From Gemmatimonas sp. (GTDB lineage Bacteria > Gemmatimonadota > Gemmatimonadetes > Gemmatimonadales > Gemmatimonadaceae), in assembly GCF_021298855.1 (NCBI RefSeq), contig NZ_JAJTHI010000016.1, forward strand, positions 1 to 64,000: a stretch of DNA of 64,000 nt, written 5' to 3'. Below, in pieces: positions 1 to 64,000 of the stretch. Under the pieces are notes generated by a model that saw nothing but the letters and a program-made list of their open reading frames with translations, was not told the origin of the DNA and made no database searches. The translations under genes and the position numbers were made by a program. Numbering within the stretch: position 1 is the stretch's first letter; the number at the start of each line of letters is the position of its first letter.

Positions 1-1055
1 ATCTGTGAGGCGAACTCGGGGTATCGCACCGCGCTGTAGAAGTCCCCCTTGGCGTCGATGAGCCATCGTGGCAGCCGCACCTCCACGATGGTCGCGCCGG
101 CGGCCCGCATGCGGGCCAGCGCTGCGTCGGTCACCCAGTCCACTTCGGCATCGTGCCCCAGGAAGTCACGCGCCACCCCAATGCGCGCACCGGCCAGCGC
201 GTTGGCCCGCAGATGCCGCACGTAGCCACTGTCAGTCCGGCCACGACTGCGCCAGGTGACCGTATCGGCGTCATCGGCACCCGCGAGCACGTCCAGCGCC
301 ACAGCGACATCACTCACATGACGCGCCATGGGCCCGCCGGTGTCGAAGCTGAGTGCCAGCGGGATGATGCCGTCGCGGCTCAACAAACCCAGCGTCGGCT
401 TGAGACCCACGATGCCATTCACCGTGGACGGTCCGCGAATGGAGCCGCCCGTGTCGGTGCCCATGCCCAGCGTCGCGAACGCGGCCGCGATGGAGGCCCC
501 CGTGCCCCCCGACGATCCCGACGGTGTGCGCAGCGGATCGTGCGGATTGCGTGTCTGTCCCCCCAGCGAACTGAACGCGCTGCCGGAGGCGAACTCCGAG
601 AGGTTGGCCTTGGCGAGAATCACGGCCCCCGCGTCGCGCAGCTTCTTCACGAGAAACGCGTCGTCGGGGGGCACCGACCCCTCGAGCAGGATCGACCCAC
701 CGGTCGTGGGCAGGTCCCGGGTGTCGTAGTTGTCCTTGAGAATCACCGGAATGCCGTGCAGCAGCGAGCGCTTCCCCGTGGTGCGGCGTTCGGCGTCGAG
801 CGCCCGTGCCTGCGCCAGGGCGTTCCGGTTCAGCGTGAGCACGCTGTTGAGTCGGGGCCCCTGGTCGTCGTAGGCGGCGAGGCGCGCCAGACTGAGCGTC
901 ACCAGTCGTTCACTGGTAAGCGTACCGGCGTCCATGGCCGCCGACAGCTGCTGAATGGTGGCGGCATCGAGGTCGACCGACTGTGCCCCCAGCGGCGGCG
1001 CAGCGGACAGGCACAGCAGGACGGCGGCAATGGCCAGACCAAAAGCAGCGGGCAT
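1..1055 (-). CDS. Amidase signature family protein, exported (3' end outside window)
   Basis: Serine amidohydrolase of the amidase signature (AS) family, which hydrolyses carboxamides; the substrate cannot be told. The N-terminus MPAAFGLAIAAVLLCLSAAP leads to a cleavage site ending LGAQ, so the enzyme is probably periplasmic. About 351 residues are visible and the C-terminus lies beyond the left edge. The Ser-cisSer-Lys triad is intact: Lys107 in VILKDNY, Ser181 in SGSSGG and Ser205 in DTGGSIRGPS, with the usual 24-residue spacing between the serines. It is divergent from the RidA-like gene, so the 137-bp gap should hold both promoters. A second, Tat-like amidase lies at 33871-35478. Family assignment is firm and specificity unknown. 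Confidence 0.93.
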   Translation of the reverse strand, partial: MPAAFGLAIAAVLLCLSAAPPLGAQSVDLDAATIQQLSAAMDAGTLTSERLVTLSLARLAAYDDQGPRLNSVLTLNRNALAQARALDAERRTTGKRSLLHGIPVILKDNYDTRDLPTTGGSILLEGSVPPDDAFLVKKLRDAGAVILAKANLSEFASGSAFSSLGGQTRNPHDPLRTPSGSSGGTGASIAAAFATLGMGTDTGGSIRGPSTVNGIVGLKPTLGLLSRDGIIPLALSFDTGGPMARHVSDVAVALDVLAGADDADTVTWRSRGRTDSGYVRHLRANALAGARIGVARDFLGHDAEVDWVTDAALARMRAAGATIVEVRLPRWLIDAKGDFYSAVRYPEFASQ

Positions 1056-1192
1056 GGGAACTCGGGTGAGCGGGACGCGAACAGCCGACGCTGCCGTATT
1101 GTGGTGCCTGACATCGTCGGGCGTGAGAGGTACCTTCGGGGCGTGTTGCCGCCGCAGTCGGCGTTGCGCTTCCCCTCTCCGGAGTGTGTCCG

Positions 1193-1654
1193 ATGTTCCG
1201 TCGTGTTGCTGGTGCGGTCCTGGTGGCGGGGTGGGTGGGTCTCGCGGTCCCTGTGGCTGCGCAAACCGAACGGGTCGTGCTCAACCCGCCGGGGTTGGCC
1301 CCCCTGGTGCCGGCCTACTCGGTGGCCATTCGCGACGGAGAATGGGTCTTCGTGTCGGGCATGACCGGCATTGCGCCTGGCACGCAGAACATCGTGGACG
1401 GAGGCATTGCGGCGCAGACGCGCCAGACCATGGAGAACATCCGCGTCGCGATGGAGTCGGGTGGCGTACGCATGGCCGATGTGGCCGAGTGCACCGTGTA
1501 CCTCAAGGATATTGCCGATTACGCGGCCATGAACGCGGAGTACATGAAGTTCTTCCCCAGCAATCCCCCGGCTCGCGCCACGCTCGCGGTGACCGCGCTG
1601 CCGCGCCCGACCGCACTCGTGGAGGTGAAGTGCAGCGGCCGTCGGCGACGGTGA
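1193..1654 (+). CDS. Exported RidA/YjgF/UK114-family protein
   Basis: RidA-family proteins are trimeric enamine/imine deaminases that usually act in the cytoplasm. This 153-residue protein starts with a signal peptide (MFRRVAGAVLVAGWVGLAVP, site after VAAQ), so it is probably exported, which is unusual. The RidA core follows, with the conserved arginine (PARATLAV) and glutamate (LVEVK) that bind substrate in active members, so activity is plausible. The ATG was preferred to an in-frame GTG nine bases upstream because it begins directly with the basic n-region. It stands alone between a divergent amidase and a convergent S9 peptidase. It could act on imines or enamines from periplasmic amino-acid breakdown; that is inference. 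Confidence 0.88.
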   Translation: MFRRVAGAVLVAGWVGLAVPVAAQTERVVLNPPGLAPLVPAYSVAIRDGEWVFVSGMTGIAPGTQNIVDGGIAAQTRQTMENIRVAMESGGVRMADVAECTVYLKDIADYAAMNAEYMKFFPSNPPARATLAVTALPRPTALVEVKCSGRRRR

Positions 1655-1694
1655 GTGCCACGTGGTGCCGCCGGGCACCCGCGCGGCGCTCACC
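1650..1694. terminator. Possible shared terminator between convergent genes
   Basis: GGTGAGTGCC pairs with GGCGCTCACC (9 of 10 bases complementary), and the loop holds a second hairpin (GTGCC/GGCAC). It overlaps the RidA-like stop codon and precedes the end of the convergent S9 gene. There is no T-tract, so this is a structural guess. Confidence 0.35.
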
Positions 1695-1711
1695 GTTGCC
1701 TGCCGACGCGC

Positions 1712-3793
1712 TCAGGGCACCGTTGCGCGGTGCTTCGCGAACCAGCCCACCAACGTGGTGATCTTGGCGGCCTCGTGGCTGGGATACCGCCGAATGCCAT
1801 GTGGCTCGTCGGGCACTCGCACCAGTACCGTTTCCACTCCCCGCATCTTGAGCGCCTTGTAGTACTGCTCGGACTCCGACATCGGGGTGCGGAAGTCCTC
1901 TTCGCCGGTCATGATGAGCGTGGGGGTCCGCACCTGCTCCACCACGGAGAGGAGCGACCGTTTCGCATAGTTCTCGGGGTGGTCCCACGGGAACCCGGGG
2001 AACCAGTTGTTGACCGCCATGGACGACATGTCGGCGGTCAGCACGAAGCTCTCCCAGTTGATGACCGGATAGAAGGCCAGCGCCGCGCGGAAGCGATTGG
2101 TGCGGCCGATCATCCACGCCGTGAGCACACCGCCGCCGCTGCCGCCGGTCACGAAGAGGTGCTGCGGGTCCACATACCCCTTGGCAATCACGGCATCGAC
2201 GCCGCTGTTGAGGTCGTCGAAATCATCACCGGGATAGGCGTGGTGAATGAGATTGCCGAACTCCTCACCGTAGCTCGTGCTGCCGCGCGGATTGGTATAC
2301 AGCACCACATAGCCGGCCGCCGCCATGAGCTGTTTCTCTTCGTCGAAACGGTCACCATAGTTCGCGAAGGGGCCGCCGTGGATCTCGAGAATGAGGGGAT
2401 ACTTGCGGTCGGGCGCGAACCCCGGCGGCTTGATGATCCATCCCTGCACGCGGCGCCCGTCCTTCGCCGACGTGTACCAGATCTCTTCCACGGCGCCGAG
2501 TGTCTTGCCGTTCAGCACATCGTGATTGATGGCGGTGAGCGTGCGCGGAGCAACGGTGGTGCCGCCCCGCGCCGGTCTCGGTGTGACGAGCACGAGTTCG
2601 CTGGGCATGGAGGGCGTGCTCGCCGTGACCACCAGGCGGCCATCGCGCGCCACCGAGAAGCTGCCGCCGCTGTAGGCGGAGGTGCCGCTGCCAAGGTTTC
2701 GCGCGACGTATTCGAAATCCCCCTCCAGGGAGAATCGGGCCACCTTGGTATTGCCTTCGTCGTCCACCTGCACGTAGATCGCCCGTCCGTCGCTGCTCCA
2801 CACGGGCGTCGACACGCTGCGATCGAGCTTCGCCGACAGCACACGCATCCCTGACCCGTCGCGTGCCATCAGATGCAACTGCGTGTTCTGGTAGCCCTGC
2901 CGGCGATCGTCGAAGCTGGTGTACGCGATCCAGCGGCCGTCGGGAGACACGGCGGGGCTTTGATCGGGCCCGAACCGCTCGGTGAGGCGTCGCATCTGGC
3001 CGTTCGTGACGTTGAACGCGAAGAGATCCGTCTCCCGCGCGTTCCACTCCGGATTGTCGCCGCGGCGCGCGGCGAGGACGAGTTCCGCACCATCGGCACT
3101 CCAGGTCACGGCCCCGCCACCGTACACATTGCCACCATGATGGTAGTCGCCGCGCGTGATCTGCCGTGGCGTGCCGCCATCGGCGGGAATCACGAAGGCA
3201 TGCACGAAGCCGGTGGGCAGCTCGCCGATCTGATCCTGCCGAAAGACGAGACGGTCGGTGTACTTGGGCGGCGCGGCCCACGTGGCGCCCGGCGGCGGCG
3301 TGAGTGGCGTGCCGATCACCAACGGCGGCGTGCGCACCAGTTGCAGAAAGGCCAACTGCCGCCCGTCGGGCGACCACGCGGGTGCACTGGGCGCTTCCGC
3401 GCCGTGCGTGAGCGGCAGCTCATCGCCGCGATCCATCCATCGCACCCACAGCTGCGGCGTCCCGCCGCGGGTGGAGACGAACGCGAGGCGTGACCCGTCA
3501 GGGGACCACACGGGCGCGCTTTCAATGGTGCGTCCCGTGGTGAGTGGCCGATGTCCGGTGCCATCGCTGCGCACGATCCAGAGATTGCCGTATCGGCGGT
3601 CGGTGGCGCGATCACTCCAGCGTCGCACGTACACGATCCACTCGCCATCCGGCGAAATGGCCGGTTCCGCGACGTATTCGAGGTCGAAGAGGTCGGCGGG
3701 AGTCAGCGTGCGCGGCTGCGCCGCAGCGGGTCGTGGTGCGAACGCGAGCGAGACGGTGAGCAGTCCGGCGACGAGCGCGCGGAGGTGGCGCAT
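1712..3793 (-). CDS. S9-family serine peptidase (acylaminoacyl/dipeptidyl peptidase type), exported
   Basis: Prolyl-oligopeptidase-clan exopeptidase of 693 residues. The signal peptide MRHLRALVAGLLTVSLAFAP ends near AAAQ. A beta-propeller of TolB/PD40-like blades follows, with repeated SPDG and WSPDG motifs over roughly residues 40-400. The C-terminal alpha/beta hydrolase domain carries the triad: Ser552 in VTGGSGGGVL, Asp633 in GEEDFRTP and His665 in DEPHGI. It probably trims short peptides in the periplasm. The M20-like gene lies upstream on the same strand, 124 bp away, so the two may be co-expressed. Length and order match S9C members. Confidence 0.95.
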   Translation of the reverse strand: MRHLRALVAGLLTVSLAFAPRPAAAQPRTLTPADLFDLEYVAEPAISPDGEWIVYVRRWSDRATDRRYGNLWIVRSDGTGHRPLTTGRTIESAPVWSPDGSRLAFVSTRGGTPQLWVRWMDRGDELPLTHGAEAPSAPAWSPDGRQLAFLQLVRTPPLVIGTPLTPPPGATWAAPPKYTDRLVFRQDQIGELPTGFVHAFVIPADGGTPRQITRGDYHHGGNVYGGGAVTWSADGAELVLAARRGDNPEWNARETDLFAFNVTNGQMRRLTERFGPDQSPAVSPDGRWIAYTSFDDRRQGYQNTQLHLMARDGSGMRVLSAKLDRSVSTPVWSSDGRAIYVQVDDEGNTKVARFSLEGDFEYVARNLGSGTSAYSGGSFSVARDGRLVVTASTPSMPSELVLVTPRPARGGTTVAPRTLTAINHDVLNGKTLGAVEEIWYTSAKDGRRVQGWIIKPPGFAPDRKYPLILEIHGGPFANYGDRFDEEKQLMAAAGYVVLYTNPRGSTSYGEEFGNLIHHAYPGDDFDDLNSGVDAVIAKGYVDPQHLFVTGGSGGGVLTAWMIGRTNRFRAALAFYPVINWESFVLTADMSSMAVNNWFPGFPWDHPENYAKRSLLSVVEQVRTPTLIMTGEEDFRTPMSESEQYYKALKMRGVETVLVRVPDEPHGIRRYPSHEAAKITTLVGWFAKHRATVP

Positions 3794-3917
3794 GCGGATA
3801 CCCTGGGGAGTGATTGGTACACGACGAGGACGCCACAGCCGGTGGTGCCGGCGGCATCGTCCGGGAACGATACAGTCGTGCGTCCACCGGTGTGCGGCGG
3901 CGATTCGGTGGTGACGC

Positions 3918-5207
3918 TCAGCGTCCCGCGTGGCCCATTACCACCGCCAACAGCAGCACGTGCTTGGCGGTCCGCACCATGGCGGGTATGTCGGCGAACT
4001 CGCCGGGCTGGCCGCGCGCGCCTCCGCGTTCGCCGCCCAGGCCAATGGCCAGCGTGCCGCCACCGATCGCCACGTTGAGATTGGCGGAGCCGGCGTTTCC
4101 CAGCCGCGGCGACAGCCCCAGCGCCTGCGCAATGGCCGTCGAGGCCCGCACCAGCAACGTCGTGTCGGCGCCGGCGATCTGCCCACCAGGCGTGCGGCTC
4201 ACCGGCTGCATGCTCAGCGACAGCCCCGTCTCGCGCGCCACCTCGGCGACGATACGCTGCACCTCGGCCTCATTGCGGGCAATCACGCCCGCGTCGAGCG
4301 AGCGGATATCCACCGAGAACCACCCGCTGTCGGGCTTGTGATTGAACACGGCGCCGCTCTGCAGCATGGCCACGTTGAGAATGGTGCGCTGCGGATTGTC
4401 CGTCGCCGGTGGCTGCGGCAGCGACAGGATGCGATCGACCGCCCGGCCGATGGCCTGGTTCACGTTGGGAGTGCCGCCCCCCAGCGAGTGGCCGCCGGGG
4501 CCCCGCGCCACCACCCGCCACCAGTGAATGCCCAGCGCCCCGTAGGTGATGGAGCGCCCGTCGCCCAGAATGTCGACAAACGCCAGCGCCGAGGCGCGAT
4601 ACCGGGCATACAGCGCCTTCATGCCCACGAGCCCGGTTTCTTCCTGCGCCACGGCGGCAAAGACGAGGTCGTGCTGCGGCCGGCGCCCGGTCGCCAGGTA
4701 GGCCTGCGCTGCCGCCAGCATGGCCTCGGTCGTGGCCGAGGTGTTGGTCCCCGGTCCTACCACGCGGTGGCCCTCCACCCGTGGCGGTCTGCCGGCCGCG
4801 CGCTGCAGCGCCGGAATGGACCCCAGATCGTCGAGCGTGGAGACGAACACGATGGCGCGCCCCGATCGCCCGGGGATGCGCGCCACCACGTTGGGGAGGC
4901 TGTCCAGCTCGACCTCCGGCATCCCCATGGCACGCAGCCGTCGCGCCACCTCGGCGGCCCGTTCGTGCTCACGCCCCGATGGCGACTCGATGGCGCCCAG
5001 CACCACCAGCCCGGCGGCCATGGCCGGTGCCCCGGCGTCGAGTGCCGCCAGCGCCCGTGCCACGCCAGGATCGCGCAAGGCGGCCTCCACCGGGGCCACC
5101 CGCACGGGGGACGAGGTGGGCACGGTGCCTTGCGCCGTCAGCCTGTCAGCCATGAGGAACGAGGCCGCCGCCAGGCCGCCCGCGGCAACGGAAGGGAATC
5201 GGATCAT
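3918..5207 (-). CDS. M20-family metallopeptidase homologue with altered metal ligands (probable pseudoenzyme)
   Basis: M20-fold protein of 429 residues with an N-terminal signal (MIRFPSVAAGGLAAASFLMA, site near LTAQ). M20 enzymes use two zinc ions to cut peptides or acyl-amino acids. Fold landmarks are clear: SPSG near residue 76, the general-base pair Glu189-Glu190 in AQEETGLVG, Asp212, and the dimerisation-domain RGPGGHSLGGG near 235-245. By motif alignment three of the five usual metal ligands look replaced: HxD reads T124-L-D126, the bridging Asp position reads Asn155 (GTNTS), and the last His reads Arg (GARGQPGEF). Asp126, Glu190 and Asp212 remain. It may bind peptides without cutting, or use different metals. 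An ATG ten residues upstream is possible, but the chosen one begins the signal peptide. Confidence 0.85.
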   Translation of the reverse strand: MIRFPSVAAGGLAAASFLMADRLTAQGTVPTSSPVRVAPVEAALRDPGVARALAALDAGAPAMAAGLVVLGAIESPSGREHERAAEVARRLRAMGMPEVELDSLPNVVARIPGRSGRAIVFVSTLDDLGSIPALQRAAGRPPRVEGHRVVGPGTNTSATTEAMLAAAQAYLATGRRPQHDLVFAAVAQEETGLVGMKALYARYRASALAFVDILGDGRSITYGALGIHWWRVVARGPGGHSLGGGTPNVNQAIGRAVDRILSLPQPPATDNPQRTILNVAMLQSGAVFNHKPDSGWFSVDIRSLDAGVIARNEAEVQRIVAEVARETGLSLSMQPVSRTPGGQIAGADTTLLVRASTAIAQALGLSPRLGNAGSANLNVAIGGGTLAIGLGGERGGARGQPGEFADIPAMVRTAKHVLLLAVVMGHAGR

Positions 5208-5324
5208 GGGACAGATCATGCACGTGCCGCGCGGCGTCTGTCCAAGGGCCGGCCACGGGTCGCTGGCCTTCCAAAAAGCGGCAAACGGCAACGTTGGGGT
5301 TCGGGCGGGCGTTAACATCCCACA

Positions 5325-7706
5325 ATGCTTCCGGTCCTGCTGGCGCTGATCCAACAACTGAACGGCCCCGCGACCGCCCCCGCTGCGCCGGTGCCGGACC
5401 CCACGCCGGTGGTCGCGCGCGCATTCTCGGGGCGGGCTCGTGAGCTGTCGGCACAGGCGCCCCGGCTGCGGGAGTCCGTCACGATCGACGGCACGCTGTC
5501 GGAGCCGGTCTGGAAGCAGGCCACGGTGCTCACCGATTTCACCTCGTACAGCCCGGTGGACGGGCGTCCGGCGCAGGACAACACCGAAGTGCGCCTCTGG
5601 TATGCGGAGGATGCCCTGTATGTGGGCATCCGCGCCTGGGCACCGCCGGGCACGGTGCGTGCCACGCTGGCCGAGCGCGACCGCATTGCCAGTGAGGACT
5701 GGGTGGCGCTGCACCTGGACACCTTCCTCGATCGGCGGCGCTCGTTCGTCTTCGCCGTGAACGCATACGGGGTGCAGGCCGATGGCATGCGCAGCGATGT
5801 GTCGGCCGGGCCGGGTGTCTCGCGCGCCTCACTGCAGGCGGTCGATCTGTCGCAGGACTACCTGTGGCAATCCAAGGGGCAGCTGCTCGACGACGGCTTC
5901 GTGGTCGAGCTGCGCATTCCCTTCAAGTCCATCCGGTACCAGATGGGCAATACGCAGGACTGGGGCGTACAGGTCGTGCGGCAGACGCAGCGCACCGGGT
6001 ATCAGGACACCTGGGCGCCCACCTCCCGCGCCTTGCAGGCCTTCACGCCCCAGAGCGGGTTCCTGCGCGGGCTCACCGGCATGAAGCGCGGGTTGGTACT
6101 CGACCTGACTCCCACCTCGGTCACCTCCACGACCGGCACCCCGGCCGCCGGCGCGACGCCGGGCTCGTGGCGCTACGGCACACGTGGGGAATTCGGCGGC
6201 GACGTGCGGTGGGGGATCACCTCCAACTTCACCGTCAACGCCACCGCCAACCCCGACTTTTCCCAGGTGGAAACCGACGTGGGGCAGATTCCGGGCGACG
6301 TGCGCTTCGCGCTCTTCTTCCCCGAGTTGCGCCCCTTCTTCGTGGAAGGGAGCGAGCAGTTCGACGCCCCCAACCGCCTCGTCAACACGCGCGCCATCGT
6401 GCAGCCGCTCGGCGCGCTCAAGCTGACCGGCAAGATTCCGCGCACCGACGTAGGGCTGCTGTCGGCCATCGACGCGCCCACGAGCGGCAGCGACGGCAAG
6501 ACGAGCCCGCGCTTCAATATCGTGCGGTTGCGTCGTGACCTGGGTGAACAGAGCACCGCCGGCATCGTCTTCACCGACCGCAGCGAAGGCGCGCGATTCA
6601 ACCGGGTGGCCGGTGTCGATATGCGCCTGCAATTCGCCAAGGTGTTCAGTGCCGACGTGCGCTACGCCGCCAGCATGACCCGCGACAGCACCACGCGCAC
6701 GGGATCGCTGTGGGAGTTGAGTCACGGCCGCACGGGCCGCAGCTACGGCTACCGCTACAACCTGCAGGGCTTCAGTCCCGACTTCGAAACGCAAACCGGG
6801 TTCGTGAACCGCGTGGACTTCGTGCGCACGCAGATCAACCAGCGTTTCACCATGTTCGGCGCCAAGGGAGGCTGGTGGGACCAGCGGCAGCATTTTCTCA
6901 GCGCGAGCTCGCTCTGGACGTACGCGGGCATTGGCCGCCGAGATACACCCCTGGAGTCGCGCGTGTCGGTCGACAACTCCATGACCATTCGCGGGGGCTG
7001 GCGGGTGAGCGTCACCCCTGACCTGCAGCGGGTGGCCTTCGACCCGCGGCGCTATGCCAGCTATGCCGTCCTGGGCGGCAACGGCGCCGATACGCTGCGC
7101 TTCACCCCCAACAGCGCGCAGATCACCAGCAACACGGCCCTGGCGGTGAACACCCCGCAGTGGCGCAAGGCGGGCGCCAGTCTCACCGCCACCGTGGGGA
7201 CCGAGCCGGAGTTCTTCGAAACGTCCACGGTGCGCCGGCGCGAGGTGGAGGCGCAGGTGGACCTGCGTCCATCCTCGCAGGTGCGCGTGGGGGCGCTGCT
7301 GCGTTATCAGCGGTTCGTGCGCGAACGTGACGGCTCCGTGTTCAGCACGCAGGTCGTGCCGCGGTTGCGGCTCGAGTATCAGTTCTCCCGCGCGCTGTTC
7401 CTGCGCTTCATTGGTCAGGTGGAATCGCGCGATCGCACGGCGCTGCGCGACCCGCGCACCGAACAGCCACTCCTCCGCCGGTCCTCCACCGGCGCGTTCA
7501 CGGTGCAGAGGGCGCGCAAGTCGTTCCTCGGGCGTGCCGACTGGCTGGTGAGCTATCTGCCGAGTCCGGGCACCGTGGTGTTCTTCGGCTACGGCACGGC
7601 GGTCGATGCGTCCGAAACCATGCGTCCCGGCGACATCGAGCGCACCAGCGACGGTGCCTTCGTGAAGTTCAGCTATCTCTTCCGGGTGCGGAACTCGGCG
7701 CCATAG
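5325..7706 (+). CDS. DUF5916 protein with N-terminal CBM9-like domain
   Basis: 793-residue envelope protein of the CBM9-like plus DUF5916 type, common in Gemmatimonadota and Bacteroidota and of unknown role. Residues about 45-230 form the family-9 carbohydrate-binding-like sandwich, opening with VTIDGTLSEPVWKQA. The rest is rich in alternating polar/aromatic strands and ends in the tract FVKFSYLFRVRNSAP, as in outer-membrane barrels. PELRPFFVEGSEQF is the conserved DUF5916 block. The N-terminus MLPVLLALIQQLNG is a weak signal peptide. A paralogue of the same architecture lies at 50351-53002. The gene is divergent from the M20 homologue, and an esterase follows after 40 bp, suggesting an operon. 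Confidence 0.9.
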   Translation: MLPVLLALIQQLNGPATAPAAPVPDPTPVVARAFSGRARELSAQAPRLRESVTIDGTLSEPVWKQATVLTDFTSYSPVDGRPAQDNTEVRLWYAEDALYVGIRAWAPPGTVRATLAERDRIASEDWVALHLDTFLDRRRSFVFAVNAYGVQADGMRSDVSAGPGVSRASLQAVDLSQDYLWQSKGQLLDDGFVVELRIPFKSIRYQMGNTQDWGVQVVRQTQRTGYQDTWAPTSRALQAFTPQSGFLRGLTGMKRGLVLDLTPTSVTSTTGTPAAGATPGSWRYGTRGEFGGDVRWGITSNFTVNATANPDFSQVETDVGQIPGDVRFALFFPELRPFFVEGSEQFDAPNRLVNTRAIVQPLGALKLTGKIPRTDVGLLSAIDAPTSGSDGKTSPRFNIVRLRRDLGEQSTAGIVFTDRSEGARFNRVAGVDMRLQFAKVFSADVRYAASMTRDSTTRTGSLWELSHGRTGRSYGYRYNLQGFSPDFETQTGFVNRVDFVRTQINQRFTMFGAKGGWWDQRQHFLSASSLWTYAGIGRRDTPLESRVSVDNSMTIRGGWRVSVTPDLQRVAFDPRRYASYAVLGGNGADTLRFTPNSAQITSNTALAVNTPQWRKAGASLTATVGTEPEFFETSTVRRREVEAQVDLRPSSQVRVGALLRYQRFVRERDGSVFSTQVVPRLRLEYQFSRALFLRFIGQVESRDRTALRDPRTEQPLLRRSSTGAFTVQRARKSFLGRADWLVSYLPSPGTVVFFGYGTAVDASETMRPGDIERTSDGAFVKFSYLFRVRNSAP

Positions 7707-7746
7707 TCTGCGGGCGGCAACCGCAACGCGGGTGCATCTTCTGCGC

Positions 7747-9492
7747 ATGCGTCCCCTTTGCTCCGCCCTGCTCAGCCGCCGCGCATTCCGGCGCCTTCCC
7801 GCCGCGCTGCCCACCGTACGGTCAGCGGTGCGTGCCTCGACATTGGCCTCGATGCTGGTCCTCGCGCCGTCGTCGCGGGCCGCCGCGCAATCGGTCACGC
7901 TCACGCTGCCGGCCGGGAGTAGCGCCGCGCCGGTCACGGGGCGCGCCTTCGTGTTCGTGGCGCGCACCGACCGCGCCGAGCCACGCCTGCAGGCGGGCGC
8001 CCGCCGCACCAGCGAACCGTTCTTCGGGGTGGATGTGGAGCAGCTGGCGCCCGGGCGGAGCGTGCGCCTCGGGGCCGACATACCGGGATTCCCGGTGGCG
8101 TCGATGGGGCAGCTGCCGCCAGGCGAGTACTACGTGCCGGGGCTGCTGCTGCCGTACACGAGGTTTGCGCGCGCCGACGGCCACACCATCTGGGCGCACA
8201 TGGATCAGTGGGAGGGGCAGCGGTTCAACGACGCCCCCGGCTCGTACGTGAGTGCGGTCCGCAAGGTGCGCCTCGATGCGTCCTCGCAACTCGAGCTGCC
8301 GCTCGAGCGCACCCTGCCGCCCGTCCCCAGACTGGCCGATACCGAGTGGGTGCAGCGGTTCCGCATCACCTCCAAGCGCGTGAGTGCCTTCTGGAATCAC
8401 GACATGCCGCTGGGGGCCGTGGTGCTGCTCCCCAAGGGCTACGCGGAGAACACCGGTAAGCGCTACCCGGTGGTGTATACCGTGGGCCACTTCAGCGAGC
8501 GCGCCCCCTTCGGTTTCACCTTCGACGGCTGCGATCGTCCCGAGACACCAACGGCGCGCGCCGCCCGCCTGGCCCGCAGCGCCCGGGAACCAGGGTGTGA
8601 ATTCCAGCAGGCCTGGACGAGTGGCCGCGTGCCGGAGTTCATCGCGGTGTTCATCCAGCATCCCACGCCGTTCTACGACGACAGCTACGTCCTCAACTCC
8701 GCGAACAACGGCCCCTACGGCGACGCCATCACGCAGGAGCTCATCCCCGAAATCGACCGTCGCTATCGCACGATCCCCAGTGCCTACGCACGCATGCTGA
8801 CCGGCGGCTCCACCGGCGGGTGGGATGTCCTGGCGCTGCAGATTCACTATCCGGGCGTGTTCGGGGGTGCCTGGTCGCTGTATCCCGATCAGGTGGACTT
8901 TCGCCATTACCAGCTCGGCAACGTGTACGCCGATGCCAACGCCTACGTGCTGCGTGACAACGCCTGGCTCCCGCCGCGCGAGATTCCCGCCAACCGGTCA
9001 CCGGAGGGACTCACCGAACTCACCATGCGCGAGGAGAACGCCGCCGAGGCGGTGATCGCCAGCAAGGGGCGTTCAGGCGGCCAATGGGACGGCTGGCAGG
9101 CGGCGTGGGCGCCGGTGGGCCCCGATGGCTATCCACAACCGCTCTGGGACAAGGGCACCGGGGTCATCGACCACCGAGTGGCCGAATCGATGCGCGCCAG
9201 AGGCTACGATCTGCGCGACTACCTCGAGCGCCACTGGTCGACCGTGGGGCCGCAGCTGGTGGGCAAGCTGCATGTCGCCGTGGGGGACATGGACAACTAC
9301 TTCCTCAACCTCGCCGTCTACAAGCTCGAAGCGTTTCTCGAGAGCACGAAGGAGCCGGGGAAGGGGCCATACTACGCCGGCCGCTTCGACTACGGCCGCC
9401 CGCTCAAGCCCCACGGCTGGCAGCCGTGGAGCAACCAGGAGCTGCTGCGACTCATGGCCGAGCAGGTCCGGCGCCATGCCCCCCGCCCCTAG
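7747..9492 (+). CDS. Exported esterase, putative-esterase (esterase D-like) family
   Basis: 581-residue alpha/beta hydrolase of the putative-esterase family (Pfam PF00756 type). The long N-terminus has a basic region and hydrophobic stretch ending at SSRAAAQ, near residue 49, consistent with export. The N-terminal 150 residues look like a beta-sandwich; the hydrolase core runs from about 220 and holds the nucleophile motif LTGGSTGGWD. Two histidine-containing C-terminal segments (YLERHWSTVG and KPHGWQPW) could supply the catalytic His, but I cannot assign it. The ATG was chosen over a GTG five codons upstream. It follows the DUF5916 gene closely. Substrate is unknown; sugar esters would fit the CBM-like neighbour, as inference. 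Confidence 0.85.
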   Translation: MRPLCSALLSRRAFRRLPAALPTVRSAVRASTLASMLVLAPSSRAAAQSVTLTLPAGSSAAPVTGRAFVFVARTDRAEPRLQAGARRTSEPFFGVDVEQLAPGRSVRLGADIPGFPVASMGQLPPGEYYVPGLLLPYTRFARADGHTIWAHMDQWEGQRFNDAPGSYVSAVRKVRLDASSQLELPLERTLPPVPRLADTEWVQRFRITSKRVSAFWNHDMPLGAVVLLPKGYAENTGKRYPVVYTVGHFSERAPFGFTFDGCDRPETPTARAARLARSAREPGCEFQQAWTSGRVPEFIAVFIQHPTPFYDDSYVLNSANNGPYGDAITQELIPEIDRRYRTIPSAYARMLTGGSTGGWDVLALQIHYPGVFGGAWSLYPDQVDFRHYQLGNVYADANAYVLRDNAWLPPREIPANRSPEGLTELTMREENAAEAVIASKGRSGGQWDGWQAAWAPVGPDGYPQPLWDKGTGVIDHRVAESMRARGYDLRDYLERHWSTVGPQLVGKLHVAVGDMDNYFLNLAVYKLEAFLESTKEPGKGPYYAGRFDYGRPLKPHGWQPWSNQELLRLMAEQVRRHAPRP

Positions 9493-9609
9493 CCGCACGA
9501 ACGACGGCTGAGGAGGGGGAACCGGTCCGCTGACGCTGGCCGCGGCCACCATGTGGCGATGCGCTCCCTGCCGAGTTCCCGCACGGGACTGGAGAAGCGC
9601 ACCACGATA

Positions 9610-11028
9610 TCAGCTGGCGATCTTCTTCTTCTGCTGGTTGATCTTCTCCAGATACTTCTTGAAGAACTGCTTCTGGATGTCGTTCATGTCGATCTCACGC
9701 CCCTGGATGTACGACTGAAGGATGTTGGTCGTCATGTCCAGCGGCGTCCCGGTGGTGATCACCAGCGTGGCCTCCTTGCCCACCTCGAGGGATCCCACCT
9801 TGTCTGCCACCCCCATGAACTCGGCGGCATTGATGGTCACCGCCTTGAGCGCTTCCTCCTCGGGCAGGCCAAACGCCACGGCCACGCCCGCATCCCACGG
9901 CAGCCGATAGCTGTACAGGGCATTGCCCTCACCGGCGATGGCGAAGCGTACCCCGGCCTTGAAGAGCGCGGCCGGGGTGGCGTAGGCCTCGTCGTAGCCG
10001 TCGTCGCTGCGCGCCGGCGCCGACATGGTCGACGTGAGGATTACCGGCACGTTCTCCGCCTTGAGCCGCGCGGCCACCTGCACCGCGTCACGTCCGCCGC
10101 GAATGACCAGCTTCACCCCTTCCTGCTTGGCCCAGGTGAGGGCGTCGTTGATCTGCGACGCATTCTCGGCTGCCACCACCACCGGCATCTCGCCGTTGAG
10201 CGCGGGAATCATGGCGGCGTAGCGCGAATCGGTGCGCACGGTCTGCCCCGCCGTGATGGCGTCACGATACGCGCGCGCCTCGCCGAAAAAGTTGCGGATC
10301 TCCTCCACCTGCTCGGCGTACGTCTTGGGTGCCGGCTGCGCGCGGCCCCCCATGCCCGGCGGCGGCCCGCCGCCGAACCGCCGCGGCCGGGCGTTGGGGT
10401 CGGGCCAGTTCACGTTGAGTGCGGCCGCGCCCTTCATGCTCATCTCCTCCCACGTCCATCCTTCGAGCGAGATGGCACTGGACAGGCCGGAGATGAGCCC
10501 GCCGCCCGGCGTGGCAAAAGCCACCAGCACCCCCGCATTGCGCGTGGTCCCGATGTGCCGGCTCTCCGCATTCACCGCCACCTCGGCGCGCACGTTCGGG
10601 TTGAAGTCGCCGAGTTCGGTCACGTCGTTGGACACGTCGACGGCACCGATCTCGGAGATGCCCACCGTGCTGTACGCGTCGATCAGTCCGGGATAGATGT
10701 GCTTGCCCGTGTAGTCCACCACCTTCGCGCCACGCGGCACGGCCACCTCAGGACCGCCGATGGCGATGATCTTGCCGCGGTCCATCACGAGGGTGCCATT
10801 GGTGATGACCCCCTTCGTGACGGTGTGAATGGTCGCACCGCGCAGCACCACCGGCTGGCTCTGCGCCGCCGTGGGGATGACGACCTGCGCCTCGGCCAGC
10901 CGGGGCGTGATGACGGTGGCGAGCAGCCCACCCGCGACCAGCGCGGCGGAGAGGGCCGCAACGCGCGCAGCAGTGTACATGGTGTGGGCCCCGGCGTTCT
11001 TCGTGAAGTGTGTCGTCATGGGATGCAT
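9610..11028 (-). CDS. Amidohydrolase-fold protein lacking the HxH motif, exported
   Basis: 472-residue amidohydrolase-superfamily protein (imidazolonepropionase-like group). A signal peptide (core VAALSAALVAGGLLATVI) ends near LAEAQ. The N-terminal sandwich strand GATIHTVTKGVITNGTLVM and the C-terminal block AVTINAAEFMGVADKVGSLE are typical. The metal-binding PGLIDxHxH reads PGLIDAYSTVG, so both histidines are absent, and I see no replacement ligands; catalysis by the usual mechanism is unlikely. GGAGG lies nine bases before the chosen ATG, supporting this start. It begins two bases after the stop of the larger amidohydrolase, so the two should be co-translated and may form one complex. The lysine-rich C-terminus ends QQKKKIAS. 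Confidence 0.87.
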   Translation of the reverse strand: MHPMTTHFTKNAGAHTMYTAARVAALSAALVAGGLLATVITPRLAEAQVVIPTAAQSQPVVLRGATIHTVTKGVITNGTLVMDRGKIIAIGGPEVAVPRGAKVVDYTGKHIYPGLIDAYSTVGISEIGAVDVSNDVTELGDFNPNVRAEVAVNAESRHIGTTRNAGVLVAFATPGGGLISGLSSAISLEGWTWEEMSMKGAAALNVNWPDPNARPRRFGGGPPPGMGGRAQPAPKTYAEQVEEIRNFFGEARAYRDAITAGQTVRTDSRYAAMIPALNGEMPVVVAAENASQINDALTWAKQEGVKLVIRGGRDAVQVAARLKAENVPVILTSTMSAPARSDDGYDEAYATPAALFKAGVRFAIAGEGNALYSYRLPWDAGVAVAFGLPEEEALKAVTINAAEFMGVADKVGSLEVGKEATLVITTGTPLDMTTNILQSYIQGREIDMNDIQKQFFKKYLEKINQQKKKIAS

Positions 11029-11030
11029 GC

Positions 11031-14027
11031 TCAGCGACCTCCCTGACCGCGGCCGCGCGCCGGCGCGCCGCCGGCCGCCGGGGCCTCGGTGGCGCTCGCG
11101 GCGATCACGGCCTGCACCAGCTGCGCCCGCTGCTTCGCCACCTCGTCACGCAGCACCTTGTCCTCGTCGAGCGAGAAGTACTTGCGGCCGTCGACCCACG
11201 TCTGCTCCGCCTTGGTGAACTGCGACAGCGGGTTGCCGTTCCAGATCACGAAGTCGGCATCCTTGCCGGGCTCGAGCGAGCCGATGCGGCCGTCGATCGC
11301 CACCGCCTTGGCCGCGTTGATCGTGACCGTGTGCAGCGCGTCGACCTCGCTGACCCCGCTGCGCAGCAGCTTGCCCGCCTCCCAGTTCATGCGCGTGGAG
11401 ATCTCGTTGTCGTCGGAGTGCAGCGACGTGACCACCCCGGCCTCCAGCAGCAGGCGCGCGTTGTAGCTGGTCGCGTCGTAGGCTTCCATCTTGAATGCGC
11501 CCCAGTCGCTCCACACCACCGCGGCCACCCCCGACTTCTTCAGCTCGTCGGCAATCTTGTACGCTTCCACACCGTGCTGCAGCGTCTGCACCTTGAACCC
11601 GAATTCCTCGGTCAGGCGCATGAGCGCGAGGAACTCGTCGGCGCGATAGCCGTGCGACGACACGAGCAGCTTCCGGTTGAGAATGTCGAGCAACGCCTCC
11701 ATGCGCAGATCCTTGCGCGGGGGAAGGCCGGTCTTCGTCTTCTCCCAGCTCTTCCATTCCTTCTCGTAATCACGCGCGGCCATGAAGTGGTCGCGGATGA
11801 TCTCCTGCACGCCCATGCGCGTGTTGGGATAGCGATTGGGATTGCGCTTGGGGTTCTCGCCCAGCGCGAACTTCACCGTGCGCGGCGCGCCCTGAATCTT
11901 GTATTCGTCGGGGAGCGAGCCCCAACGCGTCTTCACGAACACGTTCTCGCCACCGATGGGGTTGGCGGACCCGTGCTTGATCATGGTGGTGGTGAGGCCA
12001 CCGGCAAGCTGGCGATAGAACCAGATGTTGTTGTGCGTGACCACGTCGCCCATCTGCACTTCGGGGACGATCGCGAACCCGCTCTCGTTGATGTCGGTGA
12101 CGCCGCCATGCGTGTGCGGGTCGATGAGCCCCGGCGTGACGTGCTTGCCGGTGGCGTCGATCACCGTGGCCCCGGCGGGGGCGGTCAGCCCCGTGCCCAC
12201 GCGTACGACCTTGCCCGCCTGCACGAGCAGGTCCGCATTCTCGAGTTTCCCCTGCGGGCCCGACGTCCACACGGTGGCGTTGCGCACCAGCACGGCGGCC
12301 GGCTGCGCTGGCGGTGCCGACCGGCCGTACTCCATCGACGGACGAATGAACGGCAGATCGATCTTCGGCACCTTCACCGCGACGGCGCCGCGCGCGGGCC
12401 CCTGATACGCCTCGGTGCGCGTGCCCTTGTAGTTGGCATCGGTGCCCGTGGGCAGCGACATCCAGCCGAAGAACTCCTCGCCACGGACCGAGCCGGAGAG
12501 CAGCACCGAGCCCTCGAGGCCCAGCTGCTCGCCGTTGAACGTTGCCTCCAGACGGCCCGTCTCGGCGATGATGCGCACGCCGGTGAGGTTCACCGGCCGG
12601 CGGCTCGGCATTTCGATCGTGCCACGGATACGGTTGAGCGGACCCTCGAGGCGCAGCGTGGCGCTGCGGAAGGTGCCCTGATCCTCGGACGCGATCGTCC
12701 ACGTGCCGCGCGGGTCGACCTGCGGGGCCCGGGTGACGCCGTAGCGGGTGCCCTGCACCCACACGTCACGGATGGCGCCTTCCTCCGTGAAGAGATCGCC
12801 CTCGCTCACCACGAGGTTGGCCACCTTGCCCACGGAAATCGTGCCGTGCGTCTTCTCGATCCCGAGGAAGCCCGCCGGGACCGTGGTAAGGGCCGCGAGC
12901 GCCTTGTCGGGCGTGAGGCCGCGCGCCACGGCCACGCGCAGGTTGGGGAAGAACTGATTGAGCGACGACAACCCGTCGGCCGTGATGGCGAATGGGATGG
13001 CATTCGCGGCCAGCTGCGCCGGGTTGGTGGGCGCGAGGTACCAGTGCCGCAGGTCGGCCAGCGACACGTTGCTCGCCGCTTCCGGGTTGGCCACGTTCGG
13101 CGCGTCCGGGAAGTTCAGCGGCACGATCAGCGGCTGGGGGCGTCCCTTGAGCACGTCAACGAGACGGTACTCCTGGCCGCTGCCGCGGAACCACGGCGTG
13201 AGCTTGTACTCGCTCGCGAGCTTGAACGCCCGCAGGTACTCCTCTTCGTTGTTGGTCTGGAAGACCACCTGCTGCTGTCCCTTCACGGCCTTGCCGAGCG
13301 CCGCGAGCGCTTCGCTCGTTTCGGGCGGCAGAATGGAGCGGCCGCTCGTCTCGTAGGCGCCCCACGCGCGGCCGTACCACTCCGCGTCGAGCAGCGTCTG
13401 CTTCATGAGGGCGATCGTCCCCATGCTCGAGTTGGGGTAGGTGCCGCCGAGCGCGAAGGAGCGCGAGAAGCCGATGCTTTGGGCGAGATCAGGGCGCAGC
13501 ACCCGCTCGCGCACACCGGCGTCGCCGAGATGCACGACGGAGGCGGTTCCGCGGAAGAGCCCCTGGCGCGGCACGGCGAGTGCCGCGCCGAAGCCGAGCG
13601 AGCGGAGCGCGGTGCGGCGCGTGGTGTCATCCTTGAGGTTCGCCGTGGTGCTGAACCACGCGCGCACCTGCGGATTCCAGTGCGTGGGGCCAACGTCGCC
13701 CCCCTGCGGCGGGGTGTCGCCGCCGAGGTCAGCGTGCGCGTCGACGAACCCGGGGTACACCGTGAGCCCCTTGAGCTCCCAGACCCGGGCGCCCGCCGGC
13801 GGGGCCATGCCGGCCCCCACCGCCGCCACGACACCATTGCGGATCACGATGGTGGCGTTGTCGAGAACCTGGCCCGGAGCGGTGACCACACGGGCACCGA
13901 CGAGTGCATGGAAGCCGGTCGCGTTGGCGCGCAGGCCGGCGATCGGTTCGGTGCGGGTGGCTTGTTGGGCCTGAAGGGTGCCGCCGGCCATGACGGCCAG
14001 ACTCAACAGGGAACGGACGACTTTCAC
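11031..14027 (-). CDS. Exported double-amidohydrolase protein
   Basis: 998-residue protein with two amidohydrolase-like halves. A GTG start opens the signal peptide (VKVVRSLLSLAVMAGGTLQA). Domain 1 (about 25-480) has VYPGFVDAHADLGGD, where the second His of HxH is Asp. A beta-sandwich of about 110 residues follows. Domain 2 (from about 600) has an intact PGLIDPHTHGG, further His at VSSHGY and LQHGVEAY, and the late Asp region SLHSDDNE, so it is probably catalytic. The superfamily hydrolyses amide, imide or peptide-like bonds; the substrate is unknown. The C-terminus is Ala/Gly/Arg-rich (PARGRGQGGR). It is the first gene of a tight two-gene unit with the HxH-less homologue. Confidence 0.9.
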   Translation of the reverse strand: MKVVRSLLSLAVMAGGTLQAQQATRTEPIAGLRANATGFHALVGARVVTAPGQVLDNATIVIRNGVVAAVGAGMAPPAGARVWELKGLTVYPGFVDAHADLGGDTPPQGGDVGPTHWNPQVRAWFSTTANLKDDTTRRTALRSLGFGAALAVPRQGLFRGTASVVHLGDAGVRERVLRPDLAQSIGFSRSFALGGTYPNSSMGTIALMKQTLLDAEWYGRAWGAYETSGRSILPPETSEALAALGKAVKGQQQVVFQTNNEEEYLRAFKLASEYKLTPWFRGSGQEYRLVDVLKGRPQPLIVPLNFPDAPNVANPEAASNVSLADLRHWYLAPTNPAQLAANAIPFAITADGLSSLNQFFPNLRVAVARGLTPDKALAALTTVPAGFLGIEKTHGTISVGKVANLVVSEGDLFTEEGAIRDVWVQGTRYGVTRAPQVDPRGTWTIASEDQGTFRSATLRLEGPLNRIRGTIEMPSRRPVNLTGVRIIAETGRLEATFNGEQLGLEGSVLLSGSVRGEEFFGWMSLPTGTDANYKGTRTEAYQGPARGAVAVKVPKIDLPFIRPSMEYGRSAPPAQPAAVLVRNATVWTSGPQGKLENADLLVQAGKVVRVGTGLTAPAGATVIDATGKHVTPGLIDPHTHGGVTDINESGFAIVPEVQMGDVVTHNNIWFYRQLAGGLTTTMIKHGSANPIGGENVFVKTRWGSLPDEYKIQGAPRTVKFALGENPKRNPNRYPNTRMGVQEIIRDHFMAARDYEKEWKSWEKTKTGLPPRKDLRMEALLDILNRKLLVSSHGYRADEFLALMRLTEEFGFKVQTLQHGVEAYKIADELKKSGVAAVVWSDWGAFKMEAYDATSYNARLLLEAGVVTSLHSDDNEISTRMNWEAGKLLRSGVSEVDALHTVTINAAKAVAIDGRIGSLEPGKDADFVIWNGNPLSQFTKAEQTWVDGRKYFSLDEDKVLRDEVAKQRAQLVQAVIAASATEAPAAGGAPARGRGQGGR

Positions 14028-14236
14028 GAAGGACTCCCGTGACGGCGCCGGCAGGGGAACGCCGTCGGTGGCGGAGGAATGGTGAGGCAGCACGGCGACG
14101 GGCGCGCGGACGGCGCACGGGCACCGGGCCGGTGGCCAACTATGCGGCCGGGGGCGCTCGATATCAAACGGCTGAGGGGGGCCAGACGTTCGGGGCCACC
14201 GCTCATGAGTGCGGGTGATCGGCGCCGGGGGGCGCG

Positions 14237-15664
14237 TCAGGCGGCGCGGTCGGCCAGGAACGTGCCCACGTCGAGCGTCTCGACCGGCGGCGGGACGCTC
14301 TCGACGATGTGGAGGCGATACGCCCCACGCCCATCTCGGGTGCTCGTATCGATCTCGTCCCCGGCGCGCTCGAACCGGTCGTTGACCGGCACGATGACCG
14401 GATGCAGCAGGTCGCCCTCGGTGATGCGGACCACGACCCCGAGCCGCTCGTCGCTGGTGCGGACCAGCGAACCGAGGGGAAAGAACGTGATCGCGTTCAC
14501 GAACGTCTTGACCAGCGCGGCGTTGAGGGTGTCGCCAGCGAGTCGGGCGAGCAGCAGGCACGCCTGCTCGGGCGGGGCGGGTTTGCGGTACGTGCGCACA
14601 CCCGTGACGGCTTCGTAGATGTCGGCCACCGACAGAAGCTGGCTCATGGGGTGCGGGATGACCCCGTCACCCAGGTTCGGGTACCCGCCGCCCCGAACGG
14701 TTCGGTGATGCTCGAGCGCAAGGCGCGGCGTGAGCGGATGCAATCCCGGCGTGCGCAGGAGGAACTCGGCGCCCTGCGCGGGATGGCCCTCGACGACGCG
14801 CCGTTCGCGGTCGTCCAACGTGCCCGGCTTCCGCAGGATATCGAGCGGAACGTGCGACTTTCCGATGTCATGCAGGAGCGCCGCCTCGACGAGGGCGCCC
14901 AGCAACTCCTCACGGAGACCGATCTGCCGTCCGAGCAGCAGGCTGAGCATTGCCACATTCACCGAGTGAAGCCACGTCTGGTTGTCGTAGTTCTTCACGG
15001 CCAGGATCTGGCTGAGCACGGCGTTGCTGCGCGAGACCTTGTACATCAGCAGCTGGACGAAGTCCCGCACGGTGCTGGCCCTGAGCTCACCGCCCGCGGC
15101 GATCTCGTCGAAGGTCGCCTTGGACATCATGATCGATTCCGCATAGTCCGGATCGAGCACCCCGGATGGCGCGTCGGGCCACTCCGGCACCACCTGGCGC
15201 GTGTCGAGCGGTACCAGCCGGCTCAGGCGAACATGCCGTATTCCACGCACGGCGAGTTGGGCCCCGACCGTGCCTTCGACCGGATGGTACTGCATGTCCC
15301 AGAGCAGTTGGGCCAGCGCGCGCAATTCCTCGTGGTCCACGCCCTCACCGAGCTGAATGCTCTGGACGCCGAGGGCCAGAAGGTCCTCGATGACCTGACC
15401 ACCGGTCTCCAGGTCCAGCGCCCCCGAGGCCCCGTCGACGGTGACCTCCCCTTGGATGATATCGATGCTGACGGCCGACTGGCGGCGCAGCTGCGCCTGT
15501 ACCGTCTCGTGGAGCACCCGCAGCCGCTCCTCGACGAGCGGGTGACCGTGAGGATACAGCCCGATCAGACGACGCACGGTACCGATGCCCCGCAGGATGG
15601 CCACTGGCCCGGCGGAGGGCGCCGGGTCGCCGAATGGGGTGGACGGGTGAGCGGGAAGGGTCAT
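14237..15664 (-). CDS. HD-GYP domain protein (probable cyclic-di-GMP phosphodiesterase)
   Basis: 475-residue cytoplasmic protein. HD-GYP domains degrade cyclic di-GMP. The domain spans about residues 205-390: His233 in WLHSVNVA, HDIGK at 265-269, EGHP near 292, ALEHH near 317-320 and GGGYP at 325-329, so the metal ligands and GYP motif are present. Residues 20-145 form a helical/beta domain (YPHGHPLVEERLRVLHETV) that resembles the N-terminus of the next upstream gene. The last 80 residues form a small beta-domain often found after HD-GYP. It begins ten bases after the HEAT-like gene, so the pair is an operon. No receiver or membrane segment is visible. Confidence 0.93.
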   Translation of the reverse strand: MTLPAHPSTPFGDPAPSAGPVAILRGIGTVRRLIGLYPHGHPLVEERLRVLHETVQAQLRRQSAVSIDIIQGEVTVDGASGALDLETGGQVIEDLLALGVQSIQLGEGVDHEELRALAQLLWDMQYHPVEGTVGAQLAVRGIRHVRLSRLVPLDTRQVVPEWPDAPSGVLDPDYAESIMMSKATFDEIAAGGELRASTVRDFVQLLMYKVSRSNAVLSQILAVKNYDNQTWLHSVNVAMLSLLLGRQIGLREELLGALVEAALLHDIGKSHVPLDILRKPGTLDDRERRVVEGHPAQGAEFLLRTPGLHPLTPRLALEHHRTVRGGGYPNLGDGVIPHPMSQLLSVADIYEAVTGVRTYRKPAPPEQACLLLARLAGDTLNAALVKTFVNAITFFPLGSLVRTSDERLGVVVRITEGDLLHPVIVPVNDRFERAGDEIDTSTRDGRGAYRLHIVESVPPPVETLDVGTFLADRAA

Positions 15665-15674
15665 CGATGGGGGG

Positions 15675-17960
15675 TCACGCCTGCAGCAGCTGCGCGGCGC
15701 TGCGGGCCACGCGAACCAGCGCCGGGTTCCAGAGGTGAAAGCGCAGACTCGTCAGCGCTCGGAGCGTCGGCGCCACATCGGCGGGGACGGGACGGCCGAC
15801 GCAGTCGAGCAACTGCTGTGCCAGACCGGGATGTCGCCGCACGAAGTCCATGTTGGCGAGCAGGTCGTGCACCCGCGGCTGCAACTGGGCTGGTGCGAAG
15901 CGCAGCAGCGCCTCCGCGGCTGCGGGCCGGGTCGACGCGGGACCGGCCACCAGGTGGCGCGCCACCGTGATCGCTGCCGCCGAGCTCCCCATCGTGGCCA
16001 GCGCGTGCAGCGCTTCCCGGACGGCCGCGTCGTCGCCCGAGGCCAGTACGGCGGCGACCTTGCTGCCATAGGCCGCCCCCGCGCGACCGAGGAAACGGAT
16101 GATCGCGAGGCGGACCTCCCCCGTCGCCGAGGTCAGCTGCGGGGCCAGCATGGGGGCAACCGTGGAGGCATGGTCGCCCAACCCGGCCAATAGCGCGCGG
16201 GCGCGATCGGCCATGACGGGATCATGGAGGCCGGCAACGATGGCGGTGATCAGGTGGGCCCCGAACCCGTCGAGGAGCGCGTCAGTGGTGGCGGGGGAAA
16301 GGCGCTCGTGCGTGTCCTGCCGTGCCAGCAGGGCAAGGCGTTCGGCTGTCCAGAAGCTGCACCACGCCGCGGCAATCGCCGCGGTCACCTCCGGACGCGA
16401 TGGCGGTTCGGTTTCGGCGAGGGTACGCAGGTGGCGACCCCAATGCGCAACCGTCATCCATCGCCCCTGCTGGCCAAGCGTGTCCAGCAGCACGTCCGCC
16501 TGCGCCAGCAACCGTGCCGCCGAGGTGGGATCGGATTCGACCCGCAACAGGTGGGAGAGGGTCCCGAGGTGCGTGTCGGTCTCATCCATGGCCGCAGTGT
16601 CGCGCACGAGGCGCTGCGTCTCCTCGATCGCCGCGTCCGTGAGCGCGAGATCGAACGCGACATAGTCGGCGAAGTGGCGTTGGCCGGAGGGATCTACTGC
16701 GATCAGTTTTCGAGCAAACCGCTCTATGGCGGCGTCGGGCCCATAGGCCGCCGTGTCGGTCGCCAGCCGTCGCCCCAGGCGATCGCGGAGCAACGGGTCG
16801 AGTGCCTCGCGCCGTTCCGAGGGGAGGGCCAGGCGATCCACGGCCGTGGCCAGCAGCTCGGGGGCCGCCGTCTCGAGGTCAAGCAGCAGACACAGCGCGT
16901 CGGCCAGCGCCACATCGGGGAAGCTGGCGAGCACGGAACCCTCCAGCGCGCCGTCGAGGAGACCGGTGAGCACCGTCTTTCGCAGCAGCGCGATCCGGCG
17001 GCTCTCGTCGAGGTCGAGCAGCGACCGGGCCAGTTTGGAGAAGAGCAGCTCCCCGATCTGCGGATCGAAGCTGGCGAACAGCGCCGCCATCTCGGCGAAC
17101 CGCTCGGCAAAGGCAGTCTGTCGATCAATGGCCGTTGCTGGCTCCTCGTCCGTGAGGCGCGTCAAGGCCACGGCCAGTTCCACCGGATCACCGAGCAGCA
17201 ACGCCAGGTCGGCCAGTGTCACGGCGTCGCAGGTCACGGAGGGATCGACGCGCACCCATCCCCGCTGCGGGGGGTAGCGATGCCGCACCGGTCCGCCGTT
17301 GGCCAACTGCTCCCGTCGCTGGCGTTGCGCGGCGTCGACCAGTCGCCGGACCACTGCCGGTGGAGTGCCGGCATCGATCACCACCGGGCGATGCGACGCG
17401 CGCATGGTGATCCCTTCGCCCCGCTGCCCACTCCAGCCGCTCGCGACGCCGCCCGCGGGCGGTGCGGCCTCATTGAGCCCTCCCAACTCGGCACAGAAGC
17501 GGCTCAACTCGGCGGGTGTGGTCGAACACGCGATCTCCACGGTGTCCACCTGGGCGCGGTGCAGGCGGCGGGCGAGATCGACCTCGCCCCCGTTCAACGT
17601 GATGGTGACCCCCTGATCGATCGTCACCCACGAGGCACCGACGCGGAACGCCAGGGGCTCGCTACGGGGGAGCCGGCCGAGAGCGGCATGCACCGCGGCG
17701 ATCGCCGCCACGCAAATCGGGTGGCTCGCCGGCAGGGTCTGGTAGCACCGGACGGCCTTCGCAAGCAGCATCAGGCACTCCCGGATGGCCTCCACCTCGG
17801 CCGGGGGCCGGTCGCTTCCCGGTGCTGCCGTTATCGGCGGCCGTCCGCCGTCGCTCGCCGCGTTGGTGGCGCCGCTGGCCGTACCGATGGCCGTACCGAT
17901 GGCCGCAACCGACGACTCGGTTCGACGCGACCATTGGGCAGAGGAGGAGGGCGCAATCAC
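15675..17960 (-). CDS. HEAT-repeat-like cytoplasmic protein, partner of the HD-GYP protein
   Basis: 761-residue protein from a GTG start, with no signal peptide. Residues 1-55 are low complexity (AIGTAIGTASG, from a 12-bp tandem duplication). Residues about 55-160 (LLAKAVRCYQTLPASHPICV onward) parallel the N-terminus of the HD-GYP protein in order and motif, suggesting a shared sensing or docking domain. The rest is alpha-helical with HEAT-like periodicity; the clearest repeats lie over residues 590-700 (LAIIRFLGRAG, AVREALHALATMGSSAAAI, AAEALLRFAP). It probably scaffolds or controls the HD-GYP protein encoded ten bases downstream. No enzymatic motif was found and no established function is known to me. 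Confidence 0.8.
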   Translation of the reverse strand: MIAPSSSAQWSRRTESSVAAIGTAIGTASGATNAASDGGRPPITAAPGSDRPPAEVEAIRECLMLLAKAVRCYQTLPASHPICVAAIAAVHAALGRLPRSEPLAFRVGASWVTIDQGVTITLNGGEVDLARRLHRAQVDTVEIACSTTPAELSRFCAELGGLNEAAPPAGGVASGWSGQRGEGITMRASHRPVVIDAGTPPAVVRRLVDAAQRQRREQLANGGPVRHRYPPQRGWVRVDPSVTCDAVTLADLALLLGDPVELAVALTRLTDEEPATAIDRQTAFAERFAEMAALFASFDPQIGELLFSKLARSLLDLDESRRIALLRKTVLTGLLDGALEGSVLASFPDVALADALCLLLDLETAAPELLATAVDRLALPSERREALDPLLRDRLGRRLATDTAAYGPDAAIERFARKLIAVDPSGQRHFADYVAFDLALTDAAIEETQRLVRDTAAMDETDTHLGTLSHLLRVESDPTSAARLLAQADVLLDTLGQQGRWMTVAHWGRHLRTLAETEPPSRPEVTAAIAAAWCSFWTAERLALLARQDTHERLSPATTDALLDGFGAHLITAIVAGLHDPVMADRARALLAGLGDHASTVAPMLAPQLTSATGEVRLAIIRFLGRAGAAYGSKVAAVLASGDDAAVREALHALATMGSSAAAITVARHLVAGPASTRPAAAEALLRFAPAQLQPRVHDLLANMDFVRRHPGLAQQLLDCVGRPVPADVAPTLRALTSLRFHLWNPALVRVARSAAQLLQA

Positions 17961-18194
17961 GGGCGACGGAGTGTGGCGTGCCGGGGAAGTCGAATGGGCT
18001 CAAAGCGGACAACCGTCGGACGATCGAAGGCCATTGTGAGTATCGGTCACCGCGGGGTTTTCTGCACTGATGGTGACGACACGAGATCAACGAAACGGCT
18101 GGTCCCGTCTGGCAGGGCCGACCCGATGAGACCACGCGCGGGCGCCCGTCTCTTGGGGGGAAGGAGCACGCCCTGTACCTTCCGCTGCTTCCGC

Positions 18195-18974
18195 ATGCCT
18201 TCCTCTTCCGCGCCCGCCGTGCGTTCGGTACCCACCTGGTCGTCCGCTCCGCCCGGCACGCCCGCGGTGGGTGCGCAGCAATGGCGCGACCTGCTCTTTC
18301 TCCACTGGCCGGCGCACCCTGCAGCTGTGCAGGCCACGCTGCCGCCCGGCCTGTCCGTGGACACGCTGCATGGGGACGCGTGGGTAGGCATCGTGCCCTT
18401 CGCCATGGCGCGCGTGCGCCCGCGATTCCTGCCGCCGGTGCCGTGGCTCTCGTGGTTTCTCGAGCTGAACGTGCGCACCTACGTGCGCGACCGCGCTGGC
18501 AACCCGGGGGTGTGGTTCTACTCGCTCGACTGCAACCAGCCCGTGGCCGTGGTCATCGCGCGCACCCTCTTTCACTTGCCCTACCAACACGCGCACATGG
18601 AGGCGCGGCGCCGCCATGACCATGGCGTGGCCACCCTGCATTACCAGTGTCAGCGCCGAGGGCAGGCGGCCCCGCCGTGGCAGTACACCTGGAGCACCCG
18701 CGACGACGGTGCCCCTGCCATGCTCGGCTCACTGGAGCACTTCCTGGTGGAGCGGTACGCCCTCTACTGCGCCGATGCGCGGCAGCGCCTCTATCGTGGA
18801 ACGGTGTCGCACGCCCCCTATCGCATACACACCCCGGCCGTGCAGACCTTCGACACCGGACCGGCCACCCTTGCCGGTTTCACACTCGAGGGGCCGCCGG
18901 TGTCGGTGCTGGCCGCCCAACCGGTCAACGTGACCATCCACGCGCTGCGACCGCACGACCTCCGGGGTCGGTGA
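18195..18974 (+). CDS. DUF2071 (YqjF-like) family protein
   Basis: 259-residue protein of the DUF2071 family, found across bacteria and without a settled function. Family marks include WRDLLFLHWP near the start, LPPGLSVDTLHGDAWVGIVP, and the central FLELNVRTYVRD and GVWFYSLDCNQP. No signal peptide or membrane helix is seen, so it is cytoplasmic. The ATG precedes the family's first conserved tryptophan by about 30 residues. It is divergent from the HEAT/HD-GYP operon across a 234-bp gap in which no further gene is apparent, and 31 bp upstream of the DUF1289 gene. Confidence 0.9.
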   Translation: MPSSSAPAVRSVPTWSSAPPGTPAVGAQQWRDLLFLHWPAHPAAVQATLPPGLSVDTLHGDAWVGIVPFAMARVRPRFLPPVPWLSWFLELNVRTYVRDRAGNPGVWFYSLDCNQPVAVVIARTLFHLPYQHAHMEARRRHDHGVATLHYQCQRRGQAAPPWQYTWSTRDDGAPAMLGSLEHFLVERYALYCADARQRLYRGTVSHAPYRIHTPAVQTFDTGPATLAGFTLEGPPVSVLAAQPVNVTIHALRPHDLRGR

Positions 18975-19005
18975 ATCCGGTGCTGCACGCCGCTACCTTG
19001 CGGGC

Positions 19006-19233
19006 ATGGCAACCCCGGTCAATCACGACGACGCCGCCCGCGCCGGACATCACGTCGCGTTGGCGTCCACGCAATCCCCGTGCATCAAGGTGTGCCGCCT
19101 CGACGCACACGACCGCTGCTACGGCTGCGGTCGTACGCGAACCGAGATTGCCCGCTGGTCGGCCATGTCCCCCGACGAACGCCGCGCCGTGAATTCCCGC
19201 CTTGGCTTTCGTGGTCACGGCGAGAACCGGTAG
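19006..19233 (+). CDS. DUF1289 small cysteine-rich protein
   Basis: 75-residue protein with the DUF1289 signature: SPCIKVCRLDAHDRCYGCGRT holds four closely spaced cysteines in a C-x4-C-x8-C-x2-C pattern, followed by the conserved WSAMSPDER. The family is thought to bind a metal or iron-sulfur centre; function is not established. It is cytoplasmic by sequence. It lies between DUF2071 and a serine hydrolase on the same strand; the three may be transcribed together. Confidence 0.9.
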   Translation: MATPVNHDDAARAGHHVALASTQSPCIKVCRLDAHDRCYGCGRTRTEIARWSAMSPDERRAVNSRLGFRGHGENR

Positions 19234-19318
19234 CCCGTTCATGTGGCGCGCGAACCGCCTCGTGCCGGAGCCGTCGGCGCAAGGCAACCCCTCCGCACGG
19301 CCTCGGAGTCGTACAGAC

Positions 19319-20368
19319 ATGCCCTCCTTCTCGCGCTCGCGCACCGGGTGCCGACTCGCCCGTGCCGTCGTTCTCGCCGGTCTCGTGGCACCGGCCTCGC
19401 CTGTCGGCGCCCAGGCCGTGGCACGCCCGTCTGCCGTTGCCGACTCGCAGCTCTTCCGGTGTGTCGATTCGCTCGTCGCGGCCAACCCGGGCTTTTCGGG
19501 GGTGGTGGCCATAGGGCGCGGTGGCACCGTGGTGCACCTTGCTGCTGCCGGCGCGGTCGCCCCGGGCGGCGCGCGGCCCACCGCCGAGACGGCCTTCAAC
19601 CTCGGTTCGGTGAACAAGCTGTTCACCCAGATCGTGGTCCGGCAGCTGGCGGCCGAACAGGGGTGGTCGCTCGATACCACGGTGGCGGCGTTGTGGCCGC
19701 AGTATCCCAACGCCGCCGTGGCGCGCGCCGTGACGGTGCGGCAGCTGCTCACCCATCGCAGCGGCGTGCAGGGCAACATCTTCGCCGGGGACTCAGCCGC
19801 GCGGGCCTCGCTGCGTACGCTGCGCGACTTCCTGCCACTGTTCGTCAACGAACCACTGCAGTTCACCCCCGGTTCGCGCGACGCCTACTCCAATGCCGGC
19901 TACGTGCTGCTGGGACTGCTCATCGAGCAGCGGACCCAGCGCTCGTACTTCGACGTGGTCGCGGAGCGCATCTATGGGCCGGCCGGCATGACGCGCAGCG
20001 CCCATTGGCGACGCGATTCGCTCCCGGCCTTCGCGGCGCGCGGAACCACACAGGACGCGGAACCGGGCGTCCCCCCCTCGGCACCTCGCAACAACATGGC
20101 CACGCTGCCGGCGCGCGGATCATCGGCCGGCGGCGGCTATGCGTCGGCCGCCGATCTCGTGCGCTTCGTGCAGGCGCTGCGGGAACGCCGCTTGCCGCTG
20201 GCCCCGCCTCCCGGCATTGGCATCGCCGGCGGGAGCCCGGGCGTGAACGCCATCATCGAAGGCGACTTGCCGGGCGGGCGCGACGTGATTGTGCTGGCCA
20301 ATGTGGACCCTCCGGCGGCGGAGCGGGTGGCGCAGGCCATTCGGCGCCTGCTCGGCGCGACCGACTGA
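19319..20368 (+). CDS. Exported serine hydrolase, beta-lactamase/class C penicillin-binding fold
   Basis: 349-residue serine hydrolase of the beta-lactamase-related family (PF00144 type), covering esterases, D-aminopeptidases and penicillin-binding proteins rather than clear lactamases. The signal peptide uses the ATG at MPSFSRSRTG, with a hydrophobic stretch to PVGAQA; the reading frame is open 39 codons further upstream, but that part lacks signal character. SxxK is SVNK in NLGSVNKLFT, YxN is YSN in DAYSNAGYVLLG, and the third motif lies near GGYASAADL. The substrate is unknown. It converges on the DUF4342 gene with 26 bp between them. Confidence 0.9.
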   Translation: MPSFSRSRTGCRLARAVVLAGLVAPASPVGAQAVARPSAVADSQLFRCVDSLVAANPGFSGVVAIGRGGTVVHLAAAGAVAPGGARPTAETAFNLGSVNKLFTQIVVRQLAAEQGWSLDTTVAALWPQYPNAAVARAVTVRQLLTHRSGVQGNIFAGDSAARASLRTLRDFLPLFVNEPLQFTPGSRDAYSNAGYVLLGLLIEQRTQRSYFDVVAERIYGPAGMTRSAHWRRDSLPAFAARGTTQDAEPGVPPSAPRNNMATLPARGSSAGGGYASAADLVRFVQALRERRLPLAPPPGIGIAGGSPGVNAIIEGDLPGGRDVIVLANVDPPAAERVAQAIRRLLGATD

Positions 20369-20394
20369 CACCACCCGCGGTGCCGCCGTCCGGG

Positions 20395-20655
20395 TCATGG
20401 CGGATCGGCGCGCACCACCGCCGTGTCCGGGTCGCGCTCGATGACGATGGTGAACTCCTTGGCCAACGCCACCACGCCGGCCACGGCCATCCAGAAGGGC
20501 ATGAGCACCGCCCCCGCCACGCCGGCGGTGAGCGGCATGTCCAGCAACGTGCGTCCGCTCGCATTGCGGATGATGACCCGCCGCACGTTCCCCTCCCGCA
20601 GCAGCTGCGTGAGGGTGGACTTGAGCTTGTCGGCGGCCACTTTCACTTCGCTCAT
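20395..20655 (-). CDS. DUF4342 small protein
   Basis: 86-residue protein of the DUF4342 family: MSEVKVAADKLKSTLTQLL, then VRRVIIRNASGRTLLDMPL, then a hydrophobic stretch (GVAGAVLMPFWMAVAGVVAL) and an acidic beta-end. The middle strand pattern resembles the family's link to ubiquitin-associated-like N-termini, but function is unknown. A longer open frame exists upstream; the ATG at MSEVKV matches the family start. It is divergent from the ABC transporter operon across 166 bp. Confidence 0.87.
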   Translation of the reverse strand: MSEVKVAADKLKSTLTQLLREGNVRRVIIRNASGRTLLDMPLTAGVAGAVLMPFWMAVAGVVALAKEFTIVIERDPDTAVVRADPP

Positions 20656-20821
20656 CGGTCGCGCTCCGGGGCAGGAGGGTCGGCGCTCGTCGGTGCAGTC
20701 TCCCGTGCAATGTCGCCAGACTGCCGGCGTGGCGCGACTCCCGGGCATTCGTGGAAACCGGTGACCAGTTGTCGCGTATGATCTGCGGGTTTCATGCGTC
20801 CCCTCTCTTCACCCCCCGATC

Positions 20822-21769
20822 ATGCTGAACGTAGCGCACGTGCATCGGCGATTCGCACAGGTGCATGCGGTAAACGACATCTCGTTTCATGTCACGGCCG
20901 GCGAGATCTTCGCCCTCCTTGGCCCCAACGGCGCCGGCAAGTCCACCCTGCTGCGCATGCTGGCGGGCATCACGTACCCGGACAGCGGCCGCATCGAGTG
21001 GCAGCAGGAGGGCGGCGCCGTGTCGCGCCTGCCCGCCCGACAGATCGGCTACCTGCCGGAGGAACGCGGGTTGTACCAGGACCAGCCGCTCGTCACCGTG
21101 CTCGAGTACTTCGGCACGCTGCGCGGCATGACCCGCGCCGACGCCCGCGCATCCGCCACGGCGTGGCTCGAGCGGCTCGAGCTGGGTGGTCGGCTCAAGG
21201 ACAAGGTGGGCACCCTCTCCAAGGGGAACCAGCAGAAGGTGCAGTTCGCCGCGGCCGTGCTGCACCGGCCGCGCTTCGTGATCCTCGACGAGCCCTTCAG
21301 CGGACTCGACCCGCTCAATCAGGAGCTGTTCCTGTCGCTGGTGCGGGGGCTGCGCGATGAGGGCATGACCGTGCTCTTCAGCGCCCACCAGATGGCCCTC
21401 GTGGAACGGCTCGCCGATCGCCTGTTCGTCATGCAGCACGGCAGGGAGGTCCTGTACGGCACCATCCCCGACGTGCGCGAGCGCTGGGGAGGCGGTCGGA
21501 AGGTCGTGCTGCATGCCACGCAGGTGACTGCCGAGGCGGTGCAGCGCGTACGGGCGCACCCGGCGGCCACGGGGATCGCGGTGCGCGATGACGGCACCCT
21601 CGAAATCACCCTGGGAGCGTCGTCACCGGTGGGCGAATTGCTGGCGCATTGCGCCCAGCTGTTCACGATCGTGGATGTGCGCACCGAGCAGCCCACGTTG
21701 CATGAGGTGTACATCAACACGGTGGGTGCCGTCTCGGCGCCGGTCCCCGTGCTGGCGGAGGTGGCATGA
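20822..21769 (+). CDS. ABC transporter ATP-binding protein (NatA-like)
   Basis: 315-residue ATPase of an ABC-2 type exporter. Walker A is GPNGAGKST at 34-42, the signature is LSKGNQQKVQF, and Walker B with D-loop is VILDEPFSGLDPLNQE, followed by the switch His in FSAHQM. The C-terminal extension after about residue 225 matches the DUF4162 type seen in NatA-like exporters. NatA is the ATPase of Na+ efflux in Bacillus, but this family also exports drugs or antibiotics, so the substrate is open. Its stop overlaps the permease start by four bases (ATGA), so the two are translationally coupled. Confidence 0.95.
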   Translation: MLNVAHVHRRFAQVHAVNDISFHVTAGEIFALLGPNGAGKSTLLRMLAGITYPDSGRIEWQQEGGAVSRLPARQIGYLPEERGLYQDQPLVTVLEYFGTLRGMTRADARASATAWLERLELGGRLKDKVGTLSKGNQQKVQFAAAVLHRPRFVILDEPFSGLDPLNQELFLSLVRGLRDEGMTVLFSAHQMALVERLADRLFVMQHGREVLYGTIPDVRERWGGGRKVVLHATQVTAEAVQRVRAHPAATGIAVRDDGTLEITLGASSPVGELLAHCAQLFTIVDVRTEQPTLHEVYINTVGAVSAPVPVLAEVA

Positions 21770-22992
21770 GCACCGTGCATGGCGGGGAACCGTCGCGTTG
21801 GCAGCAGGTGCGCCGCATTGCCCGCTGGGAGTTCAACCGGTTCGTGAAATGGCGCCAGCAGGTCATCGGCATCGTTGTCATGGTGGTGGTAGGCACCGCC
21901 TCGGTCGTGCTCACCAAGCTGGTGAGGGAGGCCAAGACCGACGCCACCACGGTGGCCGTCGTGAACGGGGCCGCCCTCGGCTTCTCGCTGCCCGTGGTGG
22001 ACGACGTGGTCTGGCTCTCCGATCGCTACGCCACCGAGCAGGCGGCGCGCGACGCCGTTGCCGCCGACTCGGTGGGTGGTGTGCTGCTCGTGCGCAGCGC
22101 CCAGGCGGCGGAGATCGTGGTTCGCAAGCGCGCGGCATGGACCAGCGCCGTGGAAACGGCGCTCACCACGGCGCGTCAGGGGGCCGCCTTCGCCGCGTTG
22201 CCCATCACCGACGTGCAGCGGGCGTCGCTCCTCGCTCCCTTCTCCGTCTCCGTCTCCACGGTGGCGCGCCGCGAGGGGGGCAGCGAAGCGTCCAGCCTGA
22301 TGATGACGGGCAGCATTCTGGCGTTCGGCATGCTGGTCCTCTTCAACGGCTTCGCCTCCCTCTTCACCGGCATTACCGGGGAGAAGCAGCAGCGGATTAC
22401 CGAACAGATCATTGCCATCGTGCCGCCGCAAACCTGGATGGACGGCAAGATTCTCGGGCTGGTCAGCGCGGCGCTGGTGGGCACCCTGCTGTTTGGCCTC
22501 ACCAGCCTCGTGTTGCTGGCCACGCTGCCGCGACTCCTGGGCTCCGGTAGCTTCCCCATGCCGGCCATCTCGGGCGACCCTGCCACGGTGACGGTGGTTG
22601 GGCTCGTCACGCTGCTCGGCATCATCATGTGGTTCTCATTCATGGCGGCCATCGCCGCCACCATCGACGACCCCAATTCGTCACCGCGCTCCTCCCTGCT
22701 GCTGGTGCCCATCCTGCCGCTGGGGCTCGCCTTCAGCCTGCTCTCGCGCCCCGATACGGTCGTGGCCCAGGTCCTGTCGGTCTTTCCGCTCACGAGCATG
22801 GCGGTGCTTCCCGTGCGGCTGCTGCTTACCAGCGTGCCGTGGTGGGAGCCTGCACTCGCCGTGGTGCTCCTCGCCCTGGCGGCGTGGGCCTTTCGTCGTG
22901 CGGCGGGAACGATTTTCGCGCTCGGGATACTTCTACACGGCAAGGAACCCACGCTCGCGGAAACCTGGCGGTGGCTTCGCCACACACGCTGA
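21766..22992 (+). CDS. ABC-2 type transporter permease (NatB-like)
   Basis: 408-residue membrane protein forming the channel of the exporter whose ATPase overlaps it. One N-terminal helix (VIGIVVMVVVGTASVVLTKL) is followed by an extracytoplasmic domain of about 130 residues. Then come five or so helices, including TGSILAFGMLVLFNGFASLF, LVGTLLFGLTSLVLLATL, LVTLLGIIMWFSFMAAIAAT and ALAVVLLALAAWAF. This topology fits NatB-type permeases. The conserved loop KQQRITEQIIAIVPPQTWMD is typical. The substrate is not predictable. The alpha/beta hydrolase 60 bp downstream may belong to the same transcript. Confidence 0.92.
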   Translation: MSTVHGGEPSRWQQVRRIARWEFNRFVKWRQQVIGIVVMVVVGTASVVLTKLVREAKTDATTVAVVNGAALGFSLPVVDDVVWLSDRYATEQAARDAVAADSVGGVLLVRSAQAAEIVVRKRAAWTSAVETALTTARQGAAFAALPITDVQRASLLAPFSVSVSTVARREGGSEASSLMMTGSILAFGMLVLFNGFASLFTGITGEKQQRITEQIIAIVPPQTWMDGKILGLVSAALVGTLLFGLTSLVLLATLPRLLGSGSFPMPAISGDPATVTVVGLVTLLGIIMWFSFMAAIAATIDDPNSSPRSSLLLVPILPLGLAFSLLSRPDTVVAQVLSVFPLTSMAVLPVRLLLTSVPWWEPALAVVLLALAAWAFRRAAGTIFALGILLHGKEPTLAETWRWLRHTR

Positions 22993-23052
22993 CTTGTACC
23001 GGGGGGTGCCCATGGATTCCGTGAGTCACGCGCGGCGGCAGCCGGTGGCGCC

Positions 23053-24456
23053 ATGACCACGCCCTGGTCGCCACGTGCCGCGCGTAGCGGCGCAGTGGTT
23101 GGCTTGGGCACCCTGCTGCTGGCCGTCGGCGCCATCCCACTGACGGCCCAGCGGGCGCCGCAGCGGGTGCTTCCTCGTCGTGGCGCTGCGGCGGCGGCCC
23201 CGGTCCCCATCGTGTTCGTCCACGGCAACGGCGACCACGCCGGCTTGTGGGACAACACCATCTGGCGCTTCGAAAGCAACGGCTATCCGCGCGACCGGCT
23301 CTTCGCCGTGGACCTCCCCCACCCATCGGCGGCCAGCACCCCGACGGCCCGCGAAAGCAACCGCAGCACCCCCGACGATCAGGCCGCCGCCCTCGCCGCG
23401 TTCGTGACCCGCGTGCTGTTGCGAACCGGCGCCTCCACGGTCGCATTGGTGGGCAGTTCGCGGGGCGGACTCACCATACGACACTATGTACGCTTCGGCG
23501 GCGGCGCGGCGCACGTATCCCACGTGATCACCGGCGGTACGCCCAATCATGGCGTCATGGCGCTGGCCACCATGACGCCCGAGAGTGAATTCAACGGCCT
23601 GTCCCCGTACCTGCGCGCCCTCAATGCCGGCAGCGAGGTGGTGGCCGGTGTGCGCTTCCTCGCGCTGCGCAGCGACTCGCTCGACAAGTACGCCCAGCCC
23701 ACGGGCGCCGCCATGGGGGCCCCCACCATGGCCACCGGGGTGGATGCGCGTTCGCCCGCGCTCGCCGGCGCCACCAACGTGGTGCTGCCCGGGACCGACC
23801 ATCGGGAAGTGGCCTTTGGGGCGGCCGCCTTTGCCGCCCAGTACCGCTTCCTTGTGGGTCGGCCACCGCGCACGGTCGCCATTGTGCCGGACAGTCTGGT
23901 GGTCCTCGATGGCATGGTCAGCGCCCATGCCAACGGTCAGCCCACCAACCTGCCGCTCGCGCGGGCCGTGGTCACGGTGCACGAGGTGGATGCGGCCAGC
24001 GGGGTGCGCACGCGCGTGGCCGTGCACCGCGCCGTCACGCGCGATGACGGCCGTTGGGGGCCGTTTCGCGCCAGCGCCACGGCCCGCTACGAGTTCGAGG
24101 TGGCCATGCCCGACAGCAGCGTCGTGCTGCACCTGTACCGCAGCGGGTTTCCCCGCTCGAGCGCCGTGGTGAACTTCCGTCTGCCCGCACCAGCGGCGTC
24201 GCGTCGTGACAGCGTGAGTGTGCTCATCACGCGGCCGCGCGGGTACCTGGGCGCCTCGCGCGACACGGTACGCTTCGATGGGGTCCCGGCGGCGGGCATC
24301 GCCCCGGGGGTTCCCACCGTAGACCGCGCGCTCCGCTGGTTCACCGCCGACACGGCCCGCACTGTGCGCGCCTCGGTCAACGGCGAGACCATCGTGGTGC
24401 GCACACACCCGCAGGACCGGCGCCGCCTGGTGGTGGCGGAGTTCCAGCAGGAATGA
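23053..24456 (+). CDS. Exported alpha/beta hydrolase (lipase/esterase-like) with C-terminal beta-domain
   Basis: 467-residue exported hydrolase. The signal peptide runs to LTAQ at about residue 33. The core starts with the oxyanion motif VFVHGNGDHAGLW; the nucleophile is in LVGSSRGGLTIRHYV, and the late His is probably in PGTDHREVAF. After about residue 280 comes a beta-rich region (LARAVVTVHEVDAASG, AVTRDDGRWGPF) like a carboxypeptidase-regulatory or CNA-B-like sandwich that may bind a polymer. It resembles secreted lipases and polyester depolymerases, but I cannot name the substrate. Confidence 0.87.
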   Translation: MTTPWSPRAARSGAVVGLGTLLLAVGAIPLTAQRAPQRVLPRRGAAAAAPVPIVFVHGNGDHAGLWDNTIWRFESNGYPRDRLFAVDLPHPSAASTPTARESNRSTPDDQAAALAAFVTRVLLRTGASTVALVGSSRGGLTIRHYVRFGGGAAHVSHVITGGTPNHGVMALATMTPESEFNGLSPYLRALNAGSEVVAGVRFLALRSDSLDKYAQPTGAAMGAPTMATGVDARSPALAGATNVVLPGTDHREVAFGAAAFAAQYRFLVGRPPRTVAIVPDSLVVLDGMVSAHANGQPTNLPLARAVVTVHEVDAASGVRTRVAVHRAVTRDDGRWGPFRASATARYEFEVAMPDSSVVLHLYRSGFPRSSAVVNFRLPAPAASRRDSVSVLITRPRGYLGASRDTVRFDGVPAAGIAPGVPTVDRALRWFTADTARTVRASVNGETIVVRTHPQDRRRLVVAEFQQE

Positions 24457-24505
24457 TCCAGCCCCGGGGCATGGTGCGCGGTCTCGCCGCGCCGGCGGCC
24501 CGCCC

Positions 24506-25300
24506 GTGACCGCATCGCGACCACTCGCCGTCGTGACCGGCGCCACGGCGGGCATCGGACACGTCTTCGCGCAGCGACTGGCTGCCGCGGGACACGACCT
24601 GCTGCTCGTGGCGCGTGACCACGCGCGGCTCGAGGCGGTGTGCGCCGCCCTTGCGGCCGCGCACGGTGTCGCGGCGGAGCCGTTCGTCGCCGACCTTTCG
24701 CAAGACCGCGACATCAGCCGGCTCGCCGACCGCCTGCGGACCGAATCACGGTTGGCCTGTCTCGTGAGCAACGCCGGCTTCGGAACGCGCGGCACGCTGC
24801 TCACCGCCGACCCGGAGACGCAGCGGCAGATGCTGCGCCTGCATGTGATGTGCACGCACGAGCTGGTGAGCGCCGCGCTGCCCGGCATGACCGAGCGGCG
24901 CACCGGGACGGTCATCGTGGTGGCCAGTGTGGCCAGCTGGTCGCCCACCGCCGGCAACGTGAACTACAACGCCACCAAGGCGTACCAGCGTGTCTACTGC
25001 GAGGCGGCGGCCACGGAACTCGAAGGGAGCGGCGTGTACATCCAGGCGCTGTGCCCGGGCTTCACGTACACGGAGTTCCACGACCGACTGGGGAGCGGGC
25101 GCACCGGCCCTCCCAGATGGGCGTGGTTGTCGGCCGACCGCGTGGTGGACGAGAGCCTGGCGCAGGCGCGCGCGCGTGGCGCCGTGGTCTGTGTGCCCAG
25201 CAAGCGCTTCAAGTGCATCGTCTTCCTGCTCAAGCACGCCATGTGGGTGCTGGGGGGGCTGCGGCAGCGCTATCGGCGTGACCGTCTCCGCGTGCAATAG
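24506..25300 (+). CDS. Short-chain dehydrogenase/reductase (SDR)
   Basis: 264-residue classical SDR. The cofactor loop is TGATAGIG near residue 12, NAG lies at VSNAGFGTRG, the catalytic Ser region is VVASVASW, and the Tyr-x3-Lys pair is in NYNATKAYQ. CPGFTYTEFHDR is the usual segment after the active site. The start is GTG. The C-terminus has a basic, partly hydrophobic tail (KCIVFLLKHAMWVLGGLRQR) that could touch the membrane. It is closest to the YqjQ/DltE-like group; the substrate is unknown. It lies 49 bp after the alpha/beta hydrolase gene. Confidence 0.93.
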   Translation: MTASRPLAVVTGATAGIGHVFAQRLAAAGHDLLLVARDHARLEAVCAALAAAHGVAAEPFVADLSQDRDISRLADRLRTESRLACLVSNAGFGTRGTLLTADPETQRQMLRLHVMCTHELVSAALPGMTERRTGTVIVVASVASWSPTAGNVNYNATKAYQRVYCEAAATELEGSGVYIQALCPGFTYTEFHDRLGSGRTGPPRWAWLSADRVVDESLAQARARGAVVCVPSKRFKCIVFLLKHAMWVLGGLRQRYRRDRLRVQ

Positions 25301-25361
25301 CGGCGCCCGGTTGCTGGCGGGGAGCCGTGGCAATCACGCATGCACGGCGATTCTTTTCGGG

Positions 25362-26693
25362 ATGCGACGATTCTATCCCCTGGGGCTGGTGCTGCTGGCC
25401 CTGTTCGAGATGGCCAATGTGTACTTCATCATGCCGCTGCCGGGCAGCCAGCGCATGCGCAGCCTCGACGTGGCGTACCTGCTGTGGTCGGCCCGATGGG
25501 TGGTGCGCGGTATCGCCGGCACCCTGCTCGCCCTCGGCGCCCTGGCGCTGCTGCGCGAACGCGCCTCGCGCCGCTGGTGGGGGCTCGCGCCGCTCACGCT
25601 GCTGGTGGGCACCCTCGCCTGGTACGTGAACGGCCGCATGGCGGCCGACCAGATCTTCCGGCAACCCACCGCGGTGCGCATGGCCAGTGCTGCTGCCAAC
25701 GAGGTGGCGCTCGATCGCCTCGTGGTGGGCGTGGTGGTGAACGGCGAAGCGCGCGCGTATCCGCTGCAGTTCATCGGCTACCATCATCACCTGCGCGACC
25801 GGGTGGGTGGGCAGGACGTGCTCGTCACGTACTGCACCGTCTGCCGCACGGGGCGGGTCTTCTCGCCCTTCGTGGGCACCGAGGAGCAGACGTTTCGTCT
25901 GGTGGGCATGGACCACTTCAACGCCATGCTCGAGGATGCGCGCACCGGCAGTTGGTGGCGCCAGGCCAACGGCGAAGCCGTGGTGGGCCCGCGCAAGGGG
26001 ACGGTGCTCCCGGAGATTCCCAGTCGCCAGGTGACGCTCGCCCGCTGGCTGTCGCTGTATCCGGCCAGTCTCATCATGCAGGCGGACAGCGCCTTCCTGA
26101 GCGAATACGCCAAGGACTATGCCTACGAGCGCGGCACCAGTCGCAAGAAGCTCACCGGCACCGATACCAGCTCCTGGGGCGAGAAGAGCTGGGTGGTGGG
26201 CATTACCATCGGCACGCAGAGTCGCGCCTACGATTGGAATCATCTCGAGCGCACGAAGGCCATCAACGATGTGCTCGACGGCACGCCGCTGGTGATCGCG
26301 CTGGCCAGCGACAGCCTCAGCTTCTTCGCGTTCGAGCGCCCCAGTGCCGCCATCCGGTTCCGTGTGGAACACGATTCGCTCGTCACCGGAGAGGGCCACG
26401 CGCGACGGGCGTACGCCTTCAACGGACAGGGGACGAGCGACACGCTCACGGCGCTGGTGGCGAGTCAGGAGTTCTGGCACAGCTGGCGTACCTTCCAGCC
26501 GGCCACCAGCCGCTATCCGGCAGCGTCGGGGACGATCACGGTGCGCACCGGCGCGCGGTGCTGCTCGAGGGCGTCGAGCACGGCGTTGATGGCGTCGGCG
26601 TCGAGCGCCACGCGGTTGGTGACCACGTCGTCCAGCACGAGCGCGCCGCGGGCCGCCATCGCGGTCAGCTCCTCGAGTTCACCCAGCAGGTGA
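25362..26693 (+). CDS. DUF3179 domain membrane-anchored protein with antisense C-terminal run-on
   Basis: 443-residue protein as the frame stands. Three N-terminal hydrophobic segments (LGLVLLALFEMANVYFIM, VRGIAGTLLALGALALL, LAPLTLLVGTLAWYV) anchor a DUF3179 domain from about residue 125, marked by TYCTVCRTGRVF, a pair of cysteines where the family has CPLC, and by YDWNHLERTKAIND. DUF3179 has no established function. The natural family end seems to be at about residue 387 (WRTFQPATSRYP). The frame has no stop there and continues about 55 Ser/Ala/Arg-rich residues, antisense to the 3' end of the alcohol dehydrogenase gene. That tail looks like accidental translation. Confidence 0.85.
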   Translation: MRRFYPLGLVLLALFEMANVYFIMPLPGSQRMRSLDVAYLLWSARWVVRGIAGTLLALGALALLRERASRRWWGLAPLTLLVGTLAWYVNGRMAADQIFRQPTAVRMASAAANEVALDRLVVGVVVNGEARAYPLQFIGYHHHLRDRVGGQDVLVTYCTVCRTGRVFSPFVGTEEQTFRLVGMDHFNAMLEDARTGSWWRQANGEAVVGPRKGTVLPEIPSRQVTLARWLSLYPASLIMQADSAFLSEYAKDYAYERGTSRKKLTGTDTSSWGEKSWVVGITIGTQSRAYDWNHLERTKAINDVLDGTPLVIALASDSLSFFAFERPSAAIRFRVEHDSLVTGEGHARRAYAFNGQGTSDTLTALVASQEFWHSWRTFQPATSRYPAASGTITVRTGARCCSRASSTALMASASSATRLVTTSSSTSAPRAAIAVSSSSSPSR

Positions 26694-27574
26694 TCGTTGG
26701 AACCGATGAGCTCCGCCTCGCGGCCAATCAGATCACGGTAGCTGTCGATGGGTACCGGCACATCGTTGAGCCCCACCACGACGGCGCGCCCCAACGGGGC
26801 CACGCTCTTGAGGGCGAGCAGCACGGTGTCGCCATGGCCCACCAACTCCACCGCCACATCCACGCCGCGTCCCTCGGTGAGGGCGCGTACGGCCTCCGCC
26901 CCCGCCGCGGGACCAAGCCCACGCACATCGAGTGGCACCGCCCCCAGCCGTTGGGCCAGCGCCAGCTTGTCGGGGTCGCGATCGGCGGCAATGACCCGTG
27001 ACGCGCCCAGCTGGTGCGCGATCTGAATGGCCGACATGCCCAGACCACCGGCCCCCACCACCAGCACCGTGTCGCCCGGGGTGCATCGGGCCTTGCGCAG
27101 CGCATGCAGGGAGGTGGACGATGAGCACATCATCACGGCGCCATGGTCGTAGGGCACCGTGGCGGGCAAGCGCACGGCATTGCGTGCCGGCACGGCGATG
27201 TACTCGGCCCACCCGCCGTCGGTGAAGTGGCCCAGCATGAGTCCCGTGGGGCAGAACTGCTCCCGGCCGGCCACGCAGTGCGGACACTGCCCGCAGATCA
27301 CCAGGTAGTGCAGACACACTCGATCCCCCACGGCACGGTCGTGCACCGCGCTCCCCACCGCCACGATGTCGCCCGCCACCTCGTGGCCGAGCGTGAGGGG
27401 CAAGGGCTCCACCCGCGAGCGTCCGGCGCGGTAGTGCACGTCGGAGTGGCAGATGCCGGCGGCGCGCACGCGCACCAGTACGTCGTGTGGGCCAACCGAG
27501 GGGACGGCCACCTCCTGCAGCTCGACGGGGTGGCCGGGGCGCACGAGTCGCACGGCCCGCATGCGCGCCGGCAT
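26513..27574 (-). CDS. Zinc-dependent alcohol dehydrogenase (MDR family)
   Basis: 353-residue medium-chain dehydrogenase/reductase. Catalytic-zinc ligands appear in AAGICHSDVHYRAG and LTLGHEVAGDI. The structural-zinc cysteines are CGQCPHCVAGREQFC. The NAD(P) loop is VVGAGGLGMSAIQIA, followed by an acidic end near AADRDPDK that favours NAD. Oxidation of an alcohol or polyol to an aldehyde or ketone is expected, with no specific substrate. A second ATG four codons downstream is equally plausible. It lies 22 bp after the DinB-like gene on the same strand. The 3' end overlaps the DUF3179 frame by 181 bp. Confidence 0.94.
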   Translation of the reverse strand: MPARMRAVRLVRPGHPVELQEVAVPSVGPHDVLVRVRAAGICHSDVHYRAGRSRVEPLPLTLGHEVAGDIVAVGSAVHDRAVGDRVCLHYLVICGQCPHCVAGREQFCPTGLMLGHFTDGGWAEYIAVPARNAVRLPATVPYDHGAVMMCSSSTSLHALRKARCTPGDTVLVVGAGGLGMSAIQIAHQLGASRVIAADRDPDKLALAQRLGAVPLDVRGLGPAAGAEAVRALTEGRGVDVAVELVGHGDTVLLALKSVAPLGRAVVVGLNDVPVPIDSYRDLIGREAELIGSNDHLLGELEELTAMAARGALVLDDVVTNRVALDADAINAVLDALEQHRAPVRTVIVPDAAG

Positions 27575-27596
27575 GGCGCTGGGGAGGGGCACGCGC

Positions 27597-28100
27597 TTAC
27601 GCCGCCGGCTTGGGGTCGCGGCCCTGCCAGAGGTTGGCGGTGCCCAGCTCCTCACGTCCACACAGCTTGAGGTAGCAGAAGAGCTGCGTGCGGTACGCCG
27701 CGTAGTTGGCAAGCACCAGCGTCACGAAGTGCAGGCCGCGCGACATGGGGCCGCCGAACAGCTGGATGGTGCCGCGCATGTCCTCGTCGCTCATGGCGGC
27801 CAACTGCTCGGCGTACATCGCCGGCTGCGTGGCGAGCATCGCGTCGAGACCTGCCAGGTCGGCCTGATCGGCCGCCGCCTGCGCCGCCCCCCACGCCGCC
27901 CGGTCGAACGTACCCGTCTTGATGGCGGTGGTGAGCACCGGCCCCTGCACCACGAGGTAGCGCACCACCTCGATGCTGCTGCGCTGCTTCGGCGTGGGGC
28001 GGTAGTGCACCGCGTCGGCGTCGATCTTGGTGAGGAGATGGCGCAGCACCTGCACTTCGTGCGTGAGGGCGCCAAGGAGTTCGTCTTTGGTGAGGACCAT
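27597..28100 (-). CDS. DinB-like helical-bundle protein
   Basis: 167-residue, mostly helical protein without a signal peptide. A conserved C-terminal helix with His and Tyr (LHFVTLVLANYAAYRTQLF) matches the last helix of the DinB/YfiT four-helix bundle, where a histidine binds metal, and an N-terminal His (THEVQVLRHLL) could be the first ligand. DinB-family members are thiol-dependent transferases or of unknown role. The ATG at MVLTKDELL fits the bundle start; the frame is open further upstream. It is co-directional with the alcohol dehydrogenase. Confidence 0.6.
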   Translation of the reverse strand: MVLTKDELLGALTHEVQVLRHLLTKIDADAVHYRPTPKQRSSIEVVRYLVVQGPVLTTAIKTGTFDRAAWGAAQAAADQADLAGLDAMLATQPAMYAEQLAAMSDEDMRGTIQLFGGPMSRGLHFVTLVLANYAAYRTQLFCYLKLCGREELGTANLWQGRDPKPAA

Positions 28101-28293
28101 GGAATGGGTCGGGGAGAGGAAAGGTATGACTGGGGCTGTGCCAATCCTCCAAGCTAGCGCGACCGCGCCGCCTTCGGGCATGGGCGCCCCACCGCACCAC
28201 GGGCCATACGGAAGGCCCGCACCGCCATCGCTACGTCGCGAAATCCGCCGGCATGCGGGTCTCGCCGTGGGCCAGCGCCAGGCGCGCGAAGGC

Positions 28294-28689
28294 CTACCGA
28301 CGCAGGACCGCCAGGGTATCGGCGTGCACCGGCGCGCCGGTGAAGTGTGCTACCTCCACGGCGTCCACGATGGCCGCCAGATCGATGGGCCCGTAGCAGT
28401 GCGGATACAGGTCGTCGCTGGGGGGCTTGGGCGCGTGGGACGGCAGCGGTGCCGGTGGTTCGTAGCGGAGCGGCGCGGTGAGTTGCCGGGGATCGATGAC
28501 CAGCACCACCAGGTCGGGCACGCCGGCGAAGTAGGCCTGCACCGTGGGCAATACCTGGTGCGCCTGCGAAAGGTGGATGAACCCCTCGTGCCGGAGACTG
28601 TCCGCGCGATAGACGCCCGCTGCGCGTGCGTGCTGCAGCGCGGTGCGCGAGCAGATGTGAAAAACGGCACGGTCGCTGGCAATCGTCAT
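28294..28689 (-). CDS. DUF952 family protein
   Basis: 131-residue protein of the DUF952 family, marked by FHICSRTAL, the conserved FIHLSQ, the segment LVVLVIDPRQL, and the histidine-rich YPHCYGPIDLAAI. DUF952 shows weak similarity to the ADP-ribosyl fold, but its function is unknown. No export signal is seen. The ATG follows family length. The 193 bp between its end and the DinB-like start contain no apparent gene and should hold the DinB-like promoter. Confidence 0.92.
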   Translation of the reverse strand: MTIASDRAVFHICSRTALQHARAAGVYRADSLRHEGFIHLSQAHQVLPTVQAYFAGVPDLVVLVIDPRQLTAPLRYEPPAPLPSHAPKPPSDDLYPHCYGPIDLAAIVDAVEVAHFTGAPVHADTLAVLRR

Positions 28690-28878
28690 GCGCCTGGGTG
28701 TGCAGGAGGGAAGCCGCTCGTCCCCTGCCCCGGGGACGACGCGGCATCGAAATGGTACGCCGACAAGGTAGCGGGATCGCGCGCCGTGCTCTTCCCGTTT
28801 CACCGGCGCGCGGCGCGCGGCGCGCGGCGCGTACCCGTTCCCTTGAAGGCGCGTTGTGCCGGATGCATCCTTGACCGC

Positions 28879-29130
28879 ATGAAAGACCTCGCCTCGCTGT
28901 CCACCGAGACGCTCACGGCCATGAAGGCGCGTCTTACCAACTGGATCGTGTACATCGGCGTCATCGACGCGGTCGTGGTGGGAGTCTTCGTGTGGATCGT
29001 CGTCACACGGCCCACCACCCCAATCGTGGCGCTCATTCCGGTGCTGCTGCTGCCGGGCATTGCCCTGGTCCCGTTCGTGCTCCGTGCCGGCGCCGTACGC
29101 CGCGAACTGGAGCGCCGTCGGCGCAGCTGA
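28879..29130 (+). CDS. Small two-helix membrane protein
   Basis: 83-residue protein of unknown function. A short N-terminal amphipathic part (MKDLASLSTETLTAMKARL) precedes two hydrophobic helices, WIVYIGVIDAVVVGVFVWIV and IVALIPVLLLPGIALVPFVL, ending in a basic tail (RRELERRRRS). This suggests a hairpin in the inner membrane with both ends in the cytoplasm. I do not recognise a family. It lies between the divergent DUF952 gene and the convergent Ada-like gene, with four bases to the latter. Confidence 0.7.
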   Translation: MKDLASLSTETLTAMKARLTNWIVYIGVIDAVVVGVFVWIVVTRPTTPIVALIPVLLLPGIALVPFVLRAGAVRRELERRRRS

Positions 29131-29134
29131 CGCG

Positions 29135-29407
29135 CTACTTGCCGCCCTGTGCCTTCCACCGCGCGTACGCGTCCGGAAGGCAGGTGGCGCAGGGGCGGTA
29201 CCCGGCGGCGACCGCCGCGGCTTCGTCGGCAAAAAAGACCCGCTGCTGTTCGTAGCTGCGGCCGGTGCCCAGCGCCCGCCGCGCCGCCTTGCAGTCGAGG
29301 CGGCCGTACACGCGCGTCTTCCGGTGTCCACCCAGCGTACCGGGGGTTGGGCTGGCCACCGTGCTGCCGTCGGCACCAACGAGGCGATAGAGCTTGGGCT
29401 GGGTCAT
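29135..29407 (-). CDS. Stand-alone Ada-type metal-binding domain, atypical
   Basis: 90-residue protein resembling the N-terminal zinc domain of Ada, which takes a methyl group from DNA phosphotriesters. The segment FFADEAAAVAAGYRPCATC matches the Ada end (aeAxxxGfRPCkrC), and the upstream YGRLDCKAAR sits where the first cysteine pair would be. Only three cysteines are present (39, 73, 76) instead of four, so classic zinc binding and methyl transfer are doubtful. No AraC or methyltransferase domain follows. It may be a DNA- or metal-binding remnant. The ATG was preferred to a GTG two codons upstream. Confidence 0.72.
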   Translation of the reverse strand: MTQPKLYRLVGADGSTVASPTPGTLGGHRKTRVYGRLDCKAARRALGTGRSYEQQRVFFADEAAAVAAGYRPCATCLPDAYARWKAQGGK

Positions 29408-29465
29408 CGCCACAATGTAGCGGCACGGTCGTCACGCCCATAACGCGCACGGTAAGTTGCGCTGC

Positions 29466-30206
29466 ATGATGTGCCTTTCGTCCTGCCTGCCAACCGTGCG
29501 GCGCCTGCCGGCCGCTCTGCTGCTCGCCCTGGCCGCGTGCGGCGGGGACACGCCGCCGGATGCCGCCCACCGGGGTGCGGCCGCGGCGTCCGGTACCCCC
29601 GGTGCGCCCCGCATTCCCCCGCCGTCGCTCGAACCGGAGCGCAGCCCCGACAGCTACCGCGTGCGTTTCGAAACCAGCAAGGGGGCGTTCGTGGTGCAGG
29701 TGAAGCGCTCACTCGCGCCGCGCGGCGCCGATCGCTTTCACGAGCTGGTGCGCATTGGCTACTTCACCGGCGTGCGCTTCTTTCGCCTGGTGCCCAACTT
29801 CGTGGTGCAGTTCGGCATTCACGGCGATCCGGCCGTGAACAACCTGTGGGACACGGCGGCCATCCCCGACGATCCCATCCGCTCCAGCAACGCCGACAGC
29901 ACCATCGCCTTTGCCGCGAGCGGCGCCAATACGCGCGCCACCCAACTGTTCATCAACACCGGCAACAACGCCCGCAAGCTCGACGGGCAGCGCGTGTTCT
30001 CACCCTTCGGCACGGTCGTGGAAGGGATGGCGGTGGTGCGCGCGCTCAACGCCGAGTACGGCGAGGAACCCAACCCCGCGCGCATCGTGCGCCAGGGGAA
30101 CGGCTATCTGCAGAAGTGGTTTCCGGCGCTCGATTCCATCGCGACGGCGGTCATCGAGCCGACGGTGCCTACCGGCGACCCACCAGTTCGCGCCCCACGC
30201 GAATGA
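29466..30206 (+). CDS. Lipoprotein peptidyl-prolyl cis-trans isomerase (cyclophilin type)
   Basis: 246-residue cyclophilin with a lipoprotein signal (VRRLPAALLLALAAC, lipobox LAAC), so it should be anchored in the envelope. The domain runs from about residue 60 and shows FRLVPNFVVQFG (the F-P-F-Q pattern), the GDP segment, TQLFINTGNN and VFSPFGTVVEGMAVV. These match bacterial PpiA-type enzymes that assist periplasmic folding; the catalytic Arg position is within VRFFRLV. Two ATG codons stand in tandem at the start, and an in-frame TTG three codons upstream was not used. Its 3' end overlaps the convergent aldolase gene by 38 bp. Confidence 0.93.
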   Translation: MMCLSSCLPTVRRLPAALLLALAACGGDTPPDAAHRGAAAASGTPGAPRIPPPSLEPERSPDSYRVRFETSKGAFVVQVKRSLAPRGADRFHELVRIGYFTGVRFFRLVPNFVVQFGIHGDPAVNNLWDTAAIPDDPIRSSNADSTIAFAASGANTRATQLFINTGNNARKLDGQRVFSPFGTVVEGMAVVRALNAEYGEEPNPARIVRQGNGYLQKWFPALDSIATAVIEPTVPTGDPPVRAPRE

Positions 30207-31044
30207 GGCTGTCGGTCTGCGCCGTGGCCCCCATGAGCAGCAGCCCCCGATAGCCGCGCGAAATGCGGTCCCGCAGCGTGGCGGCATTGGCGGTCATCAT
30301 GCTGGGCATCCCGGCCTTCTGCGCCACCTCACGCACCCGCTGACAGGCCGCCTCCGCGTCGGGCGCCTTGTCGCGACCGCCCATGGCCATGGTGAGGCTG
30401 CCAATGCCGCACGACAGCAGGCTGTAGCCGGGCACGGCCGCCATGGCTTCCATCTCCGAGACGGCGCCGGGATCCTCGATCATGAGCATCGCCACCACGG
30501 TGCCCGACGGATTGGCCGGTGACCACACATTGGCGCCCGCCTCCTTGAAAAACCCGGCCGCCAGGCGCGCTTCGGCCGCCGTGCGCACATGGGGAATGAC
30601 CACCCCGTCGGCGCCGGCCGCCAGAATGGCCTTCACCCGCGCCCGCGTGCTGTCGGCGCCAGCCGCCTCAATGGTGGGAATGCGCACCAGCAGAGTGGGA
30701 CGTGCTCCGGCGGGGTGCCGGGCCAATCCGGCCACCATGTGCTTCACGGCGGTCATGTCGAACTGTCCCTCGAGATTGAGGAACAGGTAGTCGAGCAGCG
30801 GGTTGGCGCCCAGGGTGTGCGCCCCCTGTTCGGTGTACAGCGGCGGCAGCCGGTTGCCGGCCGCGTCGGTGGCGTTGGGCGCGCGTTCGCTGGGCACGAA
30901 AATGCCGAACGCCGACCCGCCCTGTTTCCAGAGCGGCAGGGCGGCGGTGCGCGTGGGCTGCGCGTGGAGGGCGGTGGGCGATGCCCCCGCGCCCAACAGG
31001 ACGAACAGGGCGGCGGCCGCCGCGGAGCGTGCGTGAGCGATCAT
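30169..31044 (-). CDS. Exported HpcH/HpaI aldolase/citrate-lyase-like protein
   Basis: 291-residue TIM-barrel protein of the HpcH/HpaI class II aldolase family. The usual cytoplasmic enzyme cleaves hydroxy-keto acids with a divalent metal. Here a signal peptide (MIAHARSAAAAALFVLLGAG, site near LHAQ) suggests export. Family marks are LLVRIPTIEAAG, GADGVVIPHVRTA, AMLMIEDPGAV with the metal Glu, and GIGSLTMAMGG. In the last motif the usual Asp of GxxDL is Ser, so metal binding is doubtful. It begins with a four-base overlap (ATGA) with the end of sseA, so it is translated from the same mRNA. The role is unknown. Confidence 0.85.
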   Translation of the reverse strand: MIAHARSAAAAALFVLLGAGASPTALHAQPTRTAALPLWKQGGSAFGIFVPSERAPNATDAAGNRLPPLYTEQGAHTLGANPLLDYLFLNLEGQFDMTAVKHMVAGLARHPAGARPTLLVRIPTIEAAGADSTRARVKAILAAGADGVVIPHVRTAAEARLAAGFFKEAGANVWSPANPSGTVVAMLMIEDPGAVSEMEAMAAVPGYSLLSCGIGSLTMAMGGRDKAPDAEAACQRVREVAQKAGMPSMMTANAATLRDRISRGYRGLLLMGATAQTDSLIRVGRELVGRR

Positions 31045-31895
31045 GGTCCGGTCTCCACCGGCGTATCAGGTTGGCTGCCCCACTCGGTCCAGCTGCCGTC
31101 GTACAGCGCCGTGTGCGAGGCCCCCACCACGTCGAGGCCAAGCAGGACCGCGCAGGCGGTTATGCCGGTGCCGCAACTCGCGGTAATGGGCGCCTCGAGA
31201 TTCACACCAGCCTGCGCGAAGGTGTCGCGCAGCGCCGCGGGCGATTTCATGGTACCGTCGGCGTTCACCAGGCTGGCATAGTGCACATTCCGGGCGCCGG
31301 GCATGTGCCCACCGCGCACCCCGGCGCGAGGTTCCGCTTCGGTACCCGTAAAGCGCCCGGCCGACCGGGCATCCACCACCTGCGCGTCACGCGCGGCGAT
31401 CAGGGCGCGCATGGCCGTGAGATCGCGCCAGCGGGTGCGGTCGAAGCGGGGGGTAAAGGTGGCGGGCGGATAGTGTCCGGGGGCGGTGGCAACCGGGCGC
31501 CCCTCGCGCTGCCAGGCCACCAACCCGCCATCGAGCACCGCCACCTGCGCCTGCCCCATGGTGCGCAGCATCCACCAGAGACGCGGTGCGCTGAAGTTCT
31601 GCCCCGAACCATCATACACGATCACCGCGTGCTCGTCGCCGATGCCCAGCGCCCCCAATCGTGCCGCCAGCACCTCCGGCGCCGGGAGGGTGTGCGGAAA
31701 CGGGGCGGTCTCGTCGGCCAGCAGGTCGAGGTCGGCAAACACCGCGCCCGGGATATGCGCCGCCTTGTACTCGAGCCGGCCGTTGCGCCCCATGGCGGGC
31801 AGGTACCAGCTGGCGTCAATAAGACGCAGCGCTGGGCGATCGAAATGCTCGGCGAGCCAACTCGTGCTGACGAGCGGTGAGGGAAGGCGCAGCAC
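31041..31895 (-). CDS. sseA: 3-mercaptopyruvate/thiosulfate sulfurtransferase
   Basis: 284-residue tandem rhodanese. The N-terminal structural domain contains LIDASWYLP, HIPGAVFADLDLL and VIVYDGSG, and the catalytic C-terminal domain has VVDARSAGRFTG, RGGHMPGARNV and the active-site loop CGTGITAC. This loop is close to the mercaptopyruvate form (CGSGVTAC) of SseA rather than the rhodanese CRKGVTA form. It transfers sulfur from 3-mercaptopyruvate to a thiophile. No export signal is seen. It heads a two-gene unit with the exported aldolase-like gene. Its promoter faces the inverted repeats in the gap to the barrel-like gene. Confidence 0.93.
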   Translation of the reverse strand: MLRLPSPLVSTSWLAEHFDRPALRLIDASWYLPAMGRNGRLEYKAAHIPGAVFADLDLLADETAPFPHTLPAPEVLAARLGALGIGDEHAVIVYDGSGQNFSAPRLWWMLRTMGQAQVAVLDGGLVAWQREGRPVATAPGHYPPATFTPRFDRTRWRDLTAMRALIAARDAQVVDARSAGRFTGTEAEPRAGVRGGHMPGARNVHYASLVNADGTMKSPAALRDTFAQAGVNLEAPITASCGTGITACAVLLGLDVVGASHTALYDGSWTEWGSQPDTPVETGP

Positions 31896-31948
31896 GATGG
31901 TCGAACTCCGAGGTCACAAGGTGGCAGGACGCCTGATGGCGGGGAATC

Positions 31949-31973
31949 GGGAACGTCGTTCCCACGTGGGAAC
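31949..31973. promoter_or_regulatory. Three overlapping GGGAAC/GTTCCC half-sites (operator candidate)
   Basis: GGGAAC, three bases, GTTCCC, four bases, GGGAAC. The first pair is a perfect 15-base dyad, and the second pair gives the perfect 16-base palindrome GTTCCCACGTGGGAAC. It lies 54 bases from the sseA start and 87 bases from the divergent barrel-like start. This is the pattern of a dimeric or cooperative regulator site; the regulator is unknown. Confidence 0.55.
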
Positions 31974-31998
31974 AATCTGACACGAAACGCTGTGTCTC

Positions 31999-32033
31999 GC
32001 GCAAATCCGACAATACCTATCGGCAATTTGCGC
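31999..32033. promoter_or_regulatory. Inverted repeat GCGCAAAT...ATTTGCGC
   Basis: GCGCAAATCCGA and TCGGCAATTTGCGC are complementary except for a two-base bulge, around a 9-base loop. The stretch is AT-rich for this genome. It may be a second operator or a 5'-leader hairpin of the barrel-like gene, whose start lies 26 bases downstream. Confidence 0.5.
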
Positions 32034-32059
32034 TTCGCGTCATTCCGCCGGTCCTCCTG

Positions 32060-32845
32060 ATGCCCTTCGCTCCCCGCAACCCCCGCCGCGTCCCCCTGAT
32101 CGTGGCGACGCTGCTCACCATACCGTTTGCCCGCGGTGCTGCCCAGTCCCTGATCGTGGGCATTCCCAATGCCGAAGCCACCCCGAAAGGCGCGTGGTTC
32201 TTCACGCATGAAAGCCAGATCGAGCGCGGAAAGCGCAATGCCTGGAATACCTTTCAGTTCCTTACCTACGGCGCGGGACACCTGGGCAAGAGGCTGCTTC
32301 CTGGGGGATTCGACACCGAGATCGCCCTGTCGTTCGTCAACTTCGGTCGCCCGGCCACCGGCAATCGCACCATCGCGGCGGGCTTCAAGTCGGTCTACGA
32401 GCTCCCCTCCGGACGGGGGAAGGCGTGGCAGGTGCGCGGCACCGTGGGCGCCCTCGTTCCGGTCTCGCTCGATGGCGGCGGCGCCGGCAGCTGGATCTTC
32501 TCGTCGGGCAGTGTGCGACTGCCCCAGCTCCAGACACGCCTGACCGCTGGCCCCACCTACGGCACCCCGCAGCTGTTCGGCAAGGAAAAGCTGGGCATGA
32601 TGGCGGGCATCGAGCAACCGCTGGGAGGAGTGTTTCGCCGCCGCGTGAGCCTGGTGGCCGACTGGTACTCGGGGCGGCACGATCTGGCGGCGGCAATTCC
32701 CGCCATCCAGTTCAATTTGCCCCGCGAATGGATCTTCATTACGGGGTACAAGCTCCCCAACCGCGGTGCGGCCACGGAGCGCGCGCTCGTGCTCGAGGTT
32801 GCCGGCATTCTGGCCCGGCCCCGCGCGGCTCCCGGCGCGCACTGA
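32060..32845 (+). CDS. Outer-membrane beta-barrel-like protein, unknown function
   Basis: 261-residue exported protein. The signal peptide MPFAPRNPRRVPLIVATLLT ends near GAAQ. After it, residues 30-250 form alternating hydrophobic/polar strands with turn-rich Gly, Asn and Pro (FDTEIALSFVNFGRP, TIAAGFKSVYELPSG, RVSLVADWYSGRHD), as in small outer-membrane barrels. There is no terminal aromatic, since the sequence ends ARPRAAPGAH. No family was recognised. It is divergent from sseA across a region with two inverted repeats. The reductase gene starts 45 bp later and may be co-transcribed. Confidence 0.65.
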   Translation: MPFAPRNPRRVPLIVATLLTIPFARGAAQSLIVGIPNAEATPKGAWFFTHESQIERGKRNAWNTFQFLTYGAGHLGKRLLPGGFDTEIALSFVNFGRPATGNRTIAAGFKSVYELPSGRGKAWQVRGTVGALVPVSLDGGGAGSWIFSSGSVRLPQLQTRLTAGPTYGTPQLFGKEKLGMMAGIEQPLGGVFRRRVSLVADWYSGRHDLAAAIPAIQFNLPREWIFITGYKLPNRGAATERALVLEVAGILARPRAAPGAH

Positions 32846-32890
32846 GCTCCGCACCGCACTCCCCTCGCCCGCCTTTGCCGCACCGCCGCC

Positions 32891-33853
32891 ATGTCCCGTC
32901 GAGTCCTCCTGTTGGGTGCCACTGGTACGATCGGTCGGGCCACGGCGCGGGCGCTGGTGCGCCGCGGTCACGAGGTGGTGTGCGTCGTGCGGCCAAAGCG
33001 GCGCGCCGTGCCGGACATTCCGGGCACCATGGTACGCACCGGCGATGTGACCAGCCCCACCAGCCTGGCGCGCGAGGTCTTTCGCGGGGAGCGATTCGAT
33101 GCGGTCGTCAGCTGTCTCGCGTCGCGCACCGGTGGGCCCGTCGACGCGTGGGCCGTTGACCACCAGGCGCATCTGCACGTGCTCGAGGCCGCGAAGACGG
33201 CCGGCGTGACGCACTTCGTGCTGCTGTCGGCCATCTGTGTGCAGAAACCGCTCCTCGTGTTTCAGCACGCCAAGCTGGCCTTCGAAGCGGCGCTCATGGG
33301 GTCGGGGCTCACCTGGTCGATCGTGCGCCCCACCGCCTTCTTCAAAAGCCTCTCGGGGCAGGTGAAGCGCGTGCAGCAGGGCAAGCCCTTCCTGCTCTTC
33401 GACGATGGCACGCGCACCGCCTGCAAGCCCATCAGCGACGACGACGTGGCCGAGTATCTCGCCACCTGCCTCAGCGATGCGTCGCGCGCGAACCGCATTC
33501 TGCCCATCGGCGGACCAGGGCCGGCCATCACCCTGCGCGAACAGGGCGAACTGCTCTTCCGCGTGGCCGGCAAGCCACCGCGCTTCACCAGCGTGCCGGT
33601 GACGCTCTTCGATGTGATTGCCGGGGTGCTTGGCGCGCTGGGCGCCGTGATTCCGCCGCTCCGCGACAAGGCCGAGTTTGCGCGCATCGGCCGCTACTAC
33701 GCCACCGAATCCATGCTGCTGTGGGATCCGGTGGCACAGCGCTACGATGCCGACGCCACGCCGTCGTTCGGCACTGACACCCTCGAGGCGCACTACGCGC
33801 GCCTGCTGCGCGGCGAGGTGGCCGACGACCGCGGCGAGCACGCGGTGTTCTGA
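32891..33853 (+). CDS. bciA: BciA-type divinyl chlorophyllide 8-vinyl reductase
   Basis: 320-residue atypical SDR that reduces the C8-vinyl group of divinyl (proto)chlorophyllide with NADPH, a step of (bacterio)chlorophyll synthesis. The dinucleotide loop is LLGATGTIGRAT. The diagnostic blocks of BciA from memory are all present in order: IVRPTAFFKSLSGQV, GTRTACKPISDDD, LPIGGPGPAIT followed by REQGEL, RIGRYYATESML and ATPSFGTDTLEAHY. Length matches BciA. No other bch, puf or crt gene lies in the window, so this could be a stand-alone copy outside a photosynthesis cluster. A non-photosynthetic relative would be the alternative. Its base composition looks like its neighbours'. Confidence 0.88.
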   Translation: MSRRVLLLGATGTIGRATARALVRRGHEVVCVVRPKRRAVPDIPGTMVRTGDVTSPTSLAREVFRGERFDAVVSCLASRTGGPVDAWAVDHQAHLHVLEAAKTAGVTHFVLLSAICVQKPLLVFQHAKLAFEAALMGSGLTWSIVRPTAFFKSLSGQVKRVQQGKPFLLFDDGTRTACKPISDDDVAEYLATCLSDASRANRILPIGGPGPAITLREQGELLFRVAGKPPRFTSVPVTLFDVIAGVLGALGAVIPPLRDKAEFARIGRYYATESMLLWDPVAQRYDADATPSFGTDTLEAHYARLLRGEVADDRGEHAVF

Positions 33854-33870
33854 CCCGTGCCGGATTCGCG

Positions 33871-35478
33871 TCAGCCCACCGTCGCCATGCGGAAGCGCCG
33901 ACTCGCCTGCTCGTAGGCGTGGGCCAAGGCAAACAGCTTCGCGTCGCTGCCGGGCAGTCCCACGAAACTCAGGTTGCCCGCCGGCAGCCCGTCGGCCCCA
34001 TAGCCGGCCGGCACCGAGATCTCCGGCAGTCCCAGCCAGTTGCCGTAGCCCAGCGGCGTGCGCACGTCGGGCCACGGGGACGTGGCTTCGGGGGCCTTGA
34101 AGGGCATGGTGGGATAGACCATGGCGTCGATGCGCCGTCCGGCCATGCTGCGGGCCAGTGCAGCCACAACGGTCTCGCGTGACGCGAGAAAGCTCACCGA
34201 GGCCGCATCGCGCTCGTAGGGCACCTTCGTGAGCGGTGCCAAGTCGCTCCACTCCGTGGGCAGCACGTCGTAAAAGGCGCGGTACGCGGCGAGCCCGCGC
34301 TGCATGGCGATCGTGGCGTTCACCCCCTGCCGCTCGAAGTAGCGCCGCAGCGCGTTGGCGGTGGCGCCCGGCGCATTGGCGTTGGGGGGCACATCGCCCC
34401 GTGCGGTGGCCGCCGCCGCGAACTGCTCGCGATAGTTGGTGCGATCCACGGCCGGCACGAACGCCTCGACAATGCCACCGGCCTTCGCGCAGTCGGCCAG
34501 GGCGTTGTCGAACACCGCAAGACACTCGGCCGTCATTTGCGCCCGCGGGGCATGCACCTCCACCACGCCAAGCCGCGCCCCGCGCAGCGCGTTGGCATCG
34601 AGCGTACCCAGCGTGCCGCGCTGCCAGCGCGCCCGCAGCGACAGCCCATCGCCGCCCTCGTGGCCTGCCAGCACATCGAGCATGAGGGCGGCATCGGCCA
34701 CCGTACGGGCCAGCGGCCCATGCGTGTCGAGCACCGGCCAGGTGGGAATGACACCCGTCCGCGGCACCAGCCCGAAGGTGGGCTTCACCCCCACCACACC
34801 GGTGAACTGCGCCGGAATGCGATTGGAGCCGCCGTCGTCGGTGCCCAGCGCGCAGAACGCCATGCCGCAGGCCACGGCCACGGCCGAGCCGGCACTCGAC
34901 CCGCCGGGGGTGATGCGCCCGGCGGCATCATGCGGGTTGCGCACCTGTCCGGTCGCGCTGGCGGTGCCGTTGCCGCGGTAGGCGAAGTCGTCGGCGGCCG
35001 TCTTGCCCAGCAGCACGGCGCCGGCCGCGCGCAGCCGCTCCACTTCAATGGCATCACGCGCTACGGCGGTGGGAAACAGCCGCACCCACTCGGCGCTCGA
35101 CGCCGTCGTGGCCAGCCCCCGCATATCGTAGATCGACTTGGCAAAGAGCGGCACGCCGTCGAGCGGGCCCCGCAGCGCGCGCCGCCGCAGGCGGTCGTCG
35201 GAGGCGCGCGCTTCGGCCAGCGCCGTCTCGGCGAGCAGGTCGATGGCGCGGAGCTGTGCGCCGAGTGTGCGGCAGCGCGCCAGTGCCAGCGTGGTGACCT
35301 CCACGGCGGAGTACTCGCCACGCAACCGTCCCGCCTGGTACAGGGCAATGGTTCCACCCAGCGGATCGTCGGCGGGCGCGGAGCGCTCGGCGGCAGGCCG
35401 CCACGCCCCGCGGGCGGCGAATGGCACGGCAAAGAGGGCGCTGAGTTGAGCCAGCGCGTCACGACGCGACAGAGACAT
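33871..35478 (-). CDS. Amidase signature family protein with Tat-like signal
   Basis: 535-residue amidase. The N-terminus MSLSRRDALAQLSALFAVPF has a twin-arginine motif (SRRDAL) followed by a modest hydrophobic run, so folded export by Tat is likely. The triad is complete: Lys114 in LFAKSIYD, Ser194 in PGGSSAGS and Ser218 in DDGGSNRIPA, 24 residues apart as in the family. The substrate is unknown. It begins ten bases after the lipase stop. GAGGAG in the last lipase codons may serve as its ribosome site, although the 13-base spacing is long. It differs from the window-edge amidase in its export route. Confidence 0.92.
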   Translation of the reverse strand: MSLSRRDALAQLSALFAVPFAARGAWRPAAERSAPADDPLGGTIALYQAGRLRGEYSAVEVTTLALARCRTLGAQLRAIDLLAETALAEARASDDRLRRRALRGPLDGVPLFAKSIYDMRGLATTASSAEWVRLFPTAVARDAIEVERLRAAGAVLLGKTAADDFAYRGNGTASATGQVRNPHDAAGRITPGGSSAGSAVAVACGMAFCALGTDDGGSNRIPAQFTGVVGVKPTFGLVPRTGVIPTWPVLDTHGPLARTVADAALMLDVLAGHEGGDGLSLRARWQRGTLGTLDANALRGARLGVVEVHAPRAQMTAECLAVFDNALADCAKAGGIVEAFVPAVDRTNYREQFAAAATARGDVPPNANAPGATANALRRYFERQGVNATIAMQRGLAAYRAFYDVLPTEWSDLAPLTKVPYERDAASVSFLASRETVVAALARSMAGRRIDAMVYPTMPFKAPEATSPWPDVRTPLGYGNWLGLPEISVPAGYGADGLPAGNLSFVGLPGSDAKLFALAHAYEQASRRFRMATVG

Positions 35479-35488
35479 GCGGGGAAAA

Positions 35489-36976
35489 CTACTCCTCGTT
35501 CCAGGGGCGCGTTTCGAGGCGCAGCACGGCGCGGATCCCCGGCTGCGTGTCCTGCACCACCGGCACGGCAAAGGTCCAGCTGCCGGGGATCGGCGACGCC
35601 GCCACGGCGTCGTGCTGCACCGCATTGGGCGCCGCGCTGTCCCACCCATAGCGCAGCGACCAGCGGCCATCGTCGCCGAAGGTGGCCTCCAGGTTCACCT
35701 TGTCGCGGAAGAGGAATCCGCCGTCGTAGTGATCGCGCGTCCAGAACGGCGTGCCGTCGATCTGGTACTCCGGCACCTGTACGCCTACGTCGAGGCTGAA
35801 GCCCAGCGTGGGACGGGCCAGGTCCACCCGGGCCTGATTGGAGAGGAAGGCGCTGGCCAGATGCAGTGGCCGCCGTCCCTTGACGTGGCGGTCGTAATCC
35901 ACGAGGACCGCCGACCCTTCGTTGGTGGTCCGGCGGTGCAGGTCCCACCGCGCGCCGCGTACCCGGGCGATCACGTCAATGTGATAGTCGGCGCGAATGG
36001 CGTGCCCCGCATCCTTCTCGCGCTGCACCGCTGCCGGCAACGTGAGCGTCTCGATGTCGAGAAAGACGTCCATGCGCACGTTGCCAAAGAGAAAGCGGCG
36101 CAGGTTCTGGTAGCCGTCCTCGGAATTGACGATGCCATAGTGCCCCGAGTGCGAGCGGTGCACGAAGGCGCGCGGGGCATCGGCCACATAGGCGTTGGGG
36201 ATGCGCACGAGGCCATCGCTCATGGGCCCCACCGCGAGGCGCGCGAGGCCGTAATCGTCGTGGTTGGTGCCCACGAGGCTGAAGAAGCGTTCCTCGGGAA
36301 AGGCCCCGTCGAGCGAGTTGACCGGTGTGTCGGGCGCGAGTCGCAGGTACTCGCGCATGCGCCCCTCGTTGAATACGTCCGACTGATTGATGCCGAACCC
36401 CGGCACATTGCCGATCCCGCGCAGGTCGATGCCGCCGTGCGGCGTGGCATAGGTGAACACCTTGTCGATGCGCGCGTCGTGGCGTGACAGCTGCTGCAGC
36501 AGACAGCGGCAGATGAGCCCCCCCATCGAGTGCGCCACCAGATACACGCGAAAGGCCGACGATCGGGCGCCGTGCCGCGCGCGGTCCCCGGGGACGTAGC
36601 GATCGTGCAGCTGGTCGATGAGTTCGAGCAGCCCCCGCGCATAGGTCTCGATGTCGTGGCGTGTGCCGCTGCCCAGCTCCTTCGACGCGTCCTCGTAGTA
36701 GCGATAGATCCACACGGCACGTGCCTTGGGCACGGCATGGGCCGGCAGTTCGGTGCCGTCCACGAAGCTGTCGCCGTACCCCTCGTCCTTCATGAGCCGC
36801 ACGAGGGGCGACTCGAAGACGTGGCGCACGACGCGCCGCGGGTACTGCTGCCGCAGCTTTGTGGAGCCCACGTTGAAGCCCATGTACGGATCGGCCACCG
36901 TGTGCTCCACCTCGCCGCTGGTCATGGCGTAGCCACGCACGTAGATGATGGGGAAGTACGGACGCTCCAACGGCAT
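35489..36976 (-). CDS. Alpha/beta hydrolase, lipase/esterase-like
   Basis: 495-residue hydrolase. The core is YFPIIYVRGYAM at the start, the nucleophile in YLVAHSMGGLICR (GxSxG type AHSMGG), and TYATPHGGIDLRGIGNVPG, a motif common in triacylglycerol-lipase-like and PGAP1-like enzymes. The catalytic His is probably in HRSHSGHYGIVNS. The last 170 residues are beta-rich (DVIARVRGARWDLHRR, RPTLGFSLDVGVQVPEYQ), perhaps a lipid- or protein-binding sandwich. No signal peptide is seen. A strong GAGGAG lies seven bases before the chosen ATG. The amidase gene follows after ten bases. Confidence 0.85.
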   Translation of the reverse strand: MPLERPYFPIIYVRGYAMTSGEVEHTVADPYMGFNVGSTKLRQQYPRRVVRHVFESPLVRLMKDEGYGDSFVDGTELPAHAVPKARAVWIYRYYEDASKELGSGTRHDIETYARGLLELIDQLHDRYVPGDRARHGARSSAFRVYLVAHSMGGLICRCLLQQLSRHDARIDKVFTYATPHGGIDLRGIGNVPGFGINQSDVFNEGRMREYLRLAPDTPVNSLDGAFPEERFFSLVGTNHDDYGLARLAVGPMSDGLVRIPNAYVADAPRAFVHRSHSGHYGIVNSEDGYQNLRRFLFGNVRMDVFLDIETLTLPAAVQREKDAGHAIRADYHIDVIARVRGARWDLHRRTTNEGSAVLVDYDRHVKGRRPLHLASAFLSNQARVDLARPTLGFSLDVGVQVPEYQIDGTPFWTRDHYDGGFLFRDKVNLEATFGDDGRWSLRYGWDSAAPNAVQHDAVAASPIPGSWTFAVPVVQDTQPGIRAVLRLETRPWNEE

Positions 36977-37204
36977 GGGGCAGCTCCTCGGCGGGCGTGG
37001 TGCGGGGCTCTGAACACACGGGAGTCCCGGCACAACTTGCAGCGCCGACGGCATTCCTGCCGCGTGAATCGCGGGCGGCGTGGCCGCATGTTCAGGCGGC
37101 AACGGTCATCGCCGGGTGCAGTCGGTGCCGGTGCGCGCGAGGGCGGGGCGCCCGTCGACGGTGAATACCGAGAGCGCACCCGGAGGGCGTTCCGGAGCCA
37201 ACGG

Positions 37205-38607
<1,403 letters not shown>

Positions 38608-38615
38608 TGGACGAC

Positions 38616-38646
38616 GGGGCGGTCTCCTGCGGAGACCGCCCCGTTT
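38616..38646 (+). terminator. Rho-independent terminator of argG
   Basis: Perfect 12-bp stem GGGGCGGTCTCC/GGAGACCGCCCC with a TGC loop, followed by GTTTT. It lies nine bases after the argG stop codon. Confidence 0.85.
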
Positions 38647-38650
38647 TGGT

Positions 38651-38766
38651 TGACAAGGGAGGACTCAGGGGACAGGGGGTCAGGGAGCGGGAAGCAGGGG
38701 GCACCAACGCGTCGTTGCCCCTGCCGCCTTCCCCCTGACCCCCTGCCCCCTGCGTCCTCCCCTGTC
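38651..38766. repeat. Long imperfect hairpin built on GCAGGGG-type heptamers
   Basis: Two arms of about 55 bases (TGACAAGGGAGG..., and its near complement ending ...CCTCCCCTGTCA) meet at an ACGCGTCG centre. The arms are G-rich and C-rich and partly made of heptamers like GCAGGGG and GCGGGAA. It lies between the argG terminator and the 3' end of the convergent VOC gene. Similar heptamers occur in the elements at 47849-48045 and 56087-56190. Function is unknown; it may end transcription from the VOC side or be a mobile intergenic repeat. Confidence 0.75.
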
Positions 38767-38783
38767 ATGAACTCCTCCGAATA

Positions 38784-39557
38784 TCACGACGCCATGTACG
38801 ACAGGAACGCCCCCTGCGGATCCTGCACCACCATGATGCGGCCGTAGGGTGAGGCAATGGGGCCGGCCACCTGCTTGCCGCCGTGTTTCGCCCACACCGT
38901 GTCGGCGCGCTCGAGATCGGCCACGGCGAAGTACGGCATCCAGTGGGGCGGGATCCCCTCCCACTGCGCATCCATCTGCAGCACGCCGCACACCGCCTCG
39001 CCGCCGCTCGTCGGATGCAGCGTGCGGTACACCACGCCGGGCATGTCCATCATGTGCACGTCGAGATCGAACACCGCGGCGTAGAACGCGGCGTTCGTCG
39101 CGCCATCGCGGCAGTTCACTTCGCTCCAGCACATGGCGCCGTGTTCGCCCTCCACCTGTGCGCCGCCGAACGGGTCGGCCTGCCAGAGACCGAAGACGGC
39201 GCCGTCGGGATCGATCGCAATGGCCATGTGCCCGTTGCCGGGGATGTGCATGGGCGGCACCATCATCGAACCGCCGTGCGCCACGATCCGCTCCACCGAG
39301 GCACTGATGTCGGCCGTGCCCCAGTACACGGTCCACACGGTGGGCATCTGGTCCTGCCCGGGCATCTTGGGCGCGAGCGCCGCGGTCGCGCGGCCGGCGG
39401 CGTTGAAGGCCATGGTGTAATGCCCCAGTTCGGGGCCGCCATCCAGGTAGCTCCACCCGAACAGCTCACCGTACAGCGCCTTGGCCGCGGTGAGGTCCGA
39501 GGTGGACAGATCGAACCAGCAGGGGCGGTTCACGAGCGGCGCGTCGACGTTGGGCAT
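38784..39557 (-). CDS. VOC family protein (glyoxalase/bleomycin-resistance fold), two domains
   Basis: 257-residue protein with two VOC modules. The first opens with CWFDLSTSDLTAAKALYGELF and the second with CWSEVNCRDGATNAAFYAAVF, each ending in a strand such as GHMAIAIDPDGAVFGLWQ and GRIMVVQDPQGAFLSYM. Metal-ligand His/Glu positions are plausible (LGHYTM, PPHWMPYFAV). VOC proteins range from glyoxalases to dioxygenases and resistance proteins; a specific reaction cannot be called. It is cytoplasmic. It is convergent with argG and divergent from the secreted protein gene to its right. Confidence 0.9.
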   Translation of the reverse strand: MPNVDAPLVNRPCWFDLSTSDLTAAKALYGELFGWSYLDGGPELGHYTMAFNAAGRATAALAPKMPGQDQMPTVWTVYWGTADISASVERIVAHGGSMMVPPMHIPGNGHMAIAIDPDGAVFGLWQADPFGGAQVEGEHGAMCWSEVNCRDGATNAAFYAAVFDLDVHMMDMPGVVYRTLHPTSGGEAVCGVLQMDAQWEGIPPHWMPYFAVADLERADTVWAKHGGKQVAGPIASPYGRIMVVQDPQGAFLSYMAS

Positions 39558-39810
39558 GGTGGGGAGGTCGGTGAGAGGGCCGTGGCGGGTGCTCCGTAAG
39601 ACTACGGTGTGGTGACGCGGGTTGCTTCAGGGGGGGCTGGGCGGGCTTTTGAAAGTCGTCGGTGGTCCACAGAGCACGCCCGCGAAACCCACGTCGCGGC
39701 CGAGCCTGTCATCTCAACCAGCACACCCAGTTGCGCGAATTCCCACCGAGGGGTGTATTCCTCTTCCTTCCTCTCCTCCTCCCGCAGTTCCCACCGAATC
39801 AGGAGTCGTC

Positions 39811-40509
39811 ATGATGCGGATCGTACCCGCCGCCCTGCTGGCCATTGCTGCTGCCTCGTCCGTCGCGCACGCGCAGGACAACGAGAAGTCCATGGCGGTG
39901 AAAGGCGGAATTCAGATGAAGGGCTGGATGGGCGTGGTCGACGCCAAGGAAGCCAAGGCTGGCCTGACCGTGGACAGCGCCAAGTTCGTGGGCATGGGCG
40001 CCGGCATGCACGCCACCACGGGGCCGGCCATCACCTACTGGAACCCCGGCATGAAGGGCACCGGCGATTACACGGTGAAGGCCACCTTCTCCGAGCGCGA
40101 GTACATGGGGCTCAACAACCACCCGCATCCGTACGGCATCGTGATGGGCGGGAACGACATGGGCACCGAGAACGCCAACTACCTGTACTGTGCCGCCTAC
40201 GGCAACGGCAACTTCATCGTGCGCGGCTTCGGCCCGGCGCCGTTCCAGCTCAACGGCCCGCGCGGTGGCACGCACCCGGCGGTCAACAAGGCCGAAGCCA
40301 AGGGGAAGCCGGTCACGCAGGAAATCGCGTTGCAGGTGAAGGGGGACAAGGTCTCCTGCCTCATCAACGGCCAGGAAGTGGCGAGCTATCCCAAGAGCGA
40401 CGTGGTGGGCGCGGGCAAGCTGAAGAGCACCGACGGGGTGGTGGGCTTCCGCATGGGGCACAACACCGACGCGCACATCGCCGGATTCGCCGTGACCAAG
40501 ACGCCCTGA
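39811..40509 (+). CDS. Secreted beta-sandwich (LamG/ConA-like) protein of unknown function
   Basis: 232-residue protein with a clear signal peptide (MMRIVPAALLAIAAASSVAH, site HAQ). AGGAG lies five bases before the ATG. The mature protein is beta-rich with the pattern of a concanavalin-like or DUF1080-like sandwich: TYWNPGMKGTGDYTVKATF, YLYCAAYGNGNFIVRGF, EIALQVKGDKVSCLINGQEV and VGFRMGHNTDAHI. No catalytic motif is evident. It may bind sugars or other polymers; that is inference. panE follows after four bases, so they share a transcript, though no metabolic link is obvious. The 253-bp gap upstream holds no apparent gene. Confidence 0.75.
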   Translation: MMRIVPAALLAIAAASSVAHAQDNEKSMAVKGGIQMKGWMGVVDAKEAKAGLTVDSAKFVGMGAGMHATTGPAITYWNPGMKGTGDYTVKATFSEREYMGLNNHPHPYGIVMGGNDMGTENANYLYCAAYGNGNFIVRGFGPAPFQLNGPRGGTHPAVNKAEAKGKPVTQEIALQVKGDKVSCLINGQEVASYPKSDVVGAGKLKSTDGVVGFRMGHNTDAHIAGFAVTKTP

Positions 40510-40513
40510 GCGG

Positions 40514-41449
40514 ATGCGTATCGCCGTGGTTGGCGCCGGCGCGGTGGGGGGCGTGTTTGGCGCCCGACTCGCCGCCGCCGGCCACGACGTGATGTTCCTC
40601 GCGCGCGGCGCCACGCTGGCGGCGCTGCGCGCGCGGGGGCTGCACCTCGAGAGCGTGCACGGCGACGTGCAGCTGCCCGTGGTGCACGCCACCAACGATC
40701 CCGCGGGTGTGGGGCCGGTGGATCTGGTGCTGGTGGGCGTGAAGGCCACGCAGGTGGCGGCCGTGGCGCCCACCCTGGCGCCGCTGCTGGGGCCCGCCAC
40801 CGCGGTGATCCCCCTCCAGAACGGCGTCGAGGCCAGCGTTCAGCTGGCGGCGGCGCTGGGGCCCGACCACATCCTCGAGGGGTTGTGCCGGGTCATCGCC
40901 GAGCAGGTGGCGCCCGGGCACATTCGCCATATGGCGGTCACCCCCCTGCTGGAGTTCGGCGCGCGCGCGGGGCACCCCCCGGCGCCGGCGGTAGCCGCCG
41001 CCATTCCCGCCATCGCCGAGGCGGTGCGCGGGGCCGGTCTCCAGGCGCTGGTCCCGGCGGACATGGCGGTGGCGCTCTGGGAGAAATTCCTCTTCATCGA
41101 ACCCATTGGCGTGGTGTGCGCCGCGACCGGTGAATCGTTCGGCCCCGTACGAACCGTGCCGGAGACGCGCGAGCTGGTAGACCGGGCGCTGGATGAAGTC
41201 ATCGCCGTGGGGCAGGCCGTGGGTGTGACGTGGCCAGCCGATGCCAAGCGCACGGTGTGGCAGCGCTACGATGGTTTGCCGCCGCACGAACGCACGAGCA
41301 TGGCGCGCGATCTGCTGGCGCGGCGCCCCAGCGAGTTCGAGGCACAGACCGCGGCGGTCGGGCGCCTTGGGCGCGAATTCGGCGTGCCCACCCCCGTGCA
41401 CGACGTGCTCGCTGCCGTGCTGCGCCCGCGCGTGGCGGTCGCGATCTAG
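40514..41449 (+). CDS. panE: 2-dehydropantoate 2-reductase (ketopantoate reductase)
   Basis: 311-residue enzyme reducing ketopantoate to pantoate with NADPH, in pantothenate and coenzyme A synthesis. The dinucleotide loop is RIAVVGAGAVGGVFGARLA. Further family marks are LVLVGVKATQV, IPLQNGVEA (the Asn-Gly pair) and LWEKFLFIEPIGVV with the catalytic Lys (WEKF). The C-terminal helical domain ends with FGVPTPVHDVL, which is usual. Cytoplasmic. Other family members act on different 2-keto acids, so the pathway assignment is not certain from sequence alone. It starts four bases after the secreted-protein gene. Confidence 0.88.
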   Translation: MRIAVVGAGAVGGVFGARLAAAGHDVMFLARGATLAALRARGLHLESVHGDVQLPVVHATNDPAGVGPVDLVLVGVKATQVAAVAPTLAPLLGPATAVIPLQNGVEASVQLAAALGPDHILEGLCRVIAEQVAPGHIRHMAVTPLLEFGARAGHPPAPAVAAAIPAIAEAVRGAGLQALVPADMAVALWEKFLFIEPIGVVCAATGESFGPVRTVPETRELVDRALDEVIAVGQAVGVTWPADAKRTVWQRYDGLPPHERTSMARDLLARRPSEFEAQTAAVGRLGREFGVPTPVHDVLAAVLRPRVAVAI

Positions 41450-41743
41450 TCCGCGCCTGCGCGGGGCGCGTTTCCTGTAACGCGCGTATTCAACGGGAGT
41501 TGCAGCATCTTCGGCACCTGCTGCGTACATTTCCATTGACTCCCCACACGCGGCGCGATCTGGCCGTGACTGTGGGGCCGTGTCATGTGTCTGTGTTCCA
41601 TCCACACCGGGCTCCTTCCTCCCGGCCGTGGTGCCGGTGTCACCGCAGTTGGTCCCGCAGGTAGACGACGCGCGTCCGTTTTTTCGTGTGCCACCATCTC
41701 CGGGGCACACCCACGCGGATGCGCACTCCGTGGAGTGGCTGGC

Positions 41744-44260
41744 ATGAAGGTTCTCTTGGCATGGTCGGGTATCACGGCGACGGTGACGATGCTCTCGTCA
41801 CTGCTCACCCCCAATCCGGTTCCCGCAGTTCGTGATCGCGCGCCCGCGGCGCCCGCCCGTCCCGCTGCCGGCGGCGTGGCGGCCACGCATCCGGTGCTGT
41901 CGCGTTCCATTACCCCCACGCGTGCCCCGGCGAAGTTCGGCGCGCGCGGCATGGCGATCGCCGCCCTCGACAGCACGGTGCAGAAGTACTGTGGCTCCTG
42001 CCACAACCCCACCATGCGCCGCGGCAATCTCAACCTGCGCGGGTACAGTCTGGCGGCGGCCACCGAGAGCGACGCCACCGAAAAGATCATTCGCAAGCTG
42101 CGCGCGGAGATGATGCCCCCGCCGGGCTCGAAGCGCCCCGGCGGCGACACCCTCCTGGCGCTCGTGGAAACGCTGGAGCAGACCATGGATGCGCGCCCCG
42201 TCAATCCGGGCACGCGCTCCTTCCAGCGGCTCAACCGTGCCGAGTACGAGCGCGTGGTGCGCGATCTGCTGGGGCTCGACGTGACCGCCGGCGACTGGCT
42301 GCCCCTCGACCAGAAGAGCGCCAACTTCGACAACATCTCCGACGTGCAGGCGCTCTCCCCCACGCTGCTCGAGGGCTACCTCAACGCCGCGTCGGCGGTG
42401 AGCCGCATGGCCATTGGGGACCGCAAGGCCGGGTTGGCGCAGGTCCTCTACAAGACCTCGCCCTTCACCTCGCAGCACCCGTGGGATCAGGTCGACGGCA
42501 CCCCCTACGGCACGCGCGGCGGCATGGTGGTCAAGCACACCTTCCCGGCCGACGGCATCTATCAGATCCGCGTGAACGTGGGCGGCGGCGTGGGACGTCC
42601 GATCGAGGACGTCGATGTCTCCATCGACGGCGAGCGCGTGGCGCTGCTGCGCTACGATCGCGGCATCAATCGCAACAGCGAATCGGCCGACCTGCCGCTC
42701 GGCGCCGACTACCTGCTCACCGAGCCCCTCACCATCACGGGCGGCCAGCGCACGCTGAGTGTGAGCTTCGTGAAGAAGGTGGACGGCCCGTACGAGGATC
42801 TCATCAAGCCGCATGAGTGGTCGCGGGCCTCGCAGGGCAACGGGTCCGCCGGCACGACCGAGCCGGCGTATCTCATGGACGTGCTCATCACGGGCCCCAC
42901 CAAGATCCTCGGCCTCTCCAATTCGCCGAGCCGTCGCAAGCTCTTCACCTGCGCCCCCACGGCGCCGGCCGCGCAGCGCGTGTGCGCCCAGAGCATCCTG
43001 GAGCGCGTCGCCACGCGCGCCTATCGTCGCCCGCTCACCGAGACCGATCGCACGGCGCTCATGAAGTTCTACGATGCCGGCGCCAAGACCGGCGGCGTGG
43101 AAGGCTTCGAGGACGGCGTGCGCCTCGGGTTGCAGGCGGTGCTCGCCAGCCCGCACTTCATCTTCCGCTTCGAGCGCACCCCCACGGGCGTGGCCGAAGG
43201 GAAGGACTTCCGCATCGACGATCTCGAACTGGCCACGCGCCTCTCGTTCTTCATCTGGAGCACGATCCCCGACGAGCGGTTGCTCACGCTGGCGCGCCAG
43301 CGGCGCCTGTCGCAGCCGGCGGTGTTCAACGCCGAGGTGAAGCGCATGCTCGCCGACCCGCGGGCCGAGGCGCTCAGCACCCGCTTCGCCGCGCAGTGGT
43401 TGCGCCTGCAGGATCTCGAGAAGGTGAAGCCCGACGCGTTCCTGTTCCCCGACTTCGACCAGCTGCTCGCCAACGCGATGCAGAAGGAAACGGAGCTGTT
43501 CTTCGAGGACATGGTGCGCCGCGATCGCAGCGTGCTCACCGCCTTCACCGCCGAGTCCACCTACGTGAACGAGCGGCTCGCCAAGCACTACGGCATTCCC
43601 AACGTGAGTGGCTCGCACTTCCGCAAGGTGGCGTATGCCGACGATCAGCGCCGCGGCGTGCTCGGGCACGGCAGTGTGCTCGTGCAGACGTCGCTCGGCA
43701 ACCGCACGTCGCCGGTGCTGCGGGGCAAGTGGGTCATGGAAGTGCTGCTGGGCGCGCCGCCGCCACCGCCGCCGCCCAATGTGCCAGACCTCGAGCAGAC
43801 CGCAGGCGCGAAGGACGGCAAGCAGCTCACCACGCGTGAGCGCATGGAAATGCACCGGGACAATCCCACGTGCAAGTCGTGCCACAACTTCATGGATCCC
43901 ATCGGGCTCGCGCTCGACAACTTCGACGTGACCGGCAAGCTGCGCTTCCGTGAGAACGGCGCCCAGCTGGACACCCGGGGCAACCTGTACGATGGCACGC
44001 CGATCACCACCACGGCGGATCTCACCAAGGCGCTGCTCAAGCGCCCGCTGCCGCTCATGCGCAACTTCACGGAGAACCTCATGGCCTACGCGCTCGGACG
44101 TCGCGTGGAAGACCATGACATGACGACGGTGCGCGCGATCGTGCGCGACGCCGCGAAGCAGAACTACCGCATGTCGGCCTTCGTGATGGGTGTGGTGAAC
44201 AGCAAGGCCTTCCAGAGCAAGCGCGCCGAGCCGGTCACGGCCGACGCGAATCAGAACTGA
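41744..44260 (+). CDS. Exported c-type haem protein with DUF1587/DUF1592/DUF1588/DUF1585 domains
   Basis: 838-residue protein of the type often labelled planctomycete-cytochrome-C-like. The N-terminus is a signal (MKVLLAWSGITATVTMLSSL). CGSCH at 83-87 is a haem c motif in the first domain. A DUF1587-like segment (RLNRAEYERVVRDLLGLDV) follows, then a carbohydrate-binding-like sandwich, DUF1592 (RIDDLELATRLSFFIWS) and DUF1588 (GVLGHGSVLVQTSLGNRTSPV) with a second CKSCH at about 710-714, and a C-terminal DUF1585. The family is probably a periplasmic oxidoreductase whose substrate is unknown. The GTG-initiated frame upstream looks non-coding; GGAG precedes this ATG. It is the first gene of a three-gene unit. 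Confidence 0.93.
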   Translation: MKVLLAWSGITATVTMLSSLLTPNPVPAVRDRAPAAPARPAAGGVAATHPVLSRSITPTRAPAKFGARGMAIAALDSTVQKYCGSCHNPTMRRGNLNLRGYSLAAATESDATEKIIRKLRAEMMPPPGSKRPGGDTLLALVETLEQTMDARPVNPGTRSFQRLNRAEYERVVRDLLGLDVTAGDWLPLDQKSANFDNISDVQALSPTLLEGYLNAASAVSRMAIGDRKAGLAQVLYKTSPFTSQHPWDQVDGTPYGTRGGMVVKHTFPADGIYQIRVNVGGGVGRPIEDVDVSIDGERVALLRYDRGINRNSESADLPLGADYLLTEPLTITGGQRTLSVSFVKKVDGPYEDLIKPHEWSRASQGNGSAGTTEPAYLMDVLITGPTKILGLSNSPSRRKLFTCAPTAPAAQRVCAQSILERVATRAYRRPLTETDRTALMKFYDAGAKTGGVEGFEDGVRLGLQAVLASPHFIFRFERTPTGVAEGKDFRIDDLELATRLSFFIWSTIPDERLLTLARQRRLSQPAVFNAEVKRMLADPRAEALSTRFAAQWLRLQDLEKVKPDAFLFPDFDQLLANAMQKETELFFEDMVRRDRSVLTAFTAESTYVNERLAKHYGIPNVSGSHFRKVAYADDQRRGVLGHGSVLVQTSLGNRTSPVLRGKWVMEVLLGAPPPPPPPNVPDLEQTAGAKDGKQLTTRERMEMHRDNPTCKSCHNFMDPIGLALDNFDVTGKLRFRENGAQLDTRGNLYDGTPITTTADLTKALLKRPLPLMRNFTENLMAYALGRRVEDHDMTTVRAIVRDAAKQNYRMSAFVMGVVNSKAFQSKRAEPVTADANQN

Positions 44261-44280
44261 CCCTTTCCGGAGCACCGACG

Positions 44281-45678
44281 ATGCAGTTTCTCGCGCAGAA
44301 GACACTGGAACGCCGCACGTTCCTGAAGGGATTGAGTGCCACGGTGGCGTTGCCGTACCTCGACGCCATGGAGCCCGCCGGGCGGTTCCTCGCCGGATCG
44401 GGACGCGCGGCGGCCGCCGGCCACCAGCGCCTCGTGTGCATCGAGTCGGTGCACGGCGCGGCCGGCAGCAACACGTGGGGGGCCTCCAAGTTCCTGTGGG
44501 CGCCCGAAGGCGTGGGCCGGCAGTTCGAGTTCACCAACGACAGCGCGCTCTCGCCGCTCGCCGATTGGCGCCAGCACCTCTCGATCATCAGCAACACCGA
44601 CTGCCGCATGGCCGAAGCCTTCGAGGCGCCGGAAATCGGTGGTGACCACTTCCGCTCGAGCGCGGTGTTCCTCACGCAGTCGCATCCCAAGCAGACGCAG
44701 GGCAGCGACCTGTTCGTGGGCACCAGCTTCGACCAGATCGTGGCGCGCAAGATCGGGCAGGACACGCCGATTCCCAGCATGCAGCTGTGCATCGAGAATC
44801 TCGACCAGGCCGGCGGCTGCACCTACAACTACTCGTGCGCCTACACCGACACGATCAGCTGGGCGTCGCCGCACGAGCCGCTGCCCATGATCCGCAATCC
44901 GCGCGCGGCCTTCGACCTGCTCTTCGGGGCGGGCTCCGACAACGCCGACCGCTCGGCGCGCCGCCGCGACAACGGCAGCATCCTCGACTGGGTGGTGGGC
45001 GAAATGGGCGCGCTCAAGCGCCAGCTCGGCCCCACCGATCGTCGCCGCGTGGACCAGTACCTCGAGAACGTGCGCGAGCTCGAGCGTCGCATCCAGAAGG
45101 TGGAGGCGAAGAACTCGAGCGGGGAAGAGCGCGCCCTGCCCGAAGCGCCGGTGGGGGTGCCCGACTCGTTCGAAGAGCACATGAAGCTCATGTTCGACAT
45201 CCAGGTGCTCGCTTTCCAGAGCGACATGACCCGCGTCTTCTCGTTCAAGACCGGTCGTGACGCGTCGAGCCGCGTGTACCCCGAGAGCGGCACGAACAAG
45301 GGCTTCCACCCGGCGTCGCACCATGGCGGCCGCGAGTCGGCCATCATGGAGTTCAATCTCATCAACAAGTACCACGTGGCGATGATGCCGTACTTCCTCA
45401 AGCGCCTCAAGGAGACGCAGGAGGGGGACAGCACCCTGCTGGACAACACGCTCATCGTGTACGGCTCGCCCATGGCCGACGGCAACGTGCACAACCATCG
45501 CCGCTGCCCGCTCATCCTGCTGGGCGGCAGCAACGTGATCCCGGGCAACACGCACCTGAAGGCGCCCGACGGCACCCCGATGGCCGACGTGTTCCTCTCG
45601 CTGCTGCACCGGTACAACATCGACACGCCGAGCTTCGGCGACAGCGTGACGCCGTTCGCGCTGTACACCAACGCCTGA
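44281..45678 (+). CDS. DUF1552 protein with twin-arginine signal
   Basis: 465-residue protein of the DUF1552 family, which nearly always neighbours DUF1592 proteins. The N-terminus ERRTFLKGLSATVALPYLD is a typical Tat signal, so it should be exported folded with a cofactor. Conserved blocks are GDHFRSSAVFLT, YNYSCAYTDTISW, TRVFSFKTGRD, GFHPASHHGG and LIVYGSPMADGNVHNHRRCP. The His-rich pieces (SHHGG, NVHNHRR) and the last GNTHL may bind a metal; DUF1552 has been linked to the alkaline-phosphatase/sulfatase fold (inference from motifs). It lies 20 bp after the haem protein and 15 bp before the ankyrin gene, so all three are one operon. Confidence 0.93.
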   Translation: MQFLAQKTLERRTFLKGLSATVALPYLDAMEPAGRFLAGSGRAAAAGHQRLVCIESVHGAAGSNTWGASKFLWAPEGVGRQFEFTNDSALSPLADWRQHLSIISNTDCRMAEAFEAPEIGGDHFRSSAVFLTQSHPKQTQGSDLFVGTSFDQIVARKIGQDTPIPSMQLCIENLDQAGGCTYNYSCAYTDTISWASPHEPLPMIRNPRAAFDLLFGAGSDNADRSARRRDNGSILDWVVGEMGALKRQLGPTDRRRVDQYLENVRELERRIQKVEAKNSSGEERALPEAPVGVPDSFEEHMKLMFDIQVLAFQSDMTRVFSFKTGRDASSRVYPESGTNKGFHPASHHGGRESAIMEFNLINKYHVAMMPYFLKRLKETQEGDSTLLDNTLIVYGSPMADGNVHNHRRCPLILLGGSNVIPGNTHLKAPDGTPMADVFLSLLHRYNIDTPSFGDSVTPFALYTNA

Positions 45679-45693
45679 CCGAGGAGTCACCGC

Positions 45694-47814
45694 ATGTCGA
45701 AATCGTTGCGGTATCACCTGTGCACCGGCCTGCTCGGCGCCACGAGCCTGGCGCTCGCGGCGGCGCCGGCGTTGGCGCAGGGCACGGCGGGTGACAGCCG
45801 GCGGCCGGTGCGCCTGGCGGCCGGTGTCGCCCGCGCCACCAACGCGTCGCCGGCGGTGGCAGAGGCGGCGCGGCAGGGTGATCTGGAGCGGGTGCGCGCG
45901 CTCGTCGCGCAACGCAACGATGTGAACATCCCGTTGGGTGACGGCATGACGGCGCTGCACTGGGCGGCCGAGCGCGGCGATGCCGCCATGGCGACGGCGC
46001 TGCTCAAGGCCGGTGCCAAGGTCACGCCCACGACGCGCAACGGCGGGTACACGCCGCTGCACATCGCGGCGCGCGCCGGCAACGGCGCGGTGGTGCAGGC
46101 CCTGCTGGCGGGGGGCGCCGATCACAAGGTGCTCACCAGCACCGGCGTGACCGCGCTGCATCTGGCGGCTCAGTCGGGTGACGTGGCCAGCGTGAACGCG
46201 CTGGTGACCAGGAAGGCCGACCTCAATGCGCGCGAAACGACCTGGGGGCAGACGCCCCTCATGTTCGCCGCCGCTGCGGATCGCCCCGGGGCCGTGACGG
46301 CGCTGCTCAAGGCTGGCGCCACGTCGTCGCTCAAGACCAACACGCTCGACCTCACCGAAGAGCTGGCGCGGCAGCAGGCGGCGGCGCGCAAGCGCAACGA
46401 AATGCTCTTCGCCGCGTTGCCGACGGCGATGCGCGATTCGGCCATGAAGGCCATTGCCAAGCAGGAAGCCGAGCAGGCCGCGCTGCGCCGCCAGTTCGGG
46501 TTGGGCGTGGAGCCGGTGCCGGCGGCGGACACCGCCAAGAAGGCCGCACCGGCGGCGGCTGCCGGCGCGACTCCCGCCGGCGCTCCGGCCGCGGCGCCCG
46601 TGGCGGCCGCCCCGCGTGCCGACAGTGCGCGGACGCCGCGCATCGGGCTGATTGCCCCGCCGGTGAATGCCCTCACGCCCAAGCAGATCGAGGAGGCCAT
46701 TCTCGCGGGCCGGGCCATGTACGAGCGCAAGGATCTCGGTAAGACCACCGAGACCGTGGTGCCGCGCGATACCACCAACGGGTTCCAGGCCGGCTACGAG
46801 GCCACCGTGGGCAGCATGGGTGGCCTCACCGCGATGCACCACGCGGTGCGTCAGGGGAACATGGCCGCCGCGCTGGCGCTGCTCGACGGTGGCGCGGACA
46901 TCAACGAAGTGTCGGCCACCGACAGCGTCACGCCGCTGCTGCACGCCACCATCAACGGGCACTACGACCTGGCGATGGAGCTGGTGAAGCGCGGCGCCAA
47001 CGTGAAGCTCACCAGCACGCACGGGCTGTCGCCGCTGTACGCGTCCATCAACACCTTCTGGCACCCGCGGTCGCGCTATCCGCAGCCGCAGGCGGTGCAG
47101 CTGCAGAAGACGACGCACTACGAACTCATGAACGCGCTCATCAAGGCCGGTGCCGATGTGAACGTGCGCATGAAGAAGAACATCTGGTTCTTCGGCTACA
47201 GCAACTGCGGCAACGCGAACTGCGGGCTCGAACTGCTCGACGGTACCACGCCGTTCTGGCGGGCCACGTACGCGGTGGACCTCGAGGCCATGAAGCTCCT
47301 CAAGAAGGCCGGCGCCATCGATACGATTCCGTCGTACCGTCCACCGCAGCTCGGCCGTCGTCGTCCGCCCACGCAGGGGGAGGGCGCCGGCTGGCGTCCC
47401 GACGCGGCGCTCGACAGTGCGTCGAAGGCCGTGCCGCCGGGCATCGGGACGTATCCCATTCACGCCGCGGCGGGGGTGGGCTACGGCAACGGCTTCGCCG
47501 GGAATGCGCACCGCCATGCCCCCGATGGGTGGATGCCGGCGATGAAGTACCTGGTGGAAGAGCTGGGGCACGACGTGAACAAGCGCGACCTCAACGGCTA
47601 CACGCCGCTGCATCACGCCGCCTCGCGTGGCGACAACGAGATGATCCTGTATCTCGTGAGCAAGGGCGCCGACCCCAAGGCCGTGGGGCGTGACTTCCGC
47701 ACCACCGTGGACCTCGCCAATGGCCCCGTGCAGCGTCTGCGTCCGTTCCCGGAAACCATCCAGCTGCTGGAGAAGCTGGGGGCACGGAACAATCATCGGT
47801 GCGTGGGCTGCTGA
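45694..47814 (+). CDS. Exported ankyrin-repeat protein
   Basis: 706-residue protein with a signal peptide ending ALAQG near residue 30; GAGGAG lies seven bases before the ATG. The first ankyrin block (about 45-220) has four to five repeats, such as DGMTALHWAAERGDAAMATA, GYTPLHIAARAGNGAVVQAL and GVTALHLAAQSGDVASVNAL. A helical, charge- and Ala/Pro-rich linker follows (about 220-330). The second block (about 365-690) includes GLTAMHHAVRQGNMAAALAL and GYTPLHHAASRGDNEMILYL with long insertions between repeats and a CNAC/NCGL segment. Ankyrins bind proteins, so it probably scaffolds the haem and DUF1552 proteins. Such exported ankyrins recur beside these families, from memory. Confidence 0.9.
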   Translation: MSKSLRYHLCTGLLGATSLALAAAPALAQGTAGDSRRPVRLAAGVARATNASPAVAEAARQGDLERVRALVAQRNDVNIPLGDGMTALHWAAERGDAAMATALLKAGAKVTPTTRNGGYTPLHIAARAGNGAVVQALLAGGADHKVLTSTGVTALHLAAQSGDVASVNALVTRKADLNARETTWGQTPLMFAAAADRPGAVTALLKAGATSSLKTNTLDLTEELARQQAAARKRNEMLFAALPTAMRDSAMKAIAKQEAEQAALRRQFGLGVEPVPAADTAKKAAPAAAAGATPAGAPAAAPVAAAPRADSARTPRIGLIAPPVNALTPKQIEEAILAGRAMYERKDLGKTTETVVPRDTTNGFQAGYEATVGSMGGLTAMHHAVRQGNMAAALALLDGGADINEVSATDSVTPLLHATINGHYDLAMELVKRGANVKLTSTHGLSPLYASINTFWHPRSRYPQPQAVQLQKTTHYELMNALIKAGADVNVRMKKNIWFFGYSNCGNANCGLELLDGTTPFWRATYAVDLEAMKLLKKAGAIDTIPSYRPPQLGRRRPPTQGEGAGWRPDAALDSASKAVPPGIGTYPIHAAAGVGYGNGFAGNAHRHAPDGWMPAMKYLVEELGHDVNKRDLNGYTPLHHAASRGDNEMILYLVSKGADPKAVGRDFRTTVDLANGPVQRLRPFPETIQLLEKLGARNNHRCVGC

Positions 47815-47848
47815 GGCAGCGATTGTTGTAGAGCGGGTGGGGTCAACC

Positions 47849-48045
47849 GCAGACGGCAGACGGCAGGAACCACAGTGGGCAGTACGGCAGGGATGAGGTG
47901 GAACAAAACGGGCGCCACTGCTTCGCAGGGCGCCCGATTTCCTTTGCGGTGGGGACATCGGCGGCGGCGCGCAGCGCACGCCGCCGTGTTGTTCTTCCGC
48001 ATCCCTGCCGTCTGCCCACTGTGGTTCCTGCCGTCTGCCGTCTGC
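47849..48045. repeat. Near-perfect 46-bp inverted repeat around two hairpins
   Basis: The left arm (47849-47895, GCAGACGGCAGACGGCAGG onward) and the right arm (48000-48045) are complementary over 46 of 47 bases with a single one-base indel, separated by 104 bp. Both begin with the heptamers GCAGACG GCAGACG GCAGGAA. The spacer holds a terminator hairpin and a second stem (GGCGGCG/CGCCGCC near 47960-47984). The element occupies the whole gap after the ankyrin gene and before the convergent secreted-protein gene. It could be a non-autonomous mobile repeat or a transcription-ending structure. Confidence 0.9.
47905..47945. terminator. Bidirectional terminator after the ankyrin operon
   Basis: CGGGCGCC(A)CTG and CAGGGCGCCCG form an 11-bp stem with one bulge around a CTTCG loop, with AAAA before and ATTTCCTTT after. 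It is 95 bases downstream of the ankyrin stop. Confidence 0.75.
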
Positions 48046-48098
48046 AGGTAATCACACAGCACCTTTCAGGCAGCCGTCAGGCAGCTCTCACCGACCAC

Positions 48099-49127
48099 TC
48101 AGCCCGGCCGCCTCTCCCCTGCCATCATCAGCTTCACATGCTCATCCGCCTGCTGCAGCCCGCCCTCGCCGTTCCCCCAATCCACCCGGCCGTCGGCGTT
48201 GCTGTCGGCACCACTCGTCAGCTGACTGCACAGCGACGCGAGTTGCGCGATGAGTGAGGCCGCCGCCTTGGCGTCCGTGGCCGCCTGGATCTGCGCGATC
48301 AGCGCCACCGCCTGATCGACGCGCGACAACGTCCCGCGCGCGGCGGTCGCGATGTGGGTGGCGTGGATCTTCACATTCCCCGACGCGCCGCTCTCCTTGG
48401 CGGCCAGTTCGATGTGCTGCGCCACGCCGCCGGCGGCCTTGCGCAGGCCGAAGCCCTTGCCCGGCCCGGTGGCCTGCAGCGACGGGTCGAGCGCGTGCAG
48501 CACATGCCCGGCGTGCAGCTTCATGGCCGCCAGATCGGTGGGGGTACGGGTGGCCAGCGTGGCGTGCTGCGACGCCACCACCGCTTCGGCAAAGGCCACC
48601 ACCAGCAGCCCGGCCTTTTCCGGCGTGTCCACGTAGCTGGTGGTGACGTGCCCGATGTGCGTGCCCACCAGGCCAGCCGGCAGCTGTGCGGCGGGCACGA
48701 ACCCCCGCGCGGCGGCCGCCACCACCCGCCCCGGTACCGGCGCGCCGGTGAGCTTGCCCACGATGGAATCGAACTGCGCGCGCAGCTCGGCGTTGCTGCT
48801 CACGAGGAAGCGCAGCCGCTGGTACTCCTCATCGGTCAGCCCGCGCTCCTTGATGACGCGCGATACCGCTTCCCGCTTCTGCTTGGCGAGCTCGAGTTGC
48901 GCGTCGGGCGTTTTGTTCTTGGCTTGCGCCGCCCGGGCGTCGGCGGAGTCGTGCACCGCGCTGAGCGTGAGGTGCATCTCCGCCAGCTGACGCACTTCGG
49001 CCAGCGAGGGAAGGCGGGCGGGTGCGGCGGCGCTACCGCTGGTGGACTGTGCGTGGCCGAGGGCCGGCAACCACAGGGCCAGCATCGCGGCGGCAGCGTA
49101 CGGCGGGAGGGAGAGCGTACGGGTCAT
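48099..49127 (-). CDS. Exported protein of unknown function with C-terminal EF-hand/dockerin-like loop
   Basis: 342-residue exported protein. The signal peptide starts MTRTLSLPPYAAAAMLALWL with the site at GHAQ. The N-terminal part is helical and charged (LELAKQKREAVSRVIKERGL then TDEEYQRLRFLVSSNAEL), like DUF4168-type domains, and the middle is His- and Ala-rich (HIGHVTTSY, KLHAGHVLHAL, IHATHIATAARG), perhaps binding metal. The end carries DSNADGRVDWGN, which fits the first ligands of a calcium loop (D-x-N-x-D-G), like dockerin or EF-hand. No family was recognised. It converges on the ankyrin operon and is divergent from the creatininase-family gene. Confidence 0.7.
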   Translation of the reverse strand: MTRTLSLPPYAAAAMLALWLPALGHAQSTSGSAAAPARLPSLAEVRQLAEMHLTLSAVHDSADARAAQAKNKTPDAQLELAKQKREAVSRVIKERGLTDEEYQRLRFLVSSNAELRAQFDSIVGKLTGAPVPGRVVAAAARGFVPAAQLPAGLVGTHIGHVTTSYVDTPEKAGLLVVAFAEAVVASQHATLATRTPTDLAAMKLHAGHVLHALDPSLQATGPGKGFGLRKAAGGVAQHIELAAKESGASGNVKIHATHIATAARGTLSRVDQAVALIAQIQAATDAKAAASLIAQLASLCSQLTSGADSNADGRVDWGNGEGGLQQADEHVKLMMAGERRPG

Positions 49128-49298
49128 GCTGAATGCTCGCGCAAAGCCATCTCCAACGCAAAGGGTCGTGGGCGAAGGGCCCCGCTGCAATACGCCGGTC
49201 GGCAACCGGCCGTTGTCGCCACCCGCTCTGGCGGAGATGGCGCGCGGGGCGCATTGTCGTGCGTCCGGATTTCACCCTCCTCCTCGGGAGCTCCCCGC

Positions 49299-50258
49299 AT
49301 GCCCGCGATGTCCACGTTCCCCATGCCCCGCACGCTGCTGCGCCGCGCCCTCGTGGCCGCCGGCGCCCTCACCCTGGTCAGCACCGCCGTTGACGCCCAG
49401 CAGCCGCGTCCCCGCGACCCGCGCAGCATGGGCGGCGGCAACTGCGCCGACAACCCGTACAACTGCAAGGACACGCCCAACCCGCTGCCGGCCCCCAACA
49501 CGGTGTGGCTCGAGGAAATGACGTGGATGGATGTGCGCGATGCCATTGCCGCCGGCAAGACGACGGTGATCGTGCCCACCGGCGGCATGGAGCCCAATGG
49601 CCCGTGGCTCGTGACGGGCAAGCACAATTACGTGCTGCACACCAACTGCGACGCCATTGCGCGCAAGCTGGGGAACGCGCTCTGCGCTCCCATCGTGAAG
49701 TTCGTGCCGGAGGGCAGCTATGATCCGCCGTCGGGGCACATGACCAGCCCGGGCACGATCACGGCGCGCGAAGGCACCTTCCGCGCCCTGCTCACCGACA
49801 TCGCCGCCAGCCTCAAGGCGCACGGCTTCACGACCATCATCTACATCGGCGACAGCGGCGGCAATCAGGCGGGGCAGCGGGCCGTGGCCGATTCGCTCAC
49901 GATGCTCTGGAAGGGCGCGCCCATCGTGGCCCATGTGCAGGAGTACTACGACTACGCGAGCGTGGCCAAGCACATGGAGAGCAAGGGGGTGCACCCCTCC
50001 AAGGCCGACGGCCTGCACGATGACCCGGAGATCTCGCTCAACATGTTCATCGACGATCCGAAGAGCATCCGGTACGACGAACGGGTCAAGGCGGGCAAGG
50101 CCGAGATCAACGGCGTGTCGCTCACCGATCGCAAGAAGATCACCGCCTGGGCCAGGGAGGTCGTGGCATTCCGTGCGCAGGTCACGGTGGATGCGATCAA
50201 CAAGGCGATCGCCAACAAGGGTACGCTGCCGGCGCCGCCGCGCACCCGCGGGAACTGA
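49299..50258 (+). CDS. Exported creatininase-family protein with altered metal site
   Basis: 319-residue protein. The signal peptide has a basic region (PRTLLRRALVAAGALTLV) and ends near VDAQQ. The creatininase fold is recognisable: VPTGGMEPNGPWLVTGKHN where the family has EqHGpHLPlgtD, and YIGDSGGNQ where it has NgHGGN. Compared with the canonical site, Glu98 is kept, but the first His is Asn100, the Asp is His109, and the later His of GHGG is Ser. Zinc or manganese binding of the usual kind is doubtful. Family enzymes hydrolyse cyclic amides or formamides. GGGAG lies nine bases before the ATG. A GC-rich hairpin follows the stop. Confidence 0.83.
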   Translation: MPAMSTFPMPRTLLRRALVAAGALTLVSTAVDAQQPRPRDPRSMGGGNCADNPYNCKDTPNPLPAPNTVWLEEMTWMDVRDAIAAGKTTVIVPTGGMEPNGPWLVTGKHNYVLHTNCDAIARKLGNALCAPIVKFVPEGSYDPPSGHMTSPGTITAREGTFRALLTDIAASLKAHGFTTIIYIGDSGGNQAGQRAVADSLTMLWKGAPIVAHVQEYYDYASVAKHMESKGVHPSKADGLHDDPEISLNMFIDDPKSIRYDERVKAGKAEINGVSLTDRKKITAWAREVVAFRAQVTVDAINKAIANKGTLPAPPRTRGN

Positions 50259-50260
50259 AC

Positions 50261-50284
50261 GGGGCGCCCGCCAGGGGCGCCCCC
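50261..50284 (+). terminator. GC-rich hairpin after the creatininase-family gene
   Basis: GGGGCGCCC, GCCA loop, GGGGCGCCCC: a 9-10 bp stem, three bases after the stop codon. No T-run follows, so it may be a Rho-assisted terminator or transcript stabiliser. Confidence 0.5.
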
Positions 50285-50350
50285 GTACCACCCCCGTCAC
50301 CCTCCCGGTGCCGTCACGTACCCCCGGCGGGGCATGATTATCCTTCACGG

Positions 50351-53002
50351 ATGTTCATGTCCCGCTTTTCGTTTGCGGTGGCCCTATTGTGCGCCGCAAC
50401 CGCCTCGGCCGTGTCGGCCCAGCCCACCATGCGCGCGCACTGGCTGCCCGCGCCCATCACTCTGGACGGGAAGCTCGACGAACCGGTATGGCGCCAGGCG
50501 GCGCCGGCGACCGGCTTCGTGCAGCGCGTGCCGGCAAATGGCGAGAAGGCCTCGCAGCGCAGTGACGTGTGGGTGGCGTACGATGCCGACGCCCTGTACG
50601 TGGGCGTACGCAACTTCGACACGGCGCCCGACAGCATCGCGCAACAGCTCGGACGCCGTGATGCCGACGATATCTACTCGGACTGGTTCTTTCTGGGCCT
50701 CGACAGCTACGGCGACCGGCGCACCGCCTTCGTCTTCGGGGTCAACCCGCGCGGCGTCCTGCGCGACGTGTACCTGTTCAACGACACCGAGGCCGACGAC
50801 TCGTGGGATGCCGTGTGGAACGTGGCCGCGCGCGTCGACAGCGCCGGGTGGACGGCCGAGTTCCGCATTCCGCTGTCGCAGCTGCGCTACGACGTGAACG
50901 GGGCCGTGGGGGCGGTGCGCCCGTGGGGGGTAAACTTCTCGCGCGAGATCGCGCGCCTTGGTGAAGAGTCGCTCTGGTCGCCGGCGCCGGCCAATGCCCC
51001 GGGATTCGTCTCCCGTTTCGGGACGCTCACGGGGCTCGACTCGCTGCGGCCGCCGTCGCGCACGGAGTTCATTCCCTACGTGCGCGCGCAGGTGGAGACG
51101 CAGCCACCAGCGGGGCGCAACCGCTTCACGCCGGGGCAGGCGTTGGCGGGCGCGGTGGGGGGCGACCTGCGCGTGAAGCTGCCGCAGTCGCTCACCCTCA
51201 CCGCCACCCTCAACCCCGATTTCGGCCAGGTGGAGGCCGATCCGGCGGTCGTCAACCTCACCGCGTTCGAGGTGTTCTTTCAGGAGCGGCGCCCCTTCTT
51301 CCTCGAGAACGCCGACGGCTTTGCCTTCGGGGACACGCGCACGAGCAACTCCAACGATCCGCCCAGTTTCTTCTACAGTCGGCGCATTGGCCGCGCGCCG
51401 CAGCGCCGCCCGAGCGGTGACGACATCGTGGCCGTGGGCATCAATGCGCAAACCCCCATCGCCGGCGCCTTCAAGCTGTCCGGCACCACCCCGTCGGGGT
51501 GGCAGATCGGGGTGCTCAACGCCACCACCCCGCACGAGCACGCCGAGGTGCTGCGCAGCAACGGTCGGGTGACGCGCGAGGGGGTGGAGCCGCTCTCCAA
51601 CTATCATGTGTCGCGCCTCCGCCGGTTGCTCAACGGCGGCAATACCGGTGTGGGAGCCTTCCTCTCCGATACGCGGCGGGTACTGGACGACTCACTGCTC
51701 GCCGCGCGCGTGGCCTCGAGCGCCACGGTGGCCGGTGTCGACTGGGAGCACGCCTGGCGCAATCGCACGTACACCATCAGCGGCGTCCTGTCCTACAGTC
51801 AGGTGCGCGGGAGCACGGCGGTGCTGCAGCGCCTGCAGCGCGCCAACTACCGCAGCTTTCAGCGGCCCGATGCTGCGCATCTCACCTTCGACCCGTCCCG
51901 CACGGCGCTGGGGGGACACTACGCGGCCCTGTCCCTCGCCAAGACCGCCGGTGACCGCGTGCTGGGCAGCGTGACCTACGAGGAGACGAGCCCGGGGTTC
52001 GAAGTGAACGACCTCGGCTTCCAGGTGCGCTCCGACTTCCGCACGGTGAGTACGGCGCTGCAGTATCGCAACCCGTTCATCAATCGCTGGTCGCGGGCCT
52101 GGTCGCTTGGCACCTTCAGCACCTTCGCCGACAACTTCGGCGGTGATCAGGTGGAGCAGCGGTACGCGCTCTTCGGCGAGGTGACGTTACTCAACTTCTG
52201 GGAGCTGTCCCTGCGCAACTCGGTCTCGCCGCAAACCCTCAGTGATCGCCTGCTGCGCGGTGGGCCGCTGGCCGTGCGGCCCCGGTCGCTCGATCAGGGG
52301 TTCGAACTCACCACCGACTCGCGCAAGCCCATCATCCTGTCGCTCGAGCTCGGGCGCAGCACCGATGTGGCGGGGCGCCGTCAGGTGAGCGTGGAAACGG
52401 AAATCGACTGGCGGCCGCTGCCGCAGCTGCGTCTGCGTCTCGGCCCCGAGTACTCGACCGCGCGCGCCGTCGATCAGTACGTGCAGCGTGCGCTCGATCC
52501 GCGTGCGGCTGCAACCTTCGGCGCGCGGTATGTCTTCGCCAACGTGCAGCAGCGTGAGGCGCGGCTCAACACGCGGCTCGACTGGACCTTTTCGCCCTGG
52601 CTGTCGCTGCAGCTGTTCCTGCAGCCGTTCGCATCGGCGGGACAGTTCTCCCGGTTCAAGGAGTTCACCACGCCGCGTGCATTCCGGTTTGCCGAGTATG
52701 GCGTGGACGCGGGAGAGGTCACCACGGTGAGCGGCGGGCAGCGAATCGACCCCGACGGCGCGGGGCCATCCCCGGCCTTCATCGTGCCCACGCAGGACTT
52801 CACCGTGCGGGCGCTACGCGGCAATGCCGTGCTGCGGTGGGAGTACCAGCCCGGTTCGGCACTCTTCTTCGTCTGGTCGCAGCAGCGCGAGGTGGAGCTC
52901 GAGGTGGCCAACTTCGGTGTCGCCAACCAGGTGGGCCGTGCCTTCGCCGACCCGGGGCGCCACGTCTTTCTCATCAAGTATTCGAAATGGATCGGTCGAT
53001 GA
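50351..53002 (+). CDS. DUF5916 protein with N-terminal CBM9-like domain, second copy
   Basis: 883-residue paralogue of the protein at 5325-7706. The signal peptide (MFMSRFSFAVALLCAATASA) ends at VSAQ. CBM9-like residues about 25-230 begin PITLDGKLDEPVWRQAAPA. The DUF5916 block QERRPFFLENADGFAFG and the barrel strands follow, ending FLIKYSKWIGR. Compared with the first copy it is longer and has a better signal peptide, but the order is the same. It probably sits in the outer membrane; ligand unknown. Its stop overlaps the ATG of the small lipoprotein gene by four bases, so the two are coupled. Confidence 0.92.
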   Translation: MFMSRFSFAVALLCAATASAVSAQPTMRAHWLPAPITLDGKLDEPVWRQAAPATGFVQRVPANGEKASQRSDVWVAYDADALYVGVRNFDTAPDSIAQQLGRRDADDIYSDWFFLGLDSYGDRRTAFVFGVNPRGVLRDVYLFNDTEADDSWDAVWNVAARVDSAGWTAEFRIPLSQLRYDVNGAVGAVRPWGVNFSREIARLGEESLWSPAPANAPGFVSRFGTLTGLDSLRPPSRTEFIPYVRAQVETQPPAGRNRFTPGQALAGAVGGDLRVKLPQSLTLTATLNPDFGQVEADPAVVNLTAFEVFFQERRPFFLENADGFAFGDTRTSNSNDPPSFFYSRRIGRAPQRRPSGDDIVAVGINAQTPIAGAFKLSGTTPSGWQIGVLNATTPHEHAEVLRSNGRVTREGVEPLSNYHVSRLRRLLNGGNTGVGAFLSDTRRVLDDSLLAARVASSATVAGVDWEHAWRNRTYTISGVLSYSQVRGSTAVLQRLQRANYRSFQRPDAAHLTFDPSRTALGGHYAALSLAKTAGDRVLGSVTYEETSPGFEVNDLGFQVRSDFRTVSTALQYRNPFINRWSRAWSLGTFSTFADNFGGDQVEQRYALFGEVTLLNFWELSLRNSVSPQTLSDRLLRGGPLAVRPRSLDQGFELTTDSRKPIILSLELGRSTDVAGRRQVSVETEIDWRPLPQLRLRLGPEYSTARAVDQYVQRALDPRAAATFGARYVFANVQQREARLNTRLDWTFSPWLSLQLFLQPFASAGQFSRFKEFTTPRAFRFAEYGVDAGEVTTVSGGQRIDPDGAGPSPAFIVPTQDFTVRALRGNAVLRWEYQPGSALFFVWSQQREVELEVANFGVANQVGRAFADPGRHVFLIKYSKWIGR

Positions 53003-53448
53003 TGCGCCGGAACACGCGGCTCCTGACCCTGTCGCTGGCCGTCGCCGCCTGCACCGGCGGGCGCGACGCGGCGCTCCCCGCGGCCGACAGCGCCGCGCCG
53101 AGCATCTCCGCCATACCCACGCTGCCCAAGGTGGGGCCGGTGGAGATCGACAGCGGTCCGCCGGTGCGTCTCGACCGCACGGCTCAGGGCGCCCGCGTGG
53201 TCATGCTCCCCGATTCGGGCGATCAGATCAATGCGTTGCAGCCGCCGGTGCTCACCACGAGCAACGGCCGGCGCCTTGCGTTTCGGGGGCCGGCCGTCAC
53301 CAGCGACAGTGCGTACTTCGTGGGTGCGGTGATGCTGCCGCTGGGCCCCGCTGACCTGCCGCTCGAGGGAACGCTGGTCACCAGCTACTGCCGAGCGGGG
53401 GAGAAACTGTGCCGGACGGCGCGTCGCGAGGTGCGCTTCTCGCCGTAG
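52999..53448 (+). CDS. Small lipoprotein of unknown function
   Basis: 149-residue protein with a lipoprotein signal (LLTLSLAVAAC, lipobox VAAC near residue 17). The mature part is mostly extended and hydrophilic, with two cysteines near the end (VTSYCRAGEKLCRTARREV) that could form a disulfide. No domain was recognised. Translation is coupled to the DUF5916 gene through an ATGA overlap, so it may assist or modify that barrel. An ATG four codons upstream is possible. Confidence 0.8.
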   Translation: MMRRNTRLLTLSLAVAACTGGRDAALPAADSAAPSISAIPTLPKVGPVEIDSGPPVRLDRTAQGARVVMLPDSGDQINALQPPVLTTSNGRRLAFRGPAVTSDSAYFVGAVMLPLGPADLPLEGTLVTSYCRAGEKLCRTARREVRFSP

Positions 53449-53513
53449 GTGGATCATCCCACCCGCCAGCGCTCACGGCACGCCGGCGTGCGCGGCCTTG
53501 GCATGGTCGGGGT

Positions 53514-54506
53514 TCACAACGACAGCGGGTACCCCATGACGCGACGGCTCATGACCCCGAGGTCGGCGCGGAAGACGAGGCGCGGCAGGCGCAGGCGATC
53601 GGCGGTGTCCACGACGCGACCACGGGATGTCGTGACGGCCACGGGTACCCCGATCGCCCCCAGCACCGCCACCTCGCGTGCACCGTAGTCGTGCAGCATC
53701 CCGTTGGGATACGCAAACGTCGTGACGGGACGCCCCGTCATCGCCCCAACGATCCGCACGGATTCCGTGATTTCCCACCGGGCAACGGCGGCACTGCAGC
53801 GACTGAGTATGGGGTGCGTGACGGTGTGCGCGCCGAATTGGACCCCTTCCGCGGCCAACTGCTCGACCTGAACGGGCTCCAACGCGCGATACGGTGCCGA
53901 GGGCGCCTCGGTGGCATCGACGCCGGCCTGCCGGGCGAGGTCCGCCAGTACGGCCCGGCGCTCGTCGTCGGGCACCAGCTTGAGCGCGCCACGCAGCTGG
54001 CGGCCCATCCGTCGCCGCCGCTCGGGGTCTGTGAGCTCCACGCGCATGCCCACCAGCTCGATGTCGACGTGTGGGCGGGGCAATCGACTCAGGGCATGGT
54101 CGAGGTAATCGCCCCAGAACCACTGTCGTTCGACCACCGGTCCGGTGGTCAGGAACAGGCTCACGGGGCAGCGGAGTGCCTTGAACATCGGCCAGGCGTG
54201 CGTCGCGAAGTCGGCATAGCCGTCGTCCACCGTCACGGCCACGGCCGGCCCGCCCAACGGCGCGCCCGACAGGAGATCGTCAAGCGCCACGAAGCGAACG
54301 CCCCGTGCCGACAGCACCCGGATGATGTGGCCAACGGTCTCGACCGAATCGCCCGTCCATGCATCACCAGGGCGGACGAACCGGTGCAGACACCAGATCG
54401 ATCGGGGCTGGAGGCCAACGGTGTTCGCCACGGCGGCCCCGACGCGGCTCCCTGCCAACCGCGCCACCGTTCGGAGCGCGGCGCGGTACGTCGTCGATAC
54501 CCCCAT
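53514..54506 (-). CDS. NodB-type polysaccharide deacetylase family protein
   Basis: 330-residue carbohydrate-esterase-4-like protein, which removes N- or O-acetyl groups from polysaccharide with a divalent metal. Motif 1 is TVDDGYADF (Asp94-Asp95), the metal-binding His pair is in FGAHTVTHPILSR, and motif 3 is FAYPNG, so the site looks complete. There is no convincing signal peptide; the N-terminus MGVSTTYRAALRTVARLAG is amphipathic. Family members act on chitin, peptidoglycan or exopolysaccharide; which one is unknown. It converges on the small lipoprotein gene. Confidence 0.9.
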   Translation of the reverse strand: MGVSTTYRAALRTVARLAGSRVGAAVANTVGLQPRSIWCLHRFVRPGDAWTGDSVETVGHIIRVLSARGVRFVALDDLLSGAPLGGPAVAVTVDDGYADFATHAWPMFKALRCPVSLFLTTGPVVERQWFWGDYLDHALSRLPRPHVDIELVGMRVELTDPERRRRMGRQLRGALKLVPDDERRAVLADLARQAGVDATEAPSAPYRALEPVQVEQLAAEGVQFGAHTVTHPILSRCSAAVARWEITESVRIVGAMTGRPVTTFAYPNGMLHDYGAREVAVLGAIGVPVAVTTSRGRVVDTADRLRLPRLVFRADLGVMSRRVMGYPLSL

Positions 54507-54723
54507 TACCTGCCACCCATGCGGCGCATCACCCGCGGCACGGCGCGCGGATGGCACGTTCGCGGGGCATCGCTCCGGGCAGACGCGAGCGTCAAGGACC
54601 AGACGGTCATGAAGGGAAGAGAGAAACGACGAATGGACCGACGAACTGACGGACGACCACGAGGGCAAGCGAGCAACGCCGCGAAGCCCGGCGGCTCGAG
54701 GTCTGAACGACTGCCTGGGCGGC

Positions 54724-56067
54724 TCAGTTCACGCGGGCGCGCTCGATCACGGTGGAGGTGCCGTCGCGCTTCCCCAGGTAGACGACGCCGCCAGGGCCGA
54801 AGCCCAGCACCTGACGCCCCTCGGGGACGAGCACGCGCTCGATGACGTCGCCCTTGCCGTTGATCACGTCGTACACGCTGCCGGCTGGCTGCGGCTTGGT
54901 GGGAATGGTGAGGACCCACAGATTGCCGTCGGCGTCGGCCCGGGTGCTGGTGGCGAAGAAAGGGGGCTGGTAGTCGGGCAATTCGCTCGCCGTCACGACG
55001 TTGATCCGGGGTGGGGCCACCTGGGGCGCGCGCACCGGCCCCCCGGCCCCCGGTGGCCCGCCTTCGGCGCGGATCATCATCTGCACGCGCGGCGCCCCGC
55101 CGCCGGCCCCCCCGCCCATCATGCTGCCAAACGCCGTGGCCATGGCCGCCCCCTGCCCGGGATTCGCGGCCGCCTGCTTGTCGAGGAGCGTCTTCACCGA
55201 GTCCACCAGCTTCGCCTTGTCCTCGTCGGTGAGGCGCTTCCAGTCGAACGCCATCTTGGGCGACGAACGCCGCGTGCCGTTGGCCTCCACCCAATCCACG
55301 TGATAGTCGCGTCCGCGCACGAAGGCCACGTCGCCGTTGGGGAGCACGGCCCATTCATCCACCACCGGCAACGGATTCACCTCGATCGACACGTTCATCT
55401 TGCCGTCGTCGGTGCGGGTGATCGTGGGCAGCGAGCGGGGAATCTTCACGAATCCCACCGTATCCACCACGCGCGTCTGCAGATTCACGCGCGTGATGGC
55501 CATGGTGTCGGGGATGCCGGACATCTGCGGCGTGCCGTTCACCATCTGCATGCGAATGGCGGGCATGCCGCGGTACACCAGATGTCCGTTGCTGTAGAAG
55601 GCCCCGGCACCCACGCCACCCGCCGCGAGCATCATGGCGTCCTGCGCGCGTGGCACCGACATCACCCGCTGCACCTCCCCGTTCGCATCGATCACCAGCA
55701 TGCTCAGCGACTGCGCATCCACGAACAGCGTGGAGTCGCCCCGAAAGGCGATGAGGCTGGCCATGCCGCTGCCGTAGGCGTTGGGATTGCCCGGGGTGGT
55801 GTCGGCCACGACCTTCACGATGGCGAGCGTGGAGTCGAGGAGCAGCACCCGCCGTGCGCTGATGTCGTTCACCAGCAGGCGCCCACCGGGGAGCGCGCGC
55901 ACGTTGGTGATGGTACCGAGCGAGTCCGTCGTGGCAGCCGCGACGGGGCCGAGCGGGCGGATGGGGGGGCGGGAGGTCGAGCTGCCGGGTTGGGCGTGAG
56001 CGGTGGTGAGCGCGGCGGTCAGCGCGGCGGTCAGCGCGAGTGTGGCCGTGGCGAAGAGGCGTTTCAT
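54724..56067 (-). CDS. Exported beta-propeller-like protein with Gly/Pro/Met-rich insert
   Basis: 447-residue secreted protein. The signal peptide contains a repeated tract (TAALTAALTTA) and ends HAQ. Residues 40-270 hold propeller-like blades (NVRALPGGRLLVNDISARRV, EWAVLPNGDVAFVRGRDYHV). A helical segment (RLTDEDKAKLVDSVKTLLD) precedes a Gly/Pro/Met insert (MMGGGAGGGAP) and then a final blade (RADADGNLWVLTI). The fold suggests a six-bladed NHL-like ligand or protein binder, but no function is established. It lies downstream of the TonB-receptor-like gene on the same strand, separated only by the heptamer repeat. Confidence 0.75.
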   Translation of the reverse strand: MKRLFATATLALTAALTAALTTAHAQPGSSTSRPPIRPLGPVAAATTDSLGTITNVRALPGGRLLVNDISARRVLLLDSTLAIVKVVADTTPGNPNAYGSGMASLIAFRGDSTLFVDAQSLSMLVIDANGEVQRVMSVPRAQDAMMLAAGGVGAGAFYSNGHLVYRGMPAIRMQMVNGTPQMSGIPDTMAITRVNLQTRVVDTVGFVKIPRSLPTITRTDDGKMNVSIEVNPLPVVDEWAVLPNGDVAFVRGRDYHVDWVEANGTRRSSPKMAFDWKRLTDEDKAKLVDSVKTLLDKQAAANPGQGAAMATAFGSMMGGGAGGGAPRVQMMIRAEGGPPGAGGPVRAPQVAPPRINVVTASELPDYQPPFFATSTRADADGNLWVLTIPTKPQPAGSVYDVINGKGDVIERVLVPEGRQVLGFGPGGVVYLGKRDGTSTVIERARVN

Positions 56068-56086
56068 CGGTGGGTTGGTTCAGGAA

Positions 56087-56190
56087 GCAGGAAGCAGGAA
56101 GCAGGGAGCAGGAGGCACGGAGCAGGAGGCACGGAGCAGGGGGCAGGGAGGCTGCTGCCTGACTCCTGCCGCCCGCCCCCTGCCTCCTTG
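56087..56190. repeat. Tandem GCAGGNN heptamers with partial inverted arm
   Basis: Nine 7-bp units in a row (GCAGGAA, GCAGGAA, GCAGGGA, GCAGGAG, GCACGGA, GCAGGAG, GCACGGA, GCAGGGG, GCAGGGA) at 56087-56149, followed by a C-rich run (56164-56189, e.g. GCCCCCTGCCTCC) complementary to the last units. It lies in the 131-bp gap between the receptor-like gene and the propeller gene. The same heptamer is seen at 38651-38766 and 47849-48045. Confidence 0.85.
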
Positions 56191-56198
56191 TCGTTGGG

Positions 56199-59100
56199 TT
56201 ATTGCCGCATGATGATGGTCTGCGCGCCGCCGCCCATGCCGCCGGCCATCATCATGCCGCCGCCCATGAGGCCGGCACCGCCACCACCGGCGGTGCCGGA
56301 GCGAATGGTCTTGAGATAGCGATCGTCGAGGGCCAGCGCGATGAATGGCGGGAGCCGGCGCCGCTGCGCCGCCGTCAGCAGCTGCTTCACCTGCGGTGCA
56401 TACCCCCGCAGCATGTCGATGCTGGCTTCCCGCGCCCGGACATACCGAAAGTAGATGCGCTCCCGGTCGTAGCCGTCGGGAAGGCTGGCAAACTGCGCCG
56501 CAATGGGCGACCAGATGGAGTCGAGACGCACCAGGTACCGGCGGTTCATCGTGGCGATGGCGTCGGCCTGATCGGCACTCAACTTGAGCGTGTCCTGATC
56601 ACGCAGGATGGTGGCCATCGGGTTGGGCACACCGCCGTTGCCGAACTGCGCCTTGATGGTGGCGGCGTTGGCCTTGATGCCGTCGGTGCGCCGGCCACGG
56701 TCGAGCGACTGCGTCAGCACCTGCCGCTCGCGCGTGGGACCAATGTCGTAGCGCAGCTGCGCGGTTACGGTCACGGGGGCGCGGAACTGCTGGAACTGCG
56801 GATTGGTGGCGGCGAAGCGCTCGTTCACCTCGTAGCGATAGCGGCGCGCCACCGGATCGAAGCCGCGCACATACAGCAGCGCCTGGTCGAGGAACGGCTG
56901 CTGTCCCCATCCGCGCAGCCGCTGTTGCCCGTGCAGCAGCAGGTCGGCGGCGCCAATGGGGTTGGCCACATTGAGCGTCAGGTTCATGCGCTGGGGCAGC
57001 CGCAGCTTGAGCGGGTTGAAGCCGATGCTGAGATTCGCGCTGCTCACCCATGGCCCCTGACAGCTGTTGCGGGCGGCCAAGGTGCCGAGCTGCCGGGCGA
57101 GGCACGCACGCGCCACGCGGGAGCCGTTCTCGAGCAGCGCCCGCATGCCGCTTGCCACCAGGGGATCGCCTGCCGTGGCCGGGTCGAACACGAAGGCGCG
57201 GTCGTTGGTGAAGCCGTCGCCGTTCACATCGCCGCCAATGGTGGGCGTGATGGGCGTCCCCGACCGGAATTGCCCGAACCAGGCGATGCGCACGAGGTCG
57301 AAGGCGTTCCAGTTGAGGGTGTAGGTGATCTGGTGGCGCGAGTCGAACCCCGCACGCGACCAGTCCACGGCAAACGGATCGCCGGCGGTGCTCGTGAAGC
57401 CGCGGAACTGCTCCCGCACGTTGCCGTAGGTGTAGCTCGCGCTCCAGCCAAAGTTGGTGCTGAAGCTCATGGGGGAGAGACGCACACTCACTTGCCCGGT
57501 GCGGGAGCGCAGATCGCTCAGCTGCTCGGTGACCCGCTGGTACTGCGGCACCACCCGGCCGTCGCCGGCGGCAATGCCACCGGTGAGCGGCACGATGCTG
57601 GACGCGTTCACGAAGACGGGGCGATCGCCTTCGTTCGGCAGGGAGAACCGCCGCGTCCCCGCGAAGTTGCGATCCAGGAAGCTCTGCTGCTGCGTGTTGA
57701 CCGACCAGGTGGCGTCGATGCTGGCGTTGAACACATTCCAGAGCACGGGACCGCTCCATGACAGATTCGACCGCACGCTGCGCGACGGTGCGAAGCCCGA
57801 GCCGAACAGCGTCACGTTGGGCGCCCCCACGGCGAACAACGTGCCCGTGCTGCCGTCGGCGCAGCGGCTGGGGATGCTGCCAACGCTGGTATAGGCCGTC
57901 CAGTCGGGCGTGGGCACGGCCGCCCCGACGCACGCCAGCTGCTGAATGGCGCTCGGCAGCCCCGTATTGTCGATCGCGCTGCCAATGAGCGTGGGTTGCG
58001 GCGAATTCTGGAAGACGCCAATGCCGCCGCGCACCACGGCGCGCGGTCCGCGGAAGGCGCCATCGAAGGCCCCGATTTGCGGCCCCGTGCCGTACTGCCA
58101 GGAGAAGCCAAGGCGCGGGCTCACGAACACCCCGTTGGGGACGCGGTCGTTGCGCACCCCGAGGCGCTCTTCGAGGGCCAGGTTGCGCGCCGGTGCATCG
58201 AGGAAGCGATTGGCGTCCACGCGCACGCCGTACTGCACCTGCAGGGTCTGCGAGTGGCGGTAGGAGTCACCGAGCGACAGGGCCGCAATGAGCACGCCCG
58301 CCTCGCGTTCGCGTGGCGACAGCGTGCGCGTGTACGACAGGGGCAGCCCCGCCTGCAGATCGGCGAGCGAGTTGTAGGTGAAGGTGCCGAGCCGGTTGAT
58401 CGTCTGATCCTGCGCGGAGCCCTCGTGCCGCACTTCGGTGCCCAGCTTGAGGCGGTGCTTGTTGTTGCCGCTGAACCACGACAGCGTGTTCATGGCCATG
58501 GCCGTGGTGGTGCGCTGCGTGGTGTTGAGCAACTGGTTGCCGCCGAAGCTGAGCAGCTGCACCCCGCTGGTGCCGTCGGCAAAGGTCGAGTTCACCCGCA
58601 CGCGCCCGGCGGGGAGATCGAGATAGGGATCGCCCGTGGCGTTGGAGGCATTGACGCCGGCACTCGTTTCGGTGAGCACGCCGACCGTGCGCAGGGTGAA
58701 ATAGCCACTGTGTCGCGCCTGTACGCCGCCGGTCCAGCTGATGCGTTCCGCGCCGGTGTTGGGGAGTGCCGTGGTGAGCGGCGTGAAGGCCGGGTTCTGG
58801 CGGTTCCAGTTGGCGCTCACCGTGATGTTGTACGCAGCGCCGCTGACGCTCGACGGAGGCGCCACATCGATGGCGGCAAGTACCGACCCCTGGTCGGTGA
58901 GACGGCTGCCGGGCACACCGGCGCTGGTAATGGGCACCCGGTTGCTGCCGAGAATGCCCAGCAGCCGGGACACCGAATCGGTGGCCACGCCACTGGCCTT
59001 GAGTCCGTTGCTGGAGGTGTTGAGCAACGTCTGCAGATCGTTGCTGCGCCGCCCCAGCTGATACGACAGCGCGTAGAACGCCTTGTCGAAGACGAGCGGG

Positions 59101-59945
59101 CCCGAGACGGTGCCCCCCAGCGAGGCGTTGGTGAACTGCTGCCCGGTGGCGCGCGCGGCGGCGTCGGTCCATTGCAGCGCCGGGTTGTCGCCCACGACGC
59201 TGAGGCCGCGGTTGCTGAAGTTGGTCCCGCTGCGCGTGCGCAGCTGGAACTGCCCGCCGCTGAAGCCGCCCCGCGACACATCGTAGGGGGACGTGGCGAG
59301 CGCGCTGAACACCCCGGCATCGCGCGGCAGTCCCGCCCCACCGAACAGCATCCCGTTGAGGGTCGTGTTGTTCTGATCGGCGCCGAGGCCCAGCACCGAG
59401 AAGCCGTTGGCCCCGCCATCCTGCCCGGGCACGAGCTGCACGCCGGGGAGCGTGGCCGCGAGCGCCGCGAGATCCGTCATCTGGTCGGGCGGCAGCGCGT
59501 TGAGGTTGCTGATCGTCCGCTCGGTGCCGCCCACGTCCTGCGACAGTTCGCCGCGCGACACGCGCTGGCGGTCGGCGGTGACCTTCATGGCCTCGAGCAC
59601 CGTGCCCACCTTGCTCAGCTTCGCATCGGCGAGCAGCACGTCTTCGTCGGCCGCACGCTTCACCTCGAAGCGCTTCTGGGCATACCCCACCGCCGCCACG
59701 GTGACCATGTAGTCGCCATCGCCATTGGGAAAGGTGATGGTGAAGCGGCCGGCGCGGTCGGTGCGGGCGGTGCGGTTGACGTTGCCCGAGAGCGACGTGA
59801 CCAGGATGGACACGTTGTCGAGCGGTTCATTGCTCTCGCCGGTAATGCGGCCGCGAATGACATCGACCTGCTGGGCGTATGCCGGCGGGGCCGCCAGCGC
59901 GAGCAGGAGCAGCAGGACGGTGAAGAACGCGAAACGACGGGGCAC
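56199..59945 (-). CDS. TonB-dependent-receptor-like outer-membrane protein with regulatory-like N-domain and LTxxQ-type tail
   Basis: 1248-residue protein from a GTG that opens a signal peptide (RRFAFFTVLLLLLALAAP, site YAQ). Residues 28-110 form a carboxypeptidase-regulatory-like sandwich (IRGRITGESNEPLDNVSILV). A plug-like region then starts LPPDQMTDLAALAATLPGV, followed by a barrel to about residue 1070. After the barrel come about 175 residues not usual for such receptors: LKLSADQADAIATMNRRYL and QLLTAAQRRRLPPF resemble the LTxxQ motifs of Spy/CpxP, and the end is Gly/Met-rich (LMGGGMMMAGGMGGG). The ligand is unknown. An upstream repeat region reads open in frame but is not included. Confidence 0.87.
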   Translation of the reverse strand: MPRRFAFFTVLLLLLALAAPPAYAQQVDVIRGRITGESNEPLDNVSILVTSLSGNVNRTARTDRAGRFTITFPNGDGDYMVTVAAVGYAQKRFEVKRAADEDVLLADAKLSKVGTVLEAMKVTADRQRVSRGELSQDVGGTERTISNLNALPPDQMTDLAALAATLPGVQLVPGQDGGANGFSVLGLGADQNNTTLNGMLFGGAGLPRDAGVFSALATSPYDVSRGGFSGGQFQLRTRSGTNFSNRGLSVVGDNPALQWTDAAARATGQQFTNASLGGTVSGPLVFDKAFYALSYQLGRRSNDLQTLLNTSSNGLKASGVATDSVSRLLGILGSNRVPITSAGVPGSRLTDQGSVLAAIDVAPPSSVSGAAYNITVSANWNRQNPAFTPLTTALPNTGAERISWTGGVQARHSGYFTLRTVGVLTETSAGVNASNATGDPYLDLPAGRVRVNSTFADGTSGVQLLSFGGNQLLNTTQRTTTAMAMNTLSWFSGNNKHRLKLGTEVRHEGSAQDQTINRLGTFTYNSLADLQAGLPLSYTRTLSPREREAGVLIAALSLGDSYRHSQTLQVQYGVRVDANRFLDAPARNLALEERLGVRNDRVPNGVFVSPRLGFSWQYGTGPQIGAFDGAFRGPRAVVRGGIGVFQNSPQPTLIGSAIDNTGLPSAIQQLACVGAAVPTPDWTAYTSVGSIPSRCADGSTGTLFAVGAPNVTLFGSGFAPSRSVRSNLSWSGPVLWNVFNASIDATWSVNTQQQSFLDRNFAGTRRFSLPNEGDRPVFVNASSIVPLTGGIAAGDGRVVPQYQRVTEQLSDLRSRTGQVSVRLSPMSFSTNFGWSASYTYGNVREQFRGFTSTAGDPFAVDWSRAGFDSRHQITYTLNWNAFDLVRIAWFGQFRSGTPITPTIGGDVNGDGFTNDRAFVFDPATAGDPLVASGMRALLENGSRVARACLARQLGTLAARNSCQGPWVSSANLSIGFNPLKLRLPQRMNLTLNVANPIGAADLLLHGQQRLRGWGQQPFLDQALLYVRGFDPVARRYRYEVNERFAATNPQFQQFRAPVTVTAQLRYDIGPTRERQVLTQSLDRGRRTDGIKANAATIKAQFGNGGVPNPMATILRDQDTLKLSADQADAIATMNRRYLVRLDSIWSPIAAQFASLPDGYDRERIYFRYVRAREASIDMLRGYAPQVKQLLTAAQRRRLPPFIALALDDRYLKTIRSGTAGGGGAGLMGGGMMMAGGMGGGAQTIIMRQ

Positions 59946-60060
59946 GTCGGGGGAGTCGAAGGTGGAGGCTGCCCATGCTACGGCCGGGGGCCGGGTTCCG
60001 TTACGACACGGGGGGAGAGACGGGGGTTGCCGTTGGCTCGGGAACGACGCGGGGGGAACG

Positions 60061-60416
60061 ACGCGCAATCGACGACGCGTTGGCAGGGACGCGTTGGCGC
60101 CGACGCGTTGGCGGGGACGCGTTGGCACGGACGCGGACCCCGACGCGGACTCCGACGCGGGCACCGACGCAGACACTGACGCAGACCTCGACGCAGACCC
60201 CGACGCAGACACCGACGCTGGGGGAACAACGCGGGGGAACAACGCGGGGGAACAACGCGGCGACGAGCCTTCGGCCGTCGCGGGGCGTCGTGGTTGGCGT
60301 CGCGGTTGGCGTCGGTGCCCGCGTCGGTGCCCGCGCTCCTGCGCGTTCGTGCCAGCGCGTTCTCGCCAACGCGTTTTCGCCAACGCGTCCCCGCCAACGC
60401 GTCGTCGATTGCGCGT
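60061..60416. repeat. Mirrored array of 12-14 bp tandem repeats
   Basis: Four direct copies of a 14-bp unit (GACGCGTTGGCNNN, 60074-60129) are mirrored by four inverted copies (GCCAACGCGTNNNN, 60351-60406), with ACGCGCAATC flanking both outer ends. Between them are seven 12-bp units (GACGCAGACNNN type, 60130-60213), three perfect 13-bp units (GGGGAACAACGCG, 60221-60259), and two 12-bp units (GTCGGTGCCCGC, 60311-60334) that complement one of the first array. It fills most of the 531-bp gap between the receptor-like gene and murB, where no convincing gene is seen. It is not CRISPR, as units are contiguous. Confidence 0.88.
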
Positions 60417-60476
60417 GGTGGCCTCTCCTGCCGTAATCTCCGCGGTCGCTCGCGTCCCTCGGCTTCGCGCGCGACG

Positions 60477-61406
60477 CTAGAACTCGCCGATGAAACCGAT
60501 TTCGGGCGTGAGTTCGTATCCGAACCGCTCTCGCACCGCCTGCTGTGCGTGCGCAATGAGCGCGCGCACGTCGGCCGCGCTGGCGCGCCCGAGGTTCACC
60601 ATGATGTTCGCGTGTATGTGCGAGATCTGCGCGTCGCCCACGCGAAAGCCCTTGAGGCCGCACTGGTCAATGAGGCGGCCGGCGCCCACCCCCTCGATCT
60701 TCTGGAAGATCGAGCCGGCACTGGGATGTATCCCCAGCCACGGGTGGCGTGAGCCACGCCAGCTGAGGTTCTCCTGCAGGATGCGGTGCAGGCGGGCCGG
60801 GTCGTCCTTCGTGAGCCGGAAGCGCGCGCTCAGCACCACGTCGCGCCGATGATGGAACACCGTGTCGTCGTAGCCGAACCGGATATAGTCCGCGTCCACC
60901 GTCTTCCGCTCCCCCTCGGCGCTGAGAATGTCGCAGTCGGCGAACACCTCGCTGATGAACATCGTGCGCTCGCGCTCGGGGGCCGGCGACAGAAAGTGCA
61001 GATTCTGCCAGAGCGCGCCCCCCACCGTGCTGGGAATGCCGATGTAGTGCTCGAGTCCCGACCACCCCCCGCGCACCGTCTCGAGCACCAGCTCCTGGAC
61101 CACGGCCCCGCTTTCGCTCCACAGCACCCCGTCCGGGCTGATCGTGTGCGCCGCGGCGCGATTGCGGATCACCAGCCCGCGCACCCCCCGGTCGCCAATG
61201 AGCACATTGGCGCCCAGCCCCAAAACGAACCAGGGGAGGCCGCCATGGCGCGCCGCGGTGATGGCGGCGGCGAGATCATCGGCGGAGGTGGCATCGTACA
61301 GCCAATCCGCCGGGCCGCCGATCTGAAAGGTGGTGAACGGAGCCAGCGGCGCGTTCGGCGTGAGGCGCGACGCGTCGAGGGTCGACAAGGCGGAAGGGAC
61401 AGTCAT
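60477..61406 (-). CDS. murB: UDP-N-acetylmuramate dehydrogenase (UDP-N-acetylenolpyruvoylglucosamine reductase)
   Basis: 309-residue FAD enzyme of peptidoglycan synthesis that reduces UDP-GlcNAc-enolpyruvate with NADPH. FAD-binding parts are TTFQIGGPADWLYDA, VLGLGANVLIGD and the GIPSTVGGALWQN segment. The catalytic Ser lies in PSAGSIFQKIEG, and the C-terminus has CGLKGFRVGDAQISHIHANI with the final catalytic Glu in TPEIGFIGEF. Length is typical. The ATG at MTVPSALS gives the family's usual start; the upstream frame is low-complexity. It is divergent from the M16 pair. Confidence 0.97.
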   Translation of the reverse strand: MTVPSALSTLDASRLTPNAPLAPFTTFQIGGPADWLYDATSADDLAAAITAARHGGLPWFVLGLGANVLIGDRGVRGLVIRNRAAAHTISPDGVLWSESGAVVQELVLETVRGGWSGLEHYIGIPSTVGGALWQNLHFLSPAPERERTMFISEVFADCDILSAEGERKTVDADYIRFGYDDTVFHHRRDVVLSARFRLTKDDPARLHRILQENLSWRGSRHPWLGIHPSAGSIFQKIEGVGAGRLIDQCGLKGFRVGDAQISHIHANIMVNLGRASAADVRALIAHAQQAVRERFGYELTPEIGFIGEF

Positions 61407-61608
61407 CAGCGGGATGGGGTTCGGCAGTACGGCCGGACGCCAATGTAGCCGGGGGAGTACCGGGCCGTCAGTCGTTGACGACGGGAGGAGGGCGTCGGCC
61501 GGCGCCAGCAACCCTCCGCCGGCGGATCCCGTTAATGTCCCATGGGGTAGTGCTCGCCACCCCCACTGCGGGGTCGCCCTGCAGTTCGTGCTCTCCTCCC
61601 ACCCGCTC

Positions 61609-63051
61609 ATGCGCGTTCGGTCTCTTCGCCGCCTCCGTACGCTGTCGCTGCGCGCCGCCCTGGCGCTCGCCACGGTTGCCGCCCTGCCGGCCACACCACC
61701 GGCCGCCCTGCACGCCCAGTCCCGCGCCGAGCTCGAAAAGGTGCTGCGCCGCAAGGTGCTGGCGAACGGCATGGAGGTCATCGTCGTGGAGAACCACGGC
61801 GTGCCCATTGCCACGCTCGAGATCAACGTGCGCAACGGCGCCTTCACGCAGCCGCCGGAGTACGCGGGGCTCGCGCACATGTACGAGCACATGTTCTTCA
61901 AGGCCAACACGGACCTGCCCGACGCGCAGGCGTTCAACGATCGCGCCGGCGAGCTGGGGGCGGTGTTCAACGGCACCACGCAGGAAGAGCGCGTGAACTA
62001 CTATCTCACCCTCCCCGCCGACTCGGTGGCGGGAGGGCTGCGTTTCCTGGCGAGTGCGCTCATCAATCCGCTGTTCCGGGAGGATGAACTCGCGCGGGAA
62101 AAGGAAGTGGTGCTGGGCGAGTACGATCGCAACGAGGCGCAGCCCGGCTTCCGCTTCCAGCAGCAGGCGAACGCGCTGCTGTATCCGGGGCAGGGGAGCC
62201 GCAAGAACACCATCGGCGATCGGCTGGTGCTCAAGAACGTGACGCAGGAGCAGATGCGCACCATCCAGCGCAAGTACTACGTGCCGAACAACTGCGCGCT
62301 CATCGTCACCGGCGACGTGGACCCCGAACGCATCTTCGCGCTCGCCGAACAGGTCTTCGGTTCGTGGCCGCGCGGCGCGGACCCGTTCGTGGCCGATCCC
62401 ATTCCGCCCATTCCGCCGCTCGACAGCAACAAGGCGCAGATCAGCGAAGAGCCGATCAACGCGGTGGCGGTGCTGTTGCAGTGGCAGGGGCCGAGCGTGG
62501 GGAAGGATCCCGGCGCCACCTTTGCCGCCGACGTGTTCAGCGATGTGCTGAACACCCCCGGCAGTACGTTCCAGAAGAACCTCGTGGATTCGGGGCTCTG
62601 GCTGGGCGTGGGGGTGAACTACTACACGCTCAATCAGGTGGGGCCCATCTCGATCAGCGGGCAAACCACGCCCGACAAGTTCCGCGCGGCCATGGCGGCG
62701 CTCGAGCGCGAGATCGCCCGCTTCAGTGATCCCACGTACATCTCGTCGCGCGAGCTGGAAGCGGTGAAGGCGCAGCGGGCGGTATCGAGCGCCTTCGGCA
62801 TCGAAAAGGCGAGCGAGATCGCCCACACCATCGGCTTCTGGTGGAGCGTGGCCAGTCTCGACTACTTCATGAGCTACACCGACCGCATGGCACAGCAGCG
62901 CATCACCGATCTCCTGCGCTACACGAGCACCTACATCGTGGGGAAGCCGCGGGTCACCAGCGTGCTGCTGTCGAGCGACGCGCGGCGGGCCATTGGCCTC
63001 ACGGAAGCGGAGCTGCTCAAGCCGTTCACGAAGTCGGGGGTGAAGCCGTGA
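61609..63051 (+). CDS. Exported M16-family zinc metallopeptidase (catalytic)
   Basis: 480-residue M16 peptidase (pitrilysin/processing-protease family). The signal peptide is MRVRSLRRLRTLSLRAALAL, ending near LHAQ. The inverted zinc motif is complete: His90, Glu93 and His94 in GLAHMYEHMFF, and Glu171 in VLGEYDRNEA, at the standard distance of 77 from the second His. The second half (from about 260) is the peptide-binding partner domain. It probably degrades peptides in the periplasm. Its stop and the next start share one base (TGATG), so a catalytic/non-catalytic pair is translated together. Confidence 0.95.
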   Translation: MRVRSLRRLRTLSLRAALALATVAALPATPPAALHAQSRAELEKVLRRKVLANGMEVIVVENHGVPIATLEINVRNGAFTQPPEYAGLAHMYEHMFFKANTDLPDAQAFNDRAGELGAVFNGTTQEERVNYYLTLPADSVAGGLRFLASALINPLFREDELAREKEVVLGEYDRNEAQPGFRFQQQANALLYPGQGSRKNTIGDRLVLKNVTQEQMRTIQRKYYVPNNCALIVTGDVDPERIFALAEQVFGSWPRGADPFVADPIPPIPPLDSNKAQISEEPINAVAVLLQWQGPSVGKDPGATFAADVFSDVLNTPGSTFQKNLVDSGLWLGVGVNYYTLNQVGPISISGQTTPDKFRAAMAALEREIARFSDPTYISSRELEAVKAQRAVSSAFGIEKASEIAHTIGFWWSVASLDYFMSYTDRMAQQRITDLLRYTSTYIVGKPRVTSVLLSSDARRAIGLTEAELLKPFTKSGVKP

Positions 63052-64000
63052 TGCATCCAGCGACGGCAACGGCGGCCGGCACGGGAACGACGCCAACGGC
63101 GGCGCGATCACGCCCGTTCAGCGACGGGGGTCGAGGGTTCAGGGTGGTGGGGGTGTGTGTCGGCCTCGTGCTTGGCGCCGCTGGCGAGCTGACGGCGCAG
63201 GCGACACGAGCGCCGGCTCGGCGGCCGGTCGCACGGCCGGCACCAGCCACACCCGTGGCCGCGCCAACATCACCCACCGTGATGGGCGACGATTCGCTCA
63301 CCATCAAGTTCGAGGTGAGCGGCATTCCCGTCATTCTGCGCCGTGTCACGGCCAACAACGTCGTGGCGGCCAATCTCTACCTCCTCGGCGGCTCACGGCA
63401 GCTCACCTCGGCCACGCAGGGGATCGAGCTGATGCTGCTGGAAGCCAGTGAGCGCGGCACGCAGAAGTACCCCCGGGACCTCCTGCGCACGAAGATGGCG
63501 CGGCTGGGGAGCGCCATTGGCGTGAGTGCCGGTGTCGATTGGACCAGCGTGGGCTTGCGCGCCACCACGGCGGGGTTCGACAGCACCTGGGCGATCATGG
63601 CCGATCGGATCGTGGCGCCGCGACTGGACCCGGCCGATGTGGAGTTCGTGCGCGAGCAGTTCGTCACGGCCGTGAGCCAGCGCAAGGACAGCCCCGACGC
63701 GCTGCTCGATTTCCTGGCCGACAGCATGACGTTCGACGGCCATCCGTACGCGCTCGAACCCACGGGCACCGAGGCCTCGCTCAAGGGCATCACGGGGGCG
63801 CAGCTGCGCGCGTATCACGCATCGCAGATGGTCACGTCGCGCATGATGCTGGTGGTGGTGGGCAACGTGTCACGCACGCGCGTGGAGAAGCTCGTGCGCG
63901 AAACCATCGGCCGGCTTCCCCGTGGCAGCTACGCCTGGAGCCCTCCCGCTCCGCCGGCCGACCTCCCGTCGGGCTACGTGGTGGAGAAGCGCGCGCTGCC
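63051..64000 (+). CDS. Exported M16-family protein without HxxEH (non-catalytic partner), 3' end outside window
   Basis: At least 316 residues of an M16 homologue; the C-terminus is beyond the right edge. A basic stretch and hydrophobic run (FRVVGVCVGLVLGAAGELTA) form a signal peptide. The M16 fold is clear (VILRRVTANNVVAANLYLLG, MMLVVVGNVSRTRVEKLV), but the zinc helix reads TQGIELMLLEASERG in place of HxxEH. It should be the substrate-binding half, as in two-subunit M16 enzymes; the Arg-Tyr pair expected near the C-terminus cannot be checked. It is translationally coupled to the catalytic partner. Confidence 0.9.
   Translation, partial: MHPATATAAGTGTTPTAARSRPFSDGGRGFRVVGVCVGLVLGAAGELTAQATRAPARRPVARPAPATPVAAPTSPTVMGDDSLTIKFEVSGIPVILRRVTANNVVAANLYLLGGSRQLTSATQGIELMLLEASERGTQKYPRDLLRTKMARLGSAIGVSAGVDWTSVGLRATTAGFDSTWAIMADRIVAPRLDPADVEFVREQFVTAVSQRKDSPDALLDFLADSMTFDGHPYALEPTGTEASLKGITGAQLRAYHASQMVTSRMMLVVVGNVSRTRVEKLVRETIGRLPRGSYAWSPPAPPADLPSGYVVEKRAL

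Follow-up and report, generated by a model that had tools for sequence, protein, structure and literature searches.

The window, the whole 64,000-nucleotide stretch of Gemmatimonas DNA analyzed here (G000:C73:1-64000, in the 4.09-Mb assembly G000), carries bciA, judged by its sequence a genuine, intact gene and an ordinary member of a known family. By its genes the organism is a phototroph, and BciA is the only dedicated 8-vinyl reductase recognized in its genome, encoded outside the photosynthesis gene cluster (PGC). A working BciA very probably acts on the PGC pathway from this outside position and in this lineage replaces the in-cluster BciB; going by gene content across the phylum, it seems to substitute for an unrelated enzyme that other members have kept in the cluster.

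Table 1. Features in the window and in related Gemmatimonadota loci.
Feature	Location	Strand	Basis
bciA, NADPH-dependent (proto)chlorophyllide 8-vinyl reductase, intact, 320 aa	window, 32891..33853	+	homology, tree, peptides, model
Upstream neighbor, 261 aa, no Pfam match, not a photosynthesis gene	window, 32060..32845	+	context only
Rhodanese-domain protein	window, 31041..31895	-	Pfam; context only
Amidase-signature protein, 540-aa reading, start codon unsettled	window, 33871..35493	-	Pfam; context only
BciB-like gene annotated 'frhB', bchP-2-G operon (probable bciB)	L219, 6318-7553; also L061-L070	-	HCAR match
Eroded BciB remnant in the BciA-bearing genome G202 (C70), open 218-aa frame	L214, 15549-16202	+	PF04432, 29.6 bits
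Decayed PGC of G122	L212 (G122:C240:30000-49999), about 5500-16300	n/a	colinear match to PGC

The bciA reading frame opens with ATG, and its product matched the Pfam families NAD_binding_10 (PF13460) with 95.5 bits (cut-off, 27.2) and NmrA with 48.4 bits, both scores clearly exceeding the cut-off. Scanning NCBIfam gave no match to a BciA model, and the top hits were generic SDR models far below cut-off, so this collection was unable to settle the identity. Generic SDR matches only were obtained from PHROGs, and no BciA was found in the viral_contigs scan. The earlier note had recognized the protein by diagnostic blocks at BciA length, and this identification was borne out. Residues 9 to 16 (GATGTIGR) form the N-terminal GxTGxIG NAD(P)H motif, and every block of the family was found (VVSCLASRTG, LLSAICVQKP, FQxAKLxFE, SIVRPTAFFKS, ACKPIS, PIGGPG, and RIGRYYATESM). 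The protein kept 57/57 positions that are invariant across 97 BciA homologues and deviated at only two of 95 near-invariant columns (G171D and L175R). Full-length proteins with 62 to 80% identity were encoded at 80 named loci, including those of Gemmatimonas, Azohydromonas, Rhodobacter sp. SW2, Bradyrhizobium BTAi1, Rhodovulum, Imhoffiella, and Limnohabitans, and reaction-center genes were also present in 36 of the 40 genomes behind the named loci. For comparison with an enzyme of tested activity, we used peptides, not the full sequence, of BciA from Acaryochloris marina, shown to be functional by complementation (PMC4836224). Seven of its tryptic peptides aligned in order on the window protein; the three long ones were identical at 9/12, 9/12, and 12/16 residues, values reached by 0/2000 shuffles, and an NmrA-like paralogue stretch from the same genome did not match the long peptides. 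An AlphaFold model showed a confident atypical SDR fold (pLDDT, 91.1), for which Foldseek returned NDUFA9 and SimC7 as the nearest folds (TM, 0.66 to 0.74); a sequence search of the PDB found no match to a solved BciA. The assignment is supported by homology, invariant blocks, phylogenetic placement, and tight co-occurrence with reaction-center genes.

In a 97-row tree, the window protein paired with that of the sister genome G078 (support, 99) among Gemmatimonadota BciA, beside proteobacterial BciA. Since this tree holds no cyanobacterial, plant, or green-sulfur rows and no non-BciA outgroup, it is by itself no test of the outer limit of the family. An initial tree had placed genus g18 (G281 and G134) together with L113 inside the Proteobacteria, implying a second acquisition of BciA. 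This idea was dropped because the approximately unbiased (AU) test found a better tree that unites all Gemmatimonadota; a single Gemmatimonadota clade was not rejected (p-AU, 0.883). As a separate observation, L113 (from G312), G134, and G281 grouped together by both PufM and BciA and stood away from the remaining Gemmatimonadaceae. This hints that the PGC of these three genomes has a history of its own; the AU test did not support the BciA part.

Gemmatimonas serves as the standard example of how phototrophy can be acquired through transfer of one gene cluster. The immediate surroundings of bciA show nothing of such a cluster: at a threshold of E<=1e-8, none of the PGC proteins of G078 had a match anywhere in the window. 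The isolation from bch and puf genes described in the earlier note is thus real at this scale, and so is a composition like that of the neighbors (GC content of 0.693 versus 0.691 for the window; codon-usage rank of 18/35). The region had also been called otherwise chemotrophic, which applies locally and fails genome-wide, because the PGC lies on other contigs. Both pufLM and bchXYZ were found there: contig C58 carries pufL and pufM surrounded by bchX, bchY, bchZ, bchO, pufC, puhB, and puhE, contig C6 carries bchN/B, bchH, and bchL, and bchG/bchP and ppsR are present as well, with the frames of the photosynthesis genes open. Gene for gene, this PGC is mostly 91 to 100% identical to that of G078, with a few genes at 83 to 90%; NCBIfam named ppsR, bchG, bchP, hemA, acsF, and bchM in the latter. 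The BciA proteins of both genomes are 90% identical, and the same-strand gene 45 bp upstream of bciA is conserved at the same place in G078 (92%). The amidase gene adjoins bciA in G078, G039, G249, and G269, and the neighborhood of rhodanese, BciA, amidase, and argG is kept in G078, G039, and G269; in G249 the rhodanese gene lies more distant.

Phototrophs of the phylum that lack BciA mostly carry a different candidate for the same step. A gene of the BciB family (PF04432) was detected in 10 of 13 BciA-less phototrophs; it lies within the PGC, flanked by a PucC/LhaA-like gene and bchP. It keeps the N-terminal cysteine cluster CTDCG..CG..C. HCAR is a known relative of BciB, and the copy in G086 scored 246 bits against plant HCAR (5dqr, residues 18 to 400) versus at most 61 bits against F420-hydrogenase (FrhB-type) chains. 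Judging from these sequence scores, the in-cluster 'frhB' of BciA-less Gemmatimonadota is probably bciB and not an F420 hydrogenase subunit. A precedent exists in cyanobacteria, where genes annotated nmrA and frhB were shown to be bciA and bciB (A. marina; PMC4836224). In the 16 BciA-bearing phototrophs searched, no intact PF04432 gene was found, and an eroded stretch, devoid of the N-terminal cysteine cluster and other blocks, occurred in G202 only. The slot is empty in G078, G000, and G039, where the PucC-like gene abuts or overlaps bchP; in the other BciA-bearing genomes that were read, the spacing between these two is too small for a gene. Weak BciB matches within BciA-bearing clusters were rejected as an artifact, since some BciB queries ran upstream in frame into the PucC-like region.

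Mutual exclusion of BciA and BciB was significant with genomes counted as independent (Fisher's exact test, p = 1.4e-5). Along the PufM tree, genomes switch between presence and absence of BciA three times or more; a tree-aware test, with only two to three independent pairs, all opposite or undecided, was not significant. Within genus g2 on this tree, G128 (BciA present, slot empty) is nested among BciB-bearing relatives. Three phototrophs had neither gene: G092, whose assembly is without bchH and bchN/B; G288, a congener of the BciA-bearing G166, with an empty BciB slot; and G244, in which the absence of both seems real. At the corresponding locus of G244 (L221, G244:C1:2220000-2239999), there is also no PucC/LhaA-like gene between bchG and bchP. 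We found no description of the BciA/BciB alternation in Gemmatimonadota in the open-license literature; it seems to be undescribed for the phylum, and priority is uncertain.

By homology, BciA would bind NADPH and reduce the C8-vinyl group of 8-vinyl (proto)chlorophyllide to ethyl, with a likely preference for 8-vinyl chlorophyllide a as in the tested enzymes (PMC4214422, PMC4432870). Its product would then enter COR (BchXYZ) and end as 8-ethyl BChl a, a route predicted from the genes. In the lineage of G000, BciA would thereby take the place of BciB, an unrelated iron-sulfur flavoprotein reductase; the remnant in G202 and the nested position of G128 suggest that the replacement ran from BciB to BciA. 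However, the a-type COR of Rhodobacter carries out 8-vinyl reduction itself, and 8-ethyl BChl is still made when bciA is deleted, as in the Rhodobacter sphaeroides mutant (PMC4214422, PMC4432870; R. sphaeroides, PMC4214422). By analogy, BciA may be partly redundant, which weakens the term replacement, and its loss might show no phenotype because COR performs the same reduction. Taken further, COR could do most of the 8-vinyl reduction, with BciA as a minor scavenger or backup; either enzyme would then be dispensable, and the BciA/BciB pattern would reflect lineage drift. The presence of bchXYZ in G000 fits this account, as does G244, which lacks both enzymes and may depend on COR at this step. 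We nevertheless consider it rather unlikely, given that BciA is intact and has kept the residues conserved throughout the family almost completely, and that the informative phototrophs of the phylum, with few exceptions, carry one of the two enzymes and lack the other.

The distribution of BciA bears on its origin. Among 298 Gemmatimonadota genomes, with BciA called at E<=1e-40 and a reaction center at PF00124 scores above cut-off, BciA was detected in 23 and reaction-center genes in 34, with both in 21. BciA thus occurred in 21/34 genomes with a reaction center versus 2/264 without (Fisher's exact test, p = 2e-21, genomes counted as independent). Where the genome is a single contig, the two lie far apart (0.22 versus 1.59 Mb for BciA and reaction-center genes in G039, 2.38 versus 2.09 Mb in G073, and 2.42 versus 0.19 Mb in G128). 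In this phylum, BciA tracks phototrophy, not the cluster. The suggestion in the earlier note that bciA is an original gene kept outside an acquired cluster therefore stands for its place and not for its origin: BciA follows the reaction center across the phylum, and in G019 and G067, both phototrophy-free, the amidase gene occurs with rhodanese or argG nearby, whereas the 20-kb stretch contains no BciA or recognizable remnant of it. It is likewise very improbable that the protein is an ancestral Gemmatimonadota SDR, BciA-like and with another substrate, that predates phototrophy in the phylum. Host-like composition and codon usage and the two BciA-bearing genomes without a reaction center (G122 and G166) would agree with such an origin, but the gene is missing from 262/264 genomes without a reaction center, including the phototrophy-free Gemmatimonas G019, G067, and G111 (none at E<=1e-40), its product shares 62 to 80% identity with BciA homologues from purple-type phototrophs, and one of the two exceptions contains a ruined PGC.

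That exception, G122 (MAG GL140_1_metabinner_42), contains BciA and gave no match to a reaction center, BchY, BchN, or BchB. Its ruined cluster comprises, in order, hemA, bchP, a PucC-like gene, bchG, ppsR, the next gene, the end of bchH, bchL, bchM, and acsF, followed by a 90-residue LhaA-like stub, malQ, a 96-residue puhE stub, and the usual flank. Of bchH only the last 194 residues persist, and pufLM and bchXYZ are gone. BciA is intact, with a single change among the 95 near-invariant columns (V319I). The best reading of these sequences seems to be that G122 lost phototrophy yet kept BciA. In G166 (G166:C17; L213 and L227), a MAG 95% complete in 20 contigs, BciA was present and the reaction center, BchY/N/B, BchH, and BchL were not found; its congener G288 carries a PGC. 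Faulty assembly or binning may lie behind the gene absences in both genomes. For the window itself, the further proposal that bciA has survived as a remnant of phototrophy since lost by the strain has next to no probability: it describes the relative G122, with intact BciA and ruined PGC, and is refuted for G000 by the PGC found there with open frames (pufLM, bchXYZ, bchNBHL, and others).

Beyond the proposed replacement of BciB by BciA in the lineage of G000, it is conceivable, and we propose it tentatively, that BciA repeatedly displaced the in-cluster BciB as phototrophy spread, moved the step to an unlinked locus, and outlives the PGC (in G122 and perhaps G166). If so, where BciA outlives the cluster, phototrophy would have been lost only very recently or else the enzyme would have a second use. 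To judge from the 8-vinyl reductase step, the pathway seems to extend beyond the transferred cluster, with one enzyme encoded elsewhere and an in-cluster alternative in other members. A reading is also offered for the puzzling 'frhB' of group 1 clusters, along with an annotation rule to be tested: NAD(P)H-binding or NmrA genes as bciA, and frhB in bchP-2-G as bciB. Two findings seem most worth keeping: the alternation of BciA with an in-cluster BciB across the phylum, and the decayed PGC of G122, a genome seemingly caught after the loss of phototrophy.

Of the known systems, the window gene most resembles BciA of R. sphaeroides and its relatives, represented here by the sequences of Rhodobacter sp. 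CZR27 (L073, 68%) and Rhodobacter sp. SW2 (L119, 68%). Full-length homology, all invariant blocks, the NAD(P)H Rossmann fold, and a position away from photosynthesis genes are shared; in Rhodobacter sp. CZR27, the gene resides on a replicon of 860 kb, with sox and ben genes around it. Host phylum, genomic neighbors, and the pairing with a missing in-cluster BciB differ. A bciA-like gene (63%), annotated only as NAD(P)H-binding protein, was also seen on a mobilizable 311-kb plasmid of Agrobacterium sp. MA01 (L072), beside sugar-transport genes. NmrA-like, SimC7, and NDUFA9 atypical SDRs share the fold of BciA but, at 16 to 24% identity, are not BciA by sequence. The BciB/HCAR-type reductase (PF04432, PF04422; 5dqr), proposed to perform the same 8-vinyl reduction as the alternative within the phylum, differs from BciA in its unrelated fold and cofactors and in its location inside the PGC, in the PucC-like/bchP slot of BciA-less Gemmatimonadota. 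Phototrophic group 1 Gemmatimonadota have an 'frhB' in their bchP-2-G operon (PMC8547001), which has the same position and belongs to the same family as the BciB found here; that paper discussed it via F420 metabolism, whereas our scores place it far closer to HCAR/BciB than to FrhB.
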